Shown here in pieces: positions 1-64,000 of a stretch of 64,000 bases of DNA (within the stretch, counting starts at the first letter, position 1; every line of letters starts with the position of its first letter). Origin of the DNA: Pseudocercospora fijiensis CIRAD86 (taxonomy: Eukaryota; Ascomycota; Dothideomycetes; Mycosphaerellales; Mycosphaerellaceae); assembly GCF_000340215.1 (NCBI RefSeq), contig NW_006921546.1, positions 775,787 to 839,786 on the forward strand. The letters are read 5' to 3'. Below the pieces are notes generated by a model. The model worked only from the letters and a program-made list of their open reading frames with translations, searched no databases and was not told the origin of the DNA. Both the position numbers and the translations under genes were made by a program.

Positions 1-617
1 CCTCCTTAGCGCCTACTCTGTTTTACCTAAGACGTAAAGATCCGGTTCGATTCGACTTTCTACATAATTATAAGGTAATATACTTTACGTACCGCTCTTA
101 AGATCTATTAGAATTCCGAGGATATTAAGTAGCTCGGGCTTACTACCGCCAAATAGCGCTAAGTAGAGTATCTCGTAGATATTAGTAAGTATTACGCGAA
201 GGTTACTACTACGATTAGAAGAACCTAAGGACCGACGATCTACCTTATCTTTATATACTATAACTAGCTCTTTAACGAGCTCGATAAAACTATAGCTAAG
301 CTAGCTAAGAAAAGCGTTCCCTAGAAAGTAGCTATAATAAAAGCTATAGATAGCTCCTATACTAAGTTATATAAATATTATAGTACTACTTTTTAGTCGT
401 TCGGGGATATCTATAGCGTTACGTACTTACTTAACCTAGTAGAAAAAGATATATACTAGTAGAAGCTAGAATAGAAGGGGGACGAGGAATAGTCTAAGTA
501 TTACTAGACTATTCTAGAAAAGATATTCTATAAGCGTTAGAAAGAAACTAGTCTAAGTATAGCTCGTATAAAGAAAAAGAAGGCTAAGAAGGCTCTAATA
601 TTATATCTATTTTATAG
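1..617 (+). pseudogene. hAT transposase, C-terminal remnant (RIP-decayed)
   Basis: Frame 1, reading RIP stops as Trp/Gln, gives the C-terminal dimerisation region of a hAT transposase: a stretch resembling PTIYLIFIYYNWLFNELD, then a Lys-rich VPWK segment, an LxKYYS motif near 370, GDIYSVTYLLN near 405, and a Trp-rich end (EWKGDEEW, ILEKIFYKRW). This order is that of fungal hAT proteins. The start lies outside the window. The frame ends in a Lys-rich tail at about 610. No intact catalytic core is visible because only the last ~200 residues are present. The family call is secure from the motif order; its link to the hAT terminus at 19726 is inference. Confidence 0.72.
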
Positions 618-900
618 GTAGTAAAGGACGGAAACTAACACTACTACTACTACTTGTAGCAATAGTATAGGCTACCGAGGGTAACATAACCTATAGCAAT
701 ACGGGCAGCTATGTTTAGCAAGATAGGATAACGAGACTATCGCTTAGGCTGATAACTAGAGCCCTGCAACATAGGCATTGTAGAAGTGTGACATAAACAA
801 TGTGCTATACGAGGTTAATAATCTGTCTACTCTATAGAAGGAGGCCTCTTATATAGGCTTAAAACTGGCCTATAGGTGTAGGGCCGGTTACTAGCCAATA
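618..900 (+). repeat. Dispersed ~335-bp repeat, copy 1
   Basis: Begins TAAAGGACGGAAACTAACAC followed by CTA repeats. The same sequence is inverted at 63139-63475, and its first ~35 bp recur at 19756. The shared part runs to about position 895 (a GGGCCGGTTACTAGC match). A TATA-like TTATATAGGC followed by an A-rich stretch near 850 suggests a promoter-bearing unit such as a solo LTR, but I see no convincing LTR termini, and no tRNA-type A or B boxes of a SINE. Confidence 0.55.
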
Positions 901-987
901 GTAGGAAGTAGAGGTAGAAGAGGAAGTAACTACTAAAGTAAATAAAGAAGAGTTCGATCTCTATCGGCGCGCGAGTAAGTACTAAAC

Positions 988-1296
988 TGTAAGAACCTAA
1001 GCAAGTAAAGTCTCCTGTCCTGCCTTAGCAAGCCTATATAACAATTATGTGATCTTATTACGTATACTGTAGTACTGTCTCGCTAGCGCAAAGCCTGCTT
1101 AGCGTATACGCGGAAAAGCTCGGTCGCTTATATAGATATACTCGGTTGCTAGCTCGGTATATATACTATCCGTACGTAGCCTAGTTAATAGTAAACGCTC
1201 TGCCCTATTCTAAGAAAGGTACGGTTTAGTTCTACTATCTACTACTAAGATTAGTAGAGGGTGTTCTATACGTTGCTATATACCTATTTTCTTATA
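988..1296 (+). repeat. 5' LTR of chromovirus 1
   Basis: Starts TGTAAGAACCTAAGC and ends near TTTTCTTATA. It is nearly identical to 7614-7922. Confidence 0.85.
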
Positions 1297-1329
1297 GTTC
1301 TAAACCGTCTACCCTTCGTAGCGGCCTAT

Positions 1330-2690
1330 AGAACCCCGAAAGATAAACGCAAGCGACCCGAATACGCCGGGCGCGGAAACCGCGTAAAATAATGCACTAG
1401 GAGCGCCGGTAGCATTAGAAAACGACGCGGTAATACAATAATACAAGGCCGAATATTAGGCGCGCCGAGAAGCGACCCGCCTACGGCTCGAACGATTTCT
1501 AGCTAAGTAAGAAGTGCTTAGGCTAGAAGTATAGGCTTAAGAAGCTAAGCGAGAAAATGCGCGTCTTTATACCCTTAGGGACGTAGGCGATATACCGGCT
1601 CCGAGTAGCGGCACTACCGGCGGAGGTCCTATAATAACCCCTCTCTCGGGCAATAACGACGATAGTAAGGAAAAGGTAGAGTTAGCGGACGAGTCGATTT
1701 AGAGGCCTAAATCCTAAAGAGCTAAATTCCTCTCGTATCGACTACCTCTTTCTAGAAGTGCGCTAAGCGTAGCTACTATGCCTAGTATAAGCTACGTAGT
1801 CGCTAGCCTTACGGCTATTAAGCCTCGCCTAAAGGAACCTAAACCCTTTAAAGGCGATACGATTAAGGAATCGAGGCGATTCCTCTAAGAACTTTCTATT
1901 ACCTTTGCCCTATTTAGAGCTACCTATTATACGGACGAAAGCAAGGTGCTTTATAGTATTATATACCTCGTAGGCGATATATAGGAGCGATAGTATAACG
2001 AAAACAGCCTTAAAGACCTATAGAATTATACCTACTAGGACTTTAAAACCTTCTATCGGGACTACTTCGGGGACCCTATAAACCGTATACTCGACGTAAC
2101 CCTCGAGTATAAGGCAGCCCGTTAGCGTAAGGGATAGTTAGTCTAAAGCTTTACCCTTAAGCTCGCAGTTCTCGAAGATTAACTTAGCGACTATAGCGAG
2201 GAGTATAGGATTCGCTATCTCCTTGTTAAACTCTAGCCGGCGATTCGTAGCGCGATTATTAAATACTATATAGTACTAACGACGCGTTACGAACTCGTAG
2301 AGCTTGCGACGCGTATCGAGACCCCTAACAAGCCGTCTAGCAAACGCAAGGATCGTAATTACGATAAAACCGGAGGCAATAAAGGTAAGAAGCGTCGATC
2401 TAATAGTTACGCCCGTAAGCCGTAGTCGAATCGCGGCCGCGAAGTAGGCGGGAAGTATTCGAAGAACGATAACTCGTAGGGCGGGTACGACATTAGCAAG
2501 GTCGAATACTACAGCTATCGCTAGAAAGGCTATTGTAAGAACGTATACCCTAACCGCTACCTCTAGAAAGACGACAACCCTACGGTACGTAAGGTCGCCG
2601 CTAACGCTAAGGAAAAGAAGAACGACCCGAAGGCTAAGGGAAAAGACAAGGCACCTCCTAAGAGCTAGGGATAGATACGGAATCTTAACT
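1330..2690 (+). pseudogene. gag of chromovirus 1
   Basis: Decayed Gag frame between the LTR and pol. Near 2494-2545 a nucleocapsid zinc knuckle is readable as YYSYR(stop)KGYCKNVY, which restores to the CX2CX4HX4C spacing once RIP products of Cys and His (Tyr) and Gln (TAG) are recognised. Upstream is a charged region with the composition of a capsid. No intact start codon or continuous frame remains. The gene lies directly upstream of the protease/RT region, the standard Ty3/gypsy order. Confidence 0.7.
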
Positions 2691-2699
2691 AAGTAGCTT

Positions 2700-5600
2700 A
2701 GTAGCAGTAGTACCTACGGGACGCGTATACGGAGTAATTGTTATATAAGAAGGGGAAGTTGCCGTCGAATACTTACTAGATAATACCGCTAACATTAATA
2801 TAGTATCTTAAGAATTCGTTCTACGATACTAGCCTTAGCGGATTGTTAATGCTGTACTACCTAGTACCGATAGTTTCTAGGGTAACCGAGGATACTACTA
2901 CGGAGCGTATTATCTACGCTTACGGATCGCCGACTCTATAGGCTAAGAACGCATTACTACCGGAGTTTTCTATACTTTCGAAATACCCCTCCCTAATATT
3001 ATTCTTAGTAGGCTATAGAGGCGCGATTAAAAGGTAATCGTCGATAGCTCGACGGATACCTAGACCTATAGGAACGAAGCCGTAGCGCGTACGATACGCG
3101 TACGGGAGCTATAGGAATTCTAGAAGGATATACGTAACGCTCTATACGTATATACGATTAGCGTTCGCTAGCTTCGCGATATCGCTAAAGGTTCCTCCTT
3201 ACTAGAAGAATTTAAAGACTTCGAAGACGTCTTTATAATAACGCCTAAAGCGAGATATAAGCTCCTCGAAGATATAGAGTATACGATTAACCTAATCCCC
3301 GGAACGAAGCCGCTATATAAACCTCTCTACTATTCTTTAGGAAGAGAGCTTAGCGACCTTTGTAATTACCTAAGCTTAGCCTTAGAGAATAATTAGATCT
3401 AGCTTAGTATAAGCGAGGCGGGTACGCCGATCCTATTCGTACTAAAGAAGGATAGCAGTCTAAGACTCTATATCGATTATAGGGAGCTAAACGAGATTAC
3501 TATTAAAAATCGTTACCCCCTGCCTCTTATTAGCGAAACGCTTAATAGGCTTAAGGACGCCGAATAGTATACGTCCTTAGACCTTTAGGATATATATTAC
3601 CGTATCTATATTAAGCGAGGCGACGAGTAGAAGACTACGTTCCGTACGCGGTACGGGCACTTCGAGTATAAGGTAATGCCTTTTAGGCTTACTAATGCTC
3701 CTACTACGTTTTAAGGATATATTAATAGGGCGTTAGCTAGCCTAGTTAACATTTGCTATATTGTCTACCTTAACGATATTCTTATCTATAGCAAAACGCG
3801 GGAGGACTACGTACGAGACGTACGCGCTATCCTTACGCGGCTTAGAAAGTTTGTATTATATACGAATAGAAAGAAATATTCCTTCTAGAAGAAAGAAGTC
3901 GAATTCCTAGGATTTATCGTTAGTACCGAAGGCGTATCGATAGATTAGCGTAGGGTAAACGCTATTAATAAGTAGCCTCGCCTATTAACGCTAAAGGAGG
4001 TTTAATCCTTCCTCGGATTCTATAACTTCTATCGGAGGTTTATCCCTAATTACTCCCGGATCGTTATACTACTAACCGCCCTATTAAAAGGAGCCGTAAA
4101 TAGCCGAAAGCTAGGATAGGTCCCGTAGGGCGAAAGCGAGGAGTAAGCGTTCCGCTAGCTAAAGGCTACCTTTAGCTTAGCCTCGATATTACGATACTAT
4201 AATCCTACGAAGCCCCTACGTATCGAGACCGATGCCTCTATATTCGCCTTAGTAGGAATTATATTATAATAGAGCGAAGATAGGAATTAGTACCCCCTAG
4301 CCTTCTAGTTACGAAAAATAATCCTAGCCGAGATTAATTATAAGACCTATAACTAGGAGCTCCTAGCGGTTGTCGAATCCTTTAAGTATTAGCGCCCGTA
4401 CCTCGACGGCGCCTAGTATATAATCCGCGTAGTTATCGACTACGCTAATCTTAAGGGCTTTATAAAAATAAAGTAGCTCGTCGGAAGGTAGGTAAGATAG
4501 GTAACCTTCCTTATACCTTTCGACTTTACTATTAAACATCGGGCTAGTAAACGAAATCTAGCCGATATACCTTCGCGACGTAGCGACTACGAGAGCGAGT
4601 CGTAGGCGGCGAATAACCTTCTCCCTATATTATAGTCGAAACTAGCTCTATAGTTAAATCTATCCGAGGATATCGAGCCGATTATAAAACGTATCTCTAT
4701 TATATATATAGGGATGCGAGACGCTAGTATAGCGCTAGCGGAACGTAAGAGTTTTATTATCCCGTAAGAGTAGCGGCTACTATCGTTAGGAATAACAGGC
4801 CCTACTATAAGACGCCTAATATAATCCTTAGTTTCGTACGCACTTTATAATAGCTAGAGTAAGCGAGAGGGGGAGGCTTGTATAAGACAAGCTTACTATC
4901 GGGTAGCTTAGCCTCGTTAAGTAGTTCTAACCTCCCGCCTAGCTATTCTCGTCGTAGTAACCTTATTTACTACGGCGATGCGCTATATATCCCTAAGGAC
5001 TACATATTACGTACGCAACTAATACGTATATACTACGACGACCCTTTAGCTAGACACTTTAGTATAGCTAAGACTATAGACCTAATATGCCGAAAGTACT
5101 TCTAGCTAAAGATAGCCGAGGATATTACGGCCTATGTCCGTACCTATAGAATTTGTTAACGGTCGAAGGCAAAGCGCTATCGCCTATATAGCGAGCTCGC
5201 TACGCTACCTATACTAACCCGACTATAGTAAGAATTAACGATAGACTTTATTACCGATCTCCCGCCGAGCAAGCTCGGTACCTACGTATATACTACAATC
5301 CTCGTAATAGTCGACCGCTATACGAAAATAAGCCTCTTTATCCTAACGACGAAGAAGTATATAGTAGTAGAACTCGTAGATATCCTTTAAAGGGAGGTAA
5401 TTAGGCGTTTTAGAGTGCCGTCGGGTATTGTTAGCGATCGTAGATCGCTTTTTACTAGCTAGTTTTAGAGCGACTTCTACTTCGAAGCGTATATAAAGCG
5501 TAGGCTTAGTATAGCCTTCTATCCTTAGACTAATAGGTAAACCGAACGCGCGAACTAGACCCTCGAGCAATACCTACGATACTATTACTCTAAGAACTAG

Positions 5601-6290
5601 GATAATTAGGCTAAACTATTACCTTAGGTAGAGTTTGCCTATAATAATAGCGTTTATCCTACGTTACGTATAAGCCCCTTTAAGATGCTCTACGGCTTTA
5701 ACCCTAATTTAATACTAAGCGCAAATAAGCTACTAGCTCGGGACGAGCTAACTAAGGGAAGGGCACTAGTAGCTATCGACGCTACGGAGCGACTATAGAA
5801 AGCGTATAAAACGCTTACGGAACGCTAGTAGAAAGCAGTAGAATACTAGGCTAAGCAATACAATATATACTATACTACTAAGATATATAGTATAGGCGAC
5901 CTAGTCTTACTATCGACAAAGAATATTAGCTTAGATGTCCTAAAGAGGAAACTTAGCCCGAAGTATATAGGGCCTTTTTGTATTATCGACGTAGTCGGAG
6001 CGTAGGCGTACCGCCTAGTACTACCGTTAAGTACGAAGATCTATAATGTTTTCTATGTTTCCCTCCTCGAGCCTTAGTATAGGCGCGACGGCGAGGAGCA
6101 TAAGATAAGTATACCTATCGCTAAAGGTAACGAGTAGTAGGTAGAAACAATCGTAGCTAAGAAGATAAAAAAGTAGAAGGCATACTACCTTATTAAGTAG
6201 CGAGGTTAGCCTAAAGAATACAACACTTAGAAGCTAGCTATTTATATTAAAGATTCTATAGCGTTAGACGAGTTCGAAGCTTAAGTAAAG
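2700..6290 (+). pseudogene. pol of chromovirus 1: PR-RT-RNase H-integrase-chromodomain
   Basis: RT is clear: [11 protein letters not shown] near 3421, [17 protein letters not shown] near 3475, and the catalytic box at 3763-3783 now reading YLND (Asp to Asn). RNase H follows to about 4560. Integrase has an HHCC-type region near 4990-5110, DFITDLP near 5249, VSDRRSLF near 5445 and QTERANQTLEQY near 5530-5570, so the DDE triad positions are visible. The end at about 6130-6280 reads ETIVAKKIKK(stop)KAYYLIK(stop)RG(stop)PKEYNT, a chromodomain with its Trp codons turned to stops. This places the element among the chromoviruses, whose chromodomain is thought to steer integration to heterochromatin. 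Confidence 0.88.
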
Positions 6291-6399
6291 CGCAAGCGTA
6301 GGTAGTAATTAAAACAAAAGAAAATAAAACTTAAAAAAATAGTAGATACGTACTCGTTTCGCTACTAAAAAAGGCCTATCGGCCTAGTATATATAAAAG

Positions 6400-7254
6400 T
6401 AGCGCCGCGTAGGCGCGGCGACGGCGGACCGTCTACTCTACTTATCCTTAGACTCCTACTCCTCTTCGTCCTTCTCCTCGATACCTATAGCAGTATCGAT
6501 AGTAGCGACGGCCTTAGCGCCGACGCGCTAGGCGAGGTTCTAGTATAGTTAGTATACGAAGCGTAAGTAAAACGAGGCTATAGGAAGAACTATACCTAAC
6601 GACTAATCTCTACTAAACTAGCTAGGTTAGTACCGATATACTCGAGGGTACTAAGCAAGTTAATATCCGTAAGGGACCCGCTAGCGGCCCCCTTACGGGC
6701 TAGGGCTTTGCCGCCTAGGGTTACTTTATTCTTATTAATATAAAAGGCGTCGAGCGTAGATAGGATAACTAATAACGAGGTTAGTATACGAAGCGTAAGC
6801 GGAGCGTATAAGAAACCTACGTACGACGACGGCGTCTAGGTTAGCCTAGAGTGCCTCTAAGGCCTCGTTAGACTCTTCGAGGGACTTGTAGCCGTCTAGG
6901 TCGTATAGGTCGCGCGTAGAGCGAGCGGCGCGGATACGGGCTAGTAGCGCTACTAGCGCGCGTACCGTAATAGGCATATAAGGGTAGTAGCTACTATAGT
7001 AGCGATCGTAGTTACGCTTAGTAGCAGGGTCTATATTGCTACCTATATAGAGCTTAGACAGGTCTACTAAAGCGAGTTAGTTACAAAGCGCGTATACGTA
7101 GCAAAGGGCGAGAAAACGTACCGTTAGCCGTTATATACCTAAAGCAACGGATATAGCCCTCTAGGACTTTTAGTAGGCGCTAGGTAGGCGTAGTAAGTAT
7201 CGTAGGGCTAGCGCCTACGGCGCGCTTGCCTACGGTACGTATAGGGGTAGACAT
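6400..7254 (-). pseudogene. Antisense reading frame between pol and 3' LTR of chromovirus 1
   Basis: On the minus strand an ATG at 7254 begins MSTPIRTVGKRAVGASPT. Further blocks in shifted frames look protein-like: RNYDRYYSSYYPYMP, TVRALVALLARIRAARST, DLYDLDGYKSLEESNEAL and GSLTDINLLSTLEYIGTN, closing with an acidic stretch (IEEKDEEE). The phase changes suggest introns or indels. A GCGCCGCGTAGGCGCGGCG palindrome lies near its end at 6401-6419. I do not recognise the product. Extra frames, including antisense ones, are known in some gypsy elements, but I cannot tie this one to a family. Confidence 0.45.
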
Positions 7255-7613
7255 ACTAGTAATGTTTTTTTTTAGATAGATATTTAAAAAAGAAAAATCT
7301 TTAAGTAATACTAGAGGGGCGCGAAGGGGGAGTAGGCGGGGAGTAGGCGGGTAGTGTTTAGAGCGCTTAGAAAAAGAAGAAGTTTTTAAGCGGGCTTCGA
7401 ATACTTTAAATACCCTAGTTAGTACTAGAAGCAGCCGCGCTTTAAATCTATAAACAAACAAGCAACTACGAGGCAAAACATAACGTGCCTAGCAACTATA
7501 GCCTAGCGATAGGTGCGTATAAGACGCGTATATATAGCGCAGAGTATAAGAAATAGTATAATTTACTATATTGCCCTATAGCTAGGATAGCTATACCGGG
7601 GGAAGGAGATAAT

Positions 7614-7922
7614 TATAAGAACCTAAGCAAGTAAAGTCTCCTATCCTGCCTTAGCAAGCCTATATAACAATTATGTAATGTTATTACGTATACTACGGTG
7701 CTATCTCGCTAGCGCAAAGCCTACTTAGCGTATACGCGGAAAAGCTCGGTCGCTCGTACGGATATACTCGGTTACCGGCTCGGTATATATACTATCCGTA
7801 CGTAGCCTAGTTAATAGTAAACGCTCTGCCCTATTCTAAGAAAGGCACGGTTTAGTTCTACTATCTACTACTAAGATTAGTAGAGGGTGTTCTATACGTT
7901 GCTATATACCTATTTTCTTATA
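7614..7922 (+). repeat. 3' LTR of chromovirus 1
   Basis: Second LTR copy, starting TATAAGAACC where the 5' copy has TGTAAGAACC (a RIP-type change). It follows the polypurine tract at 7598-7613. Confidence 0.85.
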
Positions 7923-8423
7923 GTACTAACCCTATAGGCTCGGAAAGAAGGCTAATAATCTCTAGATCTTACTAGTCTTCTAGACGAACTCGGAGACGAT
8001 ATTCTCGCTATATAGTAGTAGTTAGAGCCTAAGTTTCTAACGATAGCGTCGGTCGCTTAGGACGTCCTTACTATACCGAGGGTAGATATAGGCTATAAGA
8101 TATCTTTTAGTATTACTCGTTACTAGGGCCGCTTTAATCGAATATACTCGCCTATTACCTTTAAATCTATTATAGTATTCTAATACTATCTCCTTTACTA
8201 GAGTCGCTAAGGTAGGATACTAAAGATTATACTAAAGGACTTAATCGAGGAATTAGAAAACCTTAAGATTAAAGAAACCTAGTAGCGCGAGGAGAATACG
8301 AAATTTAGTCTAAGTAAAACCCTTATTAGCGATAACGAAGAGGAGGAGAGTAGAGATAGAAGGCGATACTAGGTCGAGAAGCGGAAGCGTAAATAGGCTT
8401 AGAGTAGCTTTAAAGAGACGAAG
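7923..8423 (+). other. RIP'd sequence upstream of the first H3-like gene
   Basis: A decayed, probably coding stretch on the plus strand. With RIP stops read as Gln/Trp it gives segments such as HSILILSPLLESLR and a basic Arg/Gln-rich tail up to about 8420. I cannot assign it. It could be the 3' part of another gene in the same ancestral element, cut off by chromovirus 1. Confidence 0.3.
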
Positions 8424-8632
8424 CGTTTACGTAGAAGGTAATATAGCCGGCGTATATAGCCGGCATATATAGCTAGTATATATTACTAATATATTTCGAA
8501 TTCCTAAAGAGACTAGTTACTATAGTAACGAAGCGCTTATATAGAAGGTAATATAGCCGGCGTATATAGCTAGTATATATCTCTAATATATTTTAAATTC
8601 CTAAATAGACTAGTTACTATAGTAACCTACTC
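8424..8632 (+). repeat. Two-copy tandem repeat with GCCGGC motifs
   Basis: Two ~105-bp units start with ACGAAGCG (about 8424 and 8528), each carrying ATATAGCCGGCGTATATAG and ending GACTAGTTACTATAGTA. They lie just upstream of the pyrimidine-rich leader of the first H3-like gene. The GCCGGC/TATA motif recurs around the second H3-like gene and in the MITE at 48.1 kb. Confidence 0.7.
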
Positions 8633-8712
8633 CGCTTAACTACTAACTATTTCTAAAGCTCTATTCGCTCTTCCTCTCCTTCTTTCCTTTTCCTATATTC
8701 TAAAAGATAAAT

Positions 8713-9638
8713 ATGCCTTAAGGATATAGCTCTTTAGGCCTTTCTAAGCCGGCCGCCTCCCTTTCCTTTAGCTACTATCCTTTATACGAATCTAACGAGG
8801 ACCTACTAAGACGGTTTAATAGAAGACTATTTAATCTAGAAGGCAAGAAGTATAAATATCTCCTTACGATTATAGGCTTATTAATTTTCTAGGTCCTAGC
8901 GATATACCTTCGTCGCCTAAAAGATACCTTTAGAGCCTAAAGGGCAAGGGTAAAGCAAGCTAAGTATAGGGAGACTATAGCGAGAACGAGATATCGGAAG
9001 AGTAAGACTCTCCGTAGTATATATAAAGGAAGGGGGTCCTCGGAAAATAGTACTAAAAACAAAAAGGCTTTAGGTAGATAGGAGAAAGCTAAAAAGAGTA
9101 GGCGGACGAAGACTATTATAAAAAAAAGTTATCTTTCTATTAAAAAAAAGGGTATAAGCTAGGACTCGACGATAAAGAAGCGGCGCATTAAATTAGGTAC
9201 TATTACCCTTCGCTAGATCTAGCTATTCTAAGATAAAAGAGTAACCGAGCTTTTAATCCCTAAGACTCCCTTCTAGCGACTCGTCTAAGAAATTATATTA
9301 GATTTTCGGTCTAGTATACGATTTACGGCTAAGGCGATTAGTACTCTTTAGGAAGATATATAGGCATTTCTCGTAACCGAGTCTAAGCTTTTAAACCTCC
9401 TTACTATCTATACGAAGCGGGTTACTCTTTAATATAAAGATATATAGCTTCTAGCTAAAATTCGGCGTCGGTTTATAGCAGATTAATTAGAATTTGTATT
9501 TAGTCGTTAGATTAACCTAGGAGGAGGCCTATTTTCGTATCCTTTTACTAGCTATAAGTAACGGCTATACTCCTAATTTTATCTCTACGCTATACCTAAA
9601 TCTAAGGTACGAAGTAGAAACCTAGCGCCCTATATTTA
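8713..9638 (+). pseudogene. Histone H3-like gene 1 (H3L1), first part, RIP-decayed
   Basis: A CT-rich leader (8655-8700) precedes ATG 8713. The frame then runs without indels to 9638, with stops only at codons explicable as RIP'd Gln/Trp. About 60 residues in is a hydrophobic stretch (LLTIIGLLIF-VLAIYL, ~8860-8910), possibly a membrane segment. At 8977 ATA-GCG-AGA-ACG reads (M)ARTRYRKS, recalling the H3 tail ARTKQTARKS. A basic tail follows, then the histone fold at 9175-9470: RRIKLGTITLR (H3 RYKPGTVALR), TELLIPKTPF(Q)RLV (H3 TELLIRKLPFQRLV), EIILDFRSSIRF, L(Q)EDI(Q)AFLV, IYTKRVTL(Q)YKDI(Q)L (H3 IHAKRVTIQKKDIQL). Loop 1 has canonical H3 length; AFLV and RVTL resemble CENP-A variants. It could be an H3/CenH3-derived gene; function is unknown. 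Confidence 0.78.
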
Positions 9639-9827
9639 TATAAGAAGAGTTATATTAGTAGGTAGATAGGGTAGTAGTAAATTAGTGTAGTATTCGATAG
9701 AGATCTAAGAGGAGAGAGAGGAAGGTAGGCTAGTTAGCCTAACGCTAAGCGCCAAGCCCTGCCTAAGGCATTAGGACCCTAGCTTTACTCGGTCTAGTTA
9801 TATACTAATTACGTATAACCTCTAATA
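9639..9827 (-). repeat. 3' LTR of chromovirus 2
   Basis: 189 bp, paired with 16521-16709. The purine tract AGAAGGGAAGCG (complement of 9831-9842) lies at its inner edge, as expected at the 3' LTR of a minus-oriented element. Confidence 0.9.
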
Positions 9828-11060
9828 CACGCTTCCCTTCTAAAGGCCGCGCCCTCGTAGCCTGTCTATATTCTAACCTAATCTCCGTTACTACTAACTT
9901 AGCAGATTAACTAAGCTGTTTAGCTATACTAAATTAAACGCTTAACTACCTAATTATATAACTATATTAAACCTTACCTTCTAGCACAATGTCTAACTTC
10001 TAACTGCGCTATCCTTATATATAGTAAAGTAATATATAACTAATAGAATTAAGGACTATCGACTAATTACAATACGAGCGTACCTTCCCTACTAAAATAG
10101 GTAGGTATACGAGGTATTATAGTACTGCGTCCGTTCTAAGTAATATCGTATCGAGTTCTTTGCGTCTACTCCTAAAAGACCTAGCAATGTCCGCTTCCGA
10201 GGGTTGTTCTTATTATTATAAGGGCTATTATTTACTATCGTAGTTTCACTAGCCCTAATTAGTTAGGTTTAGTAGCCTTTAATTGTTAATCTTATCTTAT
10301 CTTTCAAAAAATACAGCTCGTCTAGTTTCTATAGATAAAGGCTATTATAAGTGTAGTAGTTAAGGTTCGCCTCGCTTAAAGAGTCGGAAAGATTAAGAAG
10401 TAACCTATTATCCGCAAGATCGACCTCGGCTAGCTTAGCTCTATAGTTTTACCCTTAGTTAGTCTATTAATCGTTTAACCTTTTTAGTCCCTTAGTCCTT
10501 CGAACGGCTTAACCCCTTTTAACCTAGTGCCTTAGCCTTAGGCTATAGTATAGGTAAGGTTGTCTTCGTAGGCGTAGCGATAATAGCAAGTAATATTAAC
10601 AATAGCGGCGCTAGTCGTCTTAGCGCTAACTTTACCTCGCTTCTAATCTTCTTCTTCTTTAACTAATAATACACTCCGCAATACCGTTACTAATATAGGC
10701 GCGTCGGCTGCCGGTATACTACTAGCTCGTAGCGCGATACTATTATTATTACTATCGTTACTCGTATACGCGCGCGCCCTCGCCGATTGCCTAGGCCTCG
10801 ATAGAATAAAGGAATAAAAGGGGGACCTATAGGGCTCGGTAGTAGAGAGGTAGATATCTTTTAGAAGAGCAGGTAATTAATTAACGCGTTATAGCGCGCT
10901 TGTTAACACTCGGTGCGCGTTTACTATAGTAGTATAGTCTTATTGTCCTAGTTTGCCGGCCTCTAATTGGTTAGCTAATAGTACCCTAGGGGTAGCATTG
11001 TTCCTAGGTCTCTTTTAGTAATATTAGCGGCATTATAAGCTCTTAGCCTTCTTCTTGTTT
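9828..11060 (-). other. 3' region of chromovirus 2 between chromodomain and LTR
   Basis: About 1.2 kb of RIP'd DNA. I see no recognisable domain on either strand; short protein-like pieces occur but without continuity. Confidence 0.4.
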
Positions 11061-14000
11061 TTTACGCTAGTCTAATATTCGTCTAATAACTTAGTTATGT
11101 CTTTAAAGGAACCTTTAACTTCCTACGAGTCCTATTTAGGTAAATAGCCTTACTATCTTAATAGGTACTCCTTCTTGCCTTTCCTAGTCCGGTATTGTAG
11201 GATACGTTCTATAGACTATAGCTCTTCGCTATTAGCTAAGACTTCTTCTAACTTAGTAGGCGCTTTATCGCCTTCGCGCTAGTAGTATAGTTTAAGGAGG
11301 GAGATATAGAAGGTATTATAGATAGTATAATAAGGTAGAAGCTACAACTAGTAGGCCTAGCTATTGCCCTTCGGTTCTCGGATATAGAATAGGCTAATGT
11401 ATCTTAGTGCGAGCTTAGGCCTTGTTTTGCTATTAGGGGATAGGTGTTTGCGGATACGGAGGTTCTTAGTGCTTAGTATAACTATATCGCCTTGTTTAAA
11501 GGCTATTAGCGTATAGTGCTTATCGTAGTAGGTCTTTTAGTACTCTTAAGCCCTTATTAGCTTCTTAGCTATCTTAGCGTAGATTTCTCGTATCTTTTAA
11601 ACCCGTTCTATTGCCGCTAGTGTCTCTAGTACTTAATGCGCTTCCCTTTCCTTACGCTCGGCCTCGAGCGATAGGGGGTCTTATAGCATAGCAGTGTTCT
11701 AGCATATTATAGCTATATATAGTAAGACCTTAGTTAATAAGTAGACACTGTTATTATATACGAATTCAGCTAGTTATAAGAGGTTAACCTATCTATTAGG
11801 GTCCTCGTTAATATAGCTACGCAGGTACTACTATAGCGTAGTATTCTACCTCTCGGTCTAGCTATCCGTTTGTAGATAGAAGGCTATAGATAGCCGATAC
11901 TTAAGTCTTAGCTATAGGCATATCTTACTCTAATAATAAGATATAAATATCGAACCCCTATCGGAGACTATCCCCTTAGGGGTCCCCTAATAGCTATAGA
12001 AGATGTTATTCTATAGTGCTTTAGCTATATTAATAGCCGTCTAATCCTTCCGGGCAGGAATGTAACGAGCGCCCTTAGTAAACTAGTTTACGACGACTAG
12101 GACGGCGTTAAAGATGTCTTTGCTTCCTCTTCGCTTAGTAGGGGGAAGACCTATAATAAAGTCTATTATAAGCTCTATAAAAGGCTTCTTTAGAACAGGG
12201 AGTAAAGATAACTCGCTAAATAGTAAGTGTTTTAGTGCTTTAACTCGCTAGTATACTATATAGGTCTGTATATACTCCTTTATATACCGCTTACTATTTA
12301 GCTAGTAGTATATACGCGATAGTAACTCGTGCGACCTCTCTATACTATAGTAACTAGCGAGCTTACTATTATAGTGCCTCTTTAAAAGCTCTTATCTAAT
12401 CGATTGTTTAGCGGGGATATAGTATCTGCCCTTAAACTTTAAGTAACCTTTATCGTCGATCGACTAATTATTACTCTTACTAGATCGAGTCGTTCGCCTA
12501 CTTACAAGCTTATCGATACGTTTAGTAGTAAAGGCGTCCCTCTACTAAGCACGTAATAGCTCGTCTATAAACGATTGACTATCCCTATTTGTAAGGTTAT
12601 TTAATAGTATCCTCGCTATCGAACGAGGTACGTATTATATATATCTAATAGTACTAGTAGCCGGATTAACTATATTAGTGCTTTAATCGCTATTACTATA
12701 TATAGCGATATCGACTAGGGAGTTATTATAACTTCTCCTATCTATATCCTTAGCCCTTGCCTTAATACGTACTATTAATATAGTAAGAGCATTAATATAC
12801 TTTAAGCCGTCGTAGAGTCCGGTAAGCCGCTTATCCTACGCGTGCTTATTAACAATACGGGCTATAGCAATCTTATACTATAGGGTTAGAAACAAAGAAT
12901 TAATATATTAGGTTTCGCTATCGTAATTAGGTCGCCTCGATAGGCTATCGATAGGGTTACTTACGCCTAGCTAGTATAATATATTAAAATCGAACCTAGC
13001 GAGGTAGACGGCCTATCTAGCCTATCGACCTATAACCCTAGTAACCTTCGTAATTCTACGGAGGTTGTTATAGTCCGTATAGACCTAAATAGTATACTAT
13101 ACACTATCGAGATAGTAGCGCTAGTGCTTAAAGGCCTCGATAATAGCTAGGAGCTCTTACTCGTAGGTCTCGTAGCGGCGCTTAGCATTAATTATCTTCT
13201 ATAAAAAGAAGGCAATTAGGTACTAGTAATAGTTATTATCTAATTGCTATAATATAATAGCCGATATAGCGAACTATAAAGCGTTAGTCTTAATTCGGAT
13301 CTGTTTGCTTAGTACGAAATAGTATAGTAAGGGGACTTTAGTAAAGCGTTGCTTTAGGCCGTTAAAAGCGGCTTATGCTCTATTAGTCTATTTGAACTCT
13401 CTAGATAGGTTAGCCTTAGTTTTAGTAAGCTTAGTTAGGGGCATTATATGCCGTAAATAGCCCTTAATAAACCGACGATAGAAGTTAGCGAAGCCGAGGA
13501 ATAACTAAAGTTCCTTAATACTAGTAGGTATTAGCTACTTAGTAATAGTCTTAATCCGGTTAGGATTAGCCTTAATACCCTCGGTTAATACGAGGAAGCT
13601 AAGGAAGGACACCTCTTTAGTAGCAAAGGTGTATTTAGAAGGCTTGCAATATAGGCTATAGGCCCTTAGGCGGTCGAGGACCTTACGGACTATAGCCTAG
13701 TACTCCGTAATATTAGGTAAATAGATATAAACTAGGATGTTATCTAGGTGAACTATATAGAGATAGTCTAATAGGCCCGAGAGGGCCCAATTAATATAGG
13801 ACTAGAATATAGCAGAGGCGTTAGCTAGGCCGAATAGTATAACTAAGTACTCGAAATAGCTATAACGAGTGCGAAAGGCTATCTTCTATTTATCGCCCTT
13901 ACGAATACAGATACGGTAATAGGCGTCCTTAATGTCTAATATAGTGTAGTAGTAGGTACTAGAAAGGCGATCGAGGGTCTTATTAATAAGCGGAAGTAGA

Positions 14001-15000
14001 TAGCGGTCCTTAACAGTAATAGCATTAAGCCTACGGTAATTAACGTACAGGCGTAGGCCACTATCCTTCTTTAGTACGAATAGGATAGGTATACTAGCAG
14101 GACTGTTACTATACCGTATCTAGCTATTAGCTAGGTTTTCCTCTAGATACTTACGCAATATAGCAAGCTTGCGTTTACTAAGGTTATAGAGTGGCCTGAA
14201 AGGAACCTCCTTGCCCTCTATTATATTAATCTTATAATCCGTCTCTTTAAATATAGGCAATATCGATGCTAGGTAGTGTTTAAATACATTAATATAGGGC
14301 TCTCGAATAGGCTCTAGTATGCGAGCAAGCTAATTAGGGTCTATACTATTAGGGGGCACAGGTTTATCGTTATTACTACTAAGCAGGTCGGTAGTCGGAT
14401 TAACTAAGGCGGAGGCTAGTATTAGGTTACTAATAAATAGGACCCTAATATTATTAGGACACTCGCTAATATCGATATGTTTAATATCCTCCTTCTTAGC
14501 GATTCTAAATCGCTACTATTAAAGGCCTAAGTCTATAACTGTAGCGTAGTACTTAAGAACAGGGTTGCTAATAACAATTTCAAATAGGAGGATATCTATA
14601 TCTACTACGTAGATAGTAAAGTTTAGTAGGCGCTTATTACCGAGGTCGTCTCTTAGGGCTATATAGATATAGTACGCTCTATAGGTTAAGTGCTAAGCGC
14701 TATTAAACTAAGCAAGGGTTAGTAGGTTAGTCCTAGGCAATTGTCGGAGGTCTAATTGCTTAGCTAGGCGATAGTTAATAAGGGCACTAACTCTACTTCC
14801 TAGGTCTAGCGTAGTCTTAGTTTTATAATTGTTCCTATATATATCCCCTACGAGACAGGTACGTATAATAGCTAGTACAATATCGATAGTCTTACGCCGT
14901 ACGAGGCTAATAGTTAGTACGGCGCTTATTCTTTTTTCGAAGGTTAGCCTATAGGGGTAGCGTTAGCTGCTAAGAGGTTTTTTCGGTACTTAGCGGTAGT
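11060..15000 (-). pseudogene. pol of chromovirus 2: RT-RNase H-integrase-chromodomain
   Basis: Read on the minus strand, RT begins near 14090 with [19 protein letters not shown], continues through LNAITVKDRYLLP, and has a catalytic box near 13731-13760 reading HLDN (ancestral YLDD). RNase H and integrase follow between about 13.4 and 11.4 kb. The C-terminus near 11230-11090 reads IERILQYRTRKGKKEYLLR followed by stops at Trp positions and DS(stop)E, a chromodomain. Trp, Gln, Asp and Met codons are lost in the RIP pattern. Domain order and chromodomain resemble chromovirus 1, but LTRs and sequence differ, so it is a separate family. Confidence 0.85.
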
Positions 15001-16500
15001 ACGGTCGACTTAGGCCTAATCCCTAGGTTTGTCGTATTAGCCTAGTAGATAGCTAGTGCTATTATAGTTGAAGCATTTCAATCCGGTTAGGAGGCTGCTA
15101 TAGTTGCTACTATTATTAGTCGAGCGGTTAGAATTGTAGGGATACGAGCCCTTTCCTCGGCCCCTATTACGGCCTCCTCTATATAGCCGTCGGCTACGGC
15201 CTCTTCCTCGGTTATTGCTACTGTTTCTATTATTAGTATTATTGTTTTAGGCAGAACCCTAGTTTCCTCCGCGGCTACGGTTACTAGATAGTCGTATCCT
15301 AGATCCTAACCGTTACTATAACTATACCGTACGCTCTATAGTTTCTACTTCGATTATAAAGTAAATTCGTATAAGATTAGCCTATTCGAATATACGGCGG
15401 CGGTCTAATTCGAGGATAAGCTCCTACCTTAATTTAGGGCGTATTTCGGAGATCTGTATAGAGTTAGTCTTAGCCGGAAGGTTATCCTCGAGGGTCTTTA
15501 AATAGGCTTTAAACGAGCGAGCCGTTTAATTAGTCTTTTGCTTAGCTCGAAGGTACTAGTCCTAAGTATACTATTGTCTTAGTATCGGGTTTCTGAGAGT
15601 GTCTGGTATAATAGTTTTGTAGGTCTGCTACTAAATAGCAGTCTAGTTATTAAGGGAGTCGAAATAGTTATCCTATATGCGCTTTAGGTCGCTATTGATG
15701 TACTATATAGCGTAGACAACTAGTAAATAGTCGTCTAGAAGAGCCTTCGGTATATTTCGTTAGTTAAGCTTATAGTTACGTATTTAATCGTTGTACTGCT
15801 TTTAGCTAGAGCTATTAAATACGGTATAGTCCTTAAGCTTAGTATCCTTCTTTTAAACGGGTAGTAAGGAAGGCCCTGCTATCGGCTTAGTATTAGTTGT
15901 TAGGGCTTCCTATAGGCGGCGAATCTCGAGGAGATTATCCTTTAGCTATTGTTCTTAACGTAGGGCAGTAAGCCTGTTTTAAGTAGCTTCTTAAAGCCTC
16001 GCTACTAGCTAGGGGCTAAAGGCTAGCTAGCTATATCGTCGATTAATAATATTGTTAAGAATGTCGTTAATAGGCAATTCTAGATTATTACCTAGAATTA
16101 TAGGTTCTTCTTTAGTAGGCCCTCTAGTAGGCTCTTTAGTAGGAGGCACTTTAGTAGGCACTTTAGCGGGAACTGTGCTACTAGCGTTGTTATTGCTAGC
16201 GCTGCTAGCGGCGCCGCGGTTGTTATTGCTTCGTAATAAGCCGGCTATTATAAGGGGTAACACTAATAATATATTATAGGCCCCTAAGATACGGATATAG
16301 CGGAATTAGTAGATATCGGCTTAGTGCGATTAACTTAGTATAATAGGCCGTATAGAAGGCCTTGCTTAATAATTAGTACGGTTGTTTTAATAGAATAGTA
16401 CGTCTAGGTCCCGTTCTTCGGGCGTAATATAGTTAAATCGATAGTTTTCGTAGCTATACCGCTAAAAGCTTAAAATAAGGACTATCTAGCTGCTACCCTT
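15000..16500 (-). pseudogene. gag of chromovirus 2
   Basis: Minus-strand Gag frame. Near 15045-15085 the zinc knuckle reads KCFNYNSTSYLLG(stop)Y, restoring to CX2CX4HX4C when RIP-derived Tyr is read as Cys or His. The N-terminal part (16027-16263) is still an open 78-codon frame rich in Ala, Ser, Asn, Pro and Thr. Flanked by the 5' LTR at 16521. Confidence 0.7.
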
Positions 16501-16520
16501 AAAGGGTAGATCGAATACTA

Positions 16521-16709
16521 TATAAGAAGGGTTATGTTAGTAGGTAGATAGGGTAGTAGTGAATTAGTATAGTATTCGATAGAGATCTAAAAGGAGAGGG
16601 AGGAAGGTAGGCTAGTTAGCCTAACGCTAAGCGCTAAGCCCTGCCTAAGGCATTAGGACCCTAGCTTTACTCGGTCTAGTTATATACTAATTACGTATAA
16701 CCTCTAACA
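16521..16709 (-). repeat. 5' LTR of chromovirus 2
   Basis: 189 bp, same length as its partner. Ends CTAACA, directly followed by the ATTTA duplication at 16710-16714. Confidence 0.9.
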
Positions 16710-16714
16710 ATTTA

Positions 16715-17277
16715 CTCGGCTATTATAGAGACGAGCTATATTTAGACTAGTTTCTTTATATATCGCGACCTCGCGAGTAGTAAGCGAAAGGGCGATAGAA
16801 CGTCTATAATACGTCTCTTTTTAGATATAAGATATAAAGGTCCTAAGAAGCCCTAGTATTCTAACTATAAGGATAATCTTTAGTATTAGTACTTTAATCC
16901 TCTATACTACGAAGTAGATAGTAAGTCTACGAGAGAGAAACTTTAATAAGAAATTCTCTATAATACGTAGCGCTATTATATAGCTATAGATACGTACTAA
17001 GTCTAGTAACTCGAAGAAGAATTAAAATAGCGACCGAGGAGGAGATTTATAGTAGATTAGTAGAGTCGAGGTCTTATAAGTGAAGTACGAGATAATATAG
17101 GCTCTTAGTCGTTTAAAGTAACGTACTATATAAATAACTAGGCGTACTACTCTTATTTACTTACGACCTAAATCCTAGAATACTCTTCTCGTACTTTTTA
17201 TATACTTTTCTAATACCTTACCTATAAGCGCTCCGCGATAACGAGTAAATATAAGCTATAGGGTTTCCGCTCGGTAC
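16715..17277 (+). pseudogene. H3L1, C-terminal extension after the retrotransposon insertion
   Basis: Continues the H3L1 frame exactly: the codon split by the insertion (TA at 9637-9638 plus C at 16715) keeps phase. The frame then stays open, apart from RIP-type TAG/TAA, for about 180 codons, giving SAIIETSYI, FFIYRDLASSKRKGDRTS, IIRLFLDIRYKGPKKP and LEEELK segments. No domain is recognised. The H3 fold is thus followed by an extension of over 200 residues, unlike a canonical histone. The end is uncertain; GCCGGC-type noncoding motifs start near 17320. Confidence 0.5.
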
Positions 17278-17829
17278 CTTAGCCTCCGAGATAGGGTAGA
17301 GTTAAATTTAGAGCGATAGCCGGCACTCGTAGCCGGTATATAGAGACGTTAGTAGGCCTTTTCCTACTAAATAACTAGCTTGTTTAGTATAGCCTACCTA
17401 ATATTTCTTATATTTCCTAGTAATAGGCCTAGGTTACTTATGAGATTACTATAGCTAGTAAGGGCATTACTAAAGAAAATCTGTACTATAGTAGGATACT
17501 ATTATTACGCCGGCTATTTATTAAAAGGAAGCTTTCGCCTATTACTATACCGGCTATATATACCGGCTATATTTCAAAGTTTGCCGTATTTGCCTTTTTT
17601 AGCCGTACCTGCCTTCTTTCCTTGCTCTAACGTTACTATAATATAGGCTTGCGCGACGCTTACTCTATTACCTAGCGATACCGCGATACTACCTCTCTCC
17701 CTATATTTAACCTTCGTATCGATACTTATACCTCTACGCTCTATATCTACTATCTCTATAATACCCTCGCTCTACGCGCGCTTTCGTATACCTTCGTAAC
17801 GCACTTTTTTCCTTAATTCGACGACTTTT
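17278..17829 (+). promoter_or_regulatory. Spacer and probable promoter of H3-like gene 2
   Basis: RIP'd intergenic DNA with ATAGCCGGC and CCGGCTATATA motifs at about 17325 and 17555, then a CT-rich stretch (17690-17790, with a TATATTTA near 17703) of the kind that precedes fungal start codons. Confidence 0.4.
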
Positions 17830-17832
17830 ATA

Positions 17833-18586
17833 ATACCGAGTCTACTTAACTAAGTTACGACGCCTCGTAAGAAGGGACCTACTACTTCTACGCGTCGTAA
17901 TAAGACCGGAAATAGTAGAACGAGTATAGTATATTAACGTAAGAAGGCTACTGCTACTACCGCTAGATCCGGTACTAGAAAGGGCATCGCGAGTAAGGCT
18001 CCGCGTAAGATAACGGCGGGCAAGGCTCTACGTAAGACGACGACTAGCGCTTCTACTACTAGTAGCAATAATCGTACGAAGCGTCGATAGCGCCTAGGAA
18101 GTAAGTCCTATTTGTAGCCGGTAGCGTAGCCGGTAGCGTAGCCGGCATTCTTACTTTTTTTTTACTAATCCTTCTTTAGCTATAGCCCTTCGTAAGATTC
18201 GGAAGTATTAGAAGGACTATAATCTCCTAATCCGTAAAGCTCCTTTCCGACGACTTATTCGCAAAATTGCCTAGTATTTTATACTAGACCTTCGCTTCTA
18301 AGCCTCTATAATAGACGCCCTTTAAGAGGCTTTAGAAGCCTATCTAGTTCGTATATTCGAATATATATTTCTCTTCTATCTCTTTTCGAACTATACTTAT
18401 ACTATTTTAGCGGTTAACCTTATAGCTATCTACGCGAAGCGTATTACAATTATAGATAAGGATTTTAAAACCCTTAATTAGATTCTTAAAGGCTATAATG
18501 CCTATATTCGAGATTATAGTAGGTAGGATAGATATTCTAGTAGGAAGGATATTCTTAGTATTATCTATAATCGTTTCTATATATAA
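17833..18586 (+). pseudogene. Histone H3-like gene 2 (H3L2), three exons, RIP-decayed
   Basis: Exon 1 (17833-18100, start now ATA) encodes an H3-type basic tail: ARSGTRKGIASKAPRKITAGK, compare STGGKAPRK of H3. Intron 1 (18101-18179) has GTAAGT, a TACTAAT branch site and TTTAG; its removal in phase 1 yields RLGT-IALRKIRKY, matching PGTVALREIRRY. Exon 2 (18180-18362) gives NLLIRKAPFRRLIRKIA, DLRF(Q)ASIIDAL(Q)EALEAYLVRIFE, the H3 alpha-1 and alpha-2 helices. Intron 2 (18363-18410; donor GT now AT, acceptor TTTTAG) splits the codon after FE. Exon 3 gives VNLIAIYAKRITIIDKDF, matching NLCAIHAKRVTI-KDI, then about 35 extra residues to TAA 18584. Splicing consistent with the H3 frame at both introns makes this a strong call. 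It is more H3-like than H3L1. Function is unknown. Confidence 0.85.
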
Positions 18587-18849
18587 AATATACCGCTATT
18601 ATACGGCGCTATATACCGCGCTCTTAATACTCTCTAAGTATATATATATATATATAGTATAGTATAATTTATTAGCCGTACGGAATAGAAGTCTTAGAGA
18701 ATCCCGTTAGTACTAAGAAGTAAAAATGCCGGCTACGCTACCGGCTACGCTACCGGGTCTTATAAAGAACTAGAACAAAATAGACATTCTAGTTAATTTG
18801 TATTAGTTTAGATTTTAATAAAAAGAAAATAGGGAAAAAGGAGGAAGGT

Positions 18850-19330
18850 TAAAGAACCTAATACTAATATTTATAGGAATTATCCCTATTTTCTAGACTA
18901 TATTATATACCTGCCTTCGTAACTCTACCTAATACTTTCTCTAAATATCCTTATACTCTACCTACTAGAATTTTAACTAGGTATCTAGACCTAAAGCTAC
19001 CTCTATATCTTTTACTGTCTTCTATAGTTTAAAGGACTCTTCTATAGTAGCCTCTATCTCTTTATATAATACGAAGTTACTACCTACCCTACCCTTTATA
19101 TCTACTAAATAACTAAGACTTCTAAGGAACGAACTAGTATTTAGCCTTAGTATAGCGAGTAACTAGTAGAACGTAGTATAGAGCTGCTTTATAGCTCTTT
19201 TATATACTATACCTATACCGATAGAGGAGCTATCCTAGTACTTAATATTAGAGAATAGTTTAGTAGGAAAGTATTAAAACTTCTTAAGGAGGGCTTCGAG
19301 GGAGATCGATAAGTTCTACCTAGATTTAGA
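18850..19330 (-). pseudogene. Unassigned minus-strand frame downstream of H3L2
   Basis: On the minus strand from about 19330 a frame open except for RIP stops reads PTKLFSNIKYQDSSSIGIG, LRLNTSSFLRSLSYLVDIKG, RVGSNFVLYKEIEATIEESF and KTVKDIEVALGLDT, then a helical Glu/Lys/Arg-rich segment. Length is about 160 residues and the character is helical, perhaps coiled-coil. I recognise no family. GCCGGC motifs lie on both sides (18.73 and 19.53 kb), so it appears to be a third unit of the same ancestral element as the H3-like genes. Confidence 0.4.
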
Positions 19331-19619
19331 TAAGGATATTCTACTAAGCACTTAGGGAATTAAATAGCGAGCGAAAGGATAAAATTTATATCTAGTAATA
19401 AGTATAGTTTCTAAACTAAACTAGAATAGCTTGTATCTATATATGCTTTTAATTAGTTAGTGCCCTTAGCTAATTGTCTATAGATTTAGGGTTATATAAG
19501 TACCTTCCTATAACTAGAAAATGCCGGCTACGCTGCCGGCTATACTCTCGTATCTTATAAAGGGCTTACTTCGAGTTACGTATATATTCTTATACTTCTT
19601 AGAAACCGATAAATTCTAT

Positions 19620-19726
19620 AGTTCGAACTAGCTACTCCTATAGTTGCTTAGTAAACTAAACTAAACTAAACTAGATCTTCGGCTTAGCAAACTAAACTAA
19701 ACTAACCCGAACTACTATAGGGTCTA
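19620..19726 (+). mobile_element. Right terminus of a hAT-type element
   Basis: Ends in a CTATAGGGTCTA terminus whose complement, TAGACCCTATAGTAGTTCGG, matches the MITE terminus TAGACCCCGTAGTAGT. Like the MITE it has two subterminal ACTAAACTAAACTAA blocks separated by CTTCGGCTTAG. GATATACT (19727-19734) would be the 8-bp target duplication; the partner is not in the window. Confidence 0.7.
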
Positions 19727-19754
19727 GATATACTACTATCTTACTAGGTATATT

Positions 19755-19914
19755 AAGTTAGTAAAGGACGGAAACTAATACTACTACTATACTACGGAGC
19801 TTCTCCTTAGACATTTTCTATCTTCTCCCTACGCCTACGACTAGGAGCAACGTGCGGCAATTCTAGACCTACGGACCGCTAGACGATGCGACGACGCGAT
19901 AATCTGCTGCTAAA
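19755..19914 (+). other. Repeat fragment plus lightly RIP'd flank
   Basis: Starts with the first ~35 bp of the 335-bp repeat (TAAAGGACGGAAACTAATAC), then leads into sequence that keeps some TG and CA (ACGTGCGGCAATTC). This is probably the edge of the single-copy DNA resuming at 23196. Confidence 0.4.
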
Positions 19915-19916
19915 TA

Positions 19917-22900
19917 TCCGGGGTTGCGTTAGCTACTTCACCCCTCGCCCCGGGCTCGGGGATTCCGGCTATACGTAAAATCGCTTTTTCTTAGTAGGCT
20001 ATACGTAAAACTCGACATAGTAGTATATTGTATAGTATATAGACCGGGAAATTGAATTAGGGTGCAGTTAGGGTTAAGAAGCAGTAGATTTCCGTTATAT
20101 TAGCGACTAAATTGCGACCGTAGATAGTCAAAATAGACCCGCAATCGGCCTCCGCGTAAACCTCTTATTAACTAAGTAATTAATTACCTTACAAGTCGGT
20201 CTATAAGTCTATTGTATAATTGCTATCTCTTATTATTGTTGTTAACTAAATGGTTGACTGCTATCTTAAGACTCTTCTAGCTTAATAGGGTTGTTCTTAC
20301 TGCTAGCGACCTCGCCTCGATAGCGACTAGTTTTCTTCGGAGGCTCGTAGAAATGGCGCTTCCGCTATACCGACTCCTAGCGCCGGCGAGGATGTACTAA
20401 GTAAGGCTAAATTATAGTATATATAGTATCTTTATTAAGCAGTGCCTCGTCTTGTTGTAGCTAGTCGAGTCGGGTATTAGGCTCTTGCGCGAATAGGCTA
20501 TTTAATCGCCGCTTAGTCTTAACGTCGGTCTACGTTAGCAGGTCGCCTTCGTTATAGTTATAGGCGCGGCTCGGCAGAGATAATGTCCTTGTTAGACTCT
20601 ACCTATAGGTAATATCGCCGCTCTTACTCGTATCGGTAGCTCGCCTATAATAGCTAACAATGTTAGCGTATAGATTACTAGTCTTCTTTAATATAGAGTC
20701 GGAGGTAAGAAGGCGCTTATCGAAGACTCGTTATAGTAGCTTATCGATAGACTATAGCTTAACGTCTGTCTACTTAGTCTTGCTATTGTTATTAAAGACA
20801 ATACGGAAGGCCTTACTATACTTCAATCGATAAGTGCGCGCCTTATTATAAGCACTCTCCGCCTTACGGAGAATCTTCTAGTATCTATTTGTAGCTATGT
20901 CCTTGTCTTGCTAAGTGAGTTATAAGCGCAACTCGTTAGCCTCGATAGCACCTGCTCGAATAAGCCGGTTAGGCTATTCCTTCTAACGTTTCTTTGCTCG
21001 TTCGACAGTGCTTATAGACTAGTATTTACGCTTGTATTCCTTACCTTTGTAGATAGCCGCGTTAACTAATATATTATACGCCTCTTCTACTGCTTTTATA
21101 GGTAACGAGGAAAACGGGTTAAATAGGTAGAATAATAGTAATAATAGTAATATACCCTACGGGACTAGGTTTAGATAAGAGCGTCGGAAGTCCTTGCGAG
21201 CTTATATAGCAATGCGAGACGCCTTAATCGTGCGAGGGCTAGTAGTAGTATATAGGAGCTATTGCGGCAATTCGGGGGTCGGTATTCGCTAAGGTAGTAA
21301 CGATAGTATATCTTAAGCAATTAGGTTCTCGAGTTCCTTAAGGTAGTAGCGACTATTAGCGCGAGACTAGCCTTCTAGATCGATAATAGTAGGCTCTATA
21401 GAACGTTGTTGCTTAACCGACGCGATATGCTCCTACTAAGCGATTTCCGCTATTACTAGCGATTCCTCGTATCGGGCCTCTTCCTATACTAATTCGCTCT
21501 CGATTGCTTGCTAGTTCTAGTTGCGGTTAGTAGTTCTATACTAATCTCGAATATACTTATAAGGGACCTCCCTATTAATTAGGAATATGCCTGTCTTTCG
21601 AAATGCTAACCTAATATTATAAGAGGTGAATGTCTTAGCCCGAATAGCTAAGAGCGCCTCTATAAACTCGGGTATTCCAAACTCGCTAATGCTATAGTGT
21701 ATAGCCTATAATACCGCTTGCCTATGCCTTAACTTATACGCCTAGAATAGGATTACATTTAAAGGCTGTATAAAGTGTAAAGTATGCGGTTATAGGCCCT
21801 ATAATTGAATCTTATGCCGCTTTGTAAAGGCTACAAACTCCTTAAAGTAATAGGAGCCGTAATTGTCGTATAATAGCACCCTCTACTCGTTTAGATATTT
21901 AGGCCTCGTCTTTCGCTTAAACTAGCGGATATAATACATTATAGTGTCGTCGGTTATGTATCTAGACTCGTTAATAGTGATTAAGAAGTTGTCCTTGCCT
22001 AATAACGAAAGTGTAGTTAGTAGGTGTCGTTACTTCGGAAGCGGACTCGGACTCGGAAGTAGTAATAGCAGTAGTAATAGACTTACCTTCCTTCGGCACC
22101 TACCGTTCTTAGACTATTATACCTTTGACGATTAACTAATAGTCTACTACCTCACTAAACGCGTTTACGGTCTCGACGACAGTTATATACGTACGGTTGC
22201 TGTTATACTTAGTCTAGGCGCGCCGCTTCGTATCTATTGTAACGATATACTCGTTGCTACTAATTCTAACCCGGAAGCTAGTTTTATCGAAATTCTATAC
22301 GTTCCGCGGCTTTATATCTAGTCGCCTTATTATCGCCTTAAACCGGTTAAACTAGCTCCTTATCGTAGAAGGGTCGTAAGCTTCCTTCCGCTATACCTTA
22401 ATCGGTTTAGACTTAACCTTACTAAGTCTATAGCGCTTTAGAAAGCGGTCCGCCTAGTCTATACCAAATAGCGGTATTGTATCCTTTAATATACCTTCTA
22501 GTAGTAGGCTTACTAGCATATCTATCGCTATAATAGTAATTAGCGGCACCGGTAAGAATATGCCTATTTCGTCCCTCTCTCGACAATAATCCGCTAGTAC
22601 TATCTCTTAAGACTCGTCTAATTTAGTATTAGTTAATAGACGGCTAAATAGCGACCTACGGCCTTTTAACCGCTAATAGATGCGAGAATATAGGCGAGTT
22701 GCTTTCTTACTCTTATAGAGCGCTCGAATACTAACCTTCTTATCCGATTTAGCTACTAATTCGTAGTACCTCGAAACGACGCGCTCTACTACCCTTTCTG
22801 CCCTCTCCGCCTCGGTTAACCGCTTAGCTCGTACCCTCTTTACGTTTTTGCTCTTATTACGCCCTATACCGAGTTTTATATACGATCCGTATAGTAGAAT

Positions 22901-23195
22901 ATAAGAAACAGGAGGACTATACGCTTTGGAATAAGGTAGACGCGCCTGCTAAGGATTATATAAGAAATAGCGATAGTAAGGTCCTATAGCTACTATATAG
23001 TAGTATATACTCGGATAAACTAGCTAATATAATGCCTCGACTCGCGGTTTAATACTATATACACCTAGATATCTATATAGGACTGGAACCTACTACTATG
23101 TCGAGTTTTACGTGTGGCCTACTAAGAAAAAGCGATTTTACGTATAGCCGGAACCCCCGCGAACAGCGGGGTAGAGTGTGTGACGAAACCCCGGA
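19917..23195 (-). mobile_element. Fot1/pogo-type Tc1-mariner transposon
   Basis: 3,279 bp between TA dinucleotides (19915-19916 and 23196-23197). The terminal inverted repeats begin TCCGGGGTT and extend about 100 bp, including TTCCGGCTATACGTAAAATC and CGTAAAACTCGACATAGTAG on both sides. TA duplication plus a DDE transposase fit the Fot1/pogo group. The terminal arms are less RIP-mutated than the body, and each holds a G/C-rich imperfect hairpin (for example CCCCGCGAACAGCGGGG near 23153). It forms the left border of the first gene island. Confidence 0.85.
20390..22880 (-). pseudogene. Fot1/pogo transposase (RIP-decayed)
   Basis: On the minus strand near 21890-21700 the DDE superfamily endonuclease core reads RVLLYDNYGSYYFKEFVAF, then a PHTLHFIQPLNVILF segment, corresponding to the D-GHGSH and PPHTLHLLQPLDVGVF motifs of Fot1/pogo (both catalytic Asp now Asn). 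Further downstream are SEFGIPEFIEALLAIRAK and IRLAFRKTGIFP, the typical C-terminal part. The N-terminal DNA-binding half lies toward 22880 and is badly decayed. It would cut and paste the element at TA sites if intact. Confidence 0.8.
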
Positions 23196-23197
23196 TA

Positions 23198-23557
23198 CAG
23201 CGTCGCTTCAGTGCACGAATGAACACATGCACCGGCCACTGTAGGTCCGTCGCGTCAAGATCGTGATGGTCCATCAAAGTTGCTTGAAAATGCATCAATT
23301 TGGCGCTTCAACTTGTTCGCAGGCCGATCGAGCTGTGCGCCTCCGTCTCTTCTGCTGCTTGTGCTTGAAAGCGACACTGCATCGTCCACAAACAAGATGC
23401 CAGCAAGCACACCGCCTACGCCCAGTGTGACTGATGCCCGTGGTGGCAGCTGTTTCGGCATCTCCATCGTCTTCCCATTTCCAACAAACTCCCCCAACGC
23501 CTTCGCTTTCTTCGCTTCACTTTCACCTTCCTCCCTCCCAGCGTACATCTACACGTT
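23198..23557 (+). promoter_or_regulatory. Upstream region and leader of the repeat-protein pseudogene
   Basis: The first unmutated DNA of the window, rich in CA and TG. It contains pyrimidine-rich tracts (TTCGCTTTCTTCGCTTCAC; TTCACCTTCCTCCCTCCC, near 23505-23540) immediately before ATG 23558, typical of a fungal core promoter or leader. Open frames cross it on both strands, but none looks like a real protein. Confidence 0.4.
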
Positions 23558-24975
23558 ATGCCCAACGACCCAGGCTCGGAGGAGCCTTTCGACTTCGAAG
23601 CTGAACTCTAGAGACTGCATCTCGAGCGCCTTAGGAATCGTCGTGCGTTCCAGGACCGTATGAATGCTGCTTTTGCCTCCCAATCTCAAGCTACTGCAGT
23701 GTCTGGTCGTCATTGGTTTGATGAAGCCTCGTCATCGGAACGCAGAACTCACCAGGGCCATTCCCCCAACATGGACAAGCCATTTCCACCCCGCCAGCAC
23801 GCCGCAGAGGATTTTGACGATGATGGGCAAGCTTCGTCTACGGAACGCAGAAGCCACCAGCGCCATTCCACCAACAAGGACAAGCCATCTTCATCCCATC
23901 AGCATACCGCAGAGGGCTTTGCCGATGATGAGCAAGTTTCCTCGAAGGAACGCAGTAATCACCAGCGCCATTCCACCACCAAGGACAAGCCATCTTCATC
24001 CCATCACTATACCGCAGTGGAGTTTGACGATGACGTACGGAACGCAGAAGTCACCAGCGCCATTCCACCACCAAGGAAAAGCCATCTTCATCCCATCAGC
24101 ATACCGCAGAGGGCTTTGCCGATGACGAGCAAGTTTCCTCGAAGGAACGCAGTAATCGCCAGCGCCATTCCACCACTAAGGACAAGCCATCTTCATCCCA
24201 CCACTATAGCGCAGAGGACTTTGACGATGATGAGCAAGTTTCCTCGATGGAACGCAGTATTCGCCAGCGCCACTCCACCAGCAAGGCCAAGCCAACTTCA
24301 ACTACCTCTTCCCACCGGAGGGTGACGATCAGGACCGATGATGATGGCCGTGATGAGCAAGCACTCCCAAAGGAAGGCGGAGCTCGACAGCGCCTTCTCA
24401 CCAACACGCGGCCTGAACCAGAAGCCTTGGAGTCTCCGCACGGCCTTGATACTGATCAGGCAGCTCCACGGCGCCTTCTCACAAGCGCGCGGCCCGAACC
24501 AGAAATCACAGAGCCTCCGCACGCCCTTGATTCTGACAAGGCAGCTCCATCTCATCAGCGACCATCAGCACAGTCAACCGAAGACGGAGAGCCATCATCA
24601 CCACAGCCTTTCACTCGACCCATCTTCCCACCAGGTATGCATGCATACATTCTCTGCGATTGACACTCTCCACTAATACGCACGCTCAGCAAGCAGCAGC
24701 AGTACTGAAATCGAGAAAGCCTTGCGAAACATTCAACCACTGCCTAGCGACGACAATCTAGCAACCAAGCTCGAACAAATCCAACTTGCATCCGATCAGA
24801 ACATCTCGTCTAAGAATCCAACATCGTCCAATGATCACTGAGCATTTTGGCCGACATCATCGTCATCATCATCATCAGGTACGTTCCAACGTTCCCTGTG
24901 AGTTTTTCCCGCCATGTACCCATTGCTGATTTGACGCTTCTCCATAGTCGCATTAGAATCCGATTCGGCATAAGG
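23558..24975 (+). pseudogene. Broken gene for a repeat protein (six 35-residue repeats)
   Basis: ATG 23558 starts MPNDPGSEEPFDFEAEL, then an in-frame TAG at 23609 (probably CAG), after which the frame continues RLHLERLRNRRAFQDRM. Six repeats of about 35 residues follow, with the core ER-HQRHST-KDKPSSSH and an acidic DDDEQ linker. One unit is 13 bp short (about 24030), shifting the frame; units 5-6 and the rest need the original frame. A Glu/Pro-rich segment leads to an intron at 24634-24693 (GTATGC, CTAAT, CAG) and an exon coding SSSSTEIEKALRN. TGA 24839 ends it, but the frame continues to a second plausible intron (24880-24954) and VALESDSA ending at TAA 24973. Probably inactive; no domain recognised. 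The Ginger element sits a few bp after the last stop. Confidence 0.65.
23736..24352 (+). repeat. Coding minisatellite, six units of 105 bp
   Basis: GGAACGCAG recurs with spacings 105, 105, 92, 105 and 105 bp. The single short unit causes the frameshift in the host gene. This array escaped RIP although it is tandemly repeated. Confidence 0.85.
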
Positions 24976-24979
24976 GCTG

Positions 24980-27900
24980 TGTTATCGCCTATAGGTCCCA
25001 AGGCCAATTAGCTAAAAAATGGCCTACTAGTCTATAGATTTGATCAAATAGAGCCTATTCTAATACGGCAGTTAGCTTGATCCAATCGTTGCTATTCTAT
25101 CTAATGTAGTGGCTAATATAGCGTATAGAACTATAGTTAAAGGTATTACTAGGCGGGAAGGGCAATTTCCGAGGTAGAAATAGTAGCTCGGCCTTCGCGA
25201 AGCCGGATCTCGACTACGTTCTTCGCTACTATAACAATCGCTACAACTATATAGTATACAGTCCGGACTATAATAGCGACGATATATAAGATGTAGGCGA
25301 TTATCTACTGCAAAAATGAGTATCTAGCGACGTTATATAGTAGTACGATAACCTCCGGCGTCTCGAAGCCTAAACCGACTTTGCGATAGTAGTAATAACT
25401 ATACTAATCCCTCGACTATTATCCCCCGAGTCTCGATTAGACAACCTTCGCCTTAATAGAAGGATACTACTACGGCCTATTCTACGTCTAGCAACCCCTC
25501 TAACCGTCGTACCGACCTTCGATAGCGATAGAACGTAGGCTATAGAGCTATTCGATGCCTCTACGTAGGTAGAATTCGCGGCCTATTTAATAAGGACCGC
25601 TAACCTCGCTCGTAAGAGGTATACCCGTTCTCGCTATTTAAGACTCGTTAAATAGGTAATAATACTACTCGAGTAGCTTCCTCGGTATAATAAGATAGAA
25701 GAGAAGGAATACTAGGAGCGGCGGTAGGCTCTTCGTCGCTTTTATTACAATAACGAGAAGAGTAGGTTAATATATATTAAGAAAGAAGGCAAGCTAGCTA
25801 TATAGGTTATCTAGGAATACGAGATATTTAATGTCTTAAAGGCTAAGTACTGCTTACTCGTATATAGAAGACGTAGACCTATCTAAGCCCTTATAAATAT
25901 ACGCTTCTAAGGAGTAACTAAGAGGGATATTAAAGAGGTTCTTAAGTTCTATAAGGTGTGTACTCTATTGCGGTAGCGACCTTCGAGTAAGACGAAGGTA
26001 CCTCTTAACTATATTAAGACTTTACGCGTTCTTAGACGCGTTCAAATAGACCTAATCGACTTCTCGAAGGATCTAGATAGTCTATACTAATATCTTCTTT
26101 ACCTAAAGGATTATAAGACTAAGTTCTCGAAGGCGTACGCTCTTATAACTAAGGAGTCCTCGGAAATCGCCTTCTATATATAGGACTTAGCTACCTTTAT
26201 TAGCTAGGCGGAGCTCTACCAAATAGATAATAGTAAGGAGTTTAAGGGTGTTGTTAAGCAACTAATTAAATCCTTTAAGATTAAGATAGCGTATAGCGCT
26301 CTATACTATCTATAGAGTTAAGGCCTCGTAGAATAGGCAAATAGTATCCTAAAGAAGCGGATTGCCGCCTTAAAGATACAATTAGGTCTAAAGGGGTAGG
26401 TTAGCGCTACGTACGAGGCTATACGGATCTACAATTTAACCTAGTATATAGCGATCAAAATAATACCCTATAAGGCCTTCTTCAATCGTAACCCTCTAGT
26501 TAACTAGCCTACTATTAGTAACGACTGCCGCCGTGTCGCTAATAAAGGCAATATCGACCTTATCTTTAACGATAGCGACCTATAACCGGTCGACGAGATC
26601 GACGATAATACGGCGTTAGATATAGACGACGATACTACCTCGATTGCTACTGTTTCTATAGCCTTAGCGGACGTATATAATATCGACTTCAATTACGATA
26701 CTACGGACTTCGAGAACGACCTTAACGTACCGCCTAAAGAAGGTCTAATAGAAGACGGTCTTACTAACGCCCTTGCCTTCGGAGGCGCTACTCGCGAGAG
26801 CTATTTTAACGAGCGAGAAGGCCGCCGAACGGTCTACATCTTAAGCGCCGGTAGGTCTATTAAGATTAACGATAATAGGCATATACTAGACGATATAATT
26901 AAAGCCAACTAGGCCTCTGCTAACGCGAAGGCTAACCGCGCTTACGGTAGTAGGGTAGAGCCTATAGTCTACAACGTTAGTAACCTCGTTAGCGTAGCTA
27001 TTCCGAAGAGATATCGTATATAAAACGGCCCTTGCGTAATTGTCTACTAGGTTCTCGAGCAATATACGGACGACAACGACGAGGTGCGTAATATATATAA
27101 ATTGCTATCTCTATAGGGTTAGATTAAAGGCAATTAGTACGTCCGCAACCTTATCTTAATAGTACGTAGCTTCGCTAATTAGAGCTGCTTCTAAGGCTAT
27201 AAGAATAAGGAGATAACTCTATCGTATACCTCGAAGCGGTAGGCTTATATTCCACTTAACGGCGCGACTAATTGTCGCTACGTAAAGGGTTGTAATAACA
27301 ATACCTGTCTTTACCGGAGGCGCGGTCTTCTATGCTTAGAGCTATACTATAGCGTTAGCAATAGCTATAATAACATAACTAACCTAAGCTACAGATATTT
27401 AGATAACGAGTCGATAGTAGGTAACAGCCAATTCTTAGCTTCTAATAATAGTAAGGTATTTAACGGCTTTAGCGACGACGACTTCGACCTTCTCGAAGGC
27501 GACCTCGAAGATACGACTCTCGCTCGAGCGACCGTACCGACCGTACCGACCGCACCGACCGCTCGCAGTAGCAGTCTTCCTACTTAAGACGATATACCGA
27601 CTTAATTACGCGCGCCGGTTGCGCCTATAGTTAAGCCCTCGCCCCCGTTGCTAGCGGTACTACTATCTCTACTGTTATCGTTACTAAAAGGGCGTAGAAA
27701 GCGTACTAAGAAGCCGACCGAGAAGATATTGCTTAAGAAGGTACCTATAGGCGTTTAGAAGAGACGGACAGCTAAGAAATTAGTAGGGCGGCAGCTGCGG
27801 AAGTAATTACTTATTCTACTATACGAGCGCTCTTAGATATTGCTTAGATATTGCTATATAGTATTACTCTCTTAGTCTACATTATATGCCGCAATTGGCA

Positions 27901-28149
27901 CTAACTTAGCTTTATAACTCGGCTTAGTCTACTATAGAAGAATAGTCTACTTTCTATGGTAGAAGCCGCTTATACAATAGTCTCAATCTACTATAGAAGG
28001 CGCTTATATAACAGTCTTATTATAATGGCCTCATTTGACCTAATACAATAGTCCATTTAACCTAATAAGGCGCTTTTGGTCAAGTAGACTTGGCGCACCA
28101 AATAGCCTTTATTTGATCAAAAACAGGGGTGGACCTATAGGCGCAAACA
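24980..28149 (+). mobile_element. Ginger-type DNA transposon, full length, RIP-decayed
   Basis: Termini are TGTTATCGCCTATAGGTCC (left) and, inverted on the right, TGTTTGCGCCTATAGGTCC. They are flanked by an exact 4-bp duplication GCTG (24976-24979 and 28150-28153). TGT ends, 4-bp duplication and a gypsy-like integrase without reverse transcriptase are the hallmarks of Ginger transposons. TTGATCAAA palindromes lie near both ends (25038 and 28113). The 3,170-bp element is RIP'd throughout while the DNA on both sides is not. Confidence 0.88.
25500..27430 (+). pseudogene. Ginger integrase with C-terminal Cys-rich domain
   Basis: The rve integrase core lies at about 26030-26500: VQIDLIDFSKD (first Asp), YQIDNSKEFKGVVKQLIKSF (TDNGKEF, second Asp), then QGLVEQANSILKKRI (catalytic Glu). 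After an acidic linker comes a conserved segment with NDNRHILDDI, AYGSRVEPIVYNVSN and VAIPKRYRI. The end near 27250-27360 reads NCRYVKGCNNNTCLYRRRGL, then LCLELYYS, a CXC-type Cys-rich domain (several Cys now Tyr) like that in KRBA2/Ginger integrases. A zinc-binding segment probably precedes the core near 25970. Trp and Gln codons are stops. Confidence 0.82.
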
Positions 28150-28153
28150 GCTG

Positions 28154-28400
28154 TCTGTGAACTGCGAAGGATAGAAGAGTGGGAAGCAAAAGCAGTGAGC
28201 GTGTGGCAAGGTCCAGCCCGCCAGGTTCAAAGTTCTACGTATCTGACACACATCCAAAATACAAATGAAAATTCTCCTTTCTCTCTCACACATCGTATCA
28301 CCCTATCCATCCATCCATCCATACAAATGAAACCTATTTCTTTCCCTCCAATCAACAAAATACTCTCCTCTCACAACCAGTACCCTCCTTCTCGTCCATC
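28154..28400 (-). other. 3' flank of the three-exon gene
   Basis: Unmutated DNA, TC-rich, with CCAT repeats near 28305-28322. It likely holds the 3' untranslated region and terminator of the minus-strand gene. I see no gene of its own. Confidence 0.4.
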
Positions 28401-29644
28401 TCACTCCTCAATATGAAACCCACTGTCACGAACCATAACCACCAAACTCATCATCGTAGCAAGACTCTGAATCGCACTGTCCAAATCCTTCGCGTGGCAT
28501 TTCTGATGAACGTCGCCCATGTTACGGTCCAGGGCGTCGATGAGGGCTTGGGTGAGGTTGGAGGTAGAAGAAGAAGAAGAAGTGTTGGTCTGGGCAGTGG
28601 CGGGTTGCGAGGTGGGAGGATCAGATGCGATCTTGGACGAGGAGGATGCTGCCTTCTTCTTGTTGTTGTTGATGTTGACCCAGTTGTGAATAGTGTTGTC
28701 GCGAGCCTTGTCGCAGGAGTCCGAGAAGTCGGCTTCGTCGTCTTCGAAATCGGAAGGATTTGGCTGTGGTAAGTTTTTTTTAAGTCAGATGCGAGAATGG
28801 GGAAGTTGGGAATGTGTTTGGAACTCACCGATTGGGGCTGAGATGCGCTCGTCTGCGCAAAATCGTACTGCCATACAGATGCCCCCGCGTCGTCGGAGAA
28901 CTGCAGAGAATGATGATGATCAGCTTTTGGGGTAGTTGTGGTAAAGAAGGAAGTGTGGATGGGAAATTTGCTTACGCCCTCCGAGTCTTCGTGAATTGCC
29001 AATGGCTGCTTGGCTTTGCGGCTGCGAGGCTTGGGTGTGGGAGAAGCGGGCAACATCTTGGATTCGACGTCTTGCATGAGTGAGTCCATGGCTTCAGCCG
29101 ACATTGCTGGACGGACGGCTGCTGCTGCTGGTGCCGTCACTGGTGGGAGTGATGCTCGTGACTTGCGACGAGTCGATATGCGGGCTGGTGGGAGCAAGGA
29201 TGCTCGCGTTGGGCGGCGGTGGTCGGCGGTCGCTTGTTGAACTTCGTCAACGTTGTTGTAGTCAAGATTTGGATGACCGGTACCGACGTTCTGCTCCAGA
29301 CGATCGACATTCTGATGACTGTCGTGACGGATCAGTGCTCCTCCGGCTACATCGTCGCTGTTAGAGGTGCGAAGCTGCATTGAAGCATCCAGGATTGCCT
29401 TGGTAGGCATTCTCTGGCCCGGATTGCTGAGTTCTGGATGATTGCGTGCGATCCAGGCCAGGAGATTCCGCTTATTACGCTCTTCCTCTGCCTGTGTGTG
29501 TGGAAGAGGCGGCGACCAGACAAGAGCGTCGTAAAGGCTGTTCAGCTGTGATCCCGAGATATCATTGATATATGATCCCGAGAAAGCATGAGCAAAGTTG
29601 TCGAAAGCTGCTTGAGAAGCTGGAGCCTTGTAGTTGCAAGGCAT
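28401..29644 (-). CDS. Hypothetical protein, three exons, 367 aa
   Basis: Exons 28976-29644 (ATG at 29644), 28829-28900 and 28401-28763, with introns 28901-28975 (GTAAGC..CTGCAG) and 28764-28828 (GTGAGT..CCACAG). All junctions are phase 0 and give 223+24+120 residues ending DSGFHIEE. The N-terminus (MPCNYKAPASQAAFDNFAHA) is helical, followed by LLAWIARNHPELSNPGQRMP, a disordered basic/Ser middle (RISTRRKSRASLPP), an acidic FEDDEADFSD segment, a Ser run, and a helical C-terminus with LTQALIDALDRNMGDVHQKC. No domain recognised; composition suggests a nuclear or scaffold-type protein. Dinucleotide use is normal and there is no premature stop, so it is probably functional. An open frame reaching further upstream is ignored because it runs through a minisatellite. 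Confidence 0.75.
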
Positions 29645-29689
29645 GTTGTGGGTCAGAGATGTTGTAGTGTGGTGGTATTGCGATCTTGA

Positions 29690-29785
29690 GATACGGTGAG
29701 GCGATGTTGGGATGATGAGATGTTGGGATAATGAGATGATGAGATATTGGGATGATGAGATGTTGGGATGATGAGATATTGCGGT
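29690..29785 (-). repeat. Minisatellite in the leader of the three-exon gene
   Basis: Repeats of about 15-16 bp with the core GATGTTGGGATGATGA, alternating GATGTTGGG and GATATTGGG, just upstream (minus strand) of the ATG at 29644. They probably lie in the 5' leader or proximal promoter. Confidence 0.75.
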
Positions 29786-29974
29786 GTTGCGAGGGCGCGG
29801 GTGTGGGTTTGGTAGATGGAGTGTTGACAGAGAAGAAAACGAATGGCATTCGCTCGTACAGCTACATACACAATAAGGAAGGCAAACGAAGCAGCGGGAG
29901 ATTGCAAGCCATAAGGTACGCACTGCTTCGGGAATGTTGACATGAAGCTTGGCAGTGCGATCCAGACAGCCTTC

Positions 29975-30545
29975 CCAAACAGGAAAGAAGCGCTCGTTTC
30001 AATCGCGGTTTCATTATACTTGACTTCGTTCGCTGGAGATGATGAGAAAGGAGAAGTGGCGTAGGAAGTTAGAGTGCGAGATCGTATAACACGGAGATGT
30101 GGATTCAAGATGCCGTGTAGGAAAGAGAGCTTAATTTATCCGCAATTCATGATTATATAATTGATTTCTGCTGCTCGAGACGGCCGGAAGTGGAAAGCTA
30201 CGTAGGAGTTAGAGCGCGAGATCCTGTAACACGGAGATGTAGATGTAAGACGCCGCGTAGGAAAGAAGAGCCTATTTCAATCGCAAACTTATTATAGTTA
30301 ATTTCGTTCGCTCGAGAGGATTAGACAAGGAAAGTTACGTAGGAGGTTAGAGTGCAAGAATCCGCGTAGGAAAGAAGAGATTAGTTCAATCGCAACTTTA
30401 TTATACTTAATTCCGTTCGCTCGAGACGACTAGAAGTAGAAGTTCGTATAGGAGGTTAGAGTGTAAGATGCTATAAGTCGGAGGTAGGCATACAAGATAC
30501 CGTATAGGAAAGTGGACAGCTAGTAAATCGCGATTGTATTATGTT
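29975..30545. repeat. ~138-bp tandem array with increasing RIP
   Basis: Four full units plus a partial one start at GTAGGAAAGAAG-like sequence (about 29978, 30118, 30256, 30366 and 30504), each with TTCAATCGCAACTT, TTCGTTCGCTCGAGA and GGAGGTTAGAGTG. The first copy, toward the gene, retains CA and TG. Later copies have progressively lost them (AACACGGAG becomes AAGTCGGAG; CAT becomes TAT). One unit is 28 bp shorter. Confidence 0.8.
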
Positions 30546-30722
30546 TGTAAGAGTCCGGCTAAGTAAGGTAGCACTATATTCGTATACCGTAGATAGCAAT
30601 AAAGGCGGCGTCTATAATAGCAATAAGAGAGGCGTATTATTCGAATGCGGAAGGAGAATATATATCGCGCAATATTAACTTTTAGAAGCAGGCGCTTAGC
30701 TAACTAACGAGAATTTAGGCAT
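30546..30722. other. RIP'd spacer between tandem array and MULE
   Basis: About 180 bp of TA-rich DNA; nothing recognised. Confidence 0.4.
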
Positions 30723-31199
30723 CCTCGCTACTTCCCCGAGCCCTAGCTATCCGCCCGAGCCCTAGTAATATAGTAGATTATAGAATCCGCTATTCCTAAC
30801 AAAATCGCGTAGGGAAGCGATTTCCGGATCCCCGTAACTACTACCGACTAGGCAACTACTTCTATACTACTACTAGCTATAAAGCTAAAGTTTCTTAGCA
30901 AATTAGTAGTATAGCAAAATTTAAGGTATTATTAGTTGCTAGCTATCTACTTAGGTCTAAGCGGATTACGACCTACAGCCTTATAACTACGTAATACTAT
31001 ATATGCTAGCTTATATTAGTCTCTTATTTACTAACTAGCCTACTACTATATATAATACTACTACTAAGTAAACTAATAGTGCTATTAATATAGCACCTAG
31101 TAGTAAAGTAGCCGTCCTATTAGCTATATAAGCGACTATTATTATTACTAGTACTAGTCGTATTACTAAGCAGCCTATCGTTATTACTATTTAAATAAT

Positions 31200-32600
31200 G
31201 CCGCCTACTATCGGCTATATTTAATCTATTACTAAGTACGCTATTCTTTACGCGCTCGAAGGTTATTAACCTCTTACTATAGAAGGTCTAGCTTAGAAGG
31301 AGGTTACTATAGTTTAACTAGAAGTGCTTCTTACCGTAGATTATAATAGTTAAAGCCTATAGGGTAATAGGCAGGTCTATAGGCATAGTTAGCCTTCTAG
31401 TAAGGGTATAACTAAGTGCGGTATTAGCTCTTAACGCACTTATAGTAAGCAATAGTAGTCCTTAACTAAGTAAGAGATACGCCTAGCTCTAATATAAAGT
31501 CTACGGTCCTTACTATTACTATCTTCTACTTCTTAGCTACTACTATCTTATTTAAGTCGTCTAATTCTCGAGCCGTTACTATACGCTTTGTTATATACAA
31601 CGTCGCTCCGCTAGTAAGAGGTTTACAGTTGCTATAGATTATCTATAGCTCTTAAATACGGTACGAGTCGAGGAGCTATACCTTTCGGAAGTCGATAAAC
31701 TAGTAAGCGTAGAAGTAAGAAGGTAATAGCACTATACGGCTACCCTATATCTCTAAAAGCTTTATAATATCGTAAAGATATAGATAGCTATAAGTCTTAG
31801 ATAGGTAGTCGTTATAGCGGCACTATAGATAAGAATACGAGTAAGCCGAGTGCTTAATCTCGTTACTATTAGTATTAACTATAGCTTTTAAAAGCGAGTT
31901 AGTACGCGAGTATAGAGCCTATACTTCGAGAAGGTAATAGTCGCTAATAACTCGAGTTATAGAAGACTAGAATAGACCGATTAAGGCCTTAGAATAGCGC
32001 TTTAGGTTATTAGCGAGTATAGTACGGCGGCGGTCGTAGCCTTAGTACTACTAATTAAGAAGCGACTCGAAGAGGGTAAAGATATCGTATCGACTGCTAT
32101 AGTTTAACTACTCCTTAATCCGACCGTAGGTTACCTCGACTTGTAACGTTGTTTTATAGCTAAAGTGGATTACTTAGTTAGTCTAGAAGTAGACAATCCT
32201 CTCCTTATAATACTACTAGTTATTATTTAGATAGGACTTAAACTATAGAAATACGTTATCTAGCTTATAAGCCTTATCGTTAAATTCTTCCTCGGTCTAA
32301 CTCTAGACTATATAAGTAAACAACTTTATAAACTAAGTAGTCCTTAGACTATTAGTCTACGAGCTATCGTTAGCCTTAACTTATATAAAGTCGCCTCGTT
32401 CTTTATATACTCGAGTTAATATATCTTATTATAGGTACTATTAATACCTTTAATAATACCTTTAGCGCCTTTAGCGCCTTTAGCGCCTTTAGCGCCTTTA
32501 GTACCTTTAGTACCTTTAGTACCTTCTACCGCCGCTACTACTACTATCTCGCCGCTAGCGACGAGATTATCGAGAAACTCGCTAATATATACTTCGTATA
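31200..32600 (-). pseudogene. MULE transposase (RIP-decayed)
   Basis: On the minus strand at about 32410-32090 the frame reads LRTT(Q)FIKLFTYIV, then TEEEFNDKAYKLDNVFL, YYKERIVYF(W)TN(W)VIHFSYKTT and VEVTYGRIKE(W)L. This is the region after the MULE catalytic core (KERFVSAWTDQ-LHFG-TTSRVEGAHA-LK in relatives). It continues into YDIFTLFESLL and GYDRRRTILANNLKRYSKAL. Trp and Gln codons are stops. The DDE core upstream is obscured. Family assignment rests on this C-terminal motif series. Confidence 0.7.
32458..32526. repeat. 9-bp tandem repeat inside the MULE
   Basis: Seven CCTTTAGCG/CCTTTAGTA units. If coding on the minus strand they would give a short Gly-(Ala/Thr)-Lys type run near the transposase N-terminal side. 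Confidence 0.75.
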
Positions 32601-32680
32601 ATAGAGATTTAGCTATTTTCGGTAGTTACTAGGCATTCTACTATAAAAGGGGGAAGAAATATAAATATTAGGTTAGTAGA

Positions 32681-32736
32681 CTTCGAGGCGCGACTTCGAG
32701 GCGCGACTTCGAGGCGCGACTTCGAGGCGCGACTTC
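32681..32736. repeat. 13-bp tandem repeat near the MULE right end
   Basis: Four copies of CTTCGAGGCGCGA plus a partial one, about 100 bp inside the right terminal repeat. Possibly transposase-binding sites. Confidence 0.75.
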
Positions 32737-32882
32737 CTAGGTAACGCGCTCTGCGCTACTAACTAAGAATGGATATGATATGTAATAGGTGGAAACAGCA
32801 CGTAATCTTATTCAGGCCGATTCTATATTGGTATATCTACTGGGGCTCGGGCGGGTAGCTAGGGCTCGGGGAAGTGGCGAGG

Positions 32883-33266
32883 GCAAGTTCTTGGCCTTAC
32901 GACTTCCCGACGCAGACCGACACACGCCGCATGCGGACCTGCTGAGATGAGCGTTTCCCTATCTGTCTTCTGCACAGATCGGATATCAGAACAAGGCATT
33001 GCCAGCGCCACATCTCAGACTTCCCTACACCTGCCGCCCGTTACGCTCATCCAACTCGACGAATTCCTTGAGCTATGCCTCTTCCACATTCAGCATGCTC
33101 TCTCCTGTCACAACCACGGTAATACGGACCTGATATGCGATCGCCATTCGCCATTTGCGGACGGCCATGCTACGATGCTGTCTCTACCGCATACATCTGC
33201 ACGCCGCTGTTGCACTCTCCTTGCCCAGACGGCGTGGACGACTTCGTGCTGCAGGTCACGATTGCC
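32883..33266. other. Unmutated DNA at the left edge of the third island
   Basis: Normal CA/TG content. An open frame of 140 codons (32947-33369, +) crosses it, but its composition (Cys/Ser/His-rich, no domain) suggests chance. The upstream end may hold the terminator of the minus-strand gene at 33267. Confidence 0.3.
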
Positions 33267-33650
33267 TCAAACTGATATCTTGCGGGACCTTCTACTTCGA
33301 GTGTGTAGCAGCGTACAAAACTCACCGACCATCCGCTCGACGTACTCGTCCTGGATCGCCAGCGCCTAGCACTCGTCAAGCTCCACGTACACGTTAAGCT
33401 CCACATACTGCTCAAGCTGCACGTACTCGTCAAGCTTCACGCACTCGTCCTCGCACAGTCTCTGCGGCGCCAAATCCACTTGCTCATGCCCGCGCTCGCA
33501 CTGCGTCACCGTCTCCACTGGCTCGTGCTCGTGCTCGTGCTCGTGTTCGTGCCTGCGCTCGTACGGCATCACCGCGTCAGTCAGACTCAGAGGAGTCAGA
33601 GCAGGCGACTCCCTGTGCGCCGCGGCAAGGCTGTCAACAGCAGTCATCAC
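33267..33650 (-). pseudogene. Small acidic repeat-protein gene with an in-frame TAG
   Basis: The minus-strand ATG at 33650 gives MMTAVDSLAAAHRESPALTP, a His-Glu run (EHEHEHEHE, from a GCTCGT hexamer repeat at about 33521-33551), then tandem KLDEYVQLEQYVELNVYVEL repeats. TAG at 33366-33368 stops it after 94 codons, but the same frame continues ALAIQDEYVERMVGEFCTLL to TGA at 33267 with no other stop, so a Gln or Trp codon was probably lost. Product unknown. An alternative is a 94-residue intact protein, or noncoding low-complexity DNA. Confidence 0.35.
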
Positions 33651-33839
33651 CCTCCTCGGTCGAGACGTTGCCTAGCCCTGTCTCCATCTCTCCCAGTCCC
33701 TCCACTGCCTTTCCATCCTGAATGGGGTCAATTGTCGCAGGTTTATGTCTGCTGCAATGGCATACGCATTCTTGTCACATTCTGGCCTGGTTCATGTGGA
33801 GCACACGGAAGTGAGTAGGAATTTCTTGGAATTGCAGAA
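33651..33839. other. Intergenic region between two minus-strand genes
   Basis: About 190 bp, CT-rich near 33655-33715, consistent with the promoter of the small gene and the 3' end of the next. No other gene seen. Confidence 0.35.
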
Positions 33840-35084
33840 TCAATCTACGAGGTCATAGAATTCATCGCCTTCTTCATCTCCGCCAGCTTCGCTTTCCACG
33901 ACTGCCTGCTCAGCTCGTGCATTCGCAGCCTCCACTGCTCGACGCCGACATTGAGCTGCGTATTCCACGCTGTTTCGGTACTTCTTCAAGCCGTCGCGAA
34001 ATTGGGCAGGAGAGCCACAAAGATATTGGCCCGCAATTTCCGTGGTGTAGATTCGATCTGGCCCATCGGGGGTAGCACTGGGCTGCCTGTGCACGGCATG
34101 GAATTTCATTGTGCCAGCGTGATAAGACTGCACGAAGGCGTGGGCGACTCCATCCGGTGGAAGGTCCGATCCTCTCGCATAGGAATGAAGTTTGTGCATC
34201 GCTCGCTCTCCAAATGCGCCATCCAAAGTGATTTGGGACTCCAATACTGAAGTCTTGCCATCGCGGCCTTTGACTTGCATCATGTCGTTGACAGCGGCAG
34301 GGGTATGGGAACCATTTGCGCATACGATGTAGGGTTTGAGGGCATCGCGGACCGCAGGCTTGATGTCTTCCTTTGAAATGCCAAAGCTGTGATCAGGCTT
34401 GGGAGGTGGCATTCTGGCCGGAGGTCGAAGGATTGGCTCCAGATTGGAAAAGGCTAGATCTGTGGATCTAACATGGTCAAAGTAGCTGGTGAAGTAAGGA
34501 TGCACAACCTCCGAGACAAGCTGGCCCTCATTGAGCGCTTCGTGATTTGCGCGCACGAATTTGGGGAAAATGCTGTCCGGATACACAGTCGGAGATAGCG
34601 ACCTCCGATCACGGTCCAAAGTAGCCTGCAGGGCTGCCTTGTTGGCGGGATCTACGCAGTATGATGGCCCGTAGATGTCGTTGTCCATAAGAACATCCGA
34701 TGCGACTTTGTCGTAGGTAGATGTGCGCTCCGAGATCACGGATGTCGGCAAGGATGATTCGCTGGCGATAGTTGATGTCTTGCGCGATCTTTTGTGAGGG
34801 TTGCTGCTACTCGCAGAAGACGACATATTGTGCAGCCGCGCAGTGTCTCTGACCTCCCAGCGGTATACTCGTTCTGTCCCACTTTCGCTTTCGCGAGGTA
34901 TCTCTTGCAAGCTTCGAGCCGTGAGAACAGGACGAAGGCCGTCTCGCGGTGCCTCTCCGATGCTCCTCCGCCTCCTCCTCTTGATGGGCTTCGCGGATGG
35001 CGTCGGTCGAGTGCGCGACAGCTCGTGCGCGCTGTCGTCGGTGTTTGCCCTTTTCCTCTTGGCGGATCGCAGGACTGGGGACAT
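33840..35084 (-). CDS. Fungal hypothetical protein, 414 aa, DUF7924-like
   Basis: Single exon from ATG 35084 to TGA 33840. The N-terminus is basic and Arg-rich with a likely nuclear signal (RSAKRKR; KPIKRRRRRS). From about residue 110 the protein resembles the fungal DUF7924 type: YDKVASDVLMDNDIYGPSY, LEPILRPPARMPPPKPDHSF, then KPAVRDALKPYIVCA, MMQVKGRDGKTSVLESQ, HAFVQSYHAGTMKFHAVHR and IYTTEIAGQYLCGSPAQFR. The PDHSFG and QVK pair could be the metal-binding part of a PD-(D/E)XK-like fold, which is inference. The C-terminus is Ala/Glu-rich and acidic. The frame is intact with normal base use, so it is the best candidate functional gene here. An internal Met (MSSSASSSN, residue 87) is an alternative start. 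Confidence 0.75.
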   Translation of the reverse strand: MSPVLRSAKRKRANTDDSAHELSRTRPTPSAKPIKRRRRRSIGEAPRDGLRPVLTARSLQEIPRESESGTERVYRWEVRDTARLHNMSSSASSSNPHKRSRKTSTIASESSLPTSVISERTSTYDKVASDVLMDNDIYGPSYCVDPANKAALQATLDRDRRSLSPTVYPDSIFPKFVRANHEALNEGQLVSEVVHPYFTSYFDHVRSTDLAFSNLEPILRPPARMPPPKPDHSFGISKEDIKPAVRDALKPYIVCANGSHTPAAVNDMMQVKGRDGKTSVLESQITLDGAFGERAMHKLHSYARGSDLPPDGVAHAFVQSYHAGTMKFHAVHRQPSATPDGPDRIYTTEIAGQYLCGSPAQFRDGLKKYRNSVEYAAQCRRRAVEAANARAEQAVVESEAGGDEEGDEFYDLVD

Positions 35085-35330
35085 GATGGGTGCGCGGTGG
35101 TGCTTGCGCTGGGTTTATGTAAAGGCAAGGTACGCTTTATGCGCCGGCGCAAAGCGGGGATGAAAGTCGAGTCGAATCACGATGCGCTGGCGCCAAGTAA
35201 AGCAACGCTAGGCCGCGGAATATCGGCGAGCCAATCAACCCAACGCTAGAACCCCTTATCCTCGGCTTAGCTTTCTGCATTTCAGGCTCTCTAAGCCCCA
35301 TCGTCGAAGCATCCCTTTGCCTATTTTTAA
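35085..35330 (-). promoter_or_regulatory. Upstream region of the 414-aa gene
   Basis: About 245 bp of unmutated GC-rich DNA between the ATG and the TTAA (35327-35330) that starts the piggyBac element. The transposon therefore sits in the proximal promoter. I see no clear TATA box. Confidence 0.4.
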
Positions 35331-37900
35331 GGTCAAACCTACTCTAAACCCTATTATAGGGGGCCCGTAAGTAAATAGTCCGATTAGCTATAGCCCCTAT
35401 ATAGGGCCGTATACGGCTAAGACCTCCGAAGGCCGTATTAGTATATACTACTATAGTAGGTAAATATAGAACCTATAGAACCTATAGAATAAGAGGGTAT
35501 AGACCTAATTAGTAATAGCTATATAACCGTACTATTAAGAAGTATAAAACGGCTTAAAATACTACTTATAAAGAGGCTAATTTAGACTATATATACTATA
35601 GTAAAGTAAAGCCTTCTATAGTATATAATTAATAGTCTGCTTAGTATTCTTCTCGTACCTATAGTACTAGTAAGTAAGGCGTTTATTATCGCTTTGCGAG
35701 CTTAGAAATACTATAGTATAAGTAGCTAGAGCTAGTCGTATTATAGGTAGTATAGACGTCGATCTAACGTAGCTATTTTAGAGTAATTTGCTAGTATTTC
35801 TAGTACGTACGTATCTAGTTACGTACCTACTACGGTACCTACGGACTATACTATTATTAAGTAATATCGTAGTAGCTACTATAGCGGTATCTCGCTCTCT
35901 AGCTCTAGATAAGACAAGGTACTAAGCTAGTCTTATTCTAAATTGTCGTTAAGTAAATACTAGCTTATCCTTTATATACGTTAAGCGTAGGAAGTTAGGT
36001 ATCTAGTATATCCGCTTAAACCTATCCCTATATAGAATATAGGCATTTATTACCGCTATATCTAGTATATTAAAGAATAGGCTATACTAGGCTCGGACAT
36101 ACTTTAATTAAGTACTATAATAGCTTTGTAATAAGTTATAAATATCTACGCCGCCTATACAATCGTTATATTTAATAGACTATAAAAGAACGAGAAGTTT
36201 AACGACTAGGAGGTCTCTCTAGGCTATTTTACGTAGAAACTTCGTAAAGGTACTAGAATCTCGTAGCTTCTTACGATTACGTTCTTCTTATATCTATAGA
36301 TCGTATATAGTAGTATATACCTAGACAATATTCTTATCTTACTATATTATCGCTATAGTATCGTTATATAGGGTCTTAAAGAGTTAATATCCGAATAGTA
36401 AGCGGTCCTTCTTCTTATTAACTTTTTAACTAAATTCCTTCGGCTAGTCGCTATAGTTAGCTCTCGCGGTACCTGTCGCTATAATGCCTATAGCTCTTAA
36501 TATATAAAATAGCTTTCTACTAGTAAATAGGTTATCGTAATAGAGCGAGAAGAAATAAGAGGCAGAAGGCAGTTAAGAATATAGAAATATAACTATATAT
36601 AACGTTAGCGACAACGTTATTACTATTGCCTTATCTACCGTACTTAATTTCGATAATATACTCTCGAAGTCGATATCTACGTATTAGGTAGCGATTGTAG
36701 GGCTCTTAAAGGCGAAGAAATAGTAGTATCCGGCCTCGTAGAGCGCGAGAATATAATATCCGATAGATACGGGTTTGCCTCTAATTATAATCGTATAGAC
36801 TAACCTGCCTATAAAGCGTACTATTATCTCGCCGATAGCAACTATAGTAGCTAGAATATAGTACTATATAAAGAGCTTCCTTAACTCGTCCGCTAGAGGC
36901 TTAATCTTATCGTAAAAGCGATACTTTAGTAAGTTATCTTTAGGCTCCGCGTAGTAGAAGTATCGCTTTATTTTATTAAAGCGACTGCGACCTATAAACC
37001 TTATTAATAGGTAGATAGGCTACTCGCCGCGCCTAGAGTAATATTCGTTAGTATTAGCTTACCTAACGACTAATATATAGATTATTAATCCGAGCTAGAT
37101 CTTTAGTTCTATAACTATTAACTCCTTCTAGTCAATCGCCTTCTTATAAGCCGTATACGTATTCGAGAACCGAGCTAGCATCGATAATATAACGTCTATA
37201 AAGAATAGGCGGAAATATAGTAGTAGGAGGTCGTATCTAGTACTCTCGAAGTATAACTAATTGCTTAGACAATTCTTAGTATAATTGTCGCTATTATAAC
37301 GACTTTAATAAGCGATCGGCGGCACTTTATTTAGCTAGTTAAAGAAGCCCTCTAGCAATAAGATAGACGTCTTATAGTAAGGTCCGCTTAATAGTATATA
37401 TCTATCTAATTCCTCTATTATAGGTATAGCACTCGCGTCTATTATTGCCGGCTCTTACTACGGCGCTCTATTAGTATCTACTTCTATTTCGTACGCCTCG
37501 TTATTATTAGATTTACCCTCTTTATCGGCGCCTATCGTACCGTTACCTCGACTAGTACCTATCTTAATATCGCTATACTCGCTATTAGTATTATCGAAGT
37601 CTATTATTTAACTATAAACCGGCTGCTCTATAGCCTTACTTAGGTCCGGCGGCTACGTATTTATACGCTAATATTGCGGCAAATACGACTAAGGAACGCC
37701 GCCTATAAAGTTGTCTATAATATTAATAATCCGGCGGCGTAGCGGTATAATAATACTATATTATATAAAAGAGCGCGGTTCTAAATACTATAAAGGAGTA
37801 AGAGTAGGTCTATAGGTAGTCTACCGATTAGATACTAATACTAGTAATAACTACGTAAATTGATTACCGGTCGAGACGAGAGGCCTATTTAGGTTTAACC
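35331..37900 (-). mobile_element. piggyBac-type element, RIP-decayed
   Basis: The left end follows TTAA (35327-35330) and starts GGTCAAACCTACTCTAAACC. The inverted right end at about 37880-37900 reads GGTTAAACCTAAATAGG. The right flank is TAAT, so a TTAA duplication is only partly preserved. The length of 2.57 kb is normal for piggyBac. The transposase is on the minus strand. Confidence 0.68.
36100..37850 (-). pseudogene. piggyBac transposase (DDE_Tnp_1_7), RIP-decayed
   Basis: On the minus strand the core reads RFNKIKRYFYYAEPKDNLLK (near 36960), VAIGEIIVRFIGR (near 36845; family pattern DE-MV-FKGR), RGKPVSIGYYILALYEAGY, YYDNLFTSRKLFYILRAIGI (family DNFFTS-PL-LR-GI), GTARANYSD-PKEF, then (W)(Q)DKNIV-VYTTIYD and a final NDCIGGVD (family YN--MGGVD). 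The order is that of the piggyBac family. At least one catalytic Asp is altered (DE to GE), besides RIP stops at Trp and Gln. Confidence 0.85.
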
Positions 37901-38880
37901 TAATAGTGTCCTAAAAAACACTTCCGTTTACGAAGGGATTACATACCGCAATAAAGAACCTGCTAGCTATTAGATATCTATCGGTAGTAATCGGCAATCT
38001 ATTTTATTAGCGGAAATTGTTCGCTTCTCGGGCTATCGGGTATATTACGCTTACCGCTAGCTATTCCTTTCTTACTATAGGTAAGCATTATAAGGGGTTA
38101 CGTAGCCTCCTACGTTTATAGTGTAATACAAAAGTATTACGTATAGCGTAGTAGATTACTTACGTAATACTATATTACTAGCGGTTTAATATAGCTTCGT
38201 TAATTGCCTATATTCTATCTATTCTATAGTCTGAAATATAGTATAAAACTTCTTTAAGCTAAGAAGTTACATACCTATTATATAACTAAGCTAACGTATT
38301 ATATACCCCCTTAGCTTATAGAGAAGGGGTATATCTTCTATTTTAGGTAAGGTAGTTAATACTTCTTTATATATAAACAAACGAAACTTAAAATAAATTC
38401 TTTTAACTTCTTATATAGTACTTTATTAAAATAATAAAAAATTAGTTTAAATCTATACTATATATAAGAGAGTCTTATTTTATACCCCGATTACCTCGAA
38501 GGATATCGTTATATAATCTAGACTGCGTATATACCTGTATATACGGTCCCTATTACTAGGAACTATTTTCTTCCTACGTAGTTAAAGTACGGACCGATAA
38601 CTTTAAGCCTTATTTAAGAACCCGTACCGTTTAGTAAAGTTAGTTTAATTAAAGTAAACTAAGCCGTCTATATTATACTATCGGTTATTATATTAGTCGT
38701 ATAGGTAGCGTCTAATTAATTAGATAAAGGATTAAGTAAATATATATTAGTTAAATAGGTTTAACGAATTAGGATAGGTAACTTAACTAAGGACGCTGCC
38801 CTTAGATAAGACTACTATAATATTATTATTAGCACTAATACAAACGCCGCAGGCTTATTAGTTAGTAGAAGTAACGCTCG
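37901..38880. other. RIP'd DNA, unassigned; possible Copia LTR region
   Basis: About 1 kb, very TA-rich. It starts near TGTCCTAAAAAACACTTCC (37906), which could be an LTR edge belonging to the Copia fragment that follows, but I found no second copy in the window. No coding signal. Confidence 0.25.
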
Positions 38881-38899
38881 AAGTAATAATATAGGCGAT

Positions 38900-40260
38900 A
38901 GTAACGTACCCTATAAGGTAAGGTTGCCTATACTATTTATTTAGTCTATATTAGAAGGTAAGGTTAAATCCTTTACTCTAATTAGTCGTAGTTACCGTAT
39001 TAGATACTTTTGTTAGCGCTAATTTATAAGGGTATACTTAATTAACTTAGTTATAGTTAGTAGGGGGGGCGGCTACTAAGTATTATATAGAGTTGTCTTT
39101 ATATTACTAAAGAGGGAGAGGTTATTAAAGGAAGAGTTGCCTCCTTATATAACCCTAGGTATTAGTTTAGTTAGTCTTAGCTATTTAATAAACCTCTTCT
39201 AGTTCTAGGGGCTATAGAGCTTAGTTAGTTAATCGGCTAGTATATTCTATATTACTAAATACTCGTAGTATATACGACCTAACTTATACTCTTAGCGTAG
39301 CTAGTATTAATAAATATCTATATACCTAAGCTTAGTGTCTAGCTTGCTAGTATCCGCCTTAATAATACGAATAGTTTATATATTATTATAGTATAGTATA
39401 GGAAGGCTATCTAAGGTAAGGCTAATATTATTAAAGAATCCCTTCTACTAGTTTAATTCTAAGCCTATATATAAGGCGGCTAGCAGCTTAGCCTTAGTCG
39501 TAGATTTAGTAGTAGTTAACTGTCGTACTGCTTTCTAATCGACTAGTCTATTAAATAGGCTAAATAACTATTATTCTAACGACTATCTAGTGCCTTTATA
39601 GTTACTATATAAGGCATTAGAAGCCCCGTAGAATTTATAAAGCTATTAGCTTAAATAAGCGGTAATTGCTAGTCTATTAGCGTTATATTCTAAGTATAGG
39701 TACTTTGTCTAAAAGCAGGTATTTAATATACTAATTAGCCGCTACTATATCCTCTAGTCGTAGATTTTAAAGACCCTTAGATAGCAGGGACACTGCCTTA
39801 GCAATGTCCGGCCTAGTTTGAACTGCTATAAAGTTAAGTAAACCTATACGGCTCTAGTAGGCTAGGATTGCTACTAAATTTAGGTATAGTTTGCTAGCTT
39901 TATTAGGTATTAGCTTCTTATATAGCTTATATCTAGTTAGCAATAGTAACTTTACTCGCCTCCTAGCTTTAGGTTTAATTCTATATCGCTAACCTATCTT
40001 CTTAGTATATGTCTTTTATAATAACTATAGCTTTCTATTCTGCCTGTTACGTATAACTTTAATACCGAGAAACTATAAGAGCTTGCCTAGGTTATTAAGT
40101 TTATATTCCTTTATTAGCTTCTACTTAAGGTCTATTACTTTCTATCTATATTAGCCGTAGTATAATAGTACTATATTATCTATATAAAAGAAGATAAATA
40201 CGTACTTGTCTAGGTTAGTATATAGGCAATCTATATTATCGATACGTTATAGAAACTTTT
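38900..40260 (-). pseudogene. Ty1/Copia pol fragment: RT C-terminal half and RNase H
   Basis: The minus strand from 40205 reads VFIFFYIDNIVLLYY (YVDD box, Asp to Asn), then NNLGKLLQFLGIKVIRNRQN, RPDIAKAVSLLSK, and RNase H with RQLTTTKSTTKAKLLAALY and LRYIDIYQYQL, ending LADQLTKLYSP near 39200. This is the Copia order. The 5' two thirds (gag, PR, IN) are missing: the sequence breaks off at the 40266 hairpin. Copia is the only class-I type here without both LTRs. Confidence 0.8.
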
Positions 40261-40265
40261 TTACC

Positions 40266-40358
40266 GATCGCGACGATCCTATCGATAGGATCGCTTAGGA
40301 TCCTTAGGATCCTTAGGATCGTACGTTAAAGATCTTATCTAATAGGATCGTCGCGATC
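40266..40358. repeat. Perfect 17-bp inverted repeat with GGATCCTTA repeats in the loop
   Basis: GATCGCGACGATCCTAT (40266-40282) and its exact complement (40342-40358) enclose 59 bp with CTTAGGATC-type repeats (40294-40320). It lies exactly where the Copia frame breaks. It could be the end of another element inserted into Copia or a small fold-back element. The perfect arms imply recent origin or escape from RIP, since they hold no CA/TG to mutate. Confidence 0.7.
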
Positions 40359-40929
40359 TAGAAATTCTAGCAAATCTAATCGTAGTTAGAATTTTATTCT
40401 TTACTATCCGACTCGTATATCGAGTCGGGCTCGAGTCGTCGTAGGTACTAGTACTAGCCTTTAAATTACATTTTCTATCGGATCTGTATATTATACGATT
40501 ATTGCTTCTACTAACATCTAACGTTTATACGTATACTCGGGTAACTACTAGCATTTATATACGTCTACTACGTATACTAAGTTAGTACTAACTTAGCGAC
40601 CGACTCGTATAGTATTAATAGATTTCGTTATATTATATAGGGCATCAATTTATTACAGTTAATAAGAATATATTCTATTCGTCCTCTATAGCTATATTAA
40701 AGCGATATATCTCTACTTTCTTTCGTTTGTTTCCTTTCGACTTCTTCTTCTCTTTTACTATATATCTCCTAATTCTTCGATCCTACGTCTCCTTATTAAA
40801 TACTATCTCCTTAACTTTGCCGCCGTCCGCCTCTATATCTATCTACTATATCTACTCCCTCTCTTCTAGCTCTAATACATCCCTAACGCGATTACTTATT
40901 GCCGCGAATAAAGTCTTATCTATTACGTA
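40359..40929. other. AT-rich spacer
   Basis: Contains a small palindrome CGACTCGTATATCGAGTCG (40409-40427). Otherwise only short chance frames; nothing assignable. Confidence 0.3.
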
Positions 40930-43900
40930 AGACTAGTTAGAATACCTGCTATTCGTATAGTAATTAGCGCGTAATCCTTTCCCTATTCTTATTACTACGG
41001 TATATCTATACCTTTTATATCTATTGTTTTCGGTTCTATTATATTCTATTGTTTTAGTAGTACTTATACCGTTACTTCCCTATACCGAAGCAAACGGATT
41101 AGTAGACTCCGTCGGCTCCTAATCTATCGCTTAGAAACTACTCTATAGTATAGGTAGTCTAATATCGTTTTTCTTAGATAGGGCCTCCGCCTCTACTAAC
41201 TTATCTATCGCATTGTCGCCGGCTTTAAGTTGTTTACTTAATTATTGCCTAGTAGACGCTTTAGGACCTATCGATTATATTAGTATATAAGAGAAATACG
41301 GCGCTTGTAGACTACTCTTACTATAGCGCTCGATCGATCCGCCTTTATCGTCGGAATCTAAAACAACGTCGATTGCTATAAGTATATCGATATCGTTACG
41401 TACGCTCTCGAAGTTATTTATTAATAATTTAGAGGTATCCTATACTCTACCTATATACCGTGCGTATATCTTCTATGCTTTCGATAACCGAAGGTTATAA
41501 GTAGCTTAATCCGTTATATTCTACGTAGTTATCCGATCTAGGAACGGCTAGTATATTAACTTATAATCTAAGGCTAGCTAGATCGCTTTACCTCTACCTT
41601 TACTTAAATGCGACTCTATCGACTATCCGGTTAGTATTCTACTAAGTACTATAGCGGTAGATAATCTAACTTTATAGTAGTACTATTTAATATATATCTT
41701 CTAGCCTCGCCGATTCTACCGGAGTAGTATACCCGCTAGACATTTGTATATAAGCTTACTAAGGTAGCGCGTAGTATATATCGACCGTTAGCTATTATCT
41801 AGTAACTATACTATTTTAGAGAGAGTCTTACTAGTTTCTCGTCGTAGCACTCGAAGATTTAGTTATCGAGTATCCTCTTAGCGTATACTATCCTTTTTAG
41901 AGTATCGGTTATTGCGATCGGTACTTAGTTTATTAATATCGATTAGATATAGGTATTAATATAGCCTCGCTCCTTTCGTATAGCTTCTCGCAACTATTCT
42001 AATATTAGTCTTAATACTATTATATCGGGATCTCTACCGACTGCTTAGATTACGTCTCTCGATAGTATATAGCTACCCGGCTATAGTACTATTGTACGTA
42101 AAGCTAGTAATCGATCGTAGTTTTTACTATATACCTCCTTAATTGTTTCGTCTACCTATACTAGGGTTTAAGTAGTAGGAAATATCGTCTTATATCCTCT
42201 AGCCCTAGTTAACGTAATAGCGAATAGTTTACGACGCGTCTCGTTATATAAGATTTGCTCCCTTACTTCGAGTAAGCCCTTCTTTCGATTTAAACGTTCT
42301 TTACTAGAAGTTATTAAGCCTTTATCTCGTTTCTTACGTCGTTTTAATAGCTTTATATCGTCGCTCCGATCCGCCCTATCGTCGCTATACTTCCGTTTTA
42401 GCCTTACTAGATCTTTGCTATTCCTACCCTTATACTAGTTACGTTAGTCCTCTATCGCTATACTCTAGTATATATTACTTTTATAAATTTCGATCTAATG
42501 CTAGTCGCTACGTATAAACAAGTCTCCTTCCTGTTTTCTTCTTTAAATCTAGTATTCCTATCTAACTCTATTAAGTCGGATAACGATTAAGTTCTGTATT
42601 TATCTTCTTCGTAGTTGCGACCTATCCTAAGTATACTATAACGAGTAGTAGTATTATCGCGAATCTAACGTAGTATATATTAGACTATACGCGTCTTTGT
42701 ACTTGTTTACCCTACGAAAAGAGGGGCATTAAATTGCGGTTTTATCCTCTACTCTAGTATAGACTACCCGAGTCGCTGTCTATAATCGCTTATTAGTCCT
42801 ATTAGATATGCCCTACTAACGCTAAAGCATAATCGTAGCCTATAGACTGTTCGCTATTTTCGTACCTTATCGACGCTAGCTTAATTCGGTCGCGAGTCGG
42901 ATTCGGGAACTATTAATCTAGCGCTATTATTAGTCTAGCGGTAATTATTATAGTCTAGGCCGACGGTATATAGTAATACTATCGATATTGCACTGAAGCA
43001 ATCGGCGTATTTAGACTATTTATTCCTCGCTCGGTCGCTACTATAGTATATATAGATATATATTCTTTATCGGTAAATTAATTAGCGTTAGCTAATCCGC
43101 TAGGTCGAATATATACCTTCGAAGCCGCCTCGCAGTATTACGGGTTAGTTAGAACTATCTCTATCGGCGTATTTAGCTAACTCGAGGTTAATAATACCGT
43201 AGAGGCCTTATACTCGATAGATACAATTCGAAATTGATTAGCTAGAGGTATATAATCTACCCTAGCCTAACGACTCCTAGTCGTAGCCGATTTAGCCTTT
43301 CCTTAATTATCGCGCTACCCTAAGTCCGCTATCGCTATAGCGCGATTAGGGTACTTAAATATAGGCCGAGATTAAATAGATAAAGGAAGAGATTGCGGCG
43401 CTTAAGACTGCTATACGTAATATGCTTACTATATATTAGTATATATCTAAGATTAAAGCGTAGTGCTTATCGTAGCTAGGGTATCTTACCTTCCGTTTAA
43501 TAAATAGATTAGTGCCTATTACTATTAGAGTAGGACTTCTATATCGGACTTAGTAAAATTAATTATTTATCTTGCTTTTCTACGTTTACGTTTACGCTCG
43601 TTCTGCCTCCTTAATTTGCTTATAGATTGCAAATCGTAGCTATAGGCCTCTGCCTAATATATTAGATAGACTAGCCCTCTACTATCGCTCGTTATTAATT
43701 CGAACGTGTCTATATTAGTCGCTTATCTAATATAAGGCGTCGCCTCCGGCTTCGAAACTACAATCTACCTATAGTATCTTAACTAATCGTTCGAGGTCTA
43801 TATTATCGACTCCGACTAACGCGCGGCCTTTAACTATAGGCTAGCGATAATCGAGTTTATATAGTCGATATATAGGTTTTACCTTCCCGTTCTGCTTTTA

Positions 43901-45270
43901 TACTATAACTATACTCTACTATATATTATTTAGTGTACGGTACGGCGGTACCGCTCTAGATCCTTCTAGTATCGCTAGTCTAGTATCCGTAGATATAGCA
44001 ATTTCCGCGTAATCGCTAGTATCGCCGACTCTATACGTTATTACGCGTACCGTTTTTCGTCTCGTCTGTCGGCGATAATTAGAACAAATCTTATATACTA
44101 GGCACCTAAACGTAGTCTATCCCTCTACCGTACGGATCTACTTTACTACCTTAGGGAACTCTTTTTCGTATTTCTCGTCTATTAATACTAGGTTATATAG
44201 GTAACCTTGCGTCCTTTAGCATTCCGGTAATAATAGTAATTAGAACGTGCTACTAATCTAACTAGACTCTTAAATTAACCTCTCGACGCTAGCGTAAAAT
44301 ACGTAGTATATCGACGGCGATAGGCTAAGGCTACGGGTAATACCGCCTATTAAATATTAATCGCGAGGTAGTTAAGTACGTAGTATTCTCGAAGGCAGTA
44401 GTTATATATATAGCGTAGTAGAAAGTCGACGTTAGTTAGTAGTAGAAACTAGAACTACTCTAGTCGCGGGGTTTGCTAATACCGACTCGGGCCCTAATTC
44501 GGTATCGAATTAGGTACTAAGCCTACTAGATAACTTCTATATCCTCTATTACTAACTTCGGTAGCAGGTTCGGCAAATTACGTTATCTATTATCTCGCTT
44601 CTTAACCTTACGCCTAGTATATTATATTACTACGGATTTATATACAGTCGTTTATTTAGCCTCCTACTTAGACTACTACTCTAGTATACGATCTATAGAA
44701 TATTTCGATCGTTTTATACCTTTATTTGCTACTCGTTATAGCTAAATATATGCCTTTTCGCCGCCGATAGAGTTAGTAGTATCTATAGAAAACACGCTAT
44801 CTTAATCGTTAGCTCGAACTATGTATATACCCTACTCTCGGGTCCTAAGACTAACCGCCTTACTAGCCTATACCCTCGGACTATAGCGGGTCTAGTCTAC
44901 TCGCTATTATATAATAATTGTTAGTTACTATAAGAATATAGATCCGTTAATTCAGCTGTATTACGTAGCTTATTAGCACTCGCGTCCCGCGCCGGCGATC
45001 GTAGTTGCAACTCTGCTATAGATAGGCTTATATTTATATTACTAACTTTCGATTACTTATTACGTAGTACTATATTTACTGCGACTTGTTAGTCCTATAT
45101 CTAGAACTGTCTATCGTATAGGGGTTTATACTATAACGATTATCTATAGCCTTATTACTTCGGTTACTAGTTGCGTAACTAAACTATTATATACTTAAGC
45201 GCTAGATGCCTTACTTCGTCGATTTATTAGCTAGTTAGGCCCGACTCGCTAACCGACCTAGTTACGAGGT
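40930..45270 (-). pseudogene. Very long unassigned minus-strand frame(s), RIP-decayed
   Basis: Tolerating RIP stops, much of 45.2-40.95 kb reads as protein on the minus strand, for example FPKVVKQIRTVEG(Q)TTFRCL, YKICSNYRR(Q)TRRKTVRV (near 44100), IKLLKRRKKRDKGLITSSK (near 42330), REQILYNETRRKLFAITLTR, ILSRDVI(Q)AVGRDPDIIVL and NDIDILIAIDVVLDSDDK (near 41370). Total length would be around 1,400 codons, perhaps in more than one gene. I recognise no domain, transposase signature or zinc finger. It is transcribed away from the SNF2-like frame, so the two may be one divergent unit. It could be a non-mobile gene overrun by RIP, or a transposon family unknown to me. Confidence 0.35.
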
Positions 45271-45690
45271 AGGCATTTAAGGTCGTTACCTTTCCTAATT
45301 ACTACCTTCTTTAATATTTACTATTAACTTATACTAATATACCTATTCTATATATATATATATATTCCCTTACCCTCCCTATCGTATATATAGTATATTA
45401 TTTCCTTCGCTAATGCCCTATTCTAACTTATATATAGGCTGTACTATATAACTTAGCCGTCGTACTCAACTAGCGTTAAGCTAGTATATATAGATACTTA
45501 TTATATAACGCAACTCTAACGGCTCGCGTTAGGGTCGGCGGGTATAAGTAGCTCTCTACTCCTATTCTTACCTCCGCCGACCCTAATATATAGCGAATTT
45601 TACTACCTCTATTAGTTTCTCTGCTACTCTCGGATAGTATACGTCGTTATCGATCTATAGTCTCTAACCTCTACTATATAAGTATTACTA
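45271..45690. promoter_or_regulatory. Divergent intergenic region with a GC-rich inverted repeat
   Basis: Between the two divergent frames. It contains a (TA)n stretch at about 45350-45364 and a perfect 13-bp inverted repeat TTAGGGTCGGCGG (45529-45541 and complement 45574-45586) with a CT-rich loop. A candidate shared promoter or binding site. Confidence 0.35.
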
Positions 45691-48600
45691 ATTAGTATAA
45701 CCTATTATATACTAATACTATATACTAGTTATAAACTCGTCGCCTACTACTTTTGCTAAGATAGTAGTCTCTACGAATATCGAGGACTAGCTAAATAATA
45801 ACGAGCTACTAATTAAAGCCTTAAATAGCGGCAAAGACGTCCCTAAACATATTATACTAAACCTATATAGCATCGACAAGCCTCTTCTTACGTTAGTAAT
45901 AAAAAGGCTCCTTCCGTATCTAGAGAAATATTTTTTATTTAACTAGTCGAACGGGAAGTAGCTTCGCTAGCCCGTTAAGAGGCATTATAAGGAGGAGAAA
46001 GATATAGTATACGCTATTACTAGTAACCTTAACTATCCTACTAAACCTAGACATAGGCTATTAATACGCGAATAGTACTTTAAAGATCCTAAATAGGCTC
46101 CGAAGTAGTATATTAGGGGAATGCTTCTATAGGACAATACAAATAGTCCGAATAATAAAATTTAGAGGTCTATAGTCTACTTAGTATATCGCCTTATATA
46201 GAATGTTATAAGGGACAAGTTTACCCTACCGGCCGGTAATAATGCTAAAGAGGAAGACGTATCTAAGAGCGAGACTAATAGATTCCGATAAACTACGCCC
46301 TCTATATCTAAGCGTAGAGCAAGTTCTGCCTCTACTAGTAAGACTAGTAGAGCCGGTCGGGTATTTAAGAAGATAACGCTAGGAGATTTGTATAGTAGCA
46401 AGGATACTAATCTAGTAATATCCGACGCGCTACGCCCTATTAAGCCGGACCGGGCTAAGATTACGTTATAGTTTAGTATTATCGACTAGCGGTTACCTTT
46501 AATAGCAGACTACGAGGTATTTAGCTTAAATTAGTCTATCTTATAATCGAAGACTTCTAATAATATTAGTACAAAGGATTTGTTATAGCTCTAGCTCGTA
46601 CGAGAGTTATTACTATCGCCCGAATAGTAGAAGTACGAATTCTTCGTAGTAATCGATCTAGCTCGCGGCCCTAAAGGTCTTTCTAAATGCAAGACTAATC
46701 CGATATTCTACTCCCTAGCTATAGAGATATATAATAGCTTAGATACTAGGATTTCTACTAGACTCGATTTCCTTATCGGTAAAAATATAACGGACTATAC
46801 TAGGTTACCTTCTATATATCGTCGACCGTCCCTACTAAAGGCTTCTAGAACTATCGACCTAACTTAGTACGGTGCTTCTATAGCTAGCAATCCTACCGAA
46901 ATTGATATCGGTTAGAGTCCGTAGTCGCCTACGAAATTAGCTATTAAGTAAGCTAAGGACGACCGACTTACTTATAAGGATCGTACTAATTATAAGCGTT
47001 ATAAATAGGTTATCGCGGATAGATTCTAGAGGATATAGGAAGAGTAAGAGGTAGCCTAGTAGATAGCTACGCGAAAAGCTATAGCCGACGTTGCTACAGA
47101 TATAATAGCGATTTAGTAGGCTATCGATAAGGCAGTTAATAAGGTGCTCCGCGATAACGGTTATAATAGAAATACTGCTTTACTTCTAGTCGCCCTTAAC
47201 GATTTAGTTCGAACGGCCGTCCGTTCTATATAGCCCGATACGATAGAGTATACGGTAAAGGCCTATATTACTTCTACTTTGCCTAAGATATAGCTACCTT
47301 TAAATAGACTAGTACTATCCCTAGTACAACCTCCGGCGTAGACAAATACTAGTAATAATACTAAGGACGATAGAAAAATTAAATCGAGTAAAGCTAATAA
47401 TACTAATAGTAAGAAGGCTAGAGATATAATCGACTTAAAGCGAGATCGAATTCGCTAGAAATAGATCGAGTTGTTACCGAGTTAGATCGTATCGCTACTA
47501 GATCCGAATAAGCCCGAACTCGCTATACGACTACTAGGTACGTAAGTAGAAGTCTAAGCCGACCCTCTACCGATCTAGACGTTAGTAGATTTTGTAGATT
47601 AGATCTCGTCGGCGGTACCTAGCTAGTCGATAGATTTAGATATAGAAACCGACGTCGAGAAGCAGTTGTCTAGTAACGTATACTCCTACCTCGACGCTAA
47701 GAACTTTAAGTTAATATACGATTTTAGACTACTCGATCCTTCTTAGACTTCGCCGTATATAGGCGTTATTCCGCCTAATTAGAGATCGACTCGTCTATTA
47801 AAGTCTTACTAATTCTATATAATTACCTAGACGCTTCTAGCTTCTATTACTAGCGCGGACTTCTATATCGGCGGTATAGATATAGGTATAGGTAAGACGG
47901 TATATACGTTAGGGTACGTCGCTATAACCTCGATATAGTAGAGGGTATAGAGTAATAACGGGCTATTAACTACTAACGCCTATCCTTTTCGGCTATCTAA
48001 TTCGTCGCTTAACCTAGGACTTCGGCTAAATAAGAAAATTGCGTTCGATCTATAGGTATTAGCTAGCGGTATAAAGCCGGTTATCTGCCCTAGCGTTTAT
48101 ATTATCTATATTCCTAGACCCCGTAGTAGTTCGGTTTGCGAACTATAGAACGTATATAGTTTGGTTTCTTAGCGGTACCCCTCCGGTTTAGTTCCGGTTT
48201 AGTTTTTTACCCCGCTAGTCTAAGCCGGTTTCCGAGAATATCTAACTAAACTACGACGATATACGACGATATACAACGATATACAACGATATACGACGAT
48301 ATACGACGACCTCGGATCGGGTCTAGGGGCCCTATCTATACGATTGTATCTATGTTTCGGGCTATTTAGACGTGTTTTAGATTAGGTTTTTGTCCGTAGC
48401 CGGTATATAGCCGGCAAACCGGTCCGTATACCGGTTCCTTAGCAAACTAAACTAAACTAAACTAGAATTTCGGCTTAGTAAACTAAACTAAACTAACCCG
48501 GACTACTACGGGGTCTATATATTCCGAAGCAGCTAGCCGAAAACTAGATATATAAGATCGATAACTTTATACTACCTAGAGCTATATTCGTATATCTTAT

Positions 48601-48980
48601 AAAAGACTCTAGTAAGCTAACGAAAGATAAGAGACGCAATAGAGCTAGTCCGTAGAACTATAACTAGGTCGTATATATCGATAACGTTCTTTATCTCGAT
48701 TATATAGCGCTCCCGACTCGGCTAGAACTAGAATAGGTATTCGGTATAGAGGTTATAGATAAGTAGTAGTTAAAAAAAGGCGTCCCGGTACGCTTATTGC
48801 TTAAATACGAGGATATAGAAGTACCCCTTTGTCTATAGTACTATAAATAGATCGTCCTTACTACCTCGACTATAGTATCTAATATACTAGATTTTATAAT
48901 ATACGAACGAGCTAAGAAATAGAAGTCTTAGATATAGTCGGATAAATCTAATTCGAAACTACCGCTACTTCGTATACTAG
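45691..48980 (+). pseudogene. SNF2-family ATPase-like gene, interrupted and truncated
   Basis: One frame from about 45691 runs to 48114 and resumes in phase at 48526 after a MITE. The first ~700 codons are low-homology (NELLIKALNSGKDVPKHI; FFVVIDLARGPKGLSKCK; LDIETDVEKQLSSN). At about 47855-47930 comes DFYIGGIDIGIGKTVYTLGY, corresponding to the SNF2 Walker A region (ADEMGLGKT-QTL) with Met as Ile. Next, KPVICPSVYIIYIPKQLAEN spans the MITE junction and matches motif Ia (VCPSSVIHQWLAEI). Then ILPRAIFVYLIKDSSKL, and decay to 48980, where the 14.5-kb LTR element cuts it before the DEAH box. The host gene function is unknown; SNF2 proteins remodel or translocate along chromatin. Confidence 0.6.
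48115..48517. mobile_element. 403-bp non-autonomous hAT element (MITE)
   Basis: Terminal inverted repeats TAGACCCCGTAGTAGT (left 48115-48130; right is the complement, ending 48517) are flanked by a perfect 8-bp duplication TATATTCC (48107-48114 and 48518-48525). Subterminal TTAGTTTAGTTTAG blocks and GTAGCCGGTATATAGCCGGC near 48396 are shared with the terminus at 19726 and the H3-like gene region. No coding capacity. An 8-bp duplication with TAG ends fits hAT. Confidence 0.92.
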
Positions 48981-49368
48981 TATAGTAGGGAAACCCGGCT
49001 TAGTATAGGTGTATACACTTGTACCCTCTCTCCTTTTTTTTGTACCCCCGAATATATACAACTATCTTTATAATTAGAACATATATATACACTATATAAG
49101 GAGACATAGCTACGACAATATATAGCAAGAAAGACATAGGAAGTATACCTAATCTAGCTGCAATATAGCCCTCCCTACGGCTATTCTCTTCTCTTTAATA
49201 TTTATAACGCCTTCCCTTCGAAGTATATAATACTACGCCGACCCCTCGCAGTTACCTAAGAGACACTAAGTACTAGGCCTATAGTATACAGTTCCCTATA
49301 TATGTACTTCTACCTACGACCTACTCGTCCCGCCTATATTTTCTAGAGCCGAAGGTAGGGCTATCTTT
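48981..49368 (+). repeat. 5' LTR of the giant gypsy element
   Basis: About 388 bp. It shows the site, empty here, of the insertion present in the 3' LTR. Confidence 0.8.
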
Positions 49369-50163
49369 ATTTATTTAAAGGTACAGGTATATATATAGTT
49401 AAGAAGAAACGTTTATAGCCTTCGCCTAGAGCGAGGACTACACTACTAATGTAATACTACCGCTAAAAAGACCCTAGTAGTATCGAGACGTCTTACTACT
49501 AATAAACCGTTACCGACTTAAAGTAAAAGGAATACCGTTACCGACTTAAAGCAAAAGGAAATACTATTTACGAATGTTACGACTCCCTACTTGTCTATAG
49601 TAGGCGGGACCTTATAAGAAACGACCTATATAGAAAGAAACCTAAGAGCCCGCTATAAGAAACTAGAGATAGGGATACGAAGAACCCCGAAAAGTCGATA
49701 GCCCCCTATCCCTTCCGCTAATCGGCGCGAGCCTAACTTAAAACTTCCTTCCGGGCTATTACGACCCTTCCGTAGTACCGTAATCGGTATACTACGAGTT
49801 AATAGAAATTAATAGAGAGGAATAAAGGGGGCCTAGAACGGATATAGCGGGTATACTAGCTAGCTAGCTAGGTAACATTCGCCGCCCCCTTTATTCTATA
49901 TATATACGGACTACTGCCTACCCTCCCCTTGCTTCGAGGATACAGACGCGATACGTACTACAAAGTACGCTATAGCCCGTCTACGCTCCCTCTTTACCTT
50001 AAGTATACCTAGCAACCTATCTAATTTTATCGATACTATATCCTTCCTATTTATTCTAATCGTTTATCGTCTTCTATAAATTGTTTGTTCTATCGACGAG
50101 ATAAGCTCCTAATAAAACAATAATAACCCTACCCCGGCGGAGCCGCCTTTATAGGCCCCCTCT
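49369..50163 (+). other. Leader of the giant gypsy element
   Basis: Noncoding so far as I can see. Contains two tandem 28-bp units (TACCGTTACCGACTTAAAG core, near 49509 and 49537) and the first junction motif at 49849-49872. Confidence 0.45.
49849..49872 (+). promoter_or_regulatory. Junction motif, copy 1 (before ORF1)
   Basis: GGGTATAC followed by TAGCTAGCTAGCTAGG. Near-identical copies lie at 53518, 58571 and 62643. Confidence 0.8.
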
Positions 50164-53100
50164 AATGCCGGTACCTACCGAGACCTACCTCTAAACTTTA
50201 TTCGCAACTACCTCGATACTAACTCTAATACCGAGAGGACTACGGCCTCGGGAAGCGATAAGGATACTAGTATAGAAAATAGAGAAGCGGCTTAAAGAGG
50301 TACTACCTAGGAGGGCGGTACTTAAGAAGTTCCCTAGTAGCTTATCTAGGCAACCGGAGGGCTATCCCCTTAACTTCTCTAAGGTCTTCTTTAGGCCTTC
50401 TTAGACTTAAAGCCGTAGATGCCCCTCCTAGGGACCGTTAAGAACCCCCTCTTTACTAGAGAAAACGCTACTAACTTTATTAAAAGGTTTTCTACTATTC
50501 TTAAGCGATACTATCTAAGGGCTAAAACGGCTACTACGGTAAAGCTCCTTATAGCTAATTGTAAAGCTAGTATCCGACCCCGAGTTGCTCGGCTCCTAGG
50601 TAGTAAGCCTCTTACGTAGGAAGCCTTCTTAAAGAAGTTTAAGCGCGAGTTTACTAACTAGGATATCGCGGTTCGGCTAAACTCCCGCGAATACCTTAAA
50701 TAGCTATATACTAGACAAACGGCTAAGAGTAATGCCCTTCGCTTTTGTTAGGACTTCTATAGTATCGCTAAAGGGATACCGAGGAGGCTTCTTAATAATG
50801 TTACGAGGAGCCGTCTATTTCTAAAGGGCTTAGGAGGCTCTATGCCTACTATTATATCTCGGATCTACGAAAAATGTAGCATCTACCCTTACGATAAGGA
50901 ATCCTATACCGACTTCGAATAGATTTATCGTACTAGGTACGACCTAGCTCGTAGCCGATAGGGCTTCTCGCTCCTTACTAGTAACGATAGTAGCTATTAA
51001 AAAGAGCTACGAGAGACAGTTAAGAAAAGAATGCTAAGTATACGCCCTACCCTAGATATCTAGCGATAGGGGGTAGCCCTTAAGCTAGTTACGGACCCCG
51101 GTATCGACGACCTTATTAAGTAGTTCTAAGACCTAAAACTTTACGTCCTCTCCCGAGATAATTAGAAGGGCCCTACTATAGGTCCGGTTAATACTAATAC
51201 CGATTCGTATACCCTATAGCGCCTCTATCCCCTCTAGAGCGATAATACCCCTACAACTTAGATATATAATAACTAGTTTGTATAAGGGCTAACTATAGAT
51301 GCCTTTACTTTTTAATCTATCCCTAGTATAGAGGGTCGCTATTACTATTACGGAGCTAAAGGCTACCTTCGTCTAAACTGCGGGCCCTACCGGTATATAT
51401 AAGACTAAGGGTTCTACTATATTCGAGACCGTACGTAGTACTTCGGGCCCCTAGGTACACTATACGCTACCCTATTCCGCTTCCGTAATAGTCCTACCCT
51501 CCTAAAGCTCGCTATTATACTTCCTCTCTTCGAGGCCTATTACTAGTAGGAGATTGTTTTCCTACCTAAATTTAGAATAGAAGCCCTTCGAAAATAATTT
51601 AACTATCCTTCTTAGCAACTAAGGCGAACTATAGCCCCTAGTACTATAGCTTAACTAGGCCCTCGAGTTCTAACTCCTCGAGCCCTAGCTCCGATAATTC
51701 CTTCTACTCTTCCCCCTCTACCTTTAAGGTCTCCGGGAAATCCCTATAGAGGGATCGCTTTAAACGATGCTCGAAACGGCCTTCCTACCCCTACTACTAC
51801 CCCTACTACTACTAGGCGGGTTATACTATACTAAAGGCCCTACGATCTAGGTATAGTCGAGGAGGCCGATAAAGAGCTAGATTTTAGCGACTACGAGGCG
51901 GCTATAGTTATAGATACCCTTGCCTATACTCGTAGCTAGGATGCACCGCTTAGGAATAGACTTCCCGTTACCGCTATTGCCGACGTAAATCGGATCCGGA
52001 AAGCTACTACTAAGTAGAAAGGTACTACGAAGACTAAGGGCATTTGTAACGTAGTTTAAGGGCTTAGCGTTCGCGAGGTAGAAGAAGCAATTCGTAAACA
52101 AACCTAGCCTCGAAGAACTACTTAAAGGTCCCCGAGCCTACTACCTCTAAGAGTAAGAACCTAGTCTAAGGAAACGGTTAGTCGTAAAACCCCTACTACT
52201 AGCCCTTCTAGTACTTATAGGCAGCCTACTACTAAATCTTTAAATAGTAACGCTAGCCTACCTAAGGATAGTAACCTAGAAATAGACGACGCACTACCGC
52301 TAAACCCGAAGCCTACCGCTAAGGAACTATCGAAAGGAGTAAACCCCCCGAGCCGGTAGAGGGCTATATGTAAGGAGCCTAAGACGACTAATATTATAAA
52401 GAATCTTTAGAAGCATTATAAGGACCCCGATTTTTAGGTAAAGAAATTCCTTAGTAGGAATAGTATATAGCTTAGCAATGCTAAGGCCCTTGCCTATATT
52501 CCGGAATGTTAAAAGCTCGTAGCTCGCTAGCCGAACAATAACGCTCTTACTATAAGAATCCGGGAGCTAGAAAAGGATAAAACCGATAAGATTCCCTACT
52601 AGATTATAGAGATAGCAGGCAGAGTAGCTACCTTAGCTGCTAGGAGAACTAGACCTAGGAAACCTAAGAATTACCCTATTCTAGTCCTTACCTCCGCCCG
52701 GGAATTCTTTACTAGCCTCGACGAGGAAGAAGGCTAGGAGGAATACGAGGCCGCTAATAAAGAGGTTGTCCGGGACCCTAATTCGATTAGCCGGAGAAAC
52801 AGACTTAACTACTACGTAGTATAAGTTATTTCGTCCGGGGTAGATACTCTACCTAACGAGATGCTCTATATCGACCCTAGCTAGATTCGCCTCTTATTAG
52901 TCGACGATAACTTCGCCCTTGTTCCTAGCCCGTATATTACTATTACTATTAATAGGTGCCTTAAGATCCGCGCTCTTATTAATAAAGGCTCCGAGGGGAA
53001 TATACTAAACGCGAAGTTCCTATAGCGAGCTAGCCTTACTCTTTTAAAAGGTCTTATTCTAAATATATAAGGAGCTAGAGGAAGAGCTAAATTTATCGGT

Positions 53101-53517
53101 ATTAGCACTTCCGTTCCTGTCTCTACCTTTAATACCGAGTATAAAACCGACTTCCTTATTATACCCCTAGGGGATAACGACCTCCCTATTATTCTTAGTC
53201 GCCTATAGGCTTGTAAGAACCGCCTTATCGCTCGAAATATAGACGACGGCTCCTAGGAAGGAACTATTTCTACGCGTAGGGGCCGCTCTACTACCTTTAC
53301 TACCCTTACTAGCTCTAAGAATTGTATCCTACTTAAGGAGCTCCTTAGTCGTAATAATACCTAGTAGTTAAAAAACTAGGTAGCGGATAAGAAACTAGCG
53401 TCGAGTCCGCCCCTTTTTCGAAACCGCTAGGTAGGGATATTATACGTACCGTTGCGACCTATTGTTTAATAAGAAATGTTATTATAGGGTTGTATAGCAA
53501 AACGGATAGTAACCCTA
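50164..53517 (+). pseudogene. ORF1 of giant gypsy: Gag and retropepsin
   Basis: The frame is continuous apart from RIP stops, from GTYRDLPLNFIRNYLDTN (about 50170) through MPLLGTVKNPLFTREN (50419) and FLKKFKREFTN. A Cys-containing RYYYYGAKGYLRLNCGPY near 51335 may be a zinc knuckle with Cys/His mutated to Tyr. A Pro/Thr/Ser-rich middle (51.7-52.4 kb) is followed by a retropepsin-like domain at about 52950-53220: IRALINKGSEGNILNAKFL (catalytic Asp probably Asn), FLIIPLGDNDLPIILSRL. No intact start Met is visible. Total about 1,100 codons, large for Gag-PR. Confidence 0.65.
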
Positions 53518-53542
53518 GGGTATGCTAGCTAGCTAGCTAGGG
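53518..53542 (+). promoter_or_regulatory. Junction motif, copy 2 (between ORF1 and ORF2)
   Basis: GGGTATGC followed by TAGCTAGCTAGCTAGG, at the end of ORF1; a C-rich stretch follows (GGCCCGCCCCCACTCC, from about 53565). Confidence 0.8.
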
Positions 53543-53699
53543 TATATTAATTAGTCCGGTAGTCGGCCCGCCCCCACTCCTACTATCTTTTCCGACCTCG
53601 CTTAGACTAGCCCCGGCTTGTCCTAGTATTCCCGGTAGCCCCGGCATTCCCGCGTCCCCGTAATTGCCCTCTAGTAGTACCCTATATAAAAGCCGCCTA

Positions 53700-56600
53700 G
53701 CTAGGCACTCTATCTAGGAGCGGGTATACGACGACGTACCGGTCCTAGCTATATAATGCTAGTCCTTTCTCGAAGATCCTTCCTAGCTATGCCTAACGAT
53801 TAGCCTTACCCGGCTCGGGTATACGGAGGCGATTCTCGAGCCTATAACTTGTAACGACTAGGCGATAATCCTTTAATAGTCGGAGGCGAACAGATTTTGT
53901 AACTAGTATAAGCGGCACTATAGGTTTTAGAGCTTTCGAAGGTTCCCTACCTAGCTACTATCTATTAAGAAAATGCTTAAGGAAGATTCGGATACTAGCT
54001 ATACGGTCGGAGTTTATAGTATATATAAGAAAAAGGTAGACAAAGTAAGACCTATAGAAGCTAGTACTACGATAACCGGGAGTGTAACGACCGGTAGTAA
54101 CCCTTACTAGAAAAAGAAACGGCTTACTCGAGAAGCGTTGCTTCCGCCTAGAACCGGGCTATATAACTAGAAGTACCTAATTAAGAAGTTCTTAGATATA
54201 CTACGCGGCTCGCGCCTAACTAAGGAAAGGAAAGTAAAGCTTCTTATTAGAATAGAACTTCTCCCTAAGGAGCTAGATCTATTCTACGAAATACTTTATA
54301 ATAGGGAGAAAGCCTTTACCTAGAGCTTTACCGAAATTAGAAGGGTCGACGCGGATATAGTATCTCCCTAACGGATCCGAATAATTCCTTATAAACCCTA
54401 GAGAAAACTAACCTTCCGCCTCTAGCCTAGCCTAGTAAACATTGTAGAAGAAATAATCCGAGAGCGAATTGCGAATAGGGTACTTAAGGTTAGCGAAGGA
54501 GTATACCGGAACCTATAGTTCTTAGTCTAAAAGAAAGGAACTAAGAAATATCGCCTAATTAACGCTACTATAGAGCTAAACCGCTATATAATATAGGACG
54601 GAAACCTTCCTCCTAATACTAATAGCTTTACCGAGGATTTTGCTAACTATACTATCTCGTTCCTAATCGATTTCTTTTCTAGATACGACTAAGTCCCGCT
54701 TTACGAGGCCGATCGAGATATAACTGCCTTTAACATCCCGCTTAGCCTTATACGAATAACTACCCTTCCGTAAGGAGTAACAAACTCCGTTGCCTAGTTT
54801 GTCCGAGTAGTAACAAGAATCCTTTTTAACTATATTTCCTACCGTACGAGGCCGTTTATCGACGATATTAGTATTAAGGGCCCGAAGACCCGATATAATA
54901 ATAAAGAGGTCGAACCTAGCCTAAGAAGGTTCGTTACTAAGCATATTTAATAGATAGATAGTGTTCTTATAGATATTAAGCATACTAGGTATACTATTTT
55001 AGGTCTGAAATCTTAGTTCCTCTATAAAAAGCTAAAATGTATCGGCTACGTTATTAATATTTCCGGAAGACACCCTAATATAGAGAAAGTTGCAAAGATT
55101 GTCGCATAGCTAGTACCTAAGAACTACTCTAGCGTAAGGGCCTTCCTTAGGGTTTATATCTACTACTATATCTAGATCGAGGGCTTCGTAATAATAGTAA
55201 GACTACTCTTCTACCTCCTAAAGGCCGATATCGAATTCTTATAGGGACCGGATTAGTAAGTCGCTATAGATACCTTAAAGGCTACGCTAACTACTACCCC
55301 TACTCTTATCTCGATCGATTATACTAAGGGTGCTAGGTTAATTGTCCTTCTATTAGACGCAAGTAGATCCGGATATAGTAGTAGCCTAAACTAGTACGAA
55401 AGGGACAATATAAAGAAGCGTTACCCTACTCGGTACGAAAGCGGTCTTTAGACCGAAAGTAAAGCCCGATATAATACTAGCAAACGAGAGTGCCTTACCG
55501 TACTTAAACTACTAAAGAAGTTTAAAAAGTATCTCGTTAGGTAGTACTTTCGGATCGAAATCGATACTACTACCCTTGTCTACTAGCTTAATAAATCCGC
55601 CTCGGACCTCCTTAACTCGGTAATAGCTCGCTAGGTAGCCTAGATCCGACTATTCGACTTCGAAGTTAAGTATATCCCCGGGCAGAAGCACTCTACGGCT
55701 AATAGTCTATCCCGTCGTAACCCTACTAAAGAAGATATCGTCGAACGAGATAACTAAATCGACGACGATAATATAATCGATAACGACTTCTTTTATAGTA
55801 TAGTATAGACTAAGCCTATCGATCCCTTAGCTAAGTCTAGCTTCCTTAACGAGAACGAATATTAGTCTCGAGAATCGCTTCTTATCGGATACTTTAAGTC
55901 GACCCTTCGCTTTCTATAAGGCATCTCTCGAAGCGAAGCCCGAAGGGTTCGACGTGCTACCTAGAAGTATATTATTAAGGATCGGCTCCTTTTCTACTAG
56001 CGTTATCCGAATTGTCCCCTTTAACGAGTAATTAATAGCGAAAAGGCTAGGGAGGAAATTATCTAATTACTTTACGAGGATTATAGCTATAAAGGCCGGG
56101 AGGTAGTATACTATCTAGCCTCGAAAAGGTACTTCTAGTATAGGATGTAGTCCTAAATCGCTATATAGGTTCGGTCCTATCGTATATACCGGATACGAGA
56201 GGGATATAAGATTGCTAGGACGCTTTACCCTACCTATATTCGAGTTATTAGCCGTCGCTAGGTTGCCGATATACTTTATATCGACAATAAGGGGTCTATT
56301 GCCTTAGCGCGTAAGGTTGTTAGCGGCTAGGTAGAGGGGAGGATATTTAACTACTCGGGCAAGTCGGTTAGCGTATACTAAATAGCTAAGTTCCTATACG
56401 AAGAGGTCTATTACCGATATAGCTGTCCGGATAAATTCGTTATAGATAACGGATCTAAGAATCGGAAGGACACTAAGGAATTGCTTAAGCGAATAGCTAC
56501 GTACTAGATACGGATTTCCCTATACTACCTAAAGGTAAATAGTTAAATCGAAGTTAGAAACCGACCTATCCTAGCTACCCTTTCTAAACTAACGAACGGT

Positions 56601-58560
56601 ACTATAAAGGGTTAGAGAAAACACGTCCTACCTATCCTATAGGCCGACCGAACGATATACCGACGAACAACTAGAAAAACGCCTACGGAAGTTATATATA
56701 GAGGGGCCGACGTTATCCTTCCTATCGAGAATACCTACCGAACCTTCTAAAAAGTCGACTAGGATACTATACGCGATACTGCCTCGTTACTTATATACTA
56801 TACTTAGCAACTAGTATATATACCTAACGATAATAAAGAGGCGACCCTTCGGCTAAAGAGGACTCGCGAGGAGAATGCTCGCTAGTACGACGAAAAGGGA
56901 GTAGTATCTAACGCTCCCCTTAAGATTAGATCCCTTATACTTATTACTAGGAGCGAAATCGAGTACTCGAGGTCTAGCAAGCTTGCCTTTCGCTAGAAGG
57001 GCCCCTTTCGTATTACGGGGATTACTACCTCTAGGACCTCGTACTACCTTATAGAACTTAATAGGGCTAATCTAGCTATTACCTTTCTACGCGATCGACT
57101 AACGGAAGTACCTCTATTCCGACCTAACCGGATCTCGGGTAAAAACGCTACTACGACGGACAACGAACCTATTAATAAAGAAGTCGAGGCAGATAGAGAT
57201 AGCTAGTCTAAGTCCTCCGAGTCTAGGGACGATAGCTAATCTAATGCTAAGTCCGGTAAAGAAAGGGATATAGACGTCTATACGATTATATCCCTTCCTA
57301 GGGAGGAGTAAAGGCGAGCCTTTTAAGCCTATACTATAGCTATATACCGAGTCGACCCTAAAGTTAATCCTATCTCTTAGATTAACAACCTAATACGAGA
57401 CCTTCTTAGCGTACCCCTTATAGAAGATTATTCGAATAACTGTCTCTTCTTTAATAGCTCGACCGAACCTAATAGTTTTCTAGCTTTTAATTACCTAGCC
57501 CTATTTACCTAGGGAGGGGTAACCTAGCCTTTAGCTTAATACTATAGATTCGGCTAGATAGCAATTCTATATAGAAGGTAGGACCTATACGAACAAGCCT
57601 ACTACGTTAGCGCTCTTCCGAGGCTTACCTAGGACCCTAGCTTTCGACTAGTACTATAGCGAGACCCTAGCTAGTAGACGACCTAGAGAGTCTAGGTCTA
57701 CGACGAGATAAATATATTAAAGTTCGAATACAACCTATATCTCCTTAAGGCCCTAGTAGAGACTAGCCTTACTGCCCTAGTATATACTAACCTATATAGG
57801 CGGCGAGGCATTAGATTTCTCGCCTAGGAGGCTATAGACAACGTTGCGAACTAGGGAGACAACGAATATAGGCTGTCCTTAATAAGAATACGAGACAGGC
57901 TTCGGCTTACCTAGATCGAATAGGAGGAGCTCTGCTATACCGCTAACTCTAAGGGCCTAGGCTTAAACCCCGGAGCTTTTAACGAACCCTTAGAAGCGGA
58001 GTAGGCTATAGAATGCAACGAAAATAGACTACTACTACCTTAGTAGGCCCGATAAACCTATAACTACTCGCGTATAGCCTCCCTTTTGCTCCTATTTACT
58101 CGCCTTATACCGAATTTTTTACTCGCTAGTACCCTTATTCGCGTATTTAAACGGATTATCGACGTATACTAGGATCGATTGTCCCTTTATATATTAGTAG
58201 CCGGATAGAGTACTACTACTAGAGCCTTATCGTTGCTTCTTTTCCTTTATACTACTACCGACGAGGGTAGGGGCTTTAGTAAGGAGCCCCTATCCTTAAT
58301 AATATCCCTAGACCTGCTCCCTAGGGTAGTCTAAGTACTAGCCTACCCGCGGAGCGAGTAAATAATTTTAACTCGGTAAAAGGGGACCTACTAGAAGCTC
58401 TACGTTACGCCTAGCTTACTAAAACCGAAGCCTACCCTACGGAGTAAGCCTAGGAAAACCTTACCTAACCTTAAAGATTTCCTTTATTTAAAAACCTTTC
58501 CTTTGTATTATTTCTATAGCCTACGCCGGCCGATATATCGAGATTTCTAAGAATCCCGGG
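53700..58560 (+). pseudogene. ORF2 of giant gypsy: RT, RNase H, integrase
   Basis: RT: YKP(Q)RKLTFRLQPSLVNIVE near 54400, a YDQVPLYEADRDITAF segment near 54690, ITTLPQGVTNSVAQFVR near 54760, and FIDDISIKGPKTRYN near 54850, where the FIDD box is intact. RNase H: LIVLLLDASRSGYSSSL near 55340 and LFDFEVKYIPGQKHSTANSL near 55650. Integrase: VADILYIDNKGSIALA near 56260, PDKFVIDNGSKNRKDTKELL near 56430, and LKVNS(Q)IEVRNRPI (catalytic Glu) near 56535. A ~450-residue C-terminal extension continues to 58560 without a chromodomain. The TTLPQG-TNSVAQFVR type RT marks a gypsy lineage distinct from the two chromoviruses. Confidence 0.83.
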
Positions 58561-58570
58561 AGCTCCCGCC

Positions 58571-58592
58571 TATAGTAGCTAGCTAGCTAGGA
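58571..58592 (+). promoter_or_regulatory. Junction motif, copy 3 (between ORF2 and ORF3)
   Basis: CCTATAG followed by TAGCTAGCTAGCTAGG then ATATATT; the downstream context (ACTACTACTACCCC) is C-rich as at copy 2. Confidence 0.8.
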
Positions 58593-58699
58593 TATATTAC
58601 GACTACTACTACTACCCCTATACTACCCGGAGGAGCCCTTATAACTATACCTTAATGCGGTAGGGGTTGAAGCGGAGGGGTTAGTACGTTATATAATGC

Positions 58700-61600
58700 C
58701 TAACTCCCTAGATCTAAGTACTCTAGTCCTACGCCCTCGAATCTCGCTACTATACGAATTACCTAGGCCTCTAGAAATGTCGCCGCTGCCTACTACTAAC
58801 CCTTTACTTCCTTTAGGATACGTACCTTACTTTCGGATTTATATACAAACGCGCGTATATACGTAAGGTAGGTGCCTCCCGTCCCTTCCCGCGTACCCGC
58901 GCTATTACTACGATAAAAAGGCGATCTTTCTCGCGCCTAAACTTCTTTATAAACAAACATACCTATATCGCCCTTCCCTCGACAAAGCGATAGGCGCTTA
59001 TAGTAAATACTACCCTCCTTAATTAACTATTAAAGACCGATAAACCCCTACCTCCTCTACGCGACCCGATACGTAAAACCCCCTCTACCGCCTCGTAAGC
59101 GCGTAATAGTAGAAGCCTCTAGTCGAGACCTTATTACGAGCGTAGCCTATAGCGGTATTTCCTACCTTCCTTCCGACTAGCGACTAAGCAATTACAATAC
59201 CCTACTCGAATAGGTATAATATCTTTAATCCGCTAACCTATCCCGCTAAACTAAAGTAGATATAATCTACGACAACCTAGGAAGTGTTAACAACTTTATT
59301 AAAGGTACCGAGCTAACCTATTATCGGCTTAAGAAGGCGCTCTTTAAAGGACTACCGAAAGAAATAGGAGATGTTCTTCGTACCCGAGGATCTACTATAG
59401 TATAGGCCCTCGAGTAGTATATAGGTAATAAATTTGCTACCCTATAAGCCGCCGCTACTCGTAGGAAGGCTACGGAAGATCGCTATAAGAACGATATTAC
59501 TAACAGTCCTATATTCTTTAGGAACTACCTAGACCTCTATAATGTCCGAGGTAATACCGTAAAAGAAATAGCTCGAGTCTTTAGGCTATAGAAGGATAGA
59601 AAGCTTAATAACTACGCAAACTTTAAGGACGCTAGCTAGGTTTCCGAAACTTAGCTTATTCTTCGCATCCTAAGCAATTACCTATACCGCCGAACGCTTA
59701 GGGCGAGATAGGGACGGGCAGATATTAATACCGTTACTATTACTACTAAGGACTATATAGTAGATAAGGAGGACGATACTCGTAAGGAGGGTAAGGATAA
59801 ATTCTTCCCCTAGAAAACGGAGGCTAGTAAGGCGAAGCTTAAGGCTATCGGTATTCGAATTAGCTAATACGAAGGCCCTCCTATAATTACTATTACTCCC
59901 GACGGGCGCCCTTTTTCGAGACCGCTAGGTAGCTACATTAAAGGCACTACTTCTAGGACTCTAGGGCTTAATGTCCCTCGATCCCGTATAGGTATATATA
60001 AGCGAATTAGTATACCTATTAGATTACTAGTTATATACAACCCGGCTAGCGACCCTCTAGCTAGATAGGACAACTAGTAGCGGTTACCCGCTCGCCCTAC
60101 TTAGCCTATTAGCTCTTGCTAAAATACGCCTCTATAACGTAATACGACTCGCCCTAACCTCCTAGTCGAAAACTCTACTTTACTACCTAATCGGACTAGT
60201 AGTAGGAGCGGTAATAACAGCCTTGCTCTAGGGGCTCCGCCTACTCGTCGAATTCGGACTACTACGCCTATCCCCCCTCTAGGAAGGATCCGTAGATCGA
60301 ACAGACTTAATAAGCTAAGTAGAGATCTTGCTATACCCCTCGAGGAGAACCTAACCGACGACCTTAATACCTTAAGACCTAAGCGGGGAGGCACTATATA
60401 CTATAAGGAACTAACCCCCGATAAGGACACTTAAATTAGAAATAGCCTAGCCTACTATAGCTACAATAGATTCTCGGAAGCCGACCGTAGTGCTTTAATA
60501 TAGTACGATAGTAAATCTAATAATACTATATAGGGAAGAGTAATTGCCCTTACTATAACTGTCCCTTATCCGCCTTGCTATACTTATACCCGCTACCTAT
60601 TTAGGACAATAGTTAGGTTTCGAGGAAAGGTTAGTCGAGAGCAGATAATAGAAACCTTAAGTAGCCCTAGATATAAGTACCGGAACGACCTTCTCCGCCT
60701 TCGAAATAAGAGACCTAACCTGTTTCGGAAAACTCGCCGTCCTCCTATCCCTAGCGGCTACCTTAGACTATATCGCTTTTTCCCTAAGGCCTATAGTTAC
60801 GAGAGCAAGATATACAACCCTTTAACTATTAAACGCGTTACCCTAGCGATTGCTACTAAGATTCGTAAGGCCTTCTCCCGTATAGGAGTAATAATAAAGG
60901 CTAGCTAGGATGCCTAGGTAAGAGATAGTACTATTACCTTAGATAGCATTACGAGCGACAAAGGCTCTACTAAACTATATAGAGCGGCCGTCTTTAGTTA
61001 GTATAATAATAAGAAAGTCGAAGCCGCCGCGGCCCCTCTACCCTTCGGAAAGATATCCCTATCTAACTAGTTTAAGCTAGAGGCTGCAATATACCTTTAG
61101 CATTAGCGTATAGTTAACGGAGTTTCGAATAAAGGTTAGCTTCGAACCGCCTTCTATTCTAGGTTCTAGTAAATCTACCGAGGAGACCCTGTCTACTAGC
61201 TCCTCTACGGCCTTACCCGCCCTAACTACGCTCTTAACCTAATCTCCTACCCGTACTACGCTAAGATAACTTAACCTAGTAACGGCGGTTCGACCGAGTT
61301 TGCTTATATTAACTAGCACCCTCTCGATCTCTAAGAAGGTATTACTACAAACTAAGTTTAAGGCTCCGTATCCTTCCTTCCTAAAACGGTAGAGACTGCT
61401 ACGAAGGTCTTCGCTAGGATCTACTAACTAGAAGTCTTTAACAAATAGTGTAAGGAACTTAAGATCCTTCGCTAGAAAAAGGGCCCTATATACGCCCCTC
61501 GGGGTTACATTCTCTCTATTAACTATAATACACATTGCCTAAATACTAAGATAGAGAATACCCTTAATAACTTTATTAAGAACGAGCTAAAAGGCAAGTA

Positions 61601-62640
61601 TCGAAATATAGGCTAGGAGTAGTATCCGGTCGGTGCCCTTAGAGTACGCCTAACCCTTCCCTACCTTCTATATAGCGCTTAGGCATTACCGAAGAACACT
61701 AAGAGGATAACTATACTCCCCTAGTTCTACCGATACGACTTAGTAACTAGAAAGCTCGATTGCGAAGCTAGAGGTACGTTTTAGGAACTCGCCGCTACCT
61801 ATCGAGACCTTCTTCCTAGCCCTACCTCGCTCTCTAGTCTTATAAACAAGTACGGTGCCCCTCTGTACGCGTTCCCGGCTATAGTACGCCTACGCAATAA
61901 TAACCTAATCTCGGAAGCCCTCGTTAGTCGATTAAAGTAGGACGATACTATAGTATAGCAATATATTCGAAGACTCTTTCGCAACCTTAACTAAGAAGGC
62001 TCTTTATATATACTCGAGAACTATTTAAAGCAGTATCGTAAGGATATAGCGTCGGTATACTCTAAGATATTAAGTAAGGTTATTCGGCTCGAGTAGGAAC
62101 ATTTCGGGGAGAAATTATTCTTTAAGGCTCTTATATAGTCTTTAAAAGACTAGAGTTGTATCCTAAACAATAGCGAAGATCGGTATATGCGCCTAAACTA
62201 GGATAATTTCTACCGATATTAGCCTACGCCTAATACTAGGGAGGAGTTTAATTAGGGAGGCTAGGGATTTATATACTAGTAGGAACCTAGTAAGGCAGAC
62301 CTTCCTACTAACTAGCGGCAGTCTAGCGCCCCTTTAGCGAAACCTGCTACCTACGCTTCGAAAGTCTCTACTCCTAGTAGAGTACTTTCGAACGTTAACT
62401 CCTAGTAGCTTAGTATCCCTAAGAAATAGCCTCCTTAGCTATCTTCTTTAAAGCAGCCTACGAACCCTATAGCTAATCCGAATAAGCGACAGACCCGCTA
62501 GGATATATAGGCTAAGGCGACGCGGACCTAGGCTCTTATCGACTAATTTAACTAGTAGGGGCGAGGAGGCAATTATAGCGGCTAGGGCCGTAGAGGTAAC
62601 TAAGGTAGACTAGCGACTCGTAGTAGAAAGAAATGAGTAA
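58700..62640 (+). pseudogene. ORF3 of giant gypsy: unknown ~1,300-codon protein
   Basis: A single frame apart from RIP stops. Segments include TKVDIIYDNLGSVNNFIKGT, LKKALFKGLPKEIGDVLRTR, NVRGNTVKEIARVFRL, KLKAIGIRIS, then a Pro/Arg middle and FSRIGVIIKAS, FKLEAAIYLQYQRIVNGVSN, LALPKNTKRITIL-type blocks. The final ~60 residues are an RG/QG-rich tail (RGGNYSGQGRRGNQGR) near 62560, typical of RNA-binding proteins. I recognise no enzyme, envelope or known accessory domain. The early part has the helical feel of a capsid. It lies after pol, where other LTR elements carry env or extra frames. Confidence 0.55.
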
Positions 62641-62642
62641 TA

Positions 62643-62667
62643 GGGTATAGTAGCTAGCTAGCTAGGA
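62643..62667 (+). promoter_or_regulatory. Junction motif, copy 4 (after ORF3)
   Basis: GGGTATAG followed by TAGCTAGCTAGCTAGG, about 110 bp before the polypurine tract and 3' LTR. Confidence 0.8.
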
Positions 62668-62776
62668 TACCGTTATAGGATAGTTAGTTTGGTTTTTTTA
62701 CGTGTTTAAGGTTTTTTAGTCTAGGAGGTAAGGAAGCGTTAGTCTAAGGGCAGACTTCTTAGTCCGGGAGGGAAAA

Positions 62777-63503
62777 TATAGTAGGGAAACCCGGCTTAGT
62801 ATAGGTATATATACTTGTACCCTCTCTCCTTTTTTTTGTACCCCCGAATATATACAACTACCTTTATAATTAGAACACATATATATACTATATAAGGAGA
62901 TATAGCTACGACAATATATAGCAAGAAAGACATAGGAAGTGTACCTAATCTAGCTGCAATGTAGCCCTCCCTATAGCTATTCTCTTCTCTTTAATATTTA
63001 CAACGCCTTCCCTTCGAAGTATATAATACTACGCCGACCCCTCGTAGTTACCTAAGAGATACTAAGTACTAGGCCTATAGCATATAGTTCCCTATATATA
63101 TACCTCTACCTACGACCTACTCGTCCCGCCTACACTAGCTACGACTATTATCGTCGATAAGTTTTATATTACTAAGATATATAGCGCTAAAGAGTAGTAT
63201 TAGCTAGTAACCGGCCCTATACCTATAGGCTAAGTTTGAGCCTATATAAGAGGCCTCCTTCGGTATAGTAGACAAATTATTAACCTCGTATAGTATATCG
63301 TTTATATTACACTTCTATAATGCCTATATTGTAGAGCTCTAGTTACTAGTCTAAGCGACAGTCTCGTTATACTATTATACTAAATATAGCTACCTATATT
63401 ACTATAGGTTATATTACCCTCGGTTGCCTATACTATTACTACTAGTAGTAGTAGTAGTGTTAGTTTCCGTCCTTTATTAGAGCCGAAGGTAGGGCTATCT
63501 TTT
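62777..63503 (+). repeat. 3' LTR of the giant gypsy element, with insertion
   Basis: Matches the 5' LTR from TATAGTAGGG to CGTCCCGCCTA and again from TAGAGCCGAAGG on. Between these lies the inverted 335-bp repeat. Confidence 0.8.
63139..63475 (-). repeat. Dispersed ~335-bp repeat, copy 2, inside the 3' LTR
   Basis: Inverted relative to copy 1 at 618-900: ends GTTAGTTTCCGTCCTTTA on the plus strand. The 5' LTR provides the empty site, giving the length of the insertion. No clear target duplication, but the edges show a weak CTA-type match. Confidence 0.65.
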
Positions 63504-64000
63504 TATATCTAATAGGTTCGGGTATATTAAAGGTAGTCTCTAGGTACGAATAGCTATAACCGAAGCGAGGGTACGATAAGAGCCTACGATACGGACGATA
63601 CCGAAGTATCTTAAGGGGCTATTACGACAAGTAGAGAAACCTCTTAACGAGGGCATCGCTTTAACCCCGAAAAGCTACAAACCCTTAGGACTATTATAGC
63701 TTAGGGCCTAGTCTATAACTATAGCTAGCTTTTAAGGACTCGGCTCCGGGTCGAAGACCTATTTAGTACCGCTTGCTCGAGATAAGCTACCGCCCGCCTA
63801 AGGAGAAGATAGATTAATTACCTATCGGCCTTGCTTAGTTTACTAAGACTATCGATAGATAGCAATTTCTAGATTGTAGGTCGGATAGCCGGGGAGTCCC
63901 CTATTAATCGGGTAGGGCTTTCCTAGATTCGTAGCCTCGCTTAGATAGTACTTAGCCTTCTACTAGGAAAAGAAGGCTACCGCCCCCCCTACCTAGCTAA
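63504..64000 (+). other. RIP'd DNA right of the giant element, unassigned
   Basis: The plus strand reads as a possible protein with RIP stops: PKYLKGLLRQVEKPLNEGI, ALTPKSYKPLGLL, LVPLARDKLPPAYGEDRLI. It does not look like the continuation of the SNF2-like frame. Cut off by the window end. Confidence 0.3.

What the first reader, a model, noticed from the sequence alone, without database searches (positions are those of the whole stretch)
8713..18586. Two histone-H3-fold genes inside RIP'd transposon DNA
Seen: at 9175-9470 and at 17833-18586 the reading frames follow the H3 core helix by helix (TELLI-K-PF-RLV; LLIRKAPFRRLIRKIA; DLRF; EAYLV; AKRVTL / AKRITI). In the second, removing GT-AG introns restores the frame exactly inside the PGT-VALREI and FED-TNL stretches. 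Known: core histone genes are normally single-copy or small families in euchromatin and are not standard transposon cargo. Inference: a mobile or repeat-associated family of H3/CenH3-like proteins, which could mark chromatin around the element or compete with host H3 or CENP-A.
Basis: partly seen in the sequence, partly recalled or inferred. Interest (0 to 1): 0.93.

Follow-up and report, generated by a model that had tools for sequence, protein, structure and literature searches.

The report
RIP-killed fungal transposon carrying histone genes
The window holds a mutated copy of an already published jumping gene of a banana-leaf fungus that carries two genes resembling histone H3; new here is evidence that one of them is an intron-bearing gene with much of the H3 tail, and that both kept their reading frames while the jumping gene diversified.

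Summary
Both H3-fold genes are real but are not separate insertions: they lie about 1.3 kb apart on one ~9.5-9.8 kb hAT transposon, which a gypsy-like element later split in this copy. The genome is almost certainly Pseudocercospora fijiensis. Dhillon et al. 2019 (PMC6710886) described this element with 784 RIP-killed H3-like copies, read as passive capture of a host H3 transcript; a similar, intact case is known in Pyrenophora (PMC3538342).

Three results disagree with passive transcript capture. (1) The second gene (B) has two introns: one within a codon of a host H3 intron, the other a 48-nt stretch that is the published '16-aa insertion'. (2) B keeps the H3 tail from K9 to K27 in register (two of three subfamilies). 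(3) Between three subfamilies, 7 of 7 fixed indels in predicted coding parts are multiples of three, against 1 of 6 in introns and 3' flank; transversions lean to third codon positions only weakly (p 0.02-0.07). So these were probably translated genes of the element. They are H3-type, not CenH3. Their function is unknown; a nucleosome role is inference. All transposon copies scored or aligned here are broken.

The parts
1..624 (+). hAT copy, piece 1; roughly 1-330 reads as the middle-to-late part of the transposase (RIP'd)
   Evidence: aligned to other copies; frame printed
901..987 (+). hAT copy, piece 2, between two later insertions (625-900 and 988-7921)
7922..9638 (+). hAT copy, piece 3; about 7965-8185 corresponds to the hAT C-terminal dimerisation-like region
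   Evidence: Pfam Dimer_Tnp_hAT 16.4 bits for the same region of another copy (L013), below the 21.4 cut-off
8713..9486 (+). gene A, H3-like with a long basic N-terminal extension; H3 core 9184-9480
8843..8892 (+). tentative intron in gene A (50 nt); 5' end GC in 15, GT in 14, TT in 1 of 30 copies; 3' TAG in 30 of 30
9639..16709 (-). gypsy-like LTR element inserted between A and B, flanking duplication ATTTA
   Evidence: coding strand and gypsy type judged by eye, no family search made
16710..19726 (+). hAT copy, piece 4, to the right end of the element
17833..18100 (+). gene B exon 1: extension plus H3 tail from K9 on; start uncertain
18101..18179 (+). gene B intron 1
18180..18362 (+). gene B exon 2 (H3 core, first part)
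18363..18410 (+). gene B intron 2, 48 nt; the published 16-aa insertion
18411..18496 (+). gene B exon 3 (end of the H3 core, to the stop codon shared by 23 of 24 copies; the window copy differs there)
19707..19726 (-). right terminal inverted repeat
48115..48517 (.). 403-bp internal-deletion derivative with both ends of the same element and the 8-bp duplication TATATTCC on both sides

Best explanation
This is a RIP-inactivated copy, cut up by later insertions, of the known ~9.5 kb hAT DNA transposon of Pseudocercospora fijiensis that carries two histone-H3-like genes. Shown here: both genes lie on one element; B has two introns and an H3 tail; three subfamilies of the element carry A and B; reading frames were kept between the subfamilies. 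Inferred: B came from a piece of genomic H3 DNA (host exon 2 to exon 3 with the intron between), not from a transcript. The genes were spliced and translated while the element was active, giving H3 variants that could pair with host H4 and enter nucleosomes, and so may have changed packaging or silencing of element DNA or helped its transposition. Multiplication then drew RIP, which broke the copies examined and left the host H3 and CenH3 open.
For: One element with hAT ends: (8-bp duplications in 2 of 3 full copies tested and in the window's derivative). Introns. Tail: (1 and 0 of 3000 shuffles reach the window's score against two H3 queries). Frames: 7 of 7 coding indels multiples of three against 1 of 6 noncoding, Fisher two-sided 0.0047. 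Transversions, subfamily 1 against 2: 20 of 37 in codon position 3, p 0.0075; silent 14, changing 18, p 0.005. A and B each one clade across subfamilies.
Against: With the third subfamily the transversion tests weaken to p 0.022 and 0.068. Tail and N-extension show no silent-site excess. B's introns carry fewer transversions than its exons (1 of 77 and 0 of 48 against 15 of 173 and 12 of 83), unexpected for free introns. Intron 2 keeps its 5' GT in only 3 of 24 copies, and the subfamily-3 intron 1 is a multiple of 3. If all coding indels of one gene part are taken as one event the indel test is no longer significant (2 against 3, p 0.10). No spliced RNA, no protein and no function were tested. 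The A core is intronless.
Confidence: 0.6

Rival explanations
1. Passive transduplication, as published: the hAT picked up a host H3 transcript or retrocopy, which has been dead cargo since and was multiplied and then killed by RIP.
For: The A core is intronless, as the paper reports for its near-full-length copies. All copies scored other than host H3 and CenH3 carry stops. Transversion support for selection is weak once three subfamilies are used.
Against: Two introns in B, H3 tail in register, frame-keeping indels, and no group-level indel in the H3 cores.
Confidence: 0.3
2. The genes are CenH3-like and act by competing with the host centromere histone.
Against: A and B lack the loop-1 insertion of host and Wilcoxina CenH3 and the C-terminal GLG; neither groups with CenH3 in the 16-row tree; the best solved-structure matches are canonical H3s.
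Confidence: 0.04
3. The two genes are plain segmental duplicates of host histone genes that only happen to lie in repeat-rich DNA.
For: Likeness to host H3 (55-64% of residues in six comparisons).
Against: Same context, ends and 8-bp duplications in other copies.
Confidence: 0.01

Closest known systems
H3-carrying hAT of Pseudocercospora fijiensis and relatives (Dhillon et al. 2019, PMC6710886; text parts 1-5 of 7 and passages seen)
   Same: About 9.5-9.9 kb, 20-bp terminal repeats, 8-bp duplications, one or two H3-like copies per element with 16 extra residues in the second, RIP in the repeats, original H3 on scaffold 6 (here C6).
   Different: The paper infers capture of a transcript without introns, an insertion by mutation, mostly truncated copies, and no dimerisation domain. 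Here B has two introns and an H3 tail, frames are kept between subfamilies, and a sub-threshold dimerisation match is seen.
hAT element with H3L of Pyrenophora tritici-repentis (Manning et al. 2013, PMC3538342; passages and section 20 part 1 seen)
   Same: hAT with a transposase and an H3-like gene that matches neither H3 nor CenH3 completely, and changes in the amino-terminal tail.
   Different: 5.6 kb with a central ORF, one H3L, nearly identical intact copies, transcripts known. Whether the two are related was not testable here; PMC6710886 reports no DNA similarity between the elements.
Host histone H3 and CenH3 of the same genome (L001, L064)
   Same: Same fold; core identity to H3 55-64% in six comparisons; B intron 1 lies three bases from a host H3 intron; tail lysines in register in B.
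   Different: Where H3 has His113 (numbering recalled) A and B read Tyr; N-terminal extensions; the position of Ser10 differs in B. CenH3 has a loop-1 insertion and its intron elsewhere.

Membership tests
hAT DNA transposon | short terminal inverted repeats at sharp ends | tested here: met
   Right end found in 18 of 20 loci; left end in L049 and in 3 of 5 stretches fetched for it.
hAT DNA transposon | 8-bp target duplication | tested here: met
   2 of 3 full-length copies tested and the 403-bp derivative; the third copy does not match.
hAT DNA transposon | hAT transposase with dimerisation region | tested here: inconclusive
   Dimer_Tnp_hAT 16.4 bits, cut-off 21.4; other transposase pieces no hAT hit in Pfam or NCBIfam; motifs recognised by eye only. 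PMC6710886 reports DUF659.
Published P. fijiensis hAT-H3 family | same genome, element size, ends and paired H3 copies | tested here: met
   73.9 Mb, C1 11.88 Mb against a published largest scaffold of 11.8 Mb, H3 on C6, spans of 9479 and 9841 bp (computed by hand), 772 first-look histone candidates. The printed terminal-repeat letters of the paper were not available to compare.
Retrocopy of host H3 (published reading) | no introns | tested here: not met
   Not met for B; the A core has none.
Histone H3 | H3 core over the Pfam histone cut-off, no loop-1 insertion | tested here: met
Histone H3 | N-terminal tail with K9, K14, K18, K23, K27 | tested here: met
   B, subfamilies 1 and 2; partly in subfamily 3; not significant for A (one subfamily-3 copy tested).
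CenH3 | loop-1 insertion and grouping with CenH3 | tested here: not met
Nucleosomal histone | assembly with H4 into nucleosomes | not testable with these tools
   No experiment or structure model made.

The most novel reading that the evidence does not exclude
hAT transposons of these fungi carry H3 variants as long-lived, selected genes of their own: mobile DNA that supplied its own nucleosome part, from intron-bearing genes with modifiable tail lysines, to change how its DNA was packaged, silenced or moved. The Pyrenophora H3L would then be a living relative or a second invention rather than an accident.
Probability: 0.33. Interest if true: 0.8.

Novelty: already known. Interest (0 to 1): 0.42.

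Why it matters
The element itself is in print. The correction would matter: the published case stands as an example of passive capture and death of a housekeeping transcript, whereas introns, tail and kept frames point to working histone genes on a transposon. If so, selfish DNA that brings its own histone becomes testable in species with live copies.

Tried and rejected
CenH3 reading: disfavoured by loop 1 and the tree. Anti-silencing through loss of K9 and K27: considered, then dropped, because B keeps both in register in subfamilies 1 and 2. Closer relatives of A and B among public proteins: the first search gave one protein, a CenH3-like one of Wilcoxina; the second, with an alignment of A cores and B exon 2, gave 921 hits among 1068 candidates, the best 120 listed; I read 8 of them, the top one being a partly duplicated H3, and recognised no transposon-type H3. 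Left part of the element: three pieces gave no Pfam hit. A SelB-wing match of a transposase piece is below its cut-off and ignored. The NCBIfam search of one transposase piece gave nothing. The third protein search, structure prediction and fold search were not used. A first indel count (1 of 7 noncoding) held one end-of-alignment artefact; recounted as 1 of 6.

Full report
What was checked. The finding names two H3-fold genes at 9175-9470 and 17833-18586. Read in frame with stops left as stops, both follow the H3 core. Pieces with X at stops match PF00125: window A core 49.3 bits, a window B exon-2 piece 51.9 bits (it includes a few residues of intron 1), cut-off 26.4; the window B exon-3 piece gave nothing. 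The A core of another copy matches 176 distinct sequences of solved structures, the best 60 shown being H3s.

Where it is. The window is C15:775787-839786 of a 73.9 Mb genome in 30 contigs. Its C1 has 11.88 Mb and the intact H3 lies on C6; the published P. fijiensis assembly has 74 Mb, a largest scaffold of 11.8 Mb, and H3 on scaffold 6. I take the genome as P. fijiensis; this is inference, not a named record.

How many. The histone-family search had 772 first-look candidates; 150 were scored, all over the cut-off; 148 carry in-frame stops. The two without are the host H3 (L001) and an exon of what reads as the host CenH3 (L064). Unscored candidates were not seen, so an unbroken transposon copy is not excluded.

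One element. DNA searches with A and with B (40 scored each) and comparison of the 48 loci then held show A and B on the same repeat, about 1.3 kb apart once the insert is left aside. In the window the repeat is cut into 1-624, 901-987, 7922-9638 and 16710-19726 by a 276-bp insertion, an LTR element at 988-7921 (repeats of 300 nt, 94% alike) and a gypsy-like LTR element at 9639-16709 with the duplication ATTTA. To the left the window's copy runs into another repeat. The right end is sharp at 19726; its terminal repeat is found there in 18 of 20 loci. The left end was seen in L049 and in 3 of 5 stretches fetched for it; two of these three copies have identical 8-bp duplications (CTAAATAC, CTAAAGGG) and span 9479 and 9841 bp by my arithmetic; the third pair does not match. 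The 403-bp derivative at 48115-48517 has TATATTCC on both sides. The transposase is recognised by eye in other copies; its dimerisation region scores 16.4 bits, below the cut-off of 21.4.

RIP. The index is 0.15 (A) and 0.14 (B) against 1.56 and 1.41 in two GC-rich stretches. At some in-frame stop columns a minority of copies carry a sense codon that differs by one C/T change, as RIP predicts.

Introns. In 24 B copies of subfamilies 1 and 2, intron 1 begins GTAAGT in 23, ends TTTAG in 23, carries ACTAAT near its end in 24, and is 79 (19 copies), 91 (3), 103 (1) or 116 nt (1) long. Exon 2 is 183 nt in 23 of 24, exon 3 86 nt in 24 of 24; exon 1 is 268, 265 or 295 nt in 22 of 24 and 270 (frame lost) in two. 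In the two subfamily-3 copies intron 1 is 69 nt, a multiple of three; their exons 2 and 3 have the same lengths as elsewhere. Intron 1 splits the Thr codon of the G-T motif with phase 1; the host intron splits the Gly codon before it, three bases upstream (read by eye). Intron 2 is 48 nt in 24 of 24, ends TTTTAG in 24 and carries ACTAAT in 20 of 24; the 5' GT at the proposed site survives in 3 of 24, most others showing the change that RIP makes at TpG. Left out, it lets F-E and N-L stand at the H3 spacing. Its 16 codons are the published 16-aa insertion. This contradicts the published inference of transcript capture for B; the A core is intronless. A may have one intron further upstream, tentative because its 5' end is GC in 15 of 30 copies.

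Tail. Exon 1 of B aligns without gaps to the H3 tail from K9 on. The window's score is reached by 1 of 3000 shuffles (H3 residues 1-40) and 0 of 3000 (host letters); a second subfamily-1 copy 1 and 0; subfamily 2, 2 and 0; subfamily 3, which lacks 27 nt there, 37 and 59; a subfamily-3 copy of A, 615 and 834. The likeness starts about where host exon 2 starts (by eye), which suits capture of genomic exon 2 to exon 3; inference.

Subfamilies and constraint. Three subfamilies carry both genes: the common one, one about 80% identical (L003, L066-L069) and a third (L076, L077). In a 16-row tree A is one clade (100/100), B by exon 2 one clade (97/98), neither joins CenH3, and how A and B relate is open. 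RIP makes transitions only, so I counted transversions. Subfamily 1 against 2, cores pooled: codon positions 9, 8, 20 (p 0.0075); silent 14, changing 18, expected silent 0.22, p 0.005; the 13 control regions or wrong frames all gave p 0.17 or more. With the third subfamily: 13, 10, 22 (p 0.022) and 13 silent to 26 changing (p 0.068), ratio 0.56. Weak to moderate. Fixed indels between subfamilies are clearer: coding 3, 12, 6, 21, 3, 3, 27; noncoding 1 (A intron), 1, 24, 10, 1 (B intron 1) and 17 (3' flank). Dropped: differences of 63, 73 and 1 nt at alignment ends. 7 of 7 against 1 of 6, Fisher two-sided 0.0047; with intron 1 as one event 0.008; with the coding indels also collapsed to one per gene part 0.10. 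Against me: B's introns vary less than its exons, and tail and N-extension show no silent-site excess.

Literature. PMC6710886: text parts 1-5 of 7 and passages. PMC3538342: passages and section 20 part 1 of 2. PMC4981457 and PMC13041039: passages. Eight searches listed no paper that, by title and start of abstract, treats introns or selection in the P. fijiensis H3 copies; subscription papers are not covered.

Mechanism. Best reading: the genes were working parts of the element and their products H3 variants that could join host H4 in nucleosomes. Whether they changed silencing, packaging or transposition is not shown. Overall: a known object, with a probable correction of its published explanation.

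Noticed in passing
window 48115-48517; L067 818-1201; L069 3895-4268: A ~400-bp internal-deletion derivative of the H3-carrying hAT, with both ends; in L067 and L069 the same kind lies inside larger subfamily-2 copies, so the short form moved too.
   Followed up: partly
window 625-900 and 63198-63480; L050 5835-6117: A ~280-bp repeat present in three places, once inside the hAT copy; looks like a small non-autonomous element.
   Followed up: no
window 988-7921: An LTR element of about 6.9 kb with 300-nt direct end repeats 94% alike, inserted into the hAT copy.
   Followed up: partly
window 18101-18179 and other B introns; 8460-8600: Short repeats of the form TAGCCGGTAGCG vary in number inside intron 1 of B and recur elsewhere in the element; subterminal-type repeats or intron expansion.
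   Followed up: no
C13, C14, C6 (listing): Copies 82-85% identical to the subfamily-2 query, apparently the third subfamily, lie mostly on C13 in the list (7 of the 9 rows on C13, C6 and C14), which hints at local or chromosome-limited spread.
   Followed up: no
L049 3530-6700: The left ~3 kb of the element, before the recognisable transposase, has no Pfam hit in three pieces; it might hold another gene like the central ORF of the Pyrenophora element.
   Followed up: partly
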